64,000 bases of DNA from Polytrichum commune (Eukaryota > Streptophyta > Polytrichopsida > Polytrichales > Polytrichaceae), in contig OX485806.1 of NCBI GenBank assembly GCA_950295325.1, forward strand, positions 41,294,001 to 41,358,000, in the 5' to 3' direction. This document shows, piece by piece, positions 1-64,000 of the stretch. Under the pieces are notes generated by a model. That model saw only the letters and a list, made by a program, of their open reading frames with translations. It was not told the origin of the DNA and did no database searches. Each line of letters starts with the position of its first letter. The first letter of the stretch is position 1. Made by a program: the position numbers and the translations under genes.

Positions 1-50
1 AAAATGTCCTTTTGCTCACATTTTTGCATTCACATCTATTGTGTCATGTG

Positions 51-434
51 AACTACACTAAATATGATATCTAGTGTCACCTCTTCTAGTTGCCGTACTC
101 AATACTAATTGTAAACCGCGATATAGTGTCACCAACACTAAATGTTAACCCCATATTTATTTGTCATTCCTCGTAACTTTGTGGGGAATTATAGATTTAC
201 AGTGTTGCAATTACTGTCACTTACCAAGTGAATTTTCATCCAAATTTCAATCATGCATGACAGTATTTCATTACAGGTTGTTGACAAGAGAAGGTAGGGT
301 ATTTGGCCAATGGATGAACTCTTCCATTACCCATGACAATATTTGTTCACTTATTCATAAGAGGTATCATCCGAAAAGTTACCATAGTGACATTAAACGC
401 TATATGACACTAAAAATCATATTTAGTGTAGTTT
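51..434. repeat. Inverted-repeat unit, possible small MITE
   Basis: The segment 51-79 and the reverse complement of 405-434 agree over about 29 bases with three mismatches (AACTACACTAAATATGAT...TAGTGTCA). The interior carries further copies of the AGTGTCAC motif, for example near 74-80 and 124-132. The arms could bound a short non-autonomous DNA transposon, with TA directly outside CACTAAAT...ATTTAGTG on both sides. No longer target duplication is visible, so the family is not assigned. No coding content is supported here. Confidence 0.45.
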
Positions 435-1512
435 TGCCTCCATACTTTATAACATCTTTATGGATGGTAATTTTTTTGTTTATCAGGTTTGTGAAGTGTT
501 CTCGGAGTTGCTGCACAACTGTGGTCTCCTTTTTTGTGTATCACTTGTGAAGTTTGAGGGCAAGGATTTCGAACTTGAGGGGGTCCCCAATGGTGGTCAC
601 ATATTAACAACTCCATGTACTTATGCATGATGGACTTCGTGTTGGTAATCGCACTTTGAAATTTTGTCTTTTCGAGTGTCGCGATTTTGCTGCAACGTAC
701 GCATTGCTTACTCAAGGCAGGCTAGAGCTCTTGGAGATTAGTTTTGTCCTTGGTTTGCCGTGACGAAGCCGTCTTCTTGCGATGTTGTTGTGACAATTGT
801 ACTCACTCCACTATGACATCCATTGCATTGGAGTGGAGGATGTCTAAGATTCTCCCTAGAGTACATTCGTCCAAATGAATTTTTGACATATTGCATCATT
901 TGTTATAGATGGAATCTTTGTGGTTAGGTTGTTTTAAGGGTTGTTGTGTAGGGATTGAGGATATAGGGTATAGGCTTAGGGTTGGGGTTCATGGATAGAT
1001 GATCTGTGTCTTGCAGTTCCAAATTTAGGGTAGGTTCTTACATCGGGACCCTTTTGATGAATGGAACTAGACGCTATAAAATAATTAGTGTCTTGCTTAT
1101 GGTATTGTTCACATAGGTGATAAACCCTTGCATTCCCCACACGTTTCCAGTTGACTGCCCATTGCTCAGTGTGTTGATGACAACTTTGGTGGATGTTTAC
1201 CAAATTCCAAGTGGTTCTTGACCGGGTTTTCTATAGACACAATGCACTCAAGGTATGTTTTTGCAAGTAACACGACGACATGATGTTCTACCATAGGAGT
1301 TTTGCTTTGTGATGTACCATTGTATTTTTTTTTGAGATGCGATTCAAACTACAAATCACATTATAACACAATATTCATTAAAATGAGAGTTTTCCAGTGA
1401 ATTAAGAGTACATAAAGTAAACTATTAATCCAAGAATGAAATGAAAACCACTGGAAAGTTGTAGAGTACAAGTAAAAAAAATAACATTTGATTTTCTGCC
1501 ATAAATTCCGCC
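435..1512. other. Gene-less AT-rich spacer
   Basis: I see no open frame with coding character, no repeat array and no RNA gene in this stretch. Confidence 0.5.
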
Positions 1513-1833
1513 GTAGTTTCCATTAAAATAAGAGTATGTTAAGCTGGGAAATCGACTCATTTAGGTCGACTCAACCTAAATTGACAACATATTGTCCTCA
1601 TTTAGGTTGATTCAACCTAAATTGACTAACATATTGTCCTCATTTAGGTCGACTCAACCTAAATTGACTAACATATTGTCCTCATTTAGGTCGACTCAAC
1701 CTAAATTGACAACATAATGTCCTCATTTAGGTCGACTCAACTTAAATTGACAAAATATTGTCCTCATTTAGGTCAACTCAACCTAAATGAGTCGATTTCC
1801 CAGCTTAACATACTCTCATTTTAATGGAAACTA
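1513..1833. mobile_element. TIR-bounded unit filled with a hairpin minisatellite
   Basis: The outer ~50 bases are near-perfect inverted repeats: both ends read inward as GTAGTTTCCATTAAAAT(A/G)A and continue through TTAAGCTGGGAAATCGACTC. Between them are six tandem copies (starts near 1554, 1595, 1638, 1680, 1721 and 1762; period 41-43 bases) of a unit containing ATTTAGGTCGACTCAACCTAAAT-like arms. Each copy is therefore itself a small palindrome. No protein is encoded. The structure fits a non-autonomous foldback/MITE-type element whose core has expanded in tandem. No clear target duplication was found, so the exact ends may be off by a few bases. Confidence 0.7.
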
Positions 1834-3463
1834 CACGTCTGAAGTATAATCTAGTATTTATCAACCTAACATGACTTTTAGGTGTCCAAATGGCCAATAT
1901 TATTTTGTGAGGATCCCACTCTCTCAAAATATTGAATAGGGGCCATTCACGGTTGGGGTGCTACTTTTGGCCGTCTAACGGAAAACGGACTTTTTTGGAT
2001 AACTTCACATGCTTGGTATGCTTAGATTTGTATTGTGAAGCTTAGATACTTGTGAAAGTAGGCATCGTTATTAAAATATTATAAAATATACATACTAAAT
2101 CAGCACACTAAATTTAAGTGTCATTTTAGAATGACAAAGAGAATTTCAAATGGTAAGTCAAAAAAATTATAACCTCAATGTTCATGAGGATTTTGTAATT
2201 TTATTTGACATCCAAATTAATTACGTGCTTCATTGATGGTTTCATTTCCGGAATGAAATCCCAATGAATTGCTTATTTACTAATTGGAAGTGCACATATA
2301 TATTGGATTTTAGACCTTGACGGCGAAGTGCACTCAATATGGGATTTGTAGTCAAGCGGGCTTCCCCATAAAGAAGGATGAAGTTTTCAGTGTCATCCGC
2401 GAGGCCTTCATCCCCCGAAGGTACGAGTGTACCTGCTGGTTCACCCTAGCCGGGGGTTACTTACCTTGTTCTTTTGTAACCACGTGCGTTTACTAGGTAA
2501 TTTCCTTGGAGTTGTTTACCTAGTACCCTTCAAGTAGAAGAAAAGAAACTACTTTGCCTTAGTATTCAGAACCTTATAGGTAGTTCTAAATGGAAATCCT
2601 CCATAATTTTAGAGATGCTAATTTACTTATAAACTTTTGAATTACCATGAAACTTGTTCTATTACAACCTCAGCATAGGCTCTTGGTGTACTAATTGGAC
2701 AACACCATTCAACACATAGAAAGCAAACTTAACAACAAAGACATCAAAGCTTTATTTATTCACAACAAAAAGAGCAAAAACAATAATGAGGGCAAGGGAA
2801 TTTTCAACATTGACATGTGAATCACTACAAACATAAGAACATGCCATAGCCAAAACAACATTGGTAGTGTTTACAAACACTATAACAATTACAAAATGAG
2901 TGTTTACAAACACTGGGCTATAGTGCGAAACTCAATCCTATAATTCAAAGATGTGCCAATTCAAGCTCATCACGATGCAACATTGCGCTCCAGCCAATAT
3001 GATCCTCAAGCAAAATCTTTGGAGTTAAAACTTGAATCCTGTTACTGTTGCTACTAACTGGTGCTACCGTGGCCAATGCTCTTCATACTGCCGCTTGAAT
3101 CTAGCCCATGGATCGGCAAATGGAACAATTTGTGACAAACACTAGCACATTATGGAGCTCCTTAGAACCATCTCAATCTCTACAATACGGACAATATACA
3201 TACAATAACCGGCCAAAGAAAATGAACAAAGATGAAGGAGCTAGAAATGCAAGGCAAACTAAGAGAAGTGAGGGAAACACCGGATGGGAAGAGGGGTTTT
3301 CATGGGGCCAAGGAGATACCTTTGATGCCTTCAACAATGAAAAAGGAGCATGATGATTGGGATGAATGGGGCTACAACCCAATAATTGCATAGTGTACAC
3401 GCCTTGGATGATCTTTGGGGGTCAAATCTGTGCAAGGAAAATGATCACACACATGAAAGCTTA
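1834..3463. other. Gene-less region, probably including the 3' non-coding part of the old transposon copy
   Basis: No supported gene. Immediately left of 3464 this should be the 3' flank of the decayed transposon whose stop codon is at 3464-3466; GTTTACAAACAC occurs near 2870 and 2902 and also near 4799 in the 3' flank of the intact copy. I could not locate the left terminus of the old copy. An 81-codon plus-strand frame at 3108-3353 has no recognisable domain and is not called. Confidence 0.4.
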
Positions 3464-3642
3464 TCAAGTCCTAGTACTAAAAAATTCATTTAACGTTGTT
3501 GCATCCACATGATCCAAAGTATATATTTTGGACATAGAATTATAGGACACAATTATAGTCCATATGATTGTATCAACATCGATCCATTTGCAATCGGCAT
3601 GATCGTACTTAAATTTCATTTGGTCCGGCTGTTTTCTAAACC
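3464..3642 (-). pseudogene. 3'-terminal fragment of the old transposase-like gene
   Basis: Minus-strand translation gives KYDHADCKWIDVDTII and, further on, IYTLDHVDATTLNEFF followed by a TGA at 3464-3466. This matches the C terminus of the intact protein (KYDVTDTQWIDIESVI ... VYTLKETDRQVLDEFV and stop) at the same spacing. The fragment continues on the far side of the inserted elements at about 12587. Joining the two sides with one copy of each target duplication gives an open frame (MVFMQWFRKQPDQMKFKYD) aligned with IMLNWFKSAPGRNKYKYD of the intact protein. Confidence 0.9.
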
Positions 3643-4142
3643 CACGGGTAGATCACTCTAAGGCATTTTTGTGCACTGCGTGCGGCTGGGGATTTTTTGT
3701 TTTGGGGTTATTTTTTACCTTCAAGGGCTGAATTAAAGCCTCCCTATAATTACTTAAATTTCAAAAACGGCCCATTTTTTTGCACCCTTCCATTACTTAT
3801 GTTGTCCAAGTCATTGTAATTTTTTGTACTCTATATTCCTTTTAATCCATTTTTGGACAGACGGAAATCCCAATTATCATCCATCCGCATGAGTCCTAAA
3901 CCCATTTACATACCATACTAAACATACCTTCTAGGATCCTTATTTTCAACCCCTATATTTATTTTACAAAAAATAATGGCCCACGTTTTATGTCCATCTA
4001 ACTTACTTATAATGGGATTGTCTACATTTAATGGCCCCTTCATTATTTGGAATTCCTTTATAATTTTTATTTCAAATGATTTTAATCCTCTCTATATTAT
4101 GCCGCACGTCGTTTTTAAAATGCACTAAGTGATCTACCCGTG
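3643..4142. mobile_element. hAT-like MITE (500 bp, 8-bp target duplication TCTAAACC)
   Basis: The ends are inverted: the left reads CACGGGTAGATCACTCTAAG and the right, inward, reads CACGGGTAGATCACTTAGTG. Both are followed by a second similar block (GCACTGCGTGCGGC against ATGCCGCACGTCG on the right). The 8-base sequence TCTAAACC lies immediately outside each end (3635-3642 and 4143-4150). An 8-bp duplication with short TIRs is typical of hAT-derived MITEs. No coding capacity. It sits just 13 bases from the start of the intact novel transposon, inside the same old pseudogene. Confidence 0.85.
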
Positions 4143-4155
4143 TCTAAACCATTGC

Positions 4156-4171
4156 CTCGGGGGGGGGCAGT
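4156..4171 (+). repeat. Left terminal inverted repeat of the novel transposon
   Basis: CTC, nine G and CAGT; this pairs with 12564-12578, which has eight C. Directly outside is target duplication ACCATTGC (4148-4155). Confidence 0.85.
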
Positions 4172-4520
4172 GTGTTAGAAATTTAAGGATATAGGTGCGA
4201 ACAACCACCATTTTATAGGGGGGTATTACTTTTTTTTTTTTTTTTCCACGGGCTATCATTATATAATTATATAATTTGGCTTATTATTACAGGGGCTTGC
4301 ATTACTTATAATTCCAAATTGATATGAATAAACGATATGGTAATTTAGATTTAAAAAAAATTTCTACTACAGTTTTTGTCCTACATCAAATTATGAACAC
4401 ATACATGAAATCAAACAATGTAGGTTAAAGTGTAAATGATATAAAAGAGCAATTTGTATAGATCACATAAAAACTATACAAACCTTTAGTATGAAATCAT
4501 TCATATTATGAAACACAATA

Positions 4521-4744
4521 GAGTTATCCTAAAAGTCAAGTGGCCTTTGAACAAATAAGAGTCATTAAATCAAAACACATGGCATCTTGTTCAAATGCCA
4601 CTTGACTTTTAAAATAACTCCAATGAGGGACCACCAAGCTCTTTCAAACTTCATAACTATTTACAATGAACAAATAAGAGTACATTAAATCAAAACACAT
4701 GATATCTTGTTCAAACGCCATTTGACTTTTAGGATAACTCCAAT
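4521..4744. repeat. Hairpin plus direct duplication in the 3' flank of the intact transposon
   Basis: 4521-4553 and 4588-4620 are inverted copies (30 of 33 bases: GAGTTATCCTAAAAGTCAAG...). The right part, about 76 bases from 4549 to 4624, is repeated directly at 4668-4744. This lies between the stop codon of the large gene and the left terminus, a usual place for subterminal transposase-binding repeats, but no such role is demonstrated. Confidence 0.7.
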
Positions 4745-4890
4745 TTACAATGTATTTGTGCACAATCATAGTAGTATGAAATAAATGTTCTCATTGTGTT
4801 TACAAACACAATGAATGAAACTAAATGTGCATATCATGGAGACACTGACAAATAAAGATAAAACCGTAGCTACTTGAATAACCTGCAATG

Positions 4891-7800
4891 CTAAGTAGTT
4901 TTTGACACAAATTCATCTAGCACCTGCCGATCAGTTTCTTTTAGGGTGTAAACGTTGCTATTAGATTTGAATGACAATGCAATGATGCAAATCACGCTTT
5001 CAATGTCAATCCATTGGGTGTCAGTCACATCGTACTTGTATTTGTTCCTCCCCGGTGCTGATTTGAACCAATTCAACATTATTTGAATGGACGGTGAAGA
5101 ACTTCCCTTCTTACCTACTGAGGTGTGAGCCATAAGGTTGACAGGGTTTCTACACAATCTCCACGTTTTTCCAACCGTCCTTCGCATTTTTTGGACTCGG
5201 CCCAGCCACCAAGTGCCAATGTTCGGGCCAACGGTCACAGCAGTTGGGTGTCCCACATGAGCACTGGTGCGGTTCCTCTTCTGTGCTGCTCTCACTCCAG
5301 AACTTTGGCCCAGAGTTCGTGATTGCATGAACATCACAGCGCAGTCACTTCCAAGTCCAAGGAAAGCGGTTGATGTTGAATTTGCAGCTGAAAGGTAATC
5401 CTCTGCGTTATTGAAATAAATAGAGTTCTTGATGCGAGTCAAGCGGTCCTTTGATAAGAAAGGATTCCCATTCAATTCACCTACTAACGTTGATTTGTAA
5501 ATGGCCCTGCCCTTGTACTCCACCACCGGCTCTATTTTCTGTACAAGGTTCTGCCCAGTTGGAGGCATTGGTGGGCTCGGCTCAGCTGAATCTAGCATTT
5601 GCGAGATTGCATCCCTGCATTCCTCCTCAGCAAGTCTTAAAATTTCTTCCCTATCATCCAAAGAATCGTCCACAATACTCATATCCACGTCAATGTCCAC
5701 AACACTCTTATCCGGGTCTACATTGGCGCCGTCACCATCCACGGTCTCTTCTTCCATTGGCAAAATTTTGGAGTCCCTCATGGCCTCACCATCGCCATCT
5801 TCGCCGGGGACAGGTTTTTCGGGAGCCACATATGCCCAGTGCTTTGGATCCGCCCTCTCGACCGTCCAAGGCTGCAAGAACCACTGTTTATTTCTAGCAT
5901 AAGAGGATGGAGCCATATTTAGCACCTTCAATTGGGTTTGGGCTGCCTTTAGACCTTCCTTCAACGCTGATACGAAGTCCTCATCTGTGGCAAGGGCGCT
6001 GTAATCTCCCAAATCTGCAGGGGACTGTCCCCGTTCTAAAGGATGCAAGTCAGCCCAGATGTTACGCTGCTTGTTATGCGCTCTACCAAATTGCAATCCA
6101 TTGGGTCCATATTCAATCGCAGCAAGCTGGTTCACTGTGTTAGCACAACCCACAAGCTCTTGGAAATCGTAAGCTCTCTCCATACCCTGCATCCCTCCCA
6201 CCTTGCTAAAAAAAATTTCACACGAATAAGATCCTGTGAGGTGCAGTGGAACTGGCAAGTGAGAGAATCCATCACGAAAATACCTTACCAGTAAGACCAC
6301 AAAATGGCAAGACAACTGCACATCAAGATAGCATTGGTTGCTCACAAAGCATTCTTGTAGCGTGGGCTTCTTTGTATTTCCTCCTACACCGTGGTCACCA
6401 TGGTCGAACCACAACCTCCATATTCTAAAAAAGAATGACACTTTGCTAGCAAGAACCACCCTCTCCCTCAAAGTCAAAGACACGGAAAGGAAAATGTCGA
6501 TATAATCAGCACATATAGACAAGTACAGCTCAGTCCCCAAAGTTCTTTCCTGATGTGCGTCCTTACAAGTTCTAAGTTCCTGCAAGCAAGTCTTTGCCTT
6601 CTTTGCACAAATGCGTTGTGCACTAGCCCAATTTTGTCTGTCTGTTCGGTCCACATCTTCTTTTCTAAGACCATGCTGATCAATACCAAACTTTTGATAA
6701 ACTTGACCAAGATGATCTAGGTAACAGACATCAGCCCCTAGTTGAAGGTTCTTTACAGCACTGTCAAGTGGGTTGATCAATTTTTTTCCGTTATGGATGA
6801 AATCCTGATCATGCAAGCCTTTAATTTTATTCTCCCCAAGCCACTCACAAGATAAAGACCAGCCTTCCCATGGAATTTCATACCTGAATCCTACCTTGCT
6901 GCAGTAGTCTTCAACCATCAATTGCCTTCTCCTAGAGTCGCCATCTGAAGAATGCCCTATAATAGGTCCAACAACCGGCCCACAACTATATTGCCAAAGG
7001 GTGTCAATACTCTCCCACTGACTTCTCACCCAACTCGAATTAAATCGATTGCAAGTGCATGACACAACAAGGACAAGTCTGGGCAACTTATCATGCAACG
7101 GATTGACCATGATGACACGAGCAAAACTTCCTTTGACATTCATTCGAAAAGAATCAACTATGGATGAATATCCACTCTCACCATTCCCTACTTGCGGTTT
7201 GAAAGTAGAGATGCACACATGATTCTCCTTTTCTCCACAAAAGCCTACCAATCCATCTGACCGAGCGTCCCAAGAAATACGGGACTTAACTTTCGTCTCG
7301 TCTTCAGCTAAGATGACTGGGACTGGTCCTACCACTCCGTGACTTGCTTTGGCCTCCTTGTAAATGTCAGCCACAACAGCAAACAACGAAGAATGTTCCT
7401 TGGCAATGAACTGAACTCTTTTTTTGTTTTCCCTCTTGGTACAATCATATGACGGTCCACCAAAATTCAAAGCAAACAAATCACACATTCGCCTCCCACC
7501 ATAGATCCTCATAGCTTGTGCAAATGATTTTGAATTTTTTGAGAATGTATGACCCTGCCTCACACGATTCAAGTTTGTGGCAACATCCCTAAGGAAGTCC
7601 CACAAAGCTGGCTTTCCGCCAAAGGCGTTGGTTCTGTGAGCCGCCAAAATGTTGTTACAAAAAGAGAGAACATCCTTTCTATTAAAGCTTTCTACGGCAC
7701 TAAGTTTCAGACCACGGTGACTTACTTTCAATTGCGCGACCCTAGCCTTCATGAGCCAATGCTTAGCCTTTTCCTCACGATATTTCCTCGCTAATGTCCT

Positions 7801-9432
7801 AGACTGTGCGGCCACCTCAATACATTGCAAGTAGTCTATCCTTCTTCCAGACTGTGTATCCTTGCAACCGCGCTTAACAAGAGCACGACCTTCCCTAAGC
7901 ACTCTAAGTCTGAAATCAGTGGCCTGCTCAATTTCTATGCAACAAGAACAAGTGAAATCCGTGAAAGGTTCTCCTGTGCCATTCAAACGTTTACATTGTA
8001 CATGACGGAAGCAACCTTTCACAACGACAATCTTGCCTTTGAATACAAAATTTGCAGTTGTGTTGGGCTCCGCTATCCACAACGATCCAGGCTTTGAATC
8101 ATTGAGCAATGAATCCATTCTATAGCACTTCCCAGCGTACTCAATGATTTTCTTCCTAAATCCCCAACACAACAATGACAAGATAGAGTCTGAGTGCATA
8201 CCTGATGGAGATTCGCTTGTAGTTACGGAATCTGTACTGCCCGAACTGCTGAACCAAGAATGCAGGTCCCGTTGATTTCCAATTGTTGTTCTCGACCTTG
8301 CACTAGGTCTCCCTCGCTTCCCGGAGCTCAATGCACATGATGTCTTTGAAGAACTGTTTGCCCTTACCAAATCTTCACAACACTTGGTATGAAGGAGCCC
8401 ATGGACATGATTCTCTAAATTAGCTCTGAGATTTCCCTTTTGCGGGCACAAGTGCATTAGTTCTCCGTCGATTTTGCAACGCACCTTGAACCAAAAGGAC
8501 TTGAACTGAGGAACCCCCACATCTCCCACTATTACAAATGGAGGATCATCTTCCGAGATGGAATCATTCACACTTTGAAGAATGCTGACACCTTCCTCCA
8601 CGAGACGCTTGTGATCGGCTGGTGTCAAAATTATGGGTTTGCTAGAGTTGCCCTCCTTCTTCGGGTGATCGTTGTACAAGATATTCCTCTTCCTACACCA
8701 CTGCTTGATGTGAAGAGTGGAATGCAAGTGAGACTTTTTGAAATTCGCAAACAAGTTTTGTATGGCAATCCGGGAGTGATCACGACCTGTACCCCCGATT
8801 TCTCTCTTGCACTCCCCACAAAATATTTTCACAACTGCCACGTCATGGTGATCGTATGTTTTGAGGTTCCACACGTGATCAGCGAAATCCATGGACTCCA
8901 ACTCCCTTCTAAGCTTCTCAGCACCCCGCTTGTAATTCTCAAGCACGTCAACAGATAAGAGTGTCGATTGCAGCAAAGTCTCTTCCTCTTCATGAACTTC
9001 AATCAGATCTGCCTCTTCCAACGTCGGGGCAACACCGCAGAGCAAGATGTCCGCAGCACACGGTTGGACAACTTCATCAACTCTAATTTCTACTTGGGGC
9101 TCCCCTGCAAAGTCATTGCTCCCCGCTTCACCCGGCGCTTGAAGACGACACCGCTTCTGAAGTCCACCTTCGTCCTCCAATAAAGGAATGACATAGACAC
9201 GGTCTGTCACAGGATTCATGGCCTCAAACCTCTTGAGGATTCGACATTCATCTTGGAAGTCCCAAAAAAGGAAAGGCCACTCCACGCATCCACCATTCTC
9301 CAAGCGCGTGCGCAAATAAGCATAAGTGTCGCCCGTTTGGCAAAAGAAGGGGCTCAATAGCTCCGGCCGCGAAACATCATCTTCAACCGAGTACAACCTA
9401 ATCTTGAAATTCAGCGCCATCTTCCACACCAA
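4891..9432 (-). CDS. Putative DDE/RNase H-like transposase of the novel family (1513 aa)
   Basis: One uninterrupted minus-strand frame of 1513 residues fills the centre of the intact element. Visible parts, in order: a conserved N-terminal block around residues 48-72 (CVEWPFLFWDFQDECRI); a first Cys/His segment at 205-246 (FCGEC ... H ... H ... WC); a second at 319-352 (RCKIDGELMHLCP ... NHVHGLLHTKCC); an AT-hook-like GKRGRP at 371-376; and a third Cys-rich segment at 473-499. A core follows with EDETKVKSRISWD (710-722), GHSSDGDSRRR (826-836), HDQDFIHNGKK (874-884) and GSYSCEIFFSKVGG (1067-1080). The order and spacing of these acidic motifs resemble P-element/THAP9-like RNase H-fold transposases, but that is inference and no catalytic set is proved. 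Two start Met codons lie 4 residues apart; the first is chosen. A decayed paralogue exists in the window. An alternative is a domesticated nuclear protein, but the TIRs and fresh target duplication argue for a live transposon. Confidence 0.8.
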   Translation of the reverse strand: MVWKMALNFKIRLYSVEDDVSRPELLSPFFCQTGDTYAYLRTRLENGGCVEWPFLFWDFQDECRILKRFEAMNPVTDRVYVIPLLEDEGGLQKRCRLQAPGEAGSNDFAGEPQVEIRVDEVVQPCAADILLCGVAPTLEEADLIEVHEEEETLLQSTLLSVDVLENYKRGAEKLRRELESMDFADHVWNLKTYDHHDVAVVKIFCGECKREIGGTGRDHSRIAIQNLFANFKKSHLHSTLHIKQWCRKRNILYNDHPKKEGNSSKPIILTPADHKRLVEEGVSILQSVNDSISEDDPPFVIVGDVGVPQFKSFWFKVRCKIDGELMHLCPQKGNLRANLENHVHGLLHTKCCEDLVRANSSSKTSCALSSGKRGRPSARSRTTIGNQRDLHSWFSSSGSTDSVTTSESPSGMHSDSILSLLCWGFRKKIIEYAGKCYRMDSLLNDSKPGSLWIAEPNTTANFVFKGKIVVVKGCFRHVQCKRLNGTGEPFTDFTCSCCIEIEQATDFRLRVLREGRALVKRGCKDTQSGRRIDYLQCIEVAAQSRTLARKYREEKAKHWLMKARVAQLKVSHRGLKLSAVESFNRKDVLSFCNNILAAHRTNAFGGKPALWDFLRDVATNLNRVRQGHTFSKNSKSFAQAMRIYGGRRMCDLFALNFGGPSYDCTKRENKKRVQFIAKEHSSLFAVVADIYKEAKASHGVVGPVPVILAEDETKVKSRISWDARSDGLVGFCGEKENHVCISTFKPQVGNGESGYSSIVDSFRMNVKGSFARVIMVNPLHDKLPRLVLVVSCTCNRFNSSWVRSQWESIDTLWQYSCGPVVGPIIGHSSDGDSRRRQLMVEDYCSKVGFRYEIPWEGWSLSCEWLGENKIKGLHDQDFIHNGKKLINPLDSAVKNLQLGADVCYLDHLGQVYQKFGIDQHGLRKEDVDRTDRQNWASAQRICAKKAKTCLQELRTCKDAHQERTLGTELYLSICADYIDIFLSVSLTLRERVVLASKVSFFFRIWRLWFDHGDHGVGGNTKKPTLQECFVSNQCYLDVQLSCHFVVLLVRYFRDGFSHLPVPLHLTGSYSCEIFFSKVGGMQGMERAYDFQELVGCANTVNQLAAIEYGPNGLQFGRAHNKQRNIWADLHPLERGQSPADLGDYSALATDEDFVSALKEGLKAAQTQLKVLNMAPSSYARNKQWFLQPWTVERADPKHWAYVAPEKPVPGEDGDGEAMRDSKILPMEEETVDGDGANVDPDKSVVDIDVDMSIVDDSLDDREEILRLAEEECRDAISQMLDSAEPSPPMPPTGQNLVQKIEPVVEYKGRAIYKSTLVGELNGNPFLSKDRLTRIKNSIYFNNAEDYLSAANSTSTAFLGLGSDCAVMFMQSRTLGQSSGVRAAQKRNRTSAHVGHPTAVTVGPNIGTWWLGRVQKMRRTVGKTWRLCRNPVNLMAHTSVGKKGSSSPSIQIMLNWFKSAPGRNKYKYDVTDTQWIDIESVICIIALSFKSNSNVYTLKETDRQVLDEFVSKTT

Positions 9433-10456
9433 CCAAAACCAGAGCTGCTAGTGCACTTGAGCTGCGGCTGGGATGATTGAATTTTCCCTCTTATGATTCG
9501 ACTTGCTCAATCATTCCACCTCTCTCTCGCATCCAATCAATCAAAGAGAAAATAAGTACCTAGAAAAATGAATGTCGCATTGCAAAACGAATGGATTCTT
9601 CAATGGCAGCCTCGCCTTAGCTCAAAGTTGAGGAAGCTAGATCACCACACCGGCAGCCAAGACCTGCATGGAAAATGCATCCATATTCTCATGAGCTCAG
9701 ATAGAACCCCTCCATCAGCATCCAGGGTAATCTTATTGCCAATTTACTTTAAAAAACACTCATAGGTACCAAATTTACCATTACACACCTATTAGCCTCC
9801 ACCAACAGGTATTATCAAGAAAATGTAATGCCCCTTGGTAACTCATGTACCCCTACATACTTGTGTTCCAAATCCCAAAGGTGCCCATCAGTACACAACA
9901 TGGCACAAGACATGCAATTACATTCTGCCCACCCTCTTCCTAAACAGTCAGTATCTGCGATTCCAATCCTTAGATTTCTCTAGATTCCTGATTCCTCTTT
10001 TGCACAAAATTCGCTGAAGAGAATCACAATCAGCCAGACATATCTCGATTATGTCTTAGTGGATAACATGCCAGACATAAATATGGATTATGCTTAATAT
10101 TCCAAGGTGGAAACCCTTTCTGCTTCGAGCCTCAATATTTCGGGGGCCCCAGAGCTCATATTTGATTACCTAAACTGAGGACCATGGTTTCACTGGTCGT
10201 CTTTCCAGATTCTTTGTGGCAACAAAAACCTCTCACTCAAATAATCAAGTGATCAACAGCTCACAGCTCAGCCTCTCTTGAGGCCCAGCCGATTCTTACT
10301 GATCACCATAAATATCCGTGATAACCAAACTCTATCACCACATGCAAAACTATCCCACAAGATTTTCTGAATGCCATTGCAGGGTACCAGATTAGCCCCT
10401 ACTTCTTCATGCAACCACTCACTCCACTAACACATACAATGATCGGGGAGAACTGG

Positions 10457-10665
10457 CACTTAGTTACAGATGAACCAGTTGAGTTTGAGAAATAACTGGT
10501 CGAAGTTCAAGACTGCAAGAAAACTACCGATCATTTTAGAGGAATTTATGGAATACACCGCAATTGTATAAAGGAAAACCGGAGGATGCCAACATGTAAC
10601 CGGTTGGACTTGCAAACACTCGGATCTCAACCGATTATGCCCAACAATCTCCCCGATCACTGAAC
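10457..10665 (+). repeat. Dispersed repeat, copy 1
   Basis: About 200 bases resemble 33170-33365 in the same orientation. Shared blocks include TTGAGTTTGA(G/A)AAATAA, GCCGATCATTTTAGAGGAAT (ACCG here), TGTA(A/G)CCGGTTGGA and CAACCGATT(A/T)TGCCCAA. No coding content. The two copies sit inside unrelated transposons, so this is an independent repeat family. Confidence 0.65.
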
Positions 10666-11535
10666 ACATACTAACAAATAACTCGACTGTTTCTCCCAAG
10701 CGGATTTTCTTGAACTTTTGATCAAGTTCAACTGGCGCTCCCTACACTGCAGTGTCTATTAATATCCGTCGTCAATGCTGCCATTGACGAGTTGTCGTGA
10801 ATGACCAGCGCAATGTAGACTCTGTGCACAAGATATAAGCTCAATGTGTAGCAACATCAAGGGTTGAAACAGAGGTGCATTGAAACATTACGTACATGGA
10901 AAGTGAGAGTGTAGCTGCAGCTGCAGCCTTCCAACTCGTGCACTGTTGAACAACGAGAGTAGGTGGCAAGGACAATCAAGAAGAGCCCCTTTGATTTGGC
11001 TCTTTCTGTCACTTTCTCACGAGAGAGGATTGATTTCGATTTGGAAGCAGGACACTGAAAGCGCAACTAACAAGGAAGAAGATACCAATACAGAGAAGGA
11101 AGTATGTACGTCGATATTCATAGCTGCAATTAGTGGACCAGGTAGCTTCACTTTCAGGATTGCCACGATCTAAAGGACTGTAATGAAAAACAAGCGGAGC
11201 TTTCAGGAATACCAGAATTGCTGCTGAAGCTTAAGTAACCAGGCCCTCTCATCAGAAGTATCATATTCCTCCTGTGTTGGCTTTCAAGTTCTCGGAGACT
11301 ACTTTCTTTCCTGGTGATAAATCAGTTCTGGTGCTTTCTAAATACAGGGAGCAGCTATTAGAAAATCGCTCTTCACAATATTCCAAGAAGAAGGTTGTAG
11401 TAAAGCTCAGACTGTGAGGTTTCTGAGAGCTGGCGTATTATAATTTAAGGCCCAGATCAAATGCAATGCTGAAGTCAAAAAGAAGTCCAACAATTATTGG
11501 AGGTGAGGATAGATCAAGAGGCTGGGGAAACTTAC

Positions 11536-12239
11536 AGTACAATACTCTGCCCGCATCCTTCTCACTAATGACATCGATTTTGTCGACCCCAAGCTTGACA
11601 CTGTCACCCGATGGTGAGCTTCAGAAAATTTTGATCATCACATCAATTCACCTTCGGATAAAAACCAGCGACCAAGTCCCAAAGGTTGAAGTCGTGATGA
11701 TCTCCACCGCCAACTCCTCTCTCCATACAAAAAATGAAAAATGAAAATTTTAAACTCACAAGAAAGACTCAAAATACTAAATCTACGGAGCCGATGCAGT
11801 AAGATCGCATATCCAACACTGGCAAGAAGACAATACATCTACGGTACCTTACAGACAACCATCTCTACAGGCTCTCTCTCTCTCTAACCACACAGTGTGC
11901 ATTCCTTTAAACCTCACACAAGCATATTGTCGGTGGGAACACGCGGGTCTGCCAAGCCATCGAATCCTAAAATCCAGAAATTGAGGTGGCTAGGGATGCG
12001 GAGACTTACGATGTTGCGAGGAAGGTTGGCGGTGTGTGTGGCGAGGCAGCAGTAATTGGGGTGCAATCCGAGGGAGTGCAGCTGGAGCATCCAGAGAGAG
12101 GGAAGCGCGGGCAAAGGGCGAACGAGGGAGGCAGAGAGAGAGGGAGAGAAAGAGAGAGACAGAGAGCCAGCGCAGGGGGGTTGATGCCTGAGAGGCACAA
12201 GGCAAGGGGAGGGGAGGGGAAGCCATTTTTTCCGACCAT
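11536..12239 (-). other. Two exon-like segments of unknown origin in the transposon 5' region
   Basis: A GC-rich segment 12010-12239 opens with an ATG (MVGKNGFPSPPLALCL...) and is Ser/Leu/Pro-rich, like an organelle-targeting leader. It ends at a consensus GTAAGT donor. A second segment, 11536-11618, is bounded by TTTTCTGAAG acceptor-like and GTAAGT donor sequence and continues the frame as SPSGDSVKLGVDKIDVISEK. I do not recognise the protein. No third exon is convincing. It may be a captured host gene fragment or the untranslated 5' exons of the large transposon gene; splice signals alone do not separate the two. Confidence 0.3.
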
Positions 12240-12563
12240 TAAACTAATTGTGCATGAGTTTGAAGACAGCCAAGCTCTTACACACCTAATAATGAGAGGC
12301 CACTAAGCTCTTCTATATTTTAGGATAACTCACAATGTAGCATTTTCATACTTTTGGTCAAAAATAATAATATAAAGGGGGGTATTTTAGAACTACTTCA
12401 TTTTCTAATGGGACCTATTATTCCATACCCTATAGTACTTTAAAGATGTCTAGTGTCATTTTTGATACCCTATATTACTCTAAGTTCATTTATAATTTTT
12501 AGCTCCCATGTTTTTAAAATACCCTATCATTTGTTCGCACGTAGGTAGCTACTCCAACCATTG

Positions 12564-12578
12564 ACTGCCCCCCCCGAG
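12564..12578 (-). repeat. Right terminal inverted repeat of the novel transposon
   Basis: Read inward on the minus strand: CTC, eight G and CAGT. It is followed outside by target duplication ACCATTGC (12579-12586). Confidence 0.85.
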
Positions 12579-12586
12579 ACCATTGC

Positions 12587-15103
12587 ATGAAAACCATTAA
12601 ATTAAGGGTGGATGGATTTTTCTTTCCCAAATTCACTTGAAAATTTTGTAGGTCGATAGGTTGCCAAGACAATCCCCATTTTGTGCCCACTTTTTGTCTT
12701 ATTTTATGCACCCATCTCAACCTCCAACATCCTTCATTGACCTCATTGAGAACGCAACTGGGTGTAGGACTCTGACATGGTCAGCCCCTCTTCCTCTTTG
12801 CAGCAGCTTTGACAGTCGATGAACTGCCCGTGTACTTCACTGCAAAAAATAGACTCCTACATCTGACCCAAGCCCAAAAACATAGTGGAGGTGAAAGCTG
12901 CAACCTTAATGTATATGTCATTATTGTTAAAATAGTATTGAATTTATGACCTTATAAAGTTTGTCTTTTGACAAGAAGGGGTTGCCATTTAACTGAGAAA
13001 CCAAAGTGGACTTTGTAGATTTGGTGACCCTCATGCTCTACATATGCAAAAAATTTACATTCACAGAATATGGTTGGGGTGCGAGGTTACTTTCTTAACA
13101 GCTCAACAAATCCGACAAGGCATCACGGATTTTGTTTTCAAGCAAAGGAAGCATGTCAGAATTATCATCATCAACTATCTCATCTTCTAGCAATGCATAT
13201 CCATTGGGAATGACACTATCATCAAGAAGTTCAACCGAGATTTCAACACTTGTCTAAATAAGTGTCTCTCGCAACACCTCACCATCACCGTCCTCACCAG
13301 GCACTAGGTGTTTTCCGAAAAAAAATTCCATATGCTTGGGATTTAAATTCTCCAGCAACTATGGAGTAATAAACCAAGCCTTTGTGGATGACGGGGCCAT
13401 GTCTAAAATATGGCTTCTTTAAGGCCCTCTTTAAGGGCCAAAACCACATCTTTGTTAGTGGAAATGAAACTATAGTCTGCAAGATCACATTGAAATTCTG
13501 AATTTGCATCTGGGTGTAGGGATTCCCATACATTTGGCATCTTATAGTGAACATGTCCAAATTTCAAACCACCTTAATGTTACCCTATACCTATTAACCG
13601 ATTTACATGTTGGCCGTGTTCACAAGCTCATGAAAGTCATAAGCCCATTCAAGTCCAACCATCCCACCGATCTTAGAGAAGAATATCTCACAAGCATCAC
13701 TCCCTATCAAATGCAAAGGAATAGGCAAATGCGAGTATCAAGACTTGGAGTGACAAATTAACATCACAACAAAGTGGCATGATAATTGAACATCCACAAA
13801 ACATTGTTAGCTAACAAAATTCTCAGAGAGAGTGAGCTTGCTGGTGTTACCATCCACCGCATGGTTACCATATCTAAACCACAAGTGTCGGAGCCGAAAG
13901 AAAAAGGAAACCTTAGATTCAAGGATTATTTTCTCTCTCAAGGAATGTCTAGGTGACAAGAATATATCTATGTAGTTGCCACACACCTGCACATACATCT
14001 TAGTCCCAAGGGTGGACTCCTAGTGAACTTTTGCGCTAAACATGACCAGATCTTCTCATGACAAATTCATTGTGCTAACGCCCAATTTTGCCAGTCGGAT
14101 CTCTAGACATCCTCAAGCTTCAGGCCATGTTGTTTGTAAGTGTACTTGTTGTAAACAAAACCAAGGTGCTCTAGGGCGCACATGTTGCCTCCCAATTGCA
14201 ATACACGCACTGGTGAGTCAAGTGGATTTACAAGTTTTTTTCCTGTTGTGAATGAAATCTTGATCGTGAAGCCCAAACGCGTCTCTAAGGTCATCTATGC
14301 TAGCAGATAGAGCCACCCTATCCACTCAATCTTCAACCTGAGCCCTTGACTTGATTGATAATCCTCCAACATCGGGTGCCTCCTCTTACTGTCACCGTCA
14401 GTAGAATGCCGTACGATTGGGCCAACAATTTGCCAACACTCCTGCTCCCAGATGCTCCTACACTTGGTTGATCACATGGCACTGCTTTCTCACCCAACAA
14501 TAGTCAAAAACATTTCACGTACAACAAAGGACCAACACAAAGAGTGGCGGATTGGCGTGTAGAGGGTTCACCACAATAACCCTGGCAAAATTGCCAATTT
14601 TGTCAGAATGAAAACTCTCCAAAATTTTATTGTATCCCAACACACCTGAACCCACATCTGGTTTGTAGTTAGTAACACAAAAATGATCATGAGTCACCCC
14701 ACAAAAACTAGCAAGTGTATCAATTCTCTACTCATATGCAACCCTTGACTTAATTTTGGTTCATCCTCCACAAGAATGACCGGGACAAGATCGTCAATAC
14801 CATACCTATCTTTTGCATCCGTGTAAATGTTGGCCACAAAAGCAAAGATCGATGCATGCTTGCCATGTACAAAATGCACACCTTTCTTATTATTTCTCTT
14901 CACTTGACTATAACTTGGACCATTATAGTTCAAGTGAAGTAAATCGCACATGCACCTGCCCCCATACATTTCTAAGGCCTGGGCAAATGACTTTGAATTT
15001 TTAAAGAAAATCAAAACCCTTTCTTTTTATGATTTAATTTGTAGCCACGCCATGCAGAAAGTCCCATAATGTTGGTTGTCCTCCAAATGCACTTGATCTC
15101 TAA
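12587..15103 (-). pseudogene. Central and 3' part of the old transposase-like gene
   Basis: Minus-strand fragments match the intact protein in order: SAFGGQPTLWDFLHGVATN, then SKSFAQALEMYGGRCMCDL, PVILVEDEPKLS, GKKLVNPLDSPVRVLQLGG and KHGLKLEDV-like text, LNGNPFLSKDKL and WVHKIRQKVGTKWGLSWQPI. Several stops and frame changes occur. The ED of the first acidic motif is kept (VEDEPK), but the following SRISWD is lost. The left edge is cut by the intact element (12578) and the right edge by the Harbinger element (15104). Confidence 0.9.
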
Positions 15104-15524
15104 GAGCATCCCCAGGAGAGGTAGCAAGCAGGCCGCCAAAAATAATGTTCTTTATTCTGTTTAGGGTGGCCGGCTTGGGTGGCGGGGCCGGGAAGCACCA
15201 GCCTAGCCCACGAGTCCCGGCAAAGTCACCCATTTTGGCCAACTGGGCCCGCTCTACATATTGTGAGCCACCCTCTCCCGACTTATTTAAGGGGCTGCCC
15301 GAAGGCCTGCCCGCCCAGCGTGACATCATCACGGGCTACTTTGACTATGGTCACATGTCCTTGTTGGCAACATAGAATCATTACATAGTGTTCAAGTCCA
15401 CAATCTATTGAGAGATGACTTGGCCAGTGGAAAAGGGAATCAAATACATTCTTTTGTGTACATTTTTGCACAAATTGCGGGCAATGTATATGTTTGATAA
15501 AGTTTTTGCAAGTTTTCCTCTTTT

Positions 15525-15660
15525 GACACGCAAAAACTTGCAAAAAAAATAAATGCACGTCAATTGACACGTACATTGTAGAAGTTGACACGTACCGTGA
15601 CTTGTGAAGAAAAAAAACACGTGCCAGTTGACACACTAGAAATTCAAATGACACGTATTA
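15525..15660. repeat. TTGACACGT-type subterminal motif cluster
   Basis: Within about 130 bases near the left end of the Harbinger element the string TTGACACGT, or close variants, occurs repeatedly (AATTGACACGTACA, AGTTGACACGTACC, AGTTGACACAC, AATGACACGTA). Further TTGACA and ACACGTCA variants lie at 16143 and 16200. These are candidate binding sites for the element's MYB-like protein or transposase; the role is inferred only from position and repetition. Confidence 0.5.
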
Positions 15661-16585
15661 GTAGGCAACTTGAGTTCTATAAACTGCAGCTCAAGTATCA
15701 AGTACCCATAACATTAGGAGAACTTCCTAAACTCACTTACATACTTAAGTTCACTTTCGCTCTTTGCAATTTTCTTTTGTAACCGGGAGTTGAGACGGTG
15801 ATCACAGATAGTGAGACTAACTGGGAACAAGGAGAGGCAATGTGAAAGAGGATTTTCCAAACAAAATGCAATCAAAAGCCAATTGCGCAATAGGTTGAAC
15901 TTGAAGACCCTTGATGCTCTTATGTTGGGTTCTATTTGTGGGCTCGAAATTTATGCAATGGATTGGGCTACGATCTTCAACATTTGGAGAAACATGCAAG
16001 ACCGAAGGATACTTACTCTCGATTGATAAGTTTTTTTTTCTTGTTACAAATCAAGATTGCATATTGCTTATTCAAAATATTAGTTTTCCTAAAATATTGT
16101 GTAAGCCAAAATTGAGGTGACATTTTAGAATAAAATGTAGATGTCAATTGACATTCATATTTGTTTTTAAGAACGCCACGTGACACTTTGGATTTGAAGT
16201 TACACGTCAAATGAAATTTATAGCATAATGTGTTGAATGGCTTGCCCAAAGTCACAAGGCATATGCTCAACAATATCTACTTTGACCTAATGAGAGCCAC
16301 AAATGTTCTTGAATACATCGATGTCTAAAATGCATGAACATTGCATGGATGACTTTGCCTTATTTTTGTCTTATTCATTTTGTTGTCTAGCAATAATACG
16401 TGGGATACCAATTGAAAATTTCCTTGCCACACGTTGAGGCCATCTTCGTGTAGGGGTTTAGGGTGTACGACCAACTTCATGTAGTACATCTTCGCACACG
16501 TTCCATCCTATATATTGAAACTATTGGCTTTGCCATTATCATTTAGTTTTGCCATTCGTATCCGCAGGATTGTTGTTTAGTTTGT

Positions 16586-17894
16586 TTGAGGTACATCACA
16601 ATGTCGGATCGTTGGAGAAGGTACAACCAAGACATTCAGGCTAATCTAGAGGATGATGAAGGAGAGGAGTTCGTTATGAGAACGCTAGCCCAACAATATG
16701 ACAATGTTTCCAGCGACGATGAACCAAGGCAGCGGGGTGGTAGTCGTCCAGGGAGGAGGGCGAACAAAGAGCGTTTAGCCGAGATGTACGATGCCTTGCT
16801 CTTCAAAGACTATTTCTCGGACGACCCCATATTTGATGACACTGATTTCAGACGCGTTTATCGCATGAGGAAACCTCTTTTTCTCCGTATATTGCATGCA
16901 ATCACAGAGTCTGACGATTATTTCGTTCAAAAAAGGAACGCTGCAGGAAAGCTGGGGTTAAGCAGTCTTCAAAAGGCCACGGCTGCGATGCGTATGCTAG
17001 CGTACGGGACCTCATCAAAGGCACAAGAAGAATACACTAGGATGGCTGAAAGCACTGCTCAAGAGGCGATGTTGCGGTGGTGCAGGGGGTTAGGCGATGT
17101 TTTACAGAGTACTATTTGCGGGATCCTCACAAGATGATATTGTGAAACAAATGGAGATAAATCAGGAGCGGGGGTGGCCAGGTATGTTTGGTTCCATAGA
17201 TTGCATGCATTGGAAATGGAAGTTGTGTCCAATTGCATTGCAGTGGGCATTTCAAGATAAAGATAAAAACAGGAGTATAATTCTCGAAGCAGTGTGCGAT
17301 CAAAGTTTATGGGTTTGGCATGCATTTTTCGGCCTCCCGGGTGGCAACAACGACTTAAATGTGCTGGATCGCAGTCCACTGGTACGCAAGTTGGTTCATG
17401 GCGCTGCTAGTAGTGTTGGATTTAGGGTCAATGGGAACTGGTATGAAAAGTGCTACCTGCTCGCCGATGGCATTTACCCTAAGTGGAGTTGCTTCGTCCA
17501 ATCCCTACAGGACCCCGAGGACCAAAAAGAAAGTAACTTCTCAGGAGCTCAAGAATTTGCGCGCAAGGATGTAGAACGTTGTTTCGGAGTGATGCAAGCT
17601 AGGTGGAGCATTATCACACAACCGTGCAAGTTGTGGAATACATCAGACATTTCGGATGTTATGTATGCTTGCATTATAATGCATAATATGATTATAGAGG
17701 ATGAGAGTGGTAGAGACTTGGAAATTCTAACACCAGGAGTTGCATCTTCATCATCATCGGGGATGAGACGAGGTTTCACCTTCGCCGATTTGACACGAGA
17801 AACTGCACTCATTGAGGACACTGATACTTACTACAACTTGCGTGACGACCTTGTACAACACCTATGGGAGCATAAAGGGGACAATGCATATTAG
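16586..17894 (+). pseudogene. PIF/Harbinger DDE transposase, broken by two frameshifts
   Basis: The N-terminal part (16586 to about 17105) reads MSDRWRRYNQDIQANLEDDE... from the second Met and contains the usual FRRVYRMRKPLFLRI helix region. The C-terminal part runs from about 17135 to the stop at 17894. Between them the family motif EYYLRDPHK is found in the third frame, so two indels lie between 17100 and 17145. The catalytic DDE residues are all present in the C-terminal frame counted from 17097: GSIDCMHW (D35), NNDLNVLD (D86) and RKDVERCFG (E160). Apart from the damage, total length fits the family. It cannot be translated as one protein unless the indels are sequencing errors. Confidence 0.92.
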
Positions 17895-18552
17895 CCATAC
17901 GTGGGTCTTGTCTATAACTTAAGGTATATTGTGAGGTTTAGGATTCAAAAGTCTACTGAAACTTTATGAATTTGTTTAGGTTTAGTCTTAATTGCTTCGG
18001 CAATTTATGAATTATTTATGCAACTATCATAATTGTTCAAGCATTCGTTCGTGCAAAGGATGTGCTTGTTTGTTTAGGGTGTGAATTTCTTTGAAATGCA
18101 TGTGACCATTTTTCTTGTTTCAACTTGCCATTGGTAGTTCAGTTATCTTTATTTGAAAGCATAACTTATAGAAAACTTCTTTCTGAACTGCAATGTTCCG
18201 ATGTTATTGCACACGAGGTTTGATTTAGATCCATCGCCTTATCCTTCATTTGCATATGCGGCAATATCACGAGAACAATATCGATACAGATATACTTTTG
18301 CATGAGACAAGTGAGCAAGGTTTAGCAAATGCTGATAAATGATACCATTGGAATACTCCAAACCACTGAAAGGACATGCGGAGCCTCACTCTACATTGAT
18401 ATCAGAAATTTCACATGAAGGAAAACCATTATCTGCGTACACTCGTGGCCATTCTGTATCAGGAGAAATGATAACTGTCTGACGCACTTGATAGATTATA
18501 GATACAAGAAATAAGATGGGTCTATTGAACTTAATGTGGACAATACGGAACA
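17895..18552. other. Non-coding interior of the Harbinger element
   Basis: No coding signal between the transposase stop and the captured clathrin fragment. A minus-strand frame from 18386 overlaps the end of the captured segment but has no recognisable domain of its own. Confidence 0.5.
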
Positions 18553-20905
18553 AATTGTTTCCATCTTCCTGCCTTCTTGTAGATGTAAGCGGCAACTCGT
18601 CGCATTTCGATCTGGTGCAAATTAAACTTTTTGGACGACATACCCTCTGGGAATCCAGTTTACTGTACATACAAGCTTTCACAATCACGAGCAATGTTAC
18701 ACCCAACTACCCCACACCTATTCGAGAAATACTTTGGAGAAAGGGTGGAAAGCTGACCCTTTGTGCCATTGAAATCTGGCACAAGTTATCATACATATCA
18801 ATGGATTCCCTGAGACGTTCGTAATCCTCCTACTCAATGTAAAGTTCATTCAAAGCCTCATTAACATCATTGAAATCATTGAGAAACAGTGGCACTAATC
18901 CTTTGAAAAGAATTGGAACATTAAATCAAGAAACATAATACAGCTGCTGCCCTCTGGAGCAGTGACTCATCATTGTTGCAGCTGCATTATCACACTCATC
19001 ATATTGAATATACAAGTATGTAAGTTCCTTCCAGTGCTGCTGCTCGTCGCACACACGTATAAGTTTTGGGATGTCGATACGGGTGACAAAAAGGTTGAGA
19101 TGCAGCCCTTGTTTTGGTAGTATTCACTGACCTCTTCCAAGTCATCAACCTAAAAAAAACATCCAACCAAAAGACACAGTGAGCAGTAATAGATATGTCC
19201 TGCCCTATTTCAAGTTTTATGTGAACTCTTTGTACAAGCTCAAAATTGGATGAGCACCAACAAAGACATCACATTTGTTTGGAGCTAAATGTACCTAGGA
19301 CAGGATTCGAATTAAAACACCTGCAGTGGCATTATCAGGTCGCCTTACCTGACCAACACCACAAAGAGAATATACAAATTCTTTAGAAACAGGCAAAGGT
19401 GGAGCACAAAACAAAAATTACATCTCCAAAATGAAAATAGAGAGACCTCCAAAGTCTTACCTTGAGTGTATACTAGGCCGCAACCAATTACATTCCGTTT
19501 GGCTCCCATTCAGTGCTTTGGGCAATTTCGTGCAGGGCTCTCTTCATTGCACTTAACCTTGCCACTGACCAATCGGGTCTAACCTGTAATCACCAGGCCA
19601 CATCATAATATTACTGCAAAGGTCGGCACCAGTCTAAGATGCAAACTCGTTAAAGGCCTTCAGATTTAGTCTTACATAAACTTTACTCTGCAAATTCACT
19701 GCTGTCAATGGGTAGTACCAGATCGGGACGCTGGCGTGCAAGTGTTCTCCCGAATCTAGCTGCTTTTTCAGGGCCCTCAGCATCTCGAATCTTTGCTACA
19801 CAAACTTATGCCAGTTGATCTTTCATACCCACAAATTTCTGTGCCTGGAGAAACACACAACAAACATGATCTGAGCCAACAAGCACCAATATAGCAAGGG
19901 AGGTGTCGTCACCTCCTTATTAGTTCGCAAATGCAGGACATCTTCAACCTCCAATTAACATAACCACAATAGGACAACTACACAATTATCTACGAAAATG
20001 GCTTGAAAAATCACAAAACCAACAGTAGATCTGCAATTACTGAAGTTCCTATCAGAAACTATTATCCTCACAATGTAATTGGGGTGGAAGAGTATTTTCC
20101 GAACTCAGTAGACCCTGAGGATTGCTCAACTTTTTTACCTGATAGTAGTGCTCCACACTCTTCCATGGCACTGACACTCCATTTTCATCTGCCAAGGAGA
20201 TAGGGTGCGGGGAGAAGTTGGAGAGTGCCCCATATGGATCCCAAGGCTTGTAGAAGGAGATGACTTGTGGCTGTTTTGGTGTGGAGGTTATCCTAATGTG
20301 CATGTGCTCCTAGCCACTCTTAACCCAGATAAGAAATGCAGCATCGAGGCACTCTTAACCCAGACAAGAGATTCAGCATTGGGACACTCATCACCCACAT
20401 AAGAAATCCAGCATTGATTGTACAAAAATTCAGATAATTCCAGGACCGTATGAGAAAGTGACCCAAACATACACACACACACACCTACCTGGAAGCTTTC
20501 TAACCTTCGACCTTACCCAATTTCCAATGCACCTTACTCATACACACTAGCAACCAAGCTGCAAAAACGACCAATTACATTGAGACCACAAATCTGGGCC
20601 AGTCGGAACTCCTCAGCATCAATACAAGCAAAGCAGTTTTCCTAAACCCTAAACCCAGCACCCTAAACATAAAGTTCAGCGCCAACAGCAATTTCTCCTA
20701 CAACTGGGCCATCAAAGTTATCCAGACGGTTAATGTAGTCCATTACCCAAGTGGTATCTCACTTGATTGCTGTCAAGATGAGCAAGTTCTGGAGGTTGGG
20801 GTTGCCACTGAATGCAGAATTCTGGAGAACAATCTTCTCCAAAAGCTCAATCAACTCATGAGGCAAATCAGCAGTCATGAAAGCCTTGACAGTTGCTGAC
20901 ACAGT
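18553..20905 (-). pseudogene. Captured clathrin heavy chain exon fragments
   Basis: Four minus-strand segments match plant clathrin heavy chain in collinear order: 20905-20669 ([19 protein letters not shown] ... NLLILTAIK, stop, ... [17 protein letters not shown]); 19149-18962 ([16 protein letters not shown], a deletion and frame change, then [19 protein letters not shown]); 18866-18756 (VNEALNELYIE, stop, EDYERLRESIDMYDN); and 18608-18553 ([18 protein letters not shown]). The function is known from the family: clathrin coats vesicles at the plasma membrane and Golgi. This copy has stops, internal deletions and only C-terminal-half fragments, so it is a transduplicated remnant carried by the transposon. 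It is interrupted by a second captured gene at 19489-20270. Confidence 0.9.
19489..20270 (-). pseudogene. Captured YbiA/NADAR-domain (COG3236, DUF1768) exon fragments
   Basis: Three minus-strand exons have intact-looking splice borders. 20270-20139 encodes VISFYKPWDPYGALSNFSPH ... SVEHYYQ. 19844-19719 encodes AQKFVGMKDQLA, a stop, then EGPEKAARFGRTLARQRPDL. 19583 down to about 19489 starts VRPDWSVARLSAMKRAL. This is the NADAR fold, an N-glycosidase on riboflavin-pathway intermediates found as the C-terminal domain of plant PYRR and in stand-alone YbiA proteins. The in-frame stop and missing remainder make it non-functional. It lies between clathrin fragments, suggesting a second capture event or a capture from a locus where the two were adjacent. 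Confidence 0.85.
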
Positions 20906-21469
20906 TGCTGCCTTCTAAATGCATTCTCTGGATTCAATATATTGGAGCATATTGTTGGCCTTCAAACCGAGTGATTCCGTAACTTTGTCTGCAGAAACTG
21001 CCTCCTCAGCCCTAACCTTCTCATTTCCTGCAAATTGGTCAAGAAGCAAGATACATAGCAAGATTGTCAATCTCCTTAAAAATTTCACCCAGGTTTACAT
21101 TCAAGAGAGAGATTTTTGCCATCTCCGAGATATTCAACCTCAATTAACCTAATTCACCAGATAGCAGAGTCAATCTCCTCAAATTTCAATAAGCTTTGCA
21201 AGCAAGGGAGTTTTCTGCCTCTCACAACACTGTATGCCATAAATCAATCCATCCAGCCAACTCACTTCACCCATACTACATATGATGTGATGGTATCCGA
21301 GAGATTCAATCTCAGATAACCCAACTCACCGTTTTCTGTATCAATGAGAACCCTACATTCTGAGCCTACATTGAGCAATTCACAGGCAAATTCACACTGA
21401 GCAATTCACACAGGCAAAGAGAAATGAAACCATAATGAATCAAAGAGGCATTTATTGAAACCCAGCAGG

Positions 21470-22978
21470 TTATAACACTCTTGCACCAAGTTGCCAAGGC
21501 GATGGAGCTGCCCAAGGGATGTTTTGGTAATGACTACCGATGGGTGGAGGGATTGGCATCGAGGGAGGAATAGTAGGGAAACAATTTCTGGTGGCATATT
21601 CGGAAGCCAGGGTCTCATTCCAGAGGACCTGCTTCGAGGCCTCCCTAAACTGAACTTCGCCGTTAGGGTACTTGCCAGTGCGGCGACGTTGCGAAGGGGG
21701 AACCCTACACATCTCTTCCCCTTCCGTATCAGAAACGACATGTATGTCACTTCGATCCTCTGCGGAGACATCGAAGTGACCACCTAAACTATCATAACTA
21801 CGCTGATGTGCCCTAGCTTTCAATTGTGCACTCTGCATGTAGAGGCTGGGCTCAGAGTTGCGGTAGCGATTCCGATGGGCTGCCTCGCTATCGGAGTCCT
21901 CTTGGTCTTCATCGTCATCACCTTCCAATCCCACAGTGGCCCCTACATTGAGATCTGGCTGCAATGGGGGTGAAGGAGAAAGGGGAGTCGAGGAGGGAGC
22001 GAAAAGATCTGTGGGTGCGGCAGCGCATCCGGGGATGGTGCCTGTGTGCACTCGCACACCCGCATTCGGCGCAACAACATCGCCTGCATTCGATGAGTCT
22101 TCCTCGGCTGCCATCTCCTTCTCAAGCCGTTTGAGCTCTTGCTGGCGGCGGAGAAGGAGCCATCTACGGGCTACTTGGCACGTGATAAGGGAATCCTCCA
22201 GCGTGAAGAGGCTGAAGGCATTTTGCTGGGCGATCTGCTCAGCCTTCTTCAAAGTTGCTTGAGCGAAATCGGCTGTTGCCCTCGCATTCGCCCTCAAGGC
22301 TGCGTCCTTCTCCCTCATATCCTTGTGTTCAGACTTTGCTGACTTCACTCCTTGTGGCCTGTGCAGGTTCACGTTGGCGTCGACTCCTTCACGTGGCTGC
22401 TCATTAGGAGAGTTAGCCTCCCTCCTGTCAACCGGCAGATCACAACCATGAGTGCCTGGAGCCTTGCGCTTCGACCCTGAAGCCCTGAAGATGGCAGCAA
22501 ATCGCGGGTGATCTCGGAGCAGCAACCAACAATGTTTGTGGGCGAATGGCCTCCCCACCTTCTGCTCAAAAAGCTGCAATGCATCAAGGATGATGTCGTC
22601 CTCTATTCGCCCGCTCTCGTCGAGGGATTTGATCTGCTCATAGCAGCCCACGAACTTGGCGATGCTCGCCTTCAGATCTCCCCACTTCGTCTCAAGACTC
22701 CTCGCAGGTCGCTCCGGACATGCTGCAGGTTTGTTTCTTGCATAATGCGAAGCAACAGCAATCCAGAACGCAGCTTTTTTCTGCCCGATCCCCCGCCGCG
22801 CATCTGTTGAGACATACATAAAACTCTTGCATGTTTGCTCTTCCTCCTTGGGCATGAAATTCTTCCCCTTCCGCTTCGCCCCACCCGCGATGACGTCAGC
22901 AGTGGTACACCCTGACATACCTATTTCCGACGATATTCTTGGGTAGCGGACCTCTTCTCGGCACGCCAAGCAAGGCAA
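21470..22978 (-). CDS. MYB/SANT-like partner protein of the Harbinger element (502 aa)
   Basis: The open frame is uninterrupted. Residues ~43-165 form a trihelix/MYB-like DNA-binding domain (EEEQTCKSFMYVSTDARRG, then FWIAVASHY, then W...I.KFVGCYEQI, then HKHCWLLLRDHPRFAAIF). A basic linker and a coiled-coil, Ala/Lys-rich stretch follow (about 220-310; NAM-associated C-terminal-like), then an acidic Ser-rich tail. PIF/Harbinger elements need such a protein for nuclear import of the transposase and binding of the ends. It is transcribed opposite to the transposase, at the other end of the element. A Met at residue 21 is an alternative start. Unlike the transposase it carries no lesion. Confidence 0.85.
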   Translation of the reverse strand: MPCLACREEVRYPRISSEIGMSGCTTADVIAGGAKRKGKNFMPKEEEQTCKSFMYVSTDARRGIGQKKAAFWIAVASHYARNKPAACPERPARSLETKWGDLKASIAKFVGCYEQIKSLDESGRIEDDIILDALQLFEQKVGRPFAHKHCWLLLRDHPRFAAIFRASGSKRKAPGTHGCDLPVDRREANSPNEQPREGVDANVNLHRPQGVKSAKSEHKDMREKDAALRANARATADFAQATLKKAEQIAQQNAFSLFTLEDSLITCQVARRWLLLRRQQELKRLEKEMAAEEDSSNAGDVVAPNAGVRVHTGTIPGCAAAPTDLFAPSSTPLSPSPPLQPDLNVGATVGLEGDDDEDQEDSDSEAAHRNRYRNSEPSLYMQSAQLKARAHQRSYDSLGGHFDVSAEDRSDIHVVSDTEGEEMCRVPPSQRRRTGKYPNGEVQFREASKQVLWNETLASEYATRNCFPTIPPSMPIPPPIGSHYQNIPWAAPSPWQLGARVL

Positions 22979-23127
22979 AAATGGCGGAAAACGTCTTCAA
23001 TTATGCCCGCCCGCTCTCCTCTTATGGCGTTGGCGGGCCTTCCTGGGGATCCATTTTTTTTGCACCCGGCACCTACAATACCGGAATGCCGTTTTATTCC
23101 AGGTTGGCGAGGCTGCTGGGGACGCTC

Positions 23128-24850
23128 TAAGAGTTTAGTATGTTTGAGTAGAAGTTAACTAGATTATGCTTGCCAAATGCCATCTTGGCCAACTCTCTTA
23201 AAGTTGGCTTTTAAACTTTTGTTTGAACAAGCCTAAAATTAGTTTACTAATGCAACATTTTCTCCAATTTCACTCTTTTCTTGATTACTCTTTTATAGGA
23301 TGATAATTCAAGTTGTGACAAATAACCTATTTGAATTCCTCCCTTAGTAATCTTGCCTCATTTTTCCATGGCGTGATCTTCTCGAACAACTCTCATTCGA
23401 AAATCTGGTTCTAAAGGGATCATAATATAATTGATACAAGTCAAATATACCCATGGCTCACACATAAGACTTGCACAAAGACAATTCCGGTGTATAAAAA
23501 TATCATTTACCTTCATGCAATTCCCATCAATAACGATACTAGCTTGCAAGTGTGGTTTAATAAACCATGCTTGACTAAGTGAGGATCGTTTAGCATTAAC
23601 TCTACAATATATGACTTACTTGCATATGAATTAGTTGGACCTCTAAACCCCCAATACATGAAAGGAAGAAAAACAAGCATGTCCATGCACTGGAAATCAC
23701 TTGCTTCGTTGTTGTCTGTTGTGTGTCATAACCAAGAATGTATGTCTCTTTGGTTGGATAACTCGCTAGCTCCTGTAGAGCGGTTGGGTCTCCCCCTTCT
23801 GCTAGTTGCAAGCGCTACGATGGAGCCTTCCCCGTTGTCGGCATCTTGGACGGCCTTCTCGTGTTTGGTCCCTCCCAGGTGATTGTTCAAATTCGCCAAC
23901 AAGTTTTTTTTGGCAGACATAGTTGAAAGCAATTAGCACAATATATGCACTTCAATTTGAACCAAAAGCATTGAACATCCTCAACATCCAAATCACCAAC
24001 AAGCAAAAATAACTATTGATTGCTAGCAACACCTTCATTTATTGTCTCCATAATTATGATTCTCTCATGAATCAACTGTTTGTGATCTCTTGCCGTCAAT
24101 ATCATAGCCTTCCCCCTTGTTGCGGATTGACGGTGATGACACCAATCCACACCTTTCCATTGACACCAATTGCAGATGTGTTGGACGCTCATAATGCAAA
24201 TTTGAAAACAAGTTTGTGACCTTATCCTTTGAATGTTCTCCACTCTTACCTCCAAAATCTTTTGAGCGTTTTGAGCAATGTAGAACAACCACATATTTGT
24301 CATCTTGATCCCACAACTTCAGTTTCCATTCGTGATCCTCCAAGGAAATCAACTCAAGTTCCTCTGAGTTTTTCTTCTCCATAGCCTCTTTTGGGATGAA
24401 CATCGATTTCAAAAGTATCGAGTCATTTCTTAAACCTCTCACTTCTGAGCTAGACGTTGGATTCACAAGATTGGCTTGCAACTCAATGGCGTCATCGGCC
24501 CCAAACCCGTGATTCGACTCCACCTACGACATTTATGTGCTTGAATTGTAGATGTGTTCATCGTCCCTACCATGGCGACGTTTTGGCAAATTTTCTTCCC
24601 ATTCTGCTTCAAGAATGAGGTGCACGTTGGCAAGAACCATATTCAATCCCTCGAACTTCACTCCAATCTTGCACCCCTCCTCAAGGTCCCAAAAATGAAA
24701 AGACCAAGGGACCACTTAGAATTGCTCTAGCCTCACTCTTAGATCTGCCTAGCTCTCTCCCTCCTTAGCAATCATTGGACTAATCCTTATGGGCGCAACC
24801 CCCCTCCGCATTCAAACTGTAAATCAAAATTTGTATAGGCCAGCGCATGT
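23128..24850 (-). pseudogene. N-terminal part of the old transposase-like gene
   Basis: Minus-strand fragments match the intact protein in order: WSFHFWDLEEGCKI (like WPFLFWDFQDECRI); EDHEWKLKLWDQDDKYVV (DHVWNLKTYDHHDVAV), with SKDFGGKSGEHSKDK near it; LANLNNHLGGTKHEK; GRPNRSTGASELSNQRDIHSW (GRP...IGNQRDLHSW); LEPDFRMRVVREDHA (ATDFRLRVLREGRA); and NFYSNILNS up to the Harbinger insertion. The first Cys/His segment has lost residues. Start codon and frame are not recoverable. Confidence 0.88.
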
Positions 24851-25592
24851 GATTCGCAAAACTCTAAACCCATACAAGCCCAAAGCATCCAAACTCGCTC
24901 AATCAAGAACAACCTTAAGGTTCTGATTGCCATTAATCAAAGTGTCATCATGCAGAAATGGAAAGACAAGAATATCAAATAAAATTTGGTGATAGTGCAT
25001 GCGTAACCTCCGATTTTCATATTGCACACAATCTCGTGGTCGCAAATCCTCCAAAGGAAATGGCCGCACCGTACTCAAAAACCCTAATCGTCACTCTCAG
25101 CTTGAAACAAAGTCACAAGTTATTCAACGTAAAATCAAAATCAAACAAAAGCGCACATGAAAACACTCAACGAGGGGCGCCTCCACATCCGCACAGACTG
25201 CATCAAGCCTAGTGTGCAAAAGAATACTAAACAAGTCGCCACACAAGGCACAAACCCCTAAAACTGACCTGGATCATTCGTCCAATATGCCTTCATCCAG
25301 CAATGGAACAAAATTTCTCAAATTTTCACCCATTTTCGTTAGAGGTGTTGCGAATAAACTCACCCTTTGTTTTTGTTTAATTCCCCCGAATTCCCATCAT
25401 ATTGGATTTTTCTACTAGAAAATAAAATGGGGATATTTTTGGCTATGTTATATTACATATAAACATAAGTTTGGCAATTAGCATAGGATATGGTAGACTT
25501 AACATTTTTATAAAATTTTCACAATGTAAATAAAATGGACCCTATAGTTTCACTCACGTAGGTTGCTACTTTTCGGCTTGTGATCCCCCGAG
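24851..25592 (-). other. 5' flank and right terminus of the old transposon copy
   Basis: No gene. The right end, read inward from 25592, is CTCGGGGGATCACAAGCC, followed by GTAGCAACCTACGTGAG and ACTATAGGGTCC. The same blocks (GTAGCTACCTACGTGCG, ATAGGGTA) lie in the same order inside the right end of the intact copy at 12490-12578. Confidence 0.65.
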
Positions 25593-26908
25593 CGCCATAT
25601 ATGGAAAACATGTTTTACAACACTTGCCAAGCAAGCATTTGCAAGGTGCAAAAAATGTTCACACACCTTGAGAGAGTTGTGAATGACTTGGACATGGTCG
25701 TTCCTATTTCGGTTGGTCCATCTTGTTTCGAACAACTTCAAACGTTACGATGGTGCATTGTTTTCCTTGTTGGGGTTCCATTTCTTTGTGTGAAATGTGT
25801 GCCTAAAATCACTATTATGACAAATGTTTTCCACGTGTGCGAGACTGGCCTTGTGAGTACATGTGATGTTGTTCAACAAACAATGAGGATTGGAGTACAA
25901 AAGTTTGACATACAAGTTATGCCTAATATTATAAAAATAAATGTGTATTTATGGTGAACATATATTGGGTGATGCTTCGAATGTCGTTTCTATGTTCCAT
26001 ACGAGGGGTATGTGGACTGGATAACAAGAATTCATTAATTTGTAACAAGTGTATGAGCATCCGGCATCAAATTCGGTATTGTCTTTCTTACACATGTGCA
26101 TTGGATCATGTTCAAAATGATGACAAGATGGTCTCACGTTGGTGCACACACATGTTGGTACACATGTAACATTGTGCAAGTTGTGTACATTGGCAAAGGA
26201 TTTTGGATGGCATTCTTCATTTTGTGTTTCCATTTCACCCCATACATCCACGTATAGGTCACCCATGCATTGGCACAACTATCACCGGAAACCATTACCA
26301 TTGGACATTTGAAGAACGAATTGCTAAAACATAAACACCGTGAGGCAAAAAATCTTCACACAACACAAGTTGTGGGACGTGATGTGGCGGGCTTCAACAC
26401 ATTTGTTTGAGATCCAAATGTGTGTGGAGAATATATGATTCAATGTGTTTGGTAATCAAGGAGCGCCTTCTACATTTCAATTGAATGGGGGAAGCATGTA
26501 GCGATTGAACCGCACGCAAGTAGAATTAGATTTAGTAGCAGGTTGAGATAGGATGGGTGCAAATTTCTCAAACTAGTGTGAATTTGAGGTTGCAGCCAAG
26601 TGTTGTTGGGCGAGCTAAACTACACATTCTTGTGACCTACCTTCAAGCAACGACCTACTTAATTAATGACCTACCCACTTTGCTCTTGTCAAAATATTTT
26701 AATTTTTTCAATAACCCATACATATATGAAAATAAGTGCAAGCTAGTGCAGCTGAATAATGTTACGTTGGACTACTAAATCTCATACCCAATATAAGGAG
26801 CGGAGCTTAGATTCAAGCTCATTTGTTCAATCAATCTTAGCGGAGATGCCCTAAACGTTTTGCTTTGAATTTGCCCTACACCAATTGAGGTGCTCATCAA
26901 GGTGCCAA
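25593..26908. other. Gene-less spacer between the nested stack and the CACTA element
   Basis: AT-rich, no supported gene, repeat or RNA. A 125-codon plus-strand frame at 25580-25957 starts inside the old transposon terminus and has no domain; it is not called. Confidence 0.5.
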
Positions 26909-27850
26909 CACTACAAGAAAACCAGCCCAATGTGACCGGATGTGACTAAGCGCATATGACTATGTAGTCACCTCAGTCATTGGTTTAGTCTAAAATCAGT
27001 CCTAAGAGGGTCCAGTCATGGACTAGTCATATACGTAGTCATATTTTTGAGGACCTGGGTGGGAACGTCTACGGGAACGGGACATATGTTCTCCTGCCCG
27101 GTTCCCATAGTCATGCTATGAGTGCTCACTATGTGTAGTCATACTAATGTGGTCGGATTGTATGGGTATATGGTTTATGTATGTCTTAGTGTAGTAAGAG
27201 AGTTGGTTTGGGTGACTACATGACTTCATGTAGTAAATAACCTGACTAATAGTAGTCATATATTTCAATCAGATGATTTTGAAGTCCTCTACTCGTTGGC
27301 TCAATGGGTGAGTGTTGTAAAATAGGAGTAGGTCCATAATCTTCACTTACATAATAGCTTGTCTATTCAACACTACCATGTCTGCGCGCAAACCTGATCA
27401 TATGTCATTTTAGGGCAGCATTCTAGAAACAGCAACTAAACACACCTTCAAAAATTAGTAAGTAATTGGGTTGGGCGTCCAAAAATCATGATTCCACTTG
27501 CTCTATCTTTCCACTTTCTTTCCAGATGCATGAAATTGCCTTGTATGCTTAACCATGCTACATATTTCCCATGCTCACAACAAAGCCGTTATTGATCACC
27601 TTCCCATACTTTTATGAGATGTCAAAGTGATTGCAAAATAACGTAGTCATGTGGATAATTTTCTTTACTAGATTTAGTCATGACTGCGAAATAGCATAGT
27701 CATCGACACAATTTCCTTTACTTATATTGGTAATGAACCCTCTTTGTCCATACAACTCGAATTTGTTAACTGTGCAATCTCTGTGACTACTCCTTTGCTG
27801 TACCAAAATTCTACAGATAGTAGTTGGGTTCCTACAGTCCTACTGTGGTG
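26909..27850. repeat. CACTA left terminal and subterminal repeat region
   Basis: The 28-base TIR at 26909-26936 is followed by many copies in both orientations of short motifs such as TAGTCAT, ATGACTA and GTAGTCAC, for example near 26957, 27024, 27034, 27115 and 27137, and sparser to about 27720. In En/Spm such motifs bind TNPA. No coding content. Confidence 0.8.
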
Positions 27851-27986
27851 ACTCATCATTGTAGTCCACCTCTGTATCCTCCATTTGCAGAGCAAGCTGC
27901 ACCTCGTTGCTAGAAAGCTCCCTGGAACTTGATCAAACAGGCGGCATTGCTACGGTATCATCAGTGACATTCTGTGCCATCAATCC

Positions 27987-30900
27987 CTAAGTTTCAGCAT
28001 CGTCGCGTAAGCTTAGGCAGTGTAGATCTGGTCTTCCCTCAGCCATGGAGGTCACTCTCACACTTCGTGCCTCTTTGCGTAGAACAACCTTCCACCCAGG
28101 ATGTGCCACATCGTCAACAAAGAAAACCTGTTGAGCATGAAGAGGAAACGCAAACGAATCTGATGAGTACAGAATGGTACGGTCAATGTTCACGAGAGTG
28201 AAACCGTACTCATCTCTCTTCATAGTTGCCCGTGGCCCAATCCACGTAGCTTGGACCCACTTACAATACAGTAGGAGTAACTCGAACTTCCCATAGTCAG
28301 CACCAATAATCTCTTCGACCCACCCCACGTACTCCACGTTCGCGAGCCTGTGATTCTTGTCCTTTCTGCTGGCTCGGCAAGATTGTGAGAATGTTGCAGC
28401 TACTCCGCTGTCGCACGTTGACAAGTCTACCTCTGCTCCGCGCACACGTATATGGTTCCCATATGCATACATGCTGCGATACGATTTTGCCTCACATGAA
28501 GGTGGTAGGACAAGGCCAATAACATCTTCATGGACCTGTGTGCCTGCTACCACATCCCGTTGCACTGAAGCAGGAAACCACACAGAAAACTGCTCATTCC
28601 TTGCGATTGGTGGATACTCTGCTCTTCTACCCGTGATCGACGGCGTATCTCTGCACGCATTTTGTGCCGCGCTTCCATCTCCAAGTAGTGACGTCTGATT
28701 AGAAGCCACAGTGGATGAAAAGTTTTTACATAACAAAAACAGCCGGCAGATAGCGGAAACGTCATCTACAAAACATTCTCTAGTCATGTGTTGCAATATG
28801 ATGACTAGAATTAGTACGCAATAGACCTTTGGTGACTACACACAGTCACATTGTCCCTTCTAGACAGAGCGCATGACTAAAACAAGTTATGTTTACTCTC
28901 TGTATGACTGTAGAGGCTCCGCGTTCGTGAAAACAAACTCGTGAATCCGTGCCCTGAGCTCTGATGTCAAGAGTCGATATCGACCTGTACCCTCTACAAC
29001 CTCACTCTTGGCCCCTATTTCCTCCTGATCGTCCCAGGTCCTCCTGCGTGTTAGCTCATAGTCTTGCATGTACTCTGTGCAAAATCCTAACGCCTCCTCT
29101 ATTGTGTACCCCCTCGCCATGGATCCCTCGGGTTTTGCTCGTTGCCTAACATAGCCCTTCAGTCTCTTCAAGTATCGCTCAATAGGATACATCCATCGGG
29201 TGTGTACGGGACCACATATATCCAATTGCTGCACCAGGTGAATGGGGAGGTGTGACATGACATCAAAGAATGAAGGTGGAAAAACCTTCTCTAGCATGCA
29301 TAGTGTCTCAGCTGTGTACTCCAATAACTGTTCCATGGATGAGGGATCTACGGACTTTGCGCACAATCGTACAAACACCCGACTAAGCCGCATTATTGTC
29401 ACCCGCGTATCCCTATCCAAGAGAGTGCGCAAACACAAGGGGAGCAACTGTTGCATCAAGACATGGTAGTCATGAGATTTCAGCCCCTTCAAGTCCCCAT
29501 CCGACGCAATGCACTTTGCAAGTTGGCCAGCGTAATTTGTAGGAGTCTTCAAATTGCGGATAATGTCTATGAATTTTGCCTTCTCCTCTTTCGATAGTAC
29601 ATATGGAGTTGTTGGAAGTACGACATGCCCAGGTTTCCTTCCAGGAAGCGGGTGCAGATGTGGTCGAATATTGCTCTCTTTTAAGTCTAGCTTGGCCTTC
29701 AAAGTGTCACGGACTCCCCAAATTGTTTTCATCACGTTCTCGCAGATGTTTTTTTCACAGTGCATGGAATCCAAAACATATCTAATGAGGAGGTCCTGCC
29801 AAAAATCCCAGCAAAGCATTCCAGCGTTAGATTTGCTCACTTTTGACAAAGAATCTTAAGCATTCATTGAAAAGATATAGGTTCATATTCATTTTCCTCC
29901 CTACATGCAGTGATGGATTTTAGAAATTGCACTATTCACAGTCAACCTTCTTACCAAGCAAGTTACTAGATTCAGTCAACAATTCTAAAAGTAGTTACTG
30001 GAATCAGTGAATGCGCTTAGTACCTGCCAATACGGAAGCAGGTACAGAGCTGAGAGCCGCTTCACTCCGGTCCGGTGAATGGGGTCGCCTTCTCCTCCAC
30101 CTCTTCTTCCCTGTGACTCCTGCAGGAAGGACACTCTCTCTTGTGCATAGCCCTTGATGTCGCATCCTGTTAGAATTGGAGGGGGCGGCCGGTACTCTTG
30201 TTGACCATCGAATGTTTGCTTGAGCCTACGATAGTGATGCCATCTACTGAGATACCGGCGGTGACCTAAATATACATTCTTTCCTAGAGCCTTTGACCGC
30301 CGAGTTGTAACATCTAGCCCACACTCCGTACACGCTATATACCCTTTTGTGATTTGGCCAGATGTGAGTCCGTATGCAGGGAAGTCGTGAATGCACCAAA
30401 GAAGTAGAGCCCATAGTCTAAAATGTTGTCTAGGGGGCTCTTCATCAACATCTATCACTGGTACCCCTTTCCAGAGTTCCAAGAGTTCTTCAATCAGTGG
30501 AGTAAGGTACACATCGATGTTCTCCGAGGTCACGCTCTTGCGACCTGGAATCAACAATGCAAACATGATGAAAAATGGTTTCGTCACTAGCCATGCAGGC
30601 AAATTATAGTTCACTAGGAGAACCGGCCATGTCGAGTGACCGAGCGACTGGTTTCCGAACGGATTCATTCCGTCCAGAGCCATCCCCAAGCGTATGTTCC
30701 TGTGCTCAGCTGTAAAGTTGGCATCCAATGAGTCAATGTGCTTCCAGGCCTTCGACTCGGGGACGCAATCCACGTTACTCCCCTCCTTCTGATTGGCGTG
30801 CCATTTGTTAAGTTCCGCCAGTCTTTTACACCGGTACATGCGCTTCAGACGGGGAATCAACGGAAAATGGTGTAGATTTTTCGGATGGGATTGGGCTGGA

Positions 30901-31737
30901 CTTCGACTTGTATCTTGGGGCGTTGCACTTTGGACAGTACTTCGCATCCTGCAGCTCCTTCCTGAACAGGCAGCATCCATTGCGGCATGCATGTATAATA
31001 TTATAAGACAGTCTCAGCTTCACCACATACTTCCGGGCTTCATAGTGAGAACGGGGTAGGTAATTGTCGCTTGGAAGCAGAATATGCAGCAGTTGAAGTA
31101 GTTTGTCAGCAAATGCATTCGATACTCCAAACACGGCAAAACAATTGAGTAGCAGAAGAGTTGAGACCAACCGACTTGTTGTGGCACCTGCAAAAAGAGG
31201 AGTTCAGGCATGCTTCAGTAACTCCTCCATTACATCTGCCCTGCATGGGATTGCGTCATCCTCCTCCACATCGTCTGTTGGAGTACAATCCTCATGGTCT
31301 TCGTCCTCGAGGTTATCGTATCTAGAGAGGCACTCCATGATCATTCTTATTGCGTCCATGCCCCCATTGTTGTTGTCAAGCTGAGGAGGGTTTTCCCTGA
31401 CTGCCTCGTCAACAAGGTCGTTTTCCGCATCCACGAGACCCGCCTGAGCATAGCACACTATTGGAATTAATCATTGAAAGTATTTTAGCACTGCACATCA
31501 AATGAAAATTGCTTATTACATCATGTAGTTTATACATACCAAAATTGGCATAGTGAATTGAGGGTCTCTTCCAATGGTCCTGAGATGCTTGCGAATGGTT
31601 GCCCTACTGATGCAATGACCTCCCATACAATTTCTGCATGGGGAACGGTAACTCGTTAGCCCCAGTCTATCTGCTTCCCTCTCCTCCAATTCCCAGAGGT
31701 CGAGGTCACTTGCCCTGGTCGCACCACGGCTGGCCAT
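27987..31737 (-). pseudogene. CACTA TNPD-type transposase (Tnp2 family), degenerate
   Basis: Exons run right to left. 31737-31540 (MASRGATRASDLDLWELEER...) ends at a GTATGT donor. 31443-30024 holds FGVSNAFADKLLQLLHILLP, NDC-like HACRNGCCLF, CPKCNAPRY, then FPLIPRLKRMY, LGMALDGMNPFGNQSLGHSTWPV and HDFPAYGLTSG. 29795 to about 28893 starts DLLIRYVLDSMHCEKNICEN and continues with the DUF4218-type region (HVLMQQLLPLCLR ... FPPSFFDVMSHLPIHL). About 28696-27987 carries a DUF4216-type domain (VEEIIGADYGKFELLLLYCKW ... QVFFVDDV ... W.VV). A TGA at 31204-31206 interrupts the frame between MEELLKHA and TPLFAG. A one-base shift near 30890 separates CPKCNAPRYK from FPLIPRL. The copy is therefore probably inactive. 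Confidence 0.92.
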
Positions 31738-33476
31738 TTGTCAATGTAAAGCGGTCAATGGCACCTGCTCCTAAACAGAAATCCACGCGAAATTCAGCAT
31801 ATGAATTCAGTACCTTAATCACACTAGAATCACAGTTGAATGTGCCATCAAAGTTTAAACTCCGTCACTGCCGTCACTCACATGAACCAAACTACTGACT
31901 ATTGAACTCGCTATATGATGAAGTTTTGTGACTTCGCACCGTCACATAAACCAAAAGTATGACTGGCACTCTTTTGTTGCAACAGTTACAATACATTTCA
32001 CACTTTTGGCAGTCTATTGCTACCTGCAGTACCTTTGTAAGGGCATCATAATTTGTCAAATCCCGAAACTAGATTGAGCAGACAACTCAATCAATCTTTT
32101 CATTTTCTTCGCAGCCTATATGCACACGTCTTATCTAAGTACTTCTTGCTCCTCTCACCACTTGTTTTCACTCCAAATAGAATCAAACTCAAGAAAAGAG
32201 TTCAAAAATTTCACAAAAAACCCACTGTCTTCATTACGTCACTGACACAAGTGTTGAAAGTAGCAATTCAGTGAAGATTCCTGCGAAATTGGGGTTTTAA
32301 TCCTCACTTTTGGTGACGTTACAATTAACTCTAATACCCAAAGTAAGGTTTCAACATGATACTCCATATCTAAGTAAACATTGAGATTGAAATATCAACT
32401 AGAGGCCTAAAATCCTGAGGACCAGGAAACAAATAGGAACACCATAAGCTTACCACACTTACGTGCGAAGTGTGCGTACAAAGATGTCTTTGTCATAAAG
32501 GTCCACCGCTTTAGCCATTCCGCGAGCAACTGCGGCCTACTTAAAAATGTACCCAAATTTCTCTTTGATTAAGCCCCCTACACCACCTATAATGCAACAA
32601 AATGACTAGTGCCACTTGACATTGACCAACTCCAACAGAATACCACATACCAAAGTAGGTTGCCTTTGACTGAATACAACTCCTGCCCACCAACTTTCCC
32701 CTACCCCTGCATCTTGAGGATTTGCTGTATATGAAGCACCTGCATAAAAAACCAGAAGCATTCAATGCACAATTCTACATTTCAGTTCAAAGGAATTAGA
32801 TATTGCATTTGACCACAAACTCACAAGAATTAAGGTAAGCAGGTCTTCAATGGACACATTCAGATCTCTACCCACTTCGCATGGAATATGAACCACGAGA
32901 TTAGTGCAAGGTCACTACAAGTCGGCCGTGCCCATCAACTGAGCCTAGTAAGTAGGTGCCGTCTACTGCAACAATCAAGTTCAGTTTTCATGTCACAAAG
33001 TAGAATACAATATTTTTGTTGACATTGTGCTTTAATTTGCAATTTCTAAATATACACATTGCAGTCAACACCAGAAGCCCCCATGGTGTATAGGGAGATT
33101 TGAGCTCCTATAAATGACCTACTTAGACTCAAATACATACCATGTATCTATGAACGGAGAGATCTAACCGCTAGTTCCAGATGGACTGGTTGAGTTTGAA
33201 AAATAATCAACTTCAATTAAAGAGGTTAGGCAAATTGCCGATCATTTTAGAGGAATCTAAAGAATGTAACTTAGATCAATAAAGGAAACCGAAACATATC
33301 AAAATGTAGCCGGTTGGATCCCAACCGATTTTGCCCAAAATCTCCTTGATTTGCCAGCATTACCTGGTTCCCCTCAGTAACTGCCAGGATTACATTTGCC
33401 CCCTCCCCCCTCCAATCAGTGCTCGAGAAATTGTTGGGCATAAAACCTCCAGATCACCTGCTGCTGCACACCCTAA
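31738..33476. other. Central non-coding region of the CACTA element
   Basis: No gene. This is the divergent intergenic region between the transposase and the TNPA-type gene, so both promoters may lie between here and 37490. The stretch 31838-31960 is repeated at 35630-35713 plus 37221-37260, where a solo LTR splits the second copy. The dispersed repeat copy 2 lies at 33170-33365. Confidence 0.5.
33170..33365 (+). repeat. Dispersed repeat, copy 2
   Basis: Same family and orientation as 10457-10665 (shared blocks GCCGATCATTTTAGAGGAAT, CCGGTTGGA and CAACCGATTTTGCCC). No coding content. Confidence 0.65.
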
Positions 33477-33830
33477 GGGCCGGTTTACACTACGGTGGAG
33501 AAGTCCACCGGTCATGAAAAAAAGGGCGTTTTTCAATTGTGATTGGTCGAAAATGCAACTCTTGACCGGTGGGTGTTTACACTAGGTGAAGAAAACAATG
33601 GTGGTGAACTTTTCTCATGGATGATAAAATGACATGGCCGCCTACATGGCGGCACTTTTTGGAGTTGGGCTTCTCCGGCCTCTTGAGGCCGGAGAAGCCC
33701 AACTCAATAACAATATTTTATTGCCTTTAATTCTTCTCCGGCACATCCACCATTTGCCTCATATAACCATGTCTTGGCCAAGCATTCTTGACCGACCGGA
33801 GGCCTTCTCCACCGTAGTGTAATCCGGCCC
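33477..33830. mobile_element. Tourist-like MITE (354 bp, target duplication TAA)
   Basis: Inverted ends of about 27 bases (left GGGCCGGTTTACACTACGG, right inward GGGCCGGATTACACTACGG, then TGGAGAAG on both) are flanked by TAA at 33474-33476 and 33831-33833. TAA duplication with a GGG-starting TIR is the signature of PIF/Harbinger-derived MITEs. Its TIR differs from the Harbinger element in this window, so a different family mobilised it. Confidence 0.92.
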
Positions 33831-33833
33831 TAA

Positions 33834-34840
33834 GTGCGGTATATGGGTCGGGTGGATTTGAATATGATCTATTTAGGCCCCGACTAAAATTAGGCAAACA
33901 GGGTGAAAATGATATCTATTTCAGGATCGGGGTAAAAGGGGTCCGGATTTGGATTTATTTAGGCCTGGATTGAAAATAGGCATACGAAACAAGAATGGAT
34001 TTCATCACACTTACGTATAAGTGCGGTCAATGGGTAGGGTGGAATGGTTTATGATATATTTAGGGGCCACTTAAAATTAGGCAAACAGGGTGAAAATTGT
34101 TGTCTATTTCAAGAACAGGGTAAAAAGGGGTTGGAATTGGGATTTACTTAAGCCCACAAACTTGGCAGAATTCTGCACTTGCAGAATTCTGCCAAGTTTG
34201 TGGGCTTAGGGTGTGCAGCAGCAGGTGATTGGGGAGATTTTTGGACATAACCGGTTTAGATACTAGAGTTTGCCCTCAATAGACCCTAAGCGATTCCACC
34301 CCACCCATCCACTGCACTTATACATAAGTGTGTCCAAACCCACTCTTGTTTCCTATACCCACTTTCAATCGGGCCCTAAGTAAATGCAAATTACGACCCC
34401 TTTTTACCCTGTTTTCCGATCCTGAAATAGACAACATTTTTCACACGATTCCCCTAATCTTAATATAACCCTAAATAGATCATAATGGATTAACCCCGAC
34501 CCATACACCACACTTATACGTAAGTGTGTCCAACCCCATTCTTGTTTTGTAAAAGTAATTTCAATCGGCCCCTAAGTAAATCCATAATCGGACCCCTTTT
34601 TACCCTGTTCCCTGAAATAGACCGAAATAGACAACATTTTCACCCTGTTTGCCTAATTTTAGTGGACCCCTAAATAGATCATAATCCATTCCACCCTACC
34701 CATTGACCGCACTTATACGTAAGTGTGTCCAAACCCGTTCGTGTTTTGTAAAAGTAATTTCAATCGGGCCCTAAGTAAATCCCAATTCCAACCCCTTTTT
34801 ACCATGTTCCTAAAATAGACAACTCAATAGACAACTTCAA
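33834..34840. repeat. Large foldback: two repeat units facing three inverted units
   Basis: A unit of about 190 bases occurs twice in one orientation at 33834-34149 and three times inverted at about 34262-34830. Its markers are CACTTATACGTAAGTG, ATTAGGCAAACAGGGTGAAAA, TCTATTTCA and GGGTAAAA(A)GGGG(T). Between the arms is a perfect hairpin (34149-34208). There is no coding capacity. The structure fits a foldback-type element or an inverted duplication and should make very long double-stranded RNA if transcribed. Confidence 0.75.
34149..34208. repeat. Perfect 29-base hairpin with a 2-base loop
   Basis: 34149-34177 and 34180-34208 are exact reverse complements separated by CT. The core is CTTGGCAGAATTCTGCA. 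It is followed by GGGTGTGCAGCAGCAGGTGAT, whose reverse complement lies at 33452-33474, so the inverted organisation extends beyond the hairpin. Confidence 0.95.
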
Positions 34841-34990
34841 AATTTTGTTAAGAAGCATATCTTGAAAATAAAGCAAGTTAAGTCAATATGAAAAGCAACT
34901 GCTAGTTTAAAAGGCATTGTCAAGAAACCGATACGCAACCTGCCTTCAAATTTTACGAAGAAAAAAGAAGGTTGCACAAACTTTTATGCA

Positions 34991-35094
34991 CAAACTTGGC
35001 AGAATTCTGCAAGTGCAGAATTCTGTCAGGTGTACTTTTGTTGCCGAAGGTACACCTGACATAATTCTGCACTTGCAGAATTCTGCCAAGTTTT
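34991..35094. repeat. Second hairpin sharing the AGAATTCTGCA core
   Basis: 34991-35035 and 35050-35094 are inverted copies (43 of 45 bases) with a 14-base loop. Each arm contains CAGAATTCTGCAAGTGCAGAAT-like sequence, itself palindromic, and the same CTTGGCAGAATTCTGC core as the hairpin at 34149-34208. It is followed by TTAGGGTGTGTGCAGCAGTGAT, echoing the sequence after the first hairpin. Confidence 0.88.
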
Positions 35095-35713
35095 TGGGTT
35101 TAGGGTGTGTGCAGCAGTGATTGGGGATGAATACAGTAAGGTCAGTTGATGGAAATTGGGCCCATTTCATACTTTTGGCAGTTGATTCTTCCCAGAATTT
35201 CAAGTATCTCCTGTTCATTCAATATCTCGGTTTTAGACAAAATCATTTAGATCTGTACACTGGACTAAATGGTAACCACACTCCTCGCCAACCATTGTGG
35301 CAACACCAGACTGTTTTAAAGAGACAAACACAAAATTAAATTATGATGATGTGCGATGGTGCTGACCTCTTAAGTGAAAATTAGTCCTGTTTGGTGACAA
35401 CCAGAATCTCAAGTTCCCTTTCAGAAACCAGCCAATGAAACCCTAAACCTTGAACCCTTGCGTTTCACTTACTTTCATATTGGAGACACATACAATCCGG
35501 TGTTGTCACAAGGAATATTATTTAAAATGATGCATAGAGCAAGCAAGTGAGCATAGTAGCATTTAGCCTCCATCTGCCCTTGAGTTTGATTTGGAGTTTG
35601 ATCTGTTGCCATCTTCCTCCATTTCACATTTGAATGTGCCATCAATGTTTAAACTCCGTCACTGCCGTCAGTCACATGAACCAAACTACTGACTACAGTA
35701 CTCGCTCTATAAT

Positions 35714-37220
35714 TGTGAGGCCAAATCCACCACCCTTTAGCGTCCTAGTCCGGGTGATGACTTTGAGAATCACATTTATCTATTACAATATTGAACCATG
35801 TGCAAGGTAATTGTCATGTTCCAATGAACACATATTGTCTCACTCATTGTGCTTTATTAATGTTGGCCTCTTGGCTAGTGCTAGAGTTGGCTTTCTCAAG
35901 AGTCCAAACCGCGGCTTTAGCCGCACATGCCCTTACGGACATTCCCCTCACTCTCTTGTTTTCACCCCATTTCTCTTGCCATTGCAAGAGTCCTCCACAT
36001 TCTCCATTAATAATGCAAGTGAGTTATTTTTGACCGATCGGTGCAAGTGTTGAAAAACACTTTTATCAATGGTTAAACACACTCATACAACCCACACGTG
36101 GTACCAACTAGCCCAATGAATCTAACTATTTAGCCACCCCTAAAGTGGCCTAATGTGATTTAGTTTTTTTGTTTTATGTGCTAACACTTACTAATTGAAC
36201 TAGCCTTGCTAACCCCTAGATGGTCTAAAATGATTTGTTGCTAAGCCTTGCGGCTGCAGTCTGCCACGGTCTTGGTGTGGTCTAACCCCCAGCAGCCCGG
36301 CTGCAGTCTGCCACAGTCTCGGTGTGGTCTAACTCACCAGCAGCCCAGCTGCAGTCACACGGTCTCGGTGTGGTCTAACCCACCAGCAGCCCAGCTGCAG
36401 TCACACGGTCTCGGTGTGGTCTAACCCACCAACAGCCCAGCTGCAGTCACACGGTCTCGGTGTGGTCTAACCCACCAGCAGCCAGATGAATGGGTAACCC
36501 AGCTACTAGTTGCACCTTAATACAAATCCTCTCATTCCCTAATCACATGTTTTCTAAGTCTTTATCCTTCTTTCCTTTTCCTTGCTCTTAAGTAATGAAA
36601 TAATCTAATACGCTATTTTCACTAACTACTAACTAATCAACACGTCCAATCTTAAACTCTAAGAGCTCCCCCACTAGGAAGGCATTGAGAGAGAGAGAGC
36701 TTAACTAACTACCTTCACTAAAAACTAATAACCCACCCACGTGGCTCAAGCTCTTAAGAGCTTGCTCCCTTGAGAGCACTTGATGGAGAGAGAGAAAAAT
36801 GAGAGAGAAAACACCTTAAGTAGCAAAGAGGGAGAGAGGGAGAGAGGGAGAGAGAGGTGAGGATAGGGTGAGAGGATTAGCACCCCCAATCACAATCCTT
36901 TAACCTTCTCCTCCAAAGTAGGGACTAATCCCCATCCACCAAGCTTCCTTCTTCCTAAACTACCAAGGTGGATCCAAAAGTGGGCATTTCACCCGCGGAG
37001 CTCACCTTGCTTCACCTTACCCCCTACTCACATTATCAAGGCATACTCTTATTGAATTCAACCTTGAAATAATCACACAACACATTCTAATGCCTAAACT
37101 TAAATTCACACCACACTTCACTCTTTTTATGTTTTGTGAATAAACATAACACCTCAAAGTCAAACACAAATTGGGTTCGAAGAGTTAATCACCACATGTG
37201 GGCACGATTTTGGGCTCACA
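35714..37220. mobile_element. Solo LTR (1,507 bp, 5-bp target duplication ATAAT)
   Basis: Begins TGTGAGGCC and ends GGGCTCACA (TG...CA with a short inverted repeat), and is flanked by ATAAT at 35709-35713 and 37221-37225. The insertion splits a CACTA-internal repeat whose uninterrupted copy is at 31838-31960, which independently fixes both ends. No gag or pol is present, so this is a solo LTR left by recombination between the two LTRs of a retrotransposon. It contains a 46-bp minisatellite (36250-36485) and GA-rich tracts at 36687-36700 and 36790-36860. Confidence 0.9.
36250..36485. repeat. 46-48-bp minisatellite, five copies, inside the solo LTR
   Basis: CTGCAGT recurs at 36254, 36301, 36349, 36395 and 36441; each unit carries CGGTCTCGGTGTGGTCTAAC and CACCAGCAGCCCAG. 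The last three units are nearly identical, indicating recent expansion. Confidence 0.92.
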
Positions 37221-37490
37221 ATAATGAAGTCTCGTGACTGGGTATTGTCACCTAAACCAAACTTATGACTGACCTTGGTCAGATCGTCCTTCACCACGCG
37301 TTGCAATCTCTTGAACAGCTTGAAGCAACGACTGTAAAGCAGCCTGAGCGACTCCCACCGCAGAATGGATGACAGTTGCGACCCTACCACGCTCGTTACA
37401 GATCCCTAAACCCTAAAAGCAGCCAAGTTATTGGCAGCGTTTAAGCGTAGTGGTGCTACTCTCTTATCTAACAAGCCTTAAGTTCACGAA

Positions 37491-40400
37491 TTGATGCTAG
37501 CAACGGATCGTACCTGTTTTTCAAAATGGCGATGGCAAGGGCGCTCGAATGCCTCCCACGCCTCACTGCTCCTGCTTGCTCGAGCGATAGAGACGCCCAC
37601 AAACGCCGATGAAGCGCCTTCGGCAACTGAAGAGGACGACACCAACTCCGGCGACCAGGTTTCGGAGCGATCTGAGGAGCAGGCTTTGGAGGAAGGGTTT
37701 GGGAGGGACGAGGACGCCGAAGTGCCTGAGTACGAGAGGCTGCGGCAGGAGAACTTACGGAAAAACGCCCTCAAGTTACAGGAGCTTGGAGTCCCCCTTC
37801 TAGCAGCATCCTTGAAAGAGTCGACAACCACTTGCACGACCGAAGCGGGGGGAGGAGAGGGGAATCTCGCGACCGTGAAGAGCACACGCCGCGCTGGCGC
37901 TAGCAGCCTCGGAAACCGCAAAAACAACAGTTTAGGGTACTGAAACCCTAAACCCTAGCTCCTTCGGCGATCCTCCCAGCCTCCTCTATTTCTTGTGAGC
38001 AGCTACCCTCACTGACTCCAGTTTTGCCCTCACTAACTTCAGTTTTTCTTGAACTGTAGCGAGGGTTTGGAGCTCGTGCGTCGGAGTAAGCGACTAAACA
38101 AACCGCCACCAAAAGCTGGAACTCCGTCGCGTTGTGCAAGGAAGAAGCAGAAGGACGCGCTCTTGAAGGAATCGAAGGAATGCGCTCGGAGCGTGAAGAG
38201 CAGCTCCGAGGAGTGGCACAACGAAGAGGAGAAAAAGGACAGCGAAACTGACATCGAGAATGATGACAAGCCTGGCAATGGCAATGATGAGGTCTCGCCA
38301 GTAGGAGTGGGAAAGCCCCATCGAGGCAAGTAAAATCCTCAGGTGAGTATACTAACTCACTATTGGGATTTCTTAACATGCTGATTCCTTTCATTTGTGG
38401 TGGCTAATTATTAGATTTTCATGCAAACCATTTGTGGTAAACGAATAGTTTATCTCCGTAGGCTCGATGAGGGCTTGGAATCTCCGTAGGCTCGTTGAGT
38501 GCTTGGAATCAGCTTGAGAATGAAGTTGTTGATTGAGTTCAGTCACATGAACTAAATAGTTGACTATCAACCTCCGTATATGTTTAGGATTTGTGACTGG
38601 TCCTAGTCACATGAACTAAATAGTTGACTATCAAACTCCGTATATGTTTAGGATTTGTGACTGGTCCTAGTCACATGAACTGGGATAATGACTAACCTTG
38701 ACATTGAGAATGATTACCTCTGTATGTATTGTGCAGGCCAGAGCACAGACAACCGAGCCATCTGTGTGGAAGGTGCGCAAGCGAGGTCCTGGAGGTTGTG
38801 GAATTCCCTAACCCAGGTCAACGAGCCTACGTCCGCAGCCAACAGACCGACCCCAACAAAGAAAACCTCTCAAGATGTCAGACGATTCACTAACAGGGGA
38901 GGCCTTCGATTACTGCAATGACGTTGTACCCGAGGTTCCTCGTAACCAGGGAGGTAGCACACCTTCTTCGTGTGGCCGAGCCCTTCCCCGGCATGGGTCC
39001 ATTAGTAGCTTGGACCTTGAAATTGCAGAAAGACAGCTCCAACTACTGCAATGGAGGCGAGCGATGGAGATGCAGGAGCATGTGGTGAACTCCTCCACAT
39101 ATTCCCCATCAGAGATGACTGAGAGCTTTGGTCAACCCTCATATTCCACAGACCAGAAGTCCAGACGACGGGTCACTTTGAAGCAACAACAGGCTCAGGA
39201 GGTCATTTTTCGAGATGCAGGAGGGCCCAGAAAACACCTTGTGGAGGTCGATCTGAGAGGACATCCACAAGGACAGAATCGACCGCTGTGGCTAACATGT
39301 CTTCGAGGTTATGCGCATGATATGGATTTCAGCGAAGACAACTACAAGAATCTCAACACTTCTATGCTGTTTGCTGTCAAGGAACAAGTGGACAACACTT
39401 TTGAGTACCATGGGGGCCTTGGCAAGGTGACAGAGGAGGCTTTCCACAGCATTTTGAAGGGCCAATTGAAGGTGAAGAGATATCAGTTGAAGAAAAGAAT
39501 GCAAGAAGGGAAAGACAAGCCAAAGCACATTCGGCATGACCATTGGGTAAAGTTATCAAAACTCATCTTGGAGGAGAAAAAACAGCATGAAGCAGAGAAG
39601 TTGCGATACAGCCGAGCGCAAGTGAGGAGGCCGTCTTCAGCCGGGCGCAACGAAGAATATGTTCAAGCTCATTTGGTAAGTAAGAAGTCCATTACAGCTC
39701 CTGATCTCAAAGGTTGTACAACTGTTCCATTGCGCAAACCAGGTCTTGATGTGACTAGGTGCAGTCATCAAATTAGAGTATGTGATTGTTCTCAGTCATC
39801 ACGTTCGAATTCATGACTTTTTTTAGTCATAGAGATGTCTGACCCAGGTTAACCCATTCATTTTGGAGGACACTTGACGGCAGCAGCTCATTCCTGTAAG
39901 CAATTTCTGTGTACAATCGTCCAAGTCCAGTCCTTCCTGCACGTCCTACTCGTTGCCTTGCAGAAGCACAGTGAAATTTTGGTGATAACCCGACGACGTA
40001 GTAGATTCCAGCGATCGTGAGAGAAGCCTCATCAATTTTCACTAATCATGCAGCACTAACTAGGGAATCTAAGATCTTTGTGCAGGCCATTGAGCTGGAG
40101 AGAAGCCCAACTAGGGTTGAAATTGAAAGGGAGTTTGCACGGGTCAAAAATGCCCCTCGAAGACTCATTCCCAAAAGTGAAACCTCCCCGAGTAGCCGAG
40201 TGTCTGATGCACAGCCAGAGCACGACAGTGATTGGCGGAGATCCATTGAGAAGAACATTGAACGCATCATGCAGCACCTGCAGATTCCCGTTGTCACCCC
40301 CATGAAGGCAGCAAGTGCAAAGAGCAGCTCCAGCTCAGAGTCCACCGGCACCGACACTTCACGAAAGCCAGATCAGATTCAAGAAAGTATCATGCCACTG

Positions 40401-42012
40401 CAGGTACAAGTATGATCTTGATGTGTGTTGTCCAGCTCCTGTTATTACAGCTCCTGCTTGGGCACTTCTTAAAATCTTGGGCCTTAGTTCTAGAAAAAAT
40501 CACTATGCCAAGTTCGTGACTGTTTGTAGTCATTGATATGGAAAGAGTGACCAGGCTTGATTAGATGCAGTCATGAAGTTCGAATTCGTGATGGATGATA
40601 GTAATGAAGTTAGAATATGTGATTTCTCACAGTCATCAGTTTAGAATGTATTACTATCCACTGTCATAGATTTTGAATAAGTGACTGGAATGGTCAAGAA
40701 GGTGTGGCATTGTTGAACACATTTACAAACATTGCTCATGATTAAAAGCAATGACTGAGAGGATCCTTATACTTTGTACTCAACTGGGATTGCAACAAGC
40801 AGGGGAGTGCGAATCGCAGCCTGCAGATCCGGAGAAGGCAGAGGACATTCCTGCAGTAGGTGATGTGAAGGACTCACATCCGTCGGGAACTTCGAGCAAC
40901 CCTGCAGGAGGCACTCCGGATTGTGGTACAGTGATCGTGGCAGAGTCAGGAGGACGTGCCCCAGTTGTGTACTCAACTCGGAATTTGAGGGCTTCGAAGC
41001 CTGCAAAAGAGGACACTTGCACCCAGAAGAAAATGTGTTTGACAGAGGTTGAGAAGCTGAAGAAAGACCACGATGACACAAAGACGCAAAGGCCACTCCG
41101 GGGGAGCGAAGCTCAACTTGAAAAGAGCAAGGAAGCCAACATTGACAGTCAGCAGAACGCAAAAGGGAAGAGGAAGAGAAACATGAACGCACCGGTAAGT
41201 GAAGATGTAAGTGTCGGCAGCCATGTATTTTCACAGGTTTTTTTGCTGAAAGCACCAATTCAGTGATTCAGTCCCAACTGATCCCTGTTTTGTGTGTTTT
41301 TTTTTTATAGGTTGTATAAGAAACCGAGGACCCGGATTTAAAGAAGGGTGACCCTATGAGACTCAAGAAAAACTTGAACGCACCGATAAGTGAACATGTA
41401 AGTGCCATGAGCCACTTCCTGGAATGTTGTGCCTTAGTTCTTTAGAAATTCAGTATGCCAAGTTCGTGACTGTTTGTAGACTAGTCATATGGAACGAACG
41501 ACCAGGCTTGATTAGATTCAGTCATGAAGTTAGAATACGTGACTGATATTAGTAATGACGTTAGCATATGTGTCTTCTCAGAGTCATAGAATTTGAATAA
41601 GTGCCATGAGCCTTGGAGAAGTACATCCTTGTATAAAAGCAGCAATTTAGTCCCAACTGATCCTTGTTTTGTGTTTTTATTATTATTATAGGTTGTACAA
41701 GAAGGTGAAGACCCGGAGTTCAAGAAGGGTGACCTTGTGAGACTCAAGGGACTTCAAGAAGGGGAGGAGGATAAAGTTGTGGCACTCGGGAAAGTGCAGA
41801 ATGTAGTTGGGGCTTCTCTACACGGGAGAACCATAATTGCAGGAACCGTGTCTGTAGAAGTGCTGAAAAGCCTAGATGACGACTACAGTTTCTTTGCACC
41901 CGTAGATCTAGATGATCCACCCGTGACCCTGGTAGGACAAGCAGTAGGGCACTTTGTATTGTGGCCCACAGAGTTCATGGACATTGATCTGTCCTTCTCC
42001 CAAGCAGTTTAG
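37491..42012 (+). CDS. CACTA TNPA-type accessory gene, multi-exon (borders approximate)
   Basis: Plus-strand coding blocks separated by introns: 37491 to ~37940 (acidic region, then [19 protein letters not shown]); ~38049-38333 ([14 protein letters not shown], Lys/Glu-rich); ~38875-39700 ([19 protein letters not shown], then a helical part with [15 protein letters not shown] and [17 protein letters not shown], similar to the Ptta/En/Spm plant transposase family, PF03004); ~40083-40410 ([17 protein letters not shown]); ~40790-41195 (Lys-rich); and 41692-42012 ([11 protein letters not shown] ... [16 protein letters not shown], ending SQAV). The last block resembles the DUF8039-type end of plant CACTA second proteins. 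In En/Spm the partner protein binds subterminal repeats. Exon borders are only sure at 41692 (TTATTATAG acceptor). Whether the whole can be spliced in frame is unproven. Confidence 0.7.
38520..38710 (+). repeat. Tandem repeat with AGTCAC motifs in an intron of the TNPA-type gene
   Basis: CTAGTCACATGAACT occurs three times (starting near 38539 as CAGTCACATGAACTAA, then 38608 and 38668), with ATGTTTAGGATTTGTGACTGG between, giving a unit of about 62 bases. Just upstream, at 38456-38515, TCTCCGTAGGCTCG(A/T)TGAG is also doubled. Confidence 0.8.
40480..41750 (+). repeat. Duplicated intron-exon blocks in the TNPA-type gene
   Basis: The intron stretch 40481-40690 (CCTTAGTTCTAGAAA ... TATGCCAAGTTCGTGACTG ... 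CAGGCTTGATTAGAT) recurs at 41428-41600. The stretch 41267-41370 (TCAGTCCCAACTGATCC ... ATAGGTTGTATAAGAA) recurs at 41644-41748 (ATAGGTTGTACAAGAA). The first exon copy has TAA in place of CAA and is therefore untranslatable in that frame, while the second is the one used. Confidence 0.8.
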
Positions 42013-42089
42013 ACTGATCGAGTTCCAATTGCAGTGCATCCTGTTTCAGCACCGAATTTTCTCTTTCAATGAAATGTGTGAAAATCATT

Positions 42090-43114
42090 TGCATGACCTG
42101 ACGCAATGCTCACAACCGCACGGTTGACTTGTAATAGTCAACAGATCTCATTATCACCCTAATCTGAAACTGAAATCTATGACTACGCACCGTAAGAATG
42201 GCAGATTCGACTGCATGGCATACGTTTGCATTAGACTACGGACAGTCAAGTCCTAGTCAGATGCTTCCGATTTAATATTGAAATTTGACTCCCAGTAGTG
42301 AAAGAAACGAGTATACAAGGACTCCATGTAGTCATCAGATGATATGGGTGACTATGTGTAGTGAAGCATATTTGACTTTACAGTGTCGTATTATCTCACG
42401 TGTGTGTATGATGCAATACAGTCACAACCACATCACTATACATCGTGATCAAACCATTGCTATATTCTCTAATACGTCACTATAATTAGTCATGTCCATC
42501 TCATGATTTCAGCATTGGAGACTATGTATAGTCACTTCGATGTGGCTCTACAGAGTCGTATTATCCCAAGTCTCTGTGTGACTTAATGCAGTCACCACCA
42601 CAGTACTATGCGTAGTGATAAAACCGTTGATGCAGTCACTAATGTCTCACTACAATTAGGCATAGCATTCAGAAGCTATTTCAGTAGTCGTGACCATGGG
42701 TAGTCCAATAGATGTGACTCCAAAGAGTCCTATTCTCCCAACTCAATGTATGACGCATTTCAGTCATCATCTCACTACTATGTGTAGTGATAAAACTTGT
42801 CATGTATTGACTCATACCACACTAAAAATAGTCATGCCAATCAATCGCTATTTGCATATAGATGACTACATGTAGTCATAAATGTATGACTATATAGAGT
42901 CATATGGTCTCAAGTCCCACTGCAGGTCCCGTTTTGAGGTCCCAAAACACTGTGGGAACGCAACATTGGGAACAAGAAGTGCCCGATATGACCCCAAGTC
43001 AGATTGTCCGAAGCGACTAAGTCGAAATGACTACAAACAGTGCTAGTCACATTTTGGTTTATGCCCTATTGTAGTCATAAAACCTAGTCACATTGGGCTG
43101 GTTTTCTTGTAGTG
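42090..43114. repeat. CACTA right subterminal repeats and TIR
   Basis: Three higher-order copies of about 170 bases begin near 42351, 42521 and 42690. Each holds GACTATG(T)GTAGT, CAGAGTCGTATTATC(C/T)CA, GCAGTCAC, TAGTGATAAAAC and CACTA(C/T)AATTAG. Short TAGTCAT/ATGACT motifs are dense throughout, including a TGACTACATGTAGTCA palindrome near 42860. The TIR is 43087-43114. Confidence 0.85.
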
Positions 43115-45299
43115 CAATCAAGGTCTCAAGATTTTATTGTCCCTTGAGTTCAAAAACTTGACAATCAATATGTCCATGTAAGATATATTGGAAGCGGGTA
43201 CAACCAGAGTATATTAAAAGGATCTACTACATTAGGCTAATCAATTTGGTGGTGTTTATTCAAGAAGAGCACAAAGACTTTAAGAATATGATGTCCTAGA
43301 CATGGATGTGCAAATGAATGAGGTAGTCAAGTCGTCAATTTTTCTCATGATGTGTGATTAAGTTTTTTCACATGATCAACTCTAGTATAACTTTTGAATT
43401 TTTCTTTTGGTCAAGTGCTAGTTGCACTTGAATAGCACTTGAATACTACTAATAGTCAACATCAAGAAATACATTACTTTCAAGACATCCAAAATATTGA
43501 AAATAATTCTTTCGAAAAACTACTATGGAATTGATATATATAATAGTATTCTATCACCAATAAGCATATTTGCATTAATGCTTGAAACAATGTAGCATAC
43601 ATGAAGGATCTAGATGGACTCGCAAATAGTGTGAGCACATGGTGTTTGTCAACCATGATATCAAATGCCTCTATAGCACAATGCAATTCAAGTATTCATG
43701 TAGAGATGATTCCGAACCACAATTCAACCATGAGTGGGTGGAGATGAGGATTGCAACTTGGGATGTGTTATTCCTCATTCCTCTTGGAAGCCACTCACAA
43801 CTTCCTATTCCTACTCCCCTTCCTCTTGAAAGTAGCTTTAAGGCCCTAACTTTTGAGTGCATGGTCTGATAGTATGAAACTTGTCCTTGTTTTGATCCTA
43901 GTATATACATACTCTCACCCTCCCATCCATTTCAAATTTCATGTTGATATTGAAGCAAAATTATGTCTCTTGCACTTTTAGTCTTCAATCAAAGTGCAAC
44001 CAAGGAAACCTTCTCTCACCTCTTAATAAAATTTGTGACTATTGGAGACAAAGATATTAATCTTTTGAAGTGTATAGAATCTTAAGGATATTATCAATAT
44101 GAACAATATAGTAAAGTGTTCAAGATTAGGTGTAAATAATCTTTGAGGGGTGCACAACATATTGTTAATGCATGTTATCTACAAGGTTCTAGCAAGGTTC
44201 TCAAAACGTTTGACTGAAATTCCATAATTAAGAAAATGTTTCGAACATTATTTGTGAAGCAAAGTTGTGCCTTATGTTGTAGATGACATCCATGCAACCA
44301 AAATGACCAAATGTGTCCTTCTAATTCAAATCTACCAAGGATTTCATAATTTTTGGAATTTATTTTAGTTTTCAAAAGCCTTGGAGTATACAAATCAACA
44401 AATCCACTCATGCAACATTCAAAATGAGTATATGCAATGACAACCACATCCCGAGTTACATCTTTGAGCCACATCTAACCACATACCACTCAAATATAGG
44501 TAACCATTAAAATCACTAATAGATTTAACTACATGCTCAAAATCTGATGACCATTCTAGGCTGACTATTCACTATAATTGGGGGGGGGGGGGGAGGGATG
44601 CATGTGACCATTAATCTTCACTTTCATAGTGAATAAGATATTCATATGAGCTCTGAAAATTATGAGGACAGTGGCTAGCCATCTCATACTAATTGCATGT
44701 TTCATATCCTAGGAGTGGACTGATCAGAAAAAAGTAATCATTTAAGACCCATCTGACTTAATTTCTTGTTATTTCTCAAAGAGAAACTACTTACATGCTT
44801 GAAAAGAAAGAAGCTGTGGAGAGGAATCCATGATTCATATAATTATTTCTATATAACCCATATATACGACCCATATATTTCTTGTAACTATTTAAGACCC
44901 ATCTACCTTAATACACTTCCCGGTTAATACCCAATGCTTTGCTGCATATTTTAGTTCGCTGCAATGGCCGGTATAATGGAAGTCTGCTCTAAGTTGATGA
45001 GTAGAATGCATCAGCTTGTACAAAAGGGTAGTCAAGAAACACAAAAAGATTACTCTTTTCTAAATCAAGCAGCTTCTTCTCTGAACCAACCGTGGCAGAT
45101 GTAGAAGCTCAGAAGGTATGATACACCATGAAGCTCGAGTAAACCAATGTGCTCAAGTATGCACTTGTGCAAACAATCCTCTTCATAATTATCCTCACCG
45201 TCAGATGCTCATTCTTAGGATGTCATTTACTTAATGACTAGATAGACAACACTAGGCCCAGATTACATAGACTGCTATGTCTGCAAAAGTCTGGAAGAC
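43115..45299. other. Gene-less spacer
   Basis: No supported gene. A run of 15 G lies near 44580-44594. Otherwise AT-rich sequence with no obvious repeat or RNA gene. Confidence 0.5.
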
Positions 45300-45305
45300 T
45301 TTATT
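45300..45305 (-). promoter_or_regulatory. Candidate polyadenylation signal of symplekin
   Basis: AATAAA on the minus strand, about 70 bases past the stop codon at 45376. Plant signals are loose, so this is a position-based guess. Confidence 0.4.
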
Positions 45306-45375
45306 GAAGGCTGAAAGATTGTTCCTGAATAATATGACCACAGTAGTAATCCGCCTGATTGAGAAAGGCAATTTT

Positions 45376-48300
45376 CTATTGCTCAAGAGGTTCTAAATTT
45401 GTTGCTCCTATGATAGCACTGGCTGCGTCTGTGGTTTGGTCCTGTTTTGAAACAGATGAAGTCTCTGTCGCAACAGGGACATCTTGGTTAATTCCTAACA
45501 GCACCAGCGATGACCTGAATACAAACACCGGGTCAAAGCACAACAAATAAGGATACATACTCAACTATTCATGCAAGGCTCAAACTTGTTGTTAATGCAA
45601 TACAAGCAAAATGTGAATACACAAAACCTGTAGTTGATATTTACATAGGTGGGTGGGCCTAAAACGGACATGTTTACCTCTGGACCTACTTCTTGGAACA
45701 TAATAAATATACATTTAGCTGGAGATGATTAGCAAATCCAAATCAAGGCCATAGTCATTTTTTTTTGTAATTTTTGAAGTTCATGTGAAGACCTTATTCA
45801 ATGTCAGAATGAATATCTCTTTTTTGCATTGACATATGGGTCTCCCCAATTATGTTAATTATTAAACGTGGTACACTGAACAACTTTTGAGCACATAGTC
45901 CAATCTCTTCTAAACACATGATGCCTGTTTGGTGTCCATTCTTAGGTCCACACCTCACTACACCACTCATATATAGGTGTCCAATTTAGTTAACTGGATT
46001 AAACCCGCTTACCTTATATGTGATCCAACTTACCTATCTGTGAAATCTGAAATGCTTAGAGTACAAATAAAACTCCTCAAAATCAACATACCTGGGAACA
46101 GTGGGGCGGACGGTAGGTTGGTCTGCATGTGCAGCGAGTGGAGCTTGCAAATTAGGAAAACTTTTAAGTGCATCTTCCAGTTGTGCTGTTGGTAACTGCA
46201 AAGACCAGAGGAGGATTAGTGCAATGATTCTTGTTGAAGCAGCCTACAATACATTGCCTAATCCTAAGTTCTGGTAGTCCCTTCATAACTATTTCCAGCA
46301 CACAAATCTGGAGCACAATAACCCTACTTCACACCCGACAACAATAATATTGCTGGCAACTTGGCAAGATACCTGGAGCAGGACATGAAAAGAATTTGGC
46401 ATTGTTTGATGTGCGCACTTCAAGAAGCCCATCCACAGCTTCGGCAGTTTCCAAATCTGAAGACATAATTTTATGAGCAACCTTTGGGAACACACCCAGT
46501 TAATGTTGACAAAGACCAAGAGTAGGTAGTTCCAAGACCATTGATTTGCTATATTGTCATTGCCATGACTGTATAAAGCCATTTCATTTGTTATGAAATC
46601 TTTCAAATGCAAACTTATGTTCAAAGAATAAGCAAACAAATGGATGCAGCTTAATTAGCACTAGGATAAGAATTCCAACCCCTTTCAGGGACACCAACAC
46701 CTTCAATTTTGAATCTGAAATGTGCAGAGTGTAGAGTACATAAATTTGACAAGAACAGTAAATCAGATACCTGTTTACTTACTAACCGAGACAGAATCTC
46801 CATCACAAAGCTCTCCTGCATTGTATTATATATCTGTTAGATTTATCCTACTCACTCCAAAGCTCCTTCCACAAGATTGTATAGTGAAAGAGGAGAACGA
46901 CACAAAGCTTGAGATTATGTAAAGCTGAGAGGAATATAGGTTATCTACACATTTGATAACAGGTATGTATTTCAACATCACTATGGAAGTGTTATTTGTC
47001 AAATTGGTTGTGATCTTTGCATGAACAAAAGTTCTAACAAGCACACACGAACATTGTCTAACTTCACAATGCCTTGCAGGAAAGAATAAGAGATTCAGAC
47101 AATACCAGTGTGGGGAAGGTTCCCACAGCTTGAATAACTGTGCGCATGAACAACAACGGCAGAGGTGTCTGCTCAACCTGCACCACCCATATGATGATGA
47201 GCTGAATTTATAAATTTTTGTAGAGGGCAAGACATGCATTAGAAGGGTACTCCAGGAACCACAAATTAAAGAAGATGGACATTTATGCAAATGAGAAGAA
47301 AAATTTGTAGCAGCACTTGCAGCCAGAAGACAAGAGCACAATGCATGAACAGTGACAAGGGCACTGAGAGATATGACTATAATTTAATTTCACCTTGACA
47401 AAAGATAATATACTAAATTAAGTTCCAACCCAGCTGATTCAATGTGTCATACCAGCTGATTCAAGACCTTTGCCAGGACTTGCTGAGTAAATACAGTCCG
47501 CTGTTGTAAACAAGTTGAACAAGCATCCATAACCTGTCACCCAACGAACATCATCATGTCAGTTGTGCAGGAATACCAATTGGCACAATTACTCTGTTAC
47601 TGATTTTTCGTTTCCGAATCCCAGTATTTGAAGCAAGCATATCAAGTATAGAACAGCTAGTCTGCTTAGATCCAACAAATCCACAGCTAATGCACGTATT
47701 AAAAGAGATAATCAGGAGCCAGAATTGTGTAGGAGACTCTACAATGATGATCTTCAAGCATATAGTCTGCAATCTTGTGCAGTTGTTGTACTTCAATAGA
47801 ACACATGTTGGATACTACCTGTTTCTAATTGTCTGAATTTTGCAAGTACTTGTCAAAGGGAGGTGTGGTAGTTCAGACTTTCCCAATTTCTCTCAAAGTG
47901 TACTAATGAACAGTACTATATTACTACCATTTTCAAATTGAAACTGCTGAGAAATTGTTGCCTTCTAACTTCTGCAAGGCTATTTTATACATGTTTTGAC
48001 AAATACCTTCTTCAAAGGAACAGAGTCTCGATGTGGGTCAATGCCATGCAGAGCGATCAAAACTTCAGCAGGAGTTAATGCAGGACCCGTGTGTGCAGAA
48101 CCCTACAAAAGGCAACACACATTCATCAATCCTAAGTGAACACACCTTGAAAGTTTTACAATTAGAGTGACCACCAATGGCTGCAAAGAGGATGTGAATT
48201 TAAGAGGAAAAAGAGCGAATGATTGATCACAAATTCTGAACAGTATTGGAATACTTTTCTAACCTTCGAGCATTCTAAACAAGCACTCAAATTCAGCAAT

Positions 48301-51300
48301 TGCCAAAATGACAAGGATTAATAGAAGAACCAACAACAAAAGGGATGACTGTTAGAGAGATTTCAGTAAAACATTGGTCAACATTGGTCTAGACTCACCT
48401 GTAAAATACGGGCAAGAGCAGCTTGAAATTTTTCAGGAGATAGGTCCACCAAACGAGGAAATACTGGAGTAACCTGTAAATTTGAAGTGGAATTTAGAAA
48501 GATTATCTCTGTACATCGCTTGTGTCATGCAGTGTCCTTATGAAGAGGGAAGATAGACTAAGAAAAGAAGAGAGAAATATAGTCTTCTCACTTCTATATT
48601 GCACTTCCCTCATTGTATTCAAGTATCCACTAAGAGAAACACTACATGCAAATTACCGTATTAAAACTCATTTGTCTAGAGAAGTGATTGTTTACGAAGA
48701 ATCCACACTCCCAAGCCACAAAATTATAATGTGAAACTAAAAGAAATATCATGATGTAAGTAGGTAGAACCAAAACACAATATTGTACAATGAATAAATA
48801 ACATAAAATAACTTTCTTTTCCATCCTAAAATCCGATCAACAGGAGTATATGAGCAGGACCTCATCCTTCGACAACGAGGAAAGCACGGGTATGAGAAAA
48901 GTTGCATCCTGTTCAATCACACATTCCAATACAAATTTGAGCTTTTCAAGATGGTCTCCAGAATCAAATACAAAATAACAGTAGTCAAAGCTATGAATTC
49001 CTACAAAGATATGCTCTAAGCAATTGGCAGTCAAATGATCCTTAACCATAATATCCAACCAAATATGCAACTGATAAGGTTTTAAGCATCCATTCCTTTA
49101 AAGATTCTAACTCAAAGTGTCTTAAGAGTGAACAGGAGTTTTCCAAACCTGAAGCTTCACTTCATAGAGCTTCTTCACTGTAGCTATCAGCTCTGTCGAG
49201 GGTTCTGTCCCATCTGTCAGACTATGTAGTACCTGTGGTACTACAATTGATGTAAGTGCCAGAAATGTAGACATGAAAGATTGTCTGCACAGTCGGTATA
49301 ACCATAACTGTGGAAGGAATATCTTTGCCTTAGCAATTTTGTGCATGTAATGAGCAAAATCAACAAATCCCTCAAATTTGCAATGGAAAATGCACCTGCA
49401 ATAGAAGATTCTCACTACCACTCGGAGGATCAGCAATCAATTGCAGCAGCTCTGGTGAAGAACCACCAATAGTGCGAAATAGAATGGGGATATGCCTGTG
49501 CACAGCCTGATTCAAACCCACTTCAATTCCGATTCACTGCTGAACATTGTCAAGATTCATGCAGATGCATAACTCTAAACAAAAAAAATCAATTTGAAAT
49601 AGATGATACCATCATCCTGATGCCTAGTACCGGACCATGAGGCATGCAGCCAGACATGACTTCTTGAGTTTATAGGTCCACAGAGATACATCTTTATTCA
49701 CTATTGAACTGCATGCAGTGGAAGGCTCTATTTGTGAAGAAGGAACCTTTATAACTATCAACAAGTAACCAATTTCACATGCATTGCTTCGAAATGGTTG
49801 AAATGCATCAGTTGGTATAATGGCTTGAAAAATATCTCATGAACTATAGTGCAACTCTTAAAAGGAAGACAGCAGGTCCTGAACACCTTCACCATGTTTT
49901 CGCCCAGGGAGTTACTCGCATCACCAGCTTCTAAAGATAAGTAACGACCAGAGATCTTGGAATTTTCATAAGGTTATTAAAGCACTTCTGCATGTATCTC
50001 AGACAGAATTATTGATAGTGTATCCCACCTGTTTTACAGCTTTTGGAGATCGGCCATAGACAAGAAACAACTGCCGCAACAGTGCATGCTTCTGCAAATA
50101 TCAAAACACATGTCAATCAGCACCATAAAAGGTAGAAGTATCCCTGCTTTACATAGTTACAGTAAGAAGGGTTTCTCATATTTCTCTGACTATTCAAACC
50201 GAATTACCATTGTATCACCACAATATTTAGGAATCCTATCTTCTCTAGAACTGAACAAATGAAGAATTGTGCCCACCTTTGTACACAGTGCAAAGAAGAG
50301 CGACATGCACCGTTGTGCTTCTGACAATGACAAAGCTTCAGTGCTTCTAGCAGTTGGAAGTTCACTTGCTTCTTCACCACCACCTATATCCATAGGGGTG
50401 GCTCCATTACTTGTTCGTTGATCTCCATTTGTCCCATCAGTAGTGCTTACACTGTTCTCAGCAACAGGATCCCTTTCTCCTGCATCAACAGGAGAATGAT
50501 CCACCACTAAGAGGAGGCTTGCAGTCGCAAAATCTTCGATACTTTGTGCCACAAACTTGAGTGGGTACAGCTTATTAGCCACCTACACCAGATAGAGAGA
50601 AAAAGTTCACTAAAACACCACAGGTAAAAGAATATCCAATAAAGTTAAAATTCATCAACACTGGGATGCACAAGAAAAAAATGTAACCAAGACAAACTGT
50701 AGGACCCATCCAGTGTAACGAATTGCATGTCATCATGTTTCAAATCAATAGGTTCCAAATCTGAATAGTTCTTTTAATGTTTTGAAGTTCAAAATGCCAA
50801 AGATTCGTACCAGTCGAATAGCCTTCGCCCGTGTGTCATCTGACTGATGAACTGTACACTGCACACATACATCTGCATAAGTGATCTGCTGTCTGTAGAT
50901 GCAGATTGAAGTCAACACACTTCAGTTTGAATGTTGAATGTAAATTGTAGCAAGAAGAAGTACACTGCAGAACTGAAGGAACACCAGAGGGAGCAAGCCT
51001 GACCTTGAGAGCCATTTTCAGGCATGTATCTCGTGTGGGTGGACGCTGCAGAATCAGGCTCCATAAAGCAGTGAGGCCTGCTGTAACATATTCACCCTTG
51101 GATGTTTCTGAACCACTAGATGAATTACACAGCTCTTCCACTAACTTCAATGTAGCCAAGGGAACAACAGGAGCCTCACCCAAAAGCCGGCTGAGAGATT
51201 TATCACCAGGCACAACTTTGTCTCTCAATCCTTGAGCCTATGAACATGAAAGTCATAGCAAAAAGTTATTCGACAAAGTCCATAAGCCTGCCAATCCTAC

Positions 51301-54300
51301 ATCCTCTAATTTCAGCCCCATTTGATCTTATAGAAAGTCCAAGTTTGAACTCCCTTGCTTTTTTGTAACTTACCCTTTATGACACTCATTCTAGAGAGAG
51401 AAGTAACAAGACCTATGATAGATAATGCATCTTCTTAAATTGTTGCAAATATACTCATCCATCAGACTCAGAGACCAGGACAAGGCTGTTTATTAAATAG
51501 GTAAATTCCATGGTAGAGTACAGACTAATGCCCACCAGAGAGAGTAAAAACTTGTCATAAGCAGCTGATGTTGATGCTCCTGAATCTGTATCACTGCAGC
51601 TATGCTCTGCAAAGAGTTGATATAGTATGTGGAGCACCAACTCATGACCCTGTCTCCAAGACCAATTTACCATCACTAGATAAGTAGGCATAATTTGTAG
51701 CCTTCATGCACCAAAAGACTCTGCTCCATGGTTGCAAGCTCAGGTAGGTAAATGGTTCCATTATTAAACAAAATTCAGCATGATCCTTACAACAATAAAA
51801 ATAAAATAAAAAGTATATATTTTATTTTGTTTTGTTTATTTTATTTTATTTTATTTTATTTAAAAAAAGCAGAAGCCAACTAGGCAGTTATAAATCGCTT
51901 GGACTTTTTAGAGTCACTTGACTTCCACGCCTACCACAAGTTTACAATAATACTTGTACTACTCTTCAGTAATTTTTCAACTAATTGCTTTGACAATAAG
52001 TCACCTCAAAACAGACCTCAAAAAATGACTTCATACCTTGTGGGCTTGATAATCAGCAAGAACGTGCTTTTGAAGAACTTTCAAGGCCTCCGCATCATCA
52101 CATGACTGTACATATACACTTGTGTCACAAAACAAAACTACAGCCTGGATGCAATATACTTAAAGACAATATTATAACAGTAAATAGAATCCCCTGCCTA
52201 TCCAACTTATCAATATTGAGGAATGCCCAAGAATTAAACCTTCAGAATGTGTAAAGTACTGGACCTAAACATCAAAACATCAGAAAATTTATGCTCAATC
52301 ACCTGGGCAACTAATCGAGCTAATAGTGCAATTCGAAGATCTGCCCCTCCAGCTTGTGCTATTGTCTTATGATTATCCAAAATTCGCACCAGAGCAGCTG
52401 TACTCAATGCTGCCTGCTGCTCTCCTGATAGTGGCAGATGTGCGATCACTGGCGCAGGGACTGCGAAAGATGACAAAGCTAACATGAAATTCCAATTGAG
52501 CCATGTCAATGTAAGAAGGCACATAATGCTGACAATTTTATCTCATATTGTGAAACAGTAGGATTATGTTCTGGTTCTAAAATCACATCGGTTAAGAACA
52601 AAGGGGGTCAACAAATAATAATATTGAGAACCACATTCAGATGCAAATAATAACCAGATCTACTGAGCAGAGAATAAGCACTACGCTAGTTACTGATTCC
52701 CAACAAATTACAGATGTAGGCAATCTCATGTTTAATAACAAGAGCTTCAGCTCTGGAGCTAAACCTGTGACACACCCAGCTGCTTCAAAGTTGACACAGA
52801 AGAGTTCATGTCATCTGTTTTTCAAGCAATGACTAGATAATTCAAAATCAGTGAAAATTAGGAATTTTACCTTGAACTGGAGACACTCCTGCTTGAGCAG
52901 GTGGTGATAAGGGAGGAGCTGAATCTACTGGGCCTTGATTATCAGTATCTACTGGTTCCTGCTTTACTTGAATATGTGACATTGTAGGTGGCTTATGATT
53001 TGCGACCATTTGAAAAGTGGCTCTAGGGTCCCTCAGATTAATAGCTGCAGTGTTTAAAATTTCTGTGCTTTGAAGAACCGTCTCTGCAGTGACTCCAATA
53101 GCCCCATTTGGCATGGGTGACCTAATTCCTGGCTCCAGCTTTGGTGTCAAGAGAGGAGTTGCACTTTCTGGGGAAAGTCCAAGTCGTGGCTCTTTTCGCC
53201 TTGGATCCTGGAATCAATGAATGTCTCTCATCAGTAGCATCTTACTGACAAAACAACAATCTCCTCCTGTATGCAGAAGAGAATAGCTTTACACAAAACA
53301 AGTCATCAGTGTGCAGCAACCAGAGGAGAATTCTGTGAAAATCAACCTCCTCCCTAAACAATTAAAGTCACCCCAGCAAAGAAGAATGTCAAAATTCTTA
53401 TACAAGCGGACACAATATCTGAATAATTGTTCCTCTTATATAAAATACCTCTGCCAAGTTAGTTCCAAGAAGTAGCACTGCTACAGAGGTAACCTAATAA
53501 TGCATGTCCATCACAACAAATGGGCCGTTTAGGAGCTAAATTGTATTTGAATTCAGATTTGAAGAGCTGCTCTGTAACTCATTGCTAACACTCAGAGAAG
53601 GTTTAGCCCTACCTTTTGAAAGTCTCGAGAATTTTCCACAGACGGAAGAATTGGTGAGAGGTAAACTGCAGCACTTTCTGGTACAACAGGCAAAGGTGCA
53701 ACGGGCAAAGATGCAATAGGCAAAGGTGCGACAACCGGTACTTCAGAAGAACCTGTATGAGGAAGGGAACCAGGACCCCAGCTTGCTGCAGGGTTAATAC
53801 CAGGAGGAGGGTTGCTTGGATGATGCATCATATTGGGGATAATACCAGAAGTGAATGGAGGGTTGCTTGGAAGATGCACCATATTGAACATGACAATCTC
53901 TGCAAGCATGTCAGGTGTCAAACTGTTGATCAAAATCTGGACAGATGGAACTCCTCTTTCTCCTTGAGCTACCAAGGTAGCAAATGCAGATATAAGGGGG
54001 GCTACACTATTGACTCCAGAATTGTGTGTCAAAACAGGACCAGTTCCATTTGCAATGGCAGAAGTTCCTTCCAATTGAGCTGCATTGGTGACAGGATCAA
54101 GGCGTTGTCGTTTTTCAGCAAGTTCTTCCATATCAACTGCTTGTTGATTTCCATTTTCTTGAACCAAAGGACGCTTTCGAAGAGAAAGGTCTGTTGTTAC
54201 TGATGGATAGACCTGGACTGCAGAAACCTGGGAAGTTGATACCACTGGAACTGTTTGCTCCTGTATATTTGAACAATACAACATCAAAGCAGAAATTATT

Positions 54301-57300
54301 ATATTTACTGAGATCGACAGCTCATGTTGCAAAAGCAAAGTCATATCAAATCAATAGATGGACTTGATGAATGATATCTCCGGACTGCAGATAAATGGAC
54401 TTCACTACTACAAATTTACCACAACAAACTAAAATAGGTGCAAATGAGAGGAAAAACGACCTGGCAAAATGTCACAAGAACAAGAAACAGACCATCCTCA
54501 TCATCCTGTTTCTCAGTAATTCAGGACCAAAACATACAGATTCTAGATTATATCCCTACATGATAGGAGACCAGACTATTACCCACCTTAGGAGCAACCT
54601 TGATGTCCCTTGCTGCACGGCACCGATCTGAAACTCGCCCAGCCCTCTCAATGTGCCTAAGGGTTTGATCAGCTATATCACCCCCATTCATTGACCTCAA
54701 CACTGCAACTAAACGCTCTCGCCACTGTCAACACATCTCCACATCACAAATTAGTCCTGCTATCTGAATTGACAGCACAAAGAACTCAAGCCAATGGAGT
54801 ACCAAAATTTGCAAAAGGCTGTATTTGTTGAATGCCACCTCTATTCAAAAACTGGTCTTAAATTTACCCTAACAGTTCATAGTAGTGAACAATAAGTCCA
54901 ATCTGAACAGTGATCACAACATGCCACTCTACATCCACTCAGTTTTGCATCAAACTCGTCAACGTTCCTAATTGAATAGATATTTACGAAGTCATGAAGG
55001 TTTCCAATAAGTCAGAACATTGACCAGCAAAAGAAACTATCAATCAAAAGGCAACTCCAATCATAGATGCATAACTCCAGCTGTTCCTTTCAGGGTTTTG
55101 TTGGCTGACTATACTATTCTGGCACGTTCATGGCCATTTTTCAACTGTTTGACAGACAATTTAAACAGACCAGAAATTACACTACAGCCACTGCAGTAGC
55201 TTAGAGTATACCACCTTAAAGGTTAGGGGAAAAGCAGAGCACAAACCGGTAAAGCACCCGGCTGATTGAGTTTGAGAAGAATAAGAAATGCACTTTTCAG
55301 TTCATGGATAACACTTGCAACTTGGCTTCCTTGAAGAGGCTCACAATTTGGCGCTAATGCAAGTAAGACTGGGAGAATTCGCCCAAACATGGATGGCCTT
55401 CTCTTTGCAATACCTGCCAAACTGCATCACAAACCATCTCAAACAGATTACACAGATTGCCCTAGATTACATGGATGTGCCAACAAAGTTCAGATGACAA
55501 AAAGAAAAGAAAAAAGATATCCCAACCATTAAGAAAAGTCTAGAGGCTAGTACCTAATTTGCAGCTACCTCTCTATAATGACCAAGTAGACTTTTAACAC
55601 AGTCACATTAATCAGCATATGAACTTGTGCTTTGTTCGTCTTTAAATTTCTTAGAGCCGCCAACAACCACCATGACATTTGTGTCTTCTAGACTTGCCAA
55701 GAATAATAATGTTGTACATTGGTGAATCTCATCATGAGGAGGCACCTTAAGAAACTCAACACAGGTAGCTCAAGAAGTGTAATCTTGAATAGTATACAGT
55801 TAGAAATGCCATTGTAGCAAGAGCTACAAATTTCTGATGCTGGCCATTCAGGTTATCGGTAATCCTCCAGGGATCCTCCAAGAGCGCAAAATATGGATTC
55901 CAGTGAAAAATGCCCAGATGGCCGTCCAATTGAAGGACGCACCCCTTTTCTGCTCTCAAGTTTTAGAATGGTTTTTTATTTGGGTGAACAGCACTGGTCC
56001 GTGCAGGGCAGTGCTTGGTCTTCATTGGCTAAGGAAATCATTTAATCACTATCCAGTTCAAGCTTTAAGAACCATGAAACAGTTTACACAGAGTGGAGAG
56101 TAATAACCTGTTAATTATGACAATGGCAACTGTACAAGGGAGGGATGATGCCTCTGGAGCCCGTAACTGATTCAGAAGAAGACCAAGACTTTTACTGGCT
56201 TCCTGCCCTAAAACATTAGCATCCAATACTGGATGACCCCCAGCTATCCATGCCATGTTGAACCCTCGCAATGAACCTGCATATACATTTTGATTTCAGT
56301 GTGGATGCAACAAGAACTAGAACCAGATAAGGTCTAATTAGACAGATGAAATACTACATTTAGTTTCTGATACAAGATGCAGATTCTGCTACGCACATTG
56401 GGGAAAAACCTTCACCCAATTAAATGAGTCACAGATTGTATTACAAGGGTAATCCAATGATATCTTAAGAGTGACACTCAAAGTCCACCCATTTGCCTCT
56501 AAAAAGAAAAGTGAAGGTCCACAATCAGGATGACAAATGCATGGAAACGTTGATTTTCCTTCTGACTAATGAAAAGTGCTCTCTCCCAGCCAAAACCTCA
56601 TGGGTGGCCAACAGCTATTTGGAGATATAGCTACAATGCTAGAGAATGGAGCAATTTATACTCTTTAAAAGGTGCCTCATTTGGATCTAAGTAACATGGA
56701 GTTTAGTTTCAGGAGCCCAAAGAAGTTAATTGTATAGCTCACCATCTGAACCCTGCTGATTTGGCAAAGAACTATTAGGATCAGGTGTAAATAGCAATAT
56801 TGTGTTCTCCACAAACTTCAATGCCATCAACCGTACACCATCACTCCCATGCTGCAATCCCACCAGAAAGTTACACCTTGAAAATGGAATTCAACAGTAC
56901 CAAGAGAAAGAAGTCTTGATTTGCCACACAATGCAATCAGCACTACTTCTTAGGGTGTACAAGGCCAGTAATAAACGACATGAAGATTGCAAACCTATTC
57001 TTGCACAAGTACATTTGCCTCAACTGAAGGAATAATCTGTGAGAAGGGTAACTATCTAAGACACATAGAGGACATCACATCCGCAATTCCGAGTTCTACA
57101 GTGCAGTTGCAAAGGTTCCATGTCTACAAAATTTGTTGACCTCCGCACCTAATGTAGTGGCCAGAGCAGCCCCACATGAGGCACATGTCTTCTACAATTT
57201 GTGAGCATACAGTAATTGAATTGCATTGACCAACCAGTAACATACAGGTCTAGGCCAAACACCACGACTTTGGAAAAGTACTATCCCAATTTGCTGGAGA

Positions 57301-60300
57301 CATCAAGGAAGTGAGACGCTAATACAACTCTGAATCTCGTACAAAGAAAGCCTGAAAGTATGTTTGAAATTTCTGAAACAGTGATGAGAGGTTTCCTGCA
57401 ATAACACATTATAGAATGACAATTGCTTTTAAGATGTCATCAATATCATCTGGCAGAAACTGTGGTATATGACTACCTGAAAAGCAATGTTAAATACAGC
57501 ATCCTTAAAGCAGATCATCCAGTTCCAGCCATCCAAAACACGCCGCTCCACGTGCCCATATTGGACACCCTGTGTAGAATATACAACACTTTGAAGTGAT
57601 CAGTATAATCAGACCCAGCAAATCCATCTTTGAGTACAAAACATACTGGTTGTTCTAATGTATTTCGCCCCATCCATACGGTGCCTATTCAAGGATAGAA
57701 AACTTTACGGTCCTGAGATCAACAAGTAAGGAGAGATTGATTATTGAATCAACAAAATCACCCGCAAAGATATACAATTACACAATGCAGACAAGTTCCA
57801 TTTGCTGGAGACATTTGTACCTGCAAAGCAACTTGTTCAAGAACAATTCGGAAAATATTGCTTCCACTGGTGACAGCTCGTCGAGCAACTGCTGGTGTGG
57901 CATCTTGCAATAGAGCAAGTAGGACTGGGACCATGATTGGGGCGTAGTCAATATGCTGCGAACCTATTCCTTCTATCATCCTGCACACCAACAACTTATT
58001 AGCTTCAAGGGAAGACAATGCCACAAACATCACATCAGACTTGCATGGATGTCAATCCTAAAGAACTAAGAGAAGGGATAATCAAGTGAAACTAGAATAC
58101 TGTATCAACAGTAAAACTAAAAAGAGAATTGCATGGACCTACAATTCATCACTTAATGGTTCACTTAATTCATTACAATAATGGAATACTGATCACACAT
58201 ATGAGTTCCCCCTGATTCTCTTGAATAACAACTTGAATGCATAAAGTAAAGTCTCACAAAGACCAGTATCTTGGTGAGTTACTGTTTGATCAGAACTCCA
58301 GTAACTCAAAATTCAATGCTTAACAAAATAGCAAACATGGGCACCATTAGATGATAGAAGCTGTTGATAGGATCAACTGTTTGAGGTCAAGACTAGCTTA
58401 AAACTAGCTGCAGAGAAGACCAAAAAGACATATTGACTTGTCATTTTGACATGTGTAATATGGCTCCTGAAAACTGTAGACCTTGAGAACTATGTGTCAC
58501 CAGTCCATGAAGTGAGAAATATAGGGCAATGACAAGCCACATCACTTATCCACCAACTCCACTGACTTTCAAAAGTGTGGATGGGTAACACACAGAGAAC
58601 ACACAGGGGACCAACCATATGCTCATTAACGTGTCAATCTATATCATATGAAATGTAGCACTCGAAGGACTGTGGAATGAGCGCTGAAAAGGATGTCTGG
58701 AAAAAGAACTGGCAGACTAGCAGATATGTCCTTCAATCCTCAGAACAACTCAGTCTACTCCTACTCATACCATGGTTTCATATTGTCACAGGCATCCTCA
58801 ATTTGCTACCAGGAATTTGTGCAAATTCAAAAAAACCATTCCACCTCTATCTTGCAAATCAAAAAGCCAGAGTTATACATTATAGATACTCTTTGCTCTT
58901 AGGTTGTTGAGGTGTGTGTGATGATTTTAAGCAACCACACTAAATATACAACAAAGGTGCAATAGGTGTGGTCAATGAGATTTAGTGACTAATCGATAGT
59001 GCTTCACCATGTACAGCCCACTGGTCTGAGAGAACACTAACAGGTCAACATGGGCACATAACTCAACGTTTGAGAATAAGGTGTTTATGCTCATGTGCTT
59101 TATCCATCTTTTCATTGATTGAACAGCTACTCAAAATTTAGCCATCTGATGCCGATGGTCTCTTTGAGCATGGAGTTTCTAGCAGAGGCCTGATATCATG
59201 TGGGACAGACCAACTGAGCAAGTTTCAAACAATACTCCATCATGCTATTATGGTATCAAAACCCAGAAGAGAAATTGGTTCAACAAGGCCTGTGACTTTG
59301 TACAACTGTTTCCCCTCTCCCAAACTATGTAAGCAGCCCACTCAAAACACTCACCAACCAGGACAGATACACAAGTGTCAAGGACTACCTCTGTAGGCTA
59401 CAGACAGCTAAAACATGGAGACTCACACTGAGCTTCAGTTCCACAGGGGCAGATTTCAACATGTCCAGATTGACAAGACGAATATACCCTACTACCTGGT
59501 TTTACATGCGTCAATCGAGGCTTTGGTGTTAAAACAGCTTTGGACTTAAGTGGCACAATAAATTTGTTGCGAGGAGACGGAAAGTCAGAAATTGCGTGGA
59601 AAACTTACCAACTCTATAACCTCAACGACATTAAAAAATTATCTTTGTCTTTCTACCCTAGGTTCATAGCCAAGACGAGATACTCCTGCCACTTTCATGT
59701 GTGTTTGACACTCCCCCAGGTATTTCAACAGAACGCAGAGGTGATTAGCAACTGACTTCTATGAAGAAACTGCATAAAATTGAGAAAAAATAGCGATAGA
59801 TATATAACCTGGGTTGTACCCTATCATTTCCCTATTTGTCGTTTGCCCTTCTTGGATGATACTTATTCTGTGAACAACCCAATACGCTAATATTTCCCAT
59901 TTAGTAGCATAGGGATGAGCAGAAGGATCACATGTTCTAAATTCTTCACGATCTCGATTAATTGCTGGTAAATTTGAAAAACAGCTCCTGCGAATTTATT
60001 ACGACGTTGCATGTTCTTTACAACAACATATGTCCCATGCATTTGCCAACATGCCCCCTATGTATAAGTGTACACCAGACTTTGTTCGATAGGATGGTCC
60101 TGAGACGACTTCATACGATTATAAGTAATGTTTTGATGTTCGAGAATGCTATGGATGAACACACAGAGAAAAGATTCACAGTGAGTAAGGGAAGAAAGAC
60201 GAAGATGAGGGCATCACGATGGAGCGAAACAAAATCCAACGCCGGTATTACAGAACTCAGGACAGGCCGAAAAGAACATGCAAGCGTGGCATTGATTGCC

Positions 60301-60920
60301 AATGAACTGAGCTTCGAGTACTACTACCAGCGACTCGCGATTTTTAAAAAGCTTAAATTTAGGTCACATACCAGGAAGGAACGCATTCTACAATTCATCA
60401 TCAACATAACCCCAAAGCAAGTCTCTGGACACATCCAGTTCAAAAACACGTATGTTGTTTTCATCATCAACATAACCCCAAAGCAAGTCTCTGGACACAT
60501 CCAGTTCAAAAACACGTATGTTGTTTCCATCATCAACTAGGTCTGAATACAATTGATAGGGCATAATAGTGTTCTGAAACTAGAGCATCATAATAGTCTG
60601 CACAAAGGTAGTAGTAGTAGTAGTAGTAGTGATGTGCACACTCTACAGTAGTGGGAGAGAAATCATCTCTGCGCATTCATTGTCCATTTAGGAAGATTGA
60701 GAAATATGACATACTCGGCAAGGTATTTGCGGACGGGGCTGCCCGGGTCGGACTGAAACTCCATCAAATAAGGTACGAACTCAGGTAGAAGCGATGACGG
60801 ATCCCGATGCAACACAAGCTCCATTAGCGTCTTCAGCTTATCCACTTTCGACGTTGCGTCCCCTTGCATTTTCACATCGTTCAGAAGCCCCACGGCTTGC
60901 TCCCGAATCCCCATCATCAT
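45376..60920 (-). CDS. ESP4: Symplekin/PTA1 homologue (plant ESP4-like), 27 coding exons, 1321 aa
   Basis: Scaffold of the nuclear mRNA cleavage and polyadenylation machinery, holding CPSF and CstF components. Exons (high to low): 60715-60920, 57821-57980, 57477-57569, 56743-56851, 56108-56276, 55247-55421, 54587-54724, 53613-54260, 52871-53207, 52303-52460, 52037-52105, 51536-51649, 51004-51237, 50811-50858, 50277-50582, 50029-50091, 49396-49506, 49149-49232, 48861-48908, 48399-48473, 48007-48102, 47453-47533, 47106-47177, 46771-46815, 46373-46456, 46092-46195, 45376-45514. All introns are GT-AG, phases join exactly and the sum is 3,966 nt. N-terminal HEAT part (to ~350): FVPYLMEFQSDPGSPVRKYL, GGHPVLDANVL, RRPSMFGRILPVLL. 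Middle is Pro/Val-rich and variable. C-terminal symplekin domain (~1000-1230): KHALLRQLFLVYG, FPRLVDLSPEKFQAALARIL, QQRTVFTQQVLAKVLNQL, KLWMGFLKCAHQ. The start MMMGIREQ matches the family N terminus; the second or third Met is equally possible. Length is slightly below Arabidopsis ESP4. Confidence 0.95.
53740..53890 (-). repeat. Duplicated Pro-rich coding segment in symplekin exon 8
   Basis: The encoded MVHLPSNPPFTSGIIPNM is followed at once by MMHHPSNPPPGINP; the DNA GGAGGGTTGCTTGGA(A/T)GATGCA(C/T)CATATT occurs twice about 57 bases apart. It is followed by short (A/V)PLP(I/V) repeats. This is a local in-frame tandem duplication in the family's least conserved region. Confidence 0.8.
60395..60538. 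repeat. 66-bp tandem duplication in symplekin intron 1
   Basis: 60395-60460 and 60461-60526 are identical or nearly so, followed by a 12-base partial third copy. The 192-codon plus-strand frame crossing it is not considered a gene. Confidence 0.92.
60609..60630. repeat. (GTA)n microsatellite
   Basis: Seven GTA/TAG repeats in symplekin intron 1. Confidence 0.9.
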
Positions 60921-61500
60921 CTTGCCACTTACTCCTCCCCCTCACACCACTTCCTCCTCCTCCCACGCCTCAACCACTCGCATCAAATTAACCAAATCGA
61001 CGGAATCATCCTTCCAGAACCTGCTATGCTCTTGCTACATTAGTCATCATGGCTACGTTTGTTTCCCTTTCTCTCTGTCCTCTTTCTCTTCTTTCTCAGC
61101 TTCAGAAAGCTTGCAGAATGCACCCAAACCGGCCCTTCGAACTTAGGCACCTTCCTTCTCTCACGCCTCAACCACTCACATCACCCACCAAATTAACCAC
61201 ATCGACGATTAATTCTTCCACAACCTGCTATGCTACATTGGTCATGATGGCTGTGTATGTATGTTTCCCCTTCTCTTTCTCTTCTTTCCCAGCTCCAGAA
61301 AGTTTGGAGAATGCACCAGCGGACCCGATGCTTTTCGAGAGGGATTCGAACGTAGGGGCCTTCCTTCTCTTCATCGGCGGTGTGTGGTTGTCGTGAGTGA
61401 CGCGGCAGGGAATTGCTGTTGTTTGTTGATGTTTGTTTATGATGTTGTTGTTGTTGTGGTGAACCTAATGAGAACCTAATGATGAAAGCTATGGCGGGAG
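60921..61500 (-). promoter_or_regulatory. Upstream region of symplekin with a ~140-bp direct duplication
   Basis: Two directly repeated stretches, about 60985-61123 and 61193-61319, share TTAACCA(A/C)ATCGACG, CTGCTATGCT, CTTTCTCTTCTTTC and AGAATGCACC. The region is pyrimidine-rich on the plus strand (GA-rich on the transcribed-sense minus strand) and should hold the 5' leader and core promoter. A transcription start cannot be placed. Confidence 0.5.
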
Positions 61501-61730
61501 CCCGCAGAGGGGCCAGAGACAATTAGGGCTAGCGAGGGATAGAGCAGACCAAGGCAGTCGCGGAGATTGAATACGCTACTTCCACGAGGACGCGTTCACA
61601 CTGCGTGCCAGCAGCCTAGGCTAGACGTAGGTGGAGCCTTAGGATTGAAATCTACCAATTTTGGACGAGGCTCCCTTGCAGATACCCTGAGCTGGGCCCC
61701 CACCAGTCTTTACCTAAGGTGGAAATGCGG

Positions 61731-61761
61731 TCCGCTACACTAGTATAAAATCTATCTTCTA

Positions 61762-61792
<31 letters not shown>

Positions 61793-61880
61793 AAGAAGAA
61801 CTCCGGCCTCCTCCGCTACACTACAATCTACAGTATCTTATCTATCTTCTATAAGAAGAACAACAACAACAACTCCGGTC
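61731..61880. repeat. Tandem duplication carrying (GAA)n and (CAA)n microsatellites
   Basis: Two copies of GCTACACTA...TCTATCTTCTATAAGAAGAA followed by a trinucleotide run and AACTCCGG. The first copy has about 13 GAA units (61763-61800) and the second four CAA units (61859-61871). Confidence 0.88.
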
Positions 61881-64000
61881 ACTGAAGGAAGCCGGAGTGA
61901 ATAGAGTTTATGTTCATAAAATATCCTTGGCCACATCCTAAGGACAATGGGCCACGTTCTAAGGACAATGGACAAGCGGTACACAATACCAAGCATATTT
62001 GTGCTAATTGTCATGTGTGTTACACTTATTGACCATTGTAATTTAAGAATAGACCTCATGATATTATTGAAGATACTATTGTCAAAATATCAGTAAGCAC
62101 ATAAACACCACATGTCATGAGGTACACTAATAGTTAGATTGATGACTTACTAGAGTATCCCAAGATTGGCCTCAAAATAAATTGAGGTATCATAATTTCT
62201 CATGGTTGTGGCCCTTGGTCCAAGCCATGACGGAAGAATAATCCATGTCGCATTTTCAAAGCATTGATCGTGTGACATGTTGTATAATGGACAATGACCT
62301 CATTTTTTGTTGAGACAAATTATTTGGGATGGTCTATTTCAAGACACGTAGGATTTCATGTCACTTTCTTGATTGTTTTATTGACAGTCTGAATCTTATA
62401 TTTAGCGATGCAATGCGAAATAAAGTGAAATGCGCATTCATTTTTCAGCCAATTAGAGAATTCCAAAAGCAATGGTCACAACTCTTGGTCACTTGTGTAA
62501 ACATGCTCTTCAAATAAAAACTTGTGATACGTAGGTGGGCCATTGATACTTTATGGAACCATGCAACTAGGTACAATCATGGACATATTTGCATAGACAA
62601 ACATGGTTAGGTACTTCTAGGACAAACTTTTGTCCACAAGGACAATCAATGCATCACAATTGAGAATGTCAGCATGGATGTATTTTGGACTTCCAAAAAG
62701 GCCTACTTAACTTGAATACATGCTAATCACCCGTTTGTACTATTTTAAGAAAATTATTTTATGCTAAGATGATCAACCTTTGTTTCAAACAAGTACACTC
62801 TTTGGAATTATGCATCATGATTTCCCATGAGGACACCACTTTCCAGGAGGTTTGTTTTTTGGAGTCCAAGTTCAAAAAAAAAAAAAAATGAGCAACACTA
62901 TTGGCTAAAAGCTCTACAACATAGAGCCGTCAAAAGAAACACCTTCCCTTTGGTGAGACTTGTTTTTAATCTTTAAGCTATCGACAAGTGAGTGTAATGG
63001 TGCCATCAAGTAAGTCATTGTTAAAAGCAATCAAATCATATGCAACTTTAATTATAAAATAACACCACTTTGGCCATTCATAATAGTAGTGTTAGAAGGA
63101 TGCAATGACACTTTTAGTAGAGCACCAACTTTGATCAATCACAATGACACTCCGGGATATATCCGCTCCACAAGGCAAATGGGGGTTTAGGGTTTAGGGT
63201 TTAGGGTTTTAATGTAAGAAGTGATTCACAAAAAAAGGACAACACCTTTATTTAATATAAGATACTCACTTGCAATAAGATTGATTTTGTGGTGATTTTT
63301 ATTTCGCAATGTTACAATAACATACCCCCTAGTTGATAGTACGAAGCTCTTTCCTTATGACAACTTGGAGAATTTATGTAGGTTGTGTGTGATTTATTTA
63401 TTTTTTATTTTTTATTTTTGTCTATTTTGTATAGATTTGCTAATACATGGACCTTTTTTGGAGAGCTTTCCAAGCTAATTAACCTTCTTGAAATAGCAAT
63501 TATCTATTCAAGTGTCATCTTAAGGCCTCGAGACCTTATATGTTGAGGCTTGGATGATTTTGGGGGATCTTTAAAGTGCATTTAGGAGTTAAGGGTTGGT
63601 TTTATACCCAAAACATTTGCACTGGGGTCCAAGACTAACATTGATATTCATAATTTATTGACGAATAAAGTGTAAAATATGGGTCCAAGAAGGCCCCAAC
63701 ATAGTTTGTATCACTAGTCTTGAATGCACAAGCTAATCGTGGTTGTGTCATGCCATGCAAAAGTTGATGCCTCAAGAATTGTGTATGGGGTACTTTACTT
63801 TTTGTAATTTTCAATGTTTTAGTGTTACATAGTAGTGATGTTTTAGAGGAAGAGTATTACATTGCACAATTGTTTCATAATCAAGATGGGTGTACATGGT
63901 ATACCAATGTTCCCATTTTGTTCTCTAAAGGATGTCAACAATGAAGAACAAGGTGGAAGTGGATATTGATGTTTCCCATGATGTTCCCCTCGCAAGGAAC
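61881..64000. other. Gene-less right end
   Basis: No supported gene. It holds a 21-base tandem (GCCAC(A/G)T(C/T)CTAAGGACAATGG) at 61930-61971, an A-run at 62873-62888 and a four-unit TTTAGGG run at 63183-63210. The latter is an Arabidopsis-type telomere motif at an internal site. Confidence 0.5.
63183..63210 (+). repeat. Interstitial telomere-like repeat (GGTTTAG)4
   Basis: Four head-to-tail TTTAGGG units. They support a plant genome with Arabidopsis-type telomeres, but the run is far too short to be a chromosome end. Confidence 0.9.

Follow-up and report, generated by a model that had tools for sequence, protein, structure and literature searches.

The transposon and its insertion site

The window, the whole 64,000-nucleotide stretch of Polytrichum commune DNA that was analyzed, contains a complete transposon of 8,423 bp at positions 4156 to 12578, with its gene on the minus strand. 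Its limits were read directly from its ends and from the flanking duplication, and a near-identical copy is present elsewhere in the genome. The left terminal inverted repeat, CTC-G(9)-CAGT, occupies 4156 to 4171 on the plus strand and the right one, ACTG-C(8)-GAG (reverse complement, CTC-G(8)-CAGT), occupies 12564 to 12578 on the minus strand; both have matches in the genome. The target-site duplication ACCATTGC is perfect on the two sides of the element (4148 to 4155 and 12579 to 12586). These ends, CTC followed by 8 or 9 G residues and CAGT, and this duplication are exactly as given in the original prediction, which had also described an uninterrupted gene of 1513 codons. The transposase gene (4894 to 9420, minus strand, stop codon at 4891 to 4893) is indeed open throughout, but the predicted length was slightly off: counted from the first ATG, the gene has 1,509 codons, and it lies inside an open frame of 1,518 codons. 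Between the gene and the right subterminal region is a noncoding leader (9421 to 12240), in which a frame scan found a single ATG-started frame of at least 80 codons, an unsupported one of 92 codons on the plus strand (11466 to 11741). CxxC...HxxxxxH patterns were seen by eye in the N terminus of the transposase, which probably contains zinc-finger-like parts.

A decayed gene from a distant relative surrounds the intact element. This gene, also on the minus strand, was recovered in pieces: its N-terminal half at 23130 to 24799, by similarity to family proteins; the region from its core to near its C terminus at 12580 to 15099, which is abutted by the intact element and parts of which were also recovered by a second search; and its C-terminal end at about 3467 to 3642, beyond both the element and a second, smaller insertion. 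The latter, a 500-bp miniature of another kind (3643 to 4142), has perfect ends, CACGGGTAGATCACT, and is flanked by a separate 8-bp duplication, TCTAAACC. When the flanks were joined after removal of the element, its neighbor, and one copy of each duplication, a gap-free match of 116 residues to the L007 protein ran across the junction (45/116 identical, E value 5e-31). This result shows the pre-insertion site of the element. Over its longest core piece, the decayed relative was 37 to 43% identical to the six queries used, which places it in a distant subfamily. Beyond the element's own two ends, the patterns C-H-C-GGGG or CCCCG-D-G occur in the window at 17513, 25586, 30756, and 40186, and of these only the site at 25586 is at a plausible position for a terminus of the old copy; a looser search of the window for ends gave 21 matches versus 23.4 expected by chance. 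The earlier claim of a second, decayed copy of both gene and terminus thus held for the gene, whereas the second terminus was not confirmed.

Copies, miniatures, and subfamilies in the host genome

Searches of the genome with the 21-base left end (two or fewer mismatches) and the 23-base right end (one or no mismatch) gave 270 and 1,508 matches, respectively, versus 0 for the reversed control in each case. A second full copy, 8,426 bp in length, was found at another site with a different duplication and was 99.56% identical to the window element over 8,420 aligned bases. Eight long right ends were among the best right-end matches; one of these, C5:20568805, was read at its right end only, and the others belong to seven large elements, including the window copy, that were read at both ends. 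Exact 8-bp duplications, all different, flanked six of these seven, and no recognizable duplication was present at the seventh (L035). These results demonstrate that the window element belongs to a mobile family of DNA transposons with 8-bp duplications, as had been predicted, and the nearly identical copy at another site supports the further suggestion that it moved recently. Comparison of the window gene with L001 gave 15 nonsynonymous and 5 synonymous changes, a ratio of 0.83, with no detectable short-range constraint.

The genome also contains miniatures of approximately 340 bp whose ends are common with those of the large element. We read 20 of these, which were rows 9 to 28 of the best right-end matches and not a random sample. 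Nineteen had exact 8-bp duplications and the remaining one a single mismatch, with the left boundary picked among four offsets, a procedure that parsed 20 of 20 compared with 1 of 20 in the first automatic parse. As a control, none of 380 mismatched pairings, which reused the chosen 8-mers without re-optimization, agreed with one or fewer mismatches. Because their ends are shared with the large element, the miniatures are probably mobilized by its enzyme.

The group is best read as comprising at least four subfamilies in the host genome. Relative to the window protein, the subfamily X protein was approximately 48% identical, those of subfamily Y were 50 to 53% identical, and the core of subfamily Z was 33 to 34% identical. 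All three have C-H-CGGGG ends and 8-bp duplications, with 7 of 8 duplication bases matching at the sole subfamily X site that was read at both ends. The termini of the group start with CTC, CCC, or CAC, and its transposases have an extra C-terminal region that is conserved. In six between-subfamily pairs, synonymous differences were saturated (0.81 to 0.85) and nonsynonymous differences were 0.16 to 0.36, values that indicate constraint on the protein.

Sequence searches and predicted fold of the transposase

With an E value threshold of 10, at which HMMER filters still discard most matches above about 0.1, the window protein matched nothing in Pfam, including any hAT model, and no THAP domain was found by Pfam in six full-length proteins of the group, a search that a strongly diverged finger could escape. 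The 11 proteins of the group gave chance-level Pfam matches at best (best E value 0.038, to thioredoxin) and no profile match to the P-transposase domains of Pfam. The window protein had no match in NCBIfam, and only chance matches were obtained in a sequence search of the PDB. A search of the host genome with PF21787 returned nothing, and its 14 control genomes were equally silent. No relatives were found by sequence in viral contigs or in bacterial and archaeal genomes.

The core of the transposase, residues 540 to 1115 (6076 to 7803, minus strand), was modeled with AlphaFold2. An earlier model, built on 17 sequences, was of poor quality (pLDDT 48.7) and already placed P first (Z score 18.7 versus 10.4). 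The usable model, which was of fair quality (pLDDT 78.7, pTM 0.72), came from an alignment to which uninterrupted segments of decayed relatives had been added, with all relatives taken from one genome. Ninety-nine such segments were listed, nine loci having been skipped as near-duplicates or pieces already used, and 55 rows were picked from them by eye; the rest, many of them 60 to 97 residues long, were dropped. In this model the core is predicted to form a helix-turn-helix region and an RNase H-like fold that contains an insertion domain, and residues 1 to 539 and 1116 to 1509 are without an assigned fold. The only Foldseek matches in the PDB with E values of 0.001 or less were 6p5a (1.1e-11) and 6pe2 (1.5e-11). 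When Foldseek's top 1,000 chains were re-examined with VIA, the Drosophila P transposase had a Z score of 29.2 (411 residues aligned with a 442-residue chain at an rmsd of 4.5), the next best entry among these chains was Transib at 11.8, and Hermes scored 8.9. A viral fold library gave a single match at 0.001 or less, a Pandoravirus protein whose name refers to a hAT region (E value 3.9e-4, TM 0.21), which we take to reflect a shared, predicted RNase H fold.

Proposed catalytic residues

In the P superfamily, the signature string places D residues in beta-1 and beta-4, [C/D](2)H directly after beta-5, and E in alpha-4 (available portion of PMC8230255), and the window transposase carries this string in its predicted structure. 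All four sites are encoded on the minus strand. The proposed first catalytic residue, D707 (codon at 7300 to 7302; ...ILAEDETKV...), lies in strand beta-1 and the second, D826 (6943 to 6945; ...GHSSDGDSRRR...), at the end of beta-4, and alignment A3 shows both as invariant across its 17 rows. The D(2)H motif, D873-x-x-H876 (6793 to 6804), comes right after beta-5, with D873 invariant and H876 nearly so in A3, and the proposed catalytic glutamate, E1068 (6217 to 6219; ...SCEIFFSK...), is in helix alpha-4 and is E in all 15 A3 rows that reach its column, 2 of the 17 rows ending earlier. In core-model numbering, where residue n is protein residue 539+n, D707 is in strand 163-171, D826 is next to strand 281-286, D873-x2-H876 follows strands 319-323 and 326-328, and E1068 is in helix 526-538. 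In A3 rows L047 and L050, K replaces one E that flanks the proposed first D. From these data we infer that D707, D826, and E1068 are the catalytic residues.

The spacings in the window transposase are 119 residues from D707 to D826, 47 from D826 to D873(2)H876, and 195 from D873 to E1068. The corresponding positions are D230, D303, D339(2)H, and E531 in fly P and D414 and E613 in THAP9 (available portion of PMC8230255) and D327, D415, D449(2)H, and E642 in Galileo (available portion of PMC4168063). The D(2)H-to-E spacing of 195 therefore compares with 192 in fly P, 199 in THAP9, and 193 in Galileo; the first D-to-D spacing of 119, in contrast, is longer than the 73 of fly P and the 88 of Galileo. 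As regards GTP as a cofactor of transposition, D975 is only a candidate residue: it is found 102 residues downstream of the D(2)H aspartate, compared with the 105 that separate D339 from D444 in fly P (available portion of PMC8230255). Of the 15 A3 rows that reach its column, 14 have D or E there and L049 has S.

Classification and alternatives

Because of its predicted fold and residue signature, we group the transposase with the P element/THAP9 lineage, a known superfamily; since no THAP domain was found, we call the element P-like and not a canonical P element. The original prediction could name no superfamily, which agrees with the lack of Pfam and NCBIfam matches but not with this placement. 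The window element is thus very probably a complete cut-and-paste DNA transposon with a single gene encoding a P element-like (P/THAP9-type) DDE transposase, and its group is best read as a P-like cut-and-paste lineage and not as a new mechanism.

As in the Drosophila P transposase (6p5a and 6pe2) and THAP9, a helix-turn-helix and an RNase H fold with an insertion domain are predicted, and the DDE order, the D(2)H motif, and the 8-bp duplications are alike; internally deleted derivatives are also known for fly P. Unlike these proteins, the window protein has no detectable sequence-profile match and no THAP domain that could be found, and it has the extra conserved C-terminal region. Fly P is 2.9 kb long, whereas the window element is 8.4 kb with one 1,509-codon frame, and the CTC/CCC/CAC termini of the group differ from both the CATGATG ends of fly P and the zebrafish CATACC ends. 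Galileo, a P superfamily element of Drosophila, likewise combines DDE with D(2)H, the latter at nearly the same distance from E, but its THAP domain, its long inverted repeats, and its duplications of mostly 7 bp set it apart (available portion of PMC4168063).

It is possible, although we consider it somewhat improbable, that these elements form a separate superfamily, sister to P, with a P-type core by deep common descent and its own N-terminal DNA binding, C-terminal domain, and end-recognition rules. This explanation differs from the preferred one in rank and name and has the same mechanism. It is consistent with the 11 group proteins having no Pfam match better than an E value of 0.038 and the window protein none, with the different termini and the THAP result, and with core identities that fall to 33 to 34% between subfamilies within a single genome, a divergence suggestive of an old radiation. 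However, P is singled out by the core fold match (29.2 versus 11.8), the D(2)H signature of P is kept, and the boundary of a superfamily is a matter of convention. Only tentatively do we propose the fullest form of this reading, a branch of superfamily rank in a plant lineage, either sister to P or placed deep inside it, with the GTP-domain design, THAP swapped for other zinc-finger-like binding, a gained conserved C-terminal domain, continuing activity, and more than 1,000 miniatures that it can drive.

A divergent hAT element, with 8-bp duplications, a large transposase, and BED-type zinc fingers, is very unlikely. The duplications, the RNase H fold with an insertion domain, the presence of Hermes among the fold matches, and the CxxC...HxxxxxH patterns seen by eye would all suit it, but the Hermes match is far weaker than that to P (8.9 versus 29.2) and no Pfam hAT model, dimerization domain included, matches the window protein at E values of up to 10. 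Furthermore, the 242 residues from the second D to E are near the 228 of P; in Hermes this distance is about 324. Zisupton/KDZ-type elements have large transposases, and the available portions of PMC12730594 and PMC8226300 describe 8-bp duplications for Zisupton and the presence of Zisupton and Kyakuja elements in Chlamydomonas relatives, respectively. Such an assignment is equally improbable here; the window protein had no match in a Pfam copy that should include a KDZ model, and we know of no solved KDZ structure with which its fold could be compared directly. The MuDR/MULE group, with duplications of approximately 9 bp, was rejected, as the duplications at six large elements and 20 miniatures were 8 bp. 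A length of approximately 9 bp is given for Mu in the available portion of PMC2774946.

Proposed mechanism and relation to known plant elements

For the preferred P-like cut-and-paste lineage, the transposase would most likely bind the terminal 165 bp or so of both ends through its zinc-finger-like and helix-turn-helix parts. The D707/D826/E1068 active site would then cut out the element, within an RNase H fold predicted to be split by a helical insertion domain at the position that the GTP-binding domain occupies in fly P. Insertion into target DNA at positions staggered by 8 bp would produce the 8-bp duplications, and the internally deleted miniatures of approximately 340 bp would be moved in trans.

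Most work on P-type transposases has concerned insects and vertebrates. We found no description of these termini or of this protein in the literature, a result that does not prove its absence, and the available portions of PMC7466625, PMC8226300, PMC2874221, PMC12550479, PMC12477816, and PMC7386202 make no mention of P-type elements in plants. In the available portion of a 2022 land-plant review, six terminal-inverted-repeat superfamilies are given and P is absent (PMC9033089, Table 1), and in that of a 2015 survey, "P-element" is counted among the superfamilies that occur in every group covered, including land plants (PMC4438587, Table 2). Its intact and recently moved copies, its four subfamilies, and its many miniatures would make a plant P-like lineage suitable for testing the age of the split RNase H/insertion-domain design, whether GTP use is tied to this design, and how DNA recognition is swapped. 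One plant miniature pipeline sorts into five major superfamilies and one special group (available portion of PMC12550479), and 8-bp miniatures such as these may therefore be filed as hAT; the window family would put a name to a source of 8-bp miniatures that had been unassigned.

Borders and insertion site of the window element

The window covers bases 41,294,001-41,358,000 on contig C4, and the genome searched comprised 407.8 Mb in 64 contigs, seven of which span 42-78 Mb; contig C1 starts with repeats of TTTAGGG, the plant-type telomere. Together with a Plant_tran match in the window (17094-17891), this makes a plant host very probable. The inverted ends of the transposon at 4156-12578, CTC-G(9)-CAGT and CTC-G(8)-CAGT, were read directly, as was the target-site duplication ACCATTGC at both flanks. 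Its minus strand carries the transposase as a single open gene of 1,509 codons (4894-9420); subterminally, positions 4521-4534 and 12318-12331 form a perfect inverted repeat of 14 bp.

The intact element interrupts a decayed gene that belongs to a distant relative. The longest core piece of this gene shows 37-43% identity, and its remnants lie within 24799-23130, 15099-12580, and 3640-3467. Next to the element, at 3643-4142, a separate 500-bp miniature is inserted; its ends, CACGGGTAGATCACT, are perfect, and it has an 8-bp duplication of its own, TCTAAACC. The empty site was rebuilt by removing the two insertions together with a single copy of each duplication, and when it was aligned with the protein of the related locus L007, 116 residues matched without a gap over the junction, 45 of them identical (39%; E 5e-31). 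This junction-spanning match independently supports the exact borders of the element. The ends of the 500-bp miniature also start with C-H-CGGG, and in the joined empty site its duplication and that of the main element overlap by 3 bp.

Large copies and miniatures in the genome

The original prediction of a mobile family with different 8-bp duplications was borne out. Exact duplications, all different, were present in six of the seven large elements read at both ends (ACCATTGC for the window copy, and GAAATCAC, CCTTAAAC, CTTCTTTC, ACCCCGCT, and CTCAAGAG), and the seventh, L035, is decayed and without a visible duplication. Two of these six elements span 22 and 44 kb from end to end, and other DNA must therefore lie within them. 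The window copy differed from the related locus L001 at 37 of 8,420 aligned bases (99.56% identity). Among 31 protein matches scored, out of 1,987 candidates in this genome, nine were stop-free over more than 1,400 residues, and four of these, including the window's own, were 99-100% identical to the window protein. L035, an older, rearranged 8-kb family member, contains a 690-codon frame (2720-4789) that had no Pfam match at E 0.01.

When up to one mismatch was allowed, the right end matched the genome 1,508 times; the left end, searched with fixed spacing and up to two mismatches, matched 270 times. Each reversed control sequence gave 0 matches. These are probably mostly miniatures, because left-end and right-end matches abut in pairs: in the sets of 40 matches scored for each end, for example, C6:19192114-19192275 adjoins 19192276-19192442 and C1:24945039-24945207 adjoins 24944872-24945038, so that ~165 bp of left end joins ~166 bp of right end. 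The 20 miniatures read were 335-350 bp in size, and the 8-bp duplication was exact in 19 and had one mismatch in the other, compared to 0 of 380 mismatched flank pairings with one mismatch or fewer. The miniatures suggest that the sequence required in cis lies entirely within ~165 bp of each end, and the 14-bp subterminal repeat would therefore be dispensable. T was the first base in 0 of 26 duplications and A the last in 3, hinting at a symmetric target preference.

Predicted fold and proposed catalytic residues of the transposase

The initial view that the protein matches no nameable plant transposon superfamily held for profiles, as Pfam and NCBIfam gave no match to the window protein (and the PDB nothing significant by sequence), but not for the predicted core fold, which matches the P element. 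The core model (residues 540-1115; pLDDT 78.7, pTM 0.72) was made from 55 rows, all from this genome. When it was compared to the PDB with Foldseek, only two entries, both P element transposase, were found at E <=0.001 (1.1e-11 and 1.5e-11). A second structural alignment, made with VIA and ranked over Foldseek's top 1,000 chains, placed model residues 62-567 onto P transposase chain residues 131-569 with a Z of 29.2 and an rmsd of 4.5 over 411 aligned residues, and the next entries were Transib (Z 11.8), RAG1 (up to 10.4), and Hermes (8.9). The domain layout of the fly enzyme given in PMC7776569 includes a helix-turn-helix region, an RNase H fold, and an insertion domain, all of which, judging from residue numbers, the aligned range would cover.

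The P superfamily signature, as set out in PMC8230255, comprises one D each in beta-1 and beta-4, [C/D](2)H straight after beta-5, and E in alpha-4, and D707, D826, D873-x2-H876, and E1068 occupy these places in the predicted core model. D707, D826, and D873 were invariant in 17 of 17 rows of the group's protein alignment, H876 was nearly invariant, and E was present in all 15 rows reaching the E1068 column. The P/THAP9-like motif arrangement was recognised ahead of the first fold search result. The transposase core is very probably homologous to that of the P element, and we propose that the element works like one.

The fold assignment is confined to residues 540-1115; the flanking parts are residues 1-539 and residues 1116-1509. 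In the N terminus, CxxC...HxxxxxH patterns occur that by eye look like BED/C2H2-type fingers but had no profile match; the second CxxC is incomplete in the window protein. The C-terminal region (4894-6078), with ...WWLGRVQKM... and ...KYKYDVTDTQWIDIESV..., is conserved across six aligned full-length proteins; it had no profile match and by eye looks like a putative chromatin-reader-type domain.

Subfamilies and proposed relation to P elements

Related proteins in this genome showed about 33% to 99% identity. Subfamily Z (L042/L043) has ends CCCGGGGTGGCAAC and duplications CTCAGCTC and GTAACGAG, and its frame is open over 1,150 codons from the ATG in L042 and has one stop in L043. Subfamily Y (L040/L048) has ends CCCGGGGG.../CACGGGGGG... 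and duplications GGGATGGC and ATTTCAAC, and subfamily X (L006/L039) has ends CTCGGGGGGAGCAC / CCCGGGGGGAGCAC, with 7 of 8 flanking bases matching at the only site read at both ends. All four subfamilies whose ends were read thus share termini of the C-H-CGGGG form and duplications of 8 bp. In six pairs between subfamilies, synonymous differences were saturated (0.81-0.85) and nonsynonymous differences were 0.16-0.36, and the protein has therefore been under constraint; the window gene and L001 differ by 15 nonsynonymous and 5 synonymous changes, in which no constraint is detectable.

Neither the ends nor the protein were found described in the literature searched. Table 1 of a 2022 review (PMC9033089) gives six inverted-repeat superfamilies for land-plant elements, P not among them; Table 2 of a 2015 survey (PMC4438587) has 'P-element' among the superfamilies in all groups studied, including land plants, and this entry counts against novelty. 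The element is not filed as a canonical P element because neither a THAP domain nor a P profile match was found in the group's transposase, its termini differ from those of the P element, and the fold assignment is partial.

Other features in the window

A Plant_tran / DDE_Tnp_4 frame at 17094-17891 (Pfam Plant_tran, E 4.7e-78), which is Harbinger-type, sits in the stretch that splits the decayed P-like gene in two, as does a NAM-associated frame at 21473-22996. An open frame of 334 codons at 38812-39813 had no Pfam match at E 0.01. Pieces of a CACTA-type element, with Pfam matches to Transposase_21, DUF4218, and DUF4216, lie at 27990-31013.
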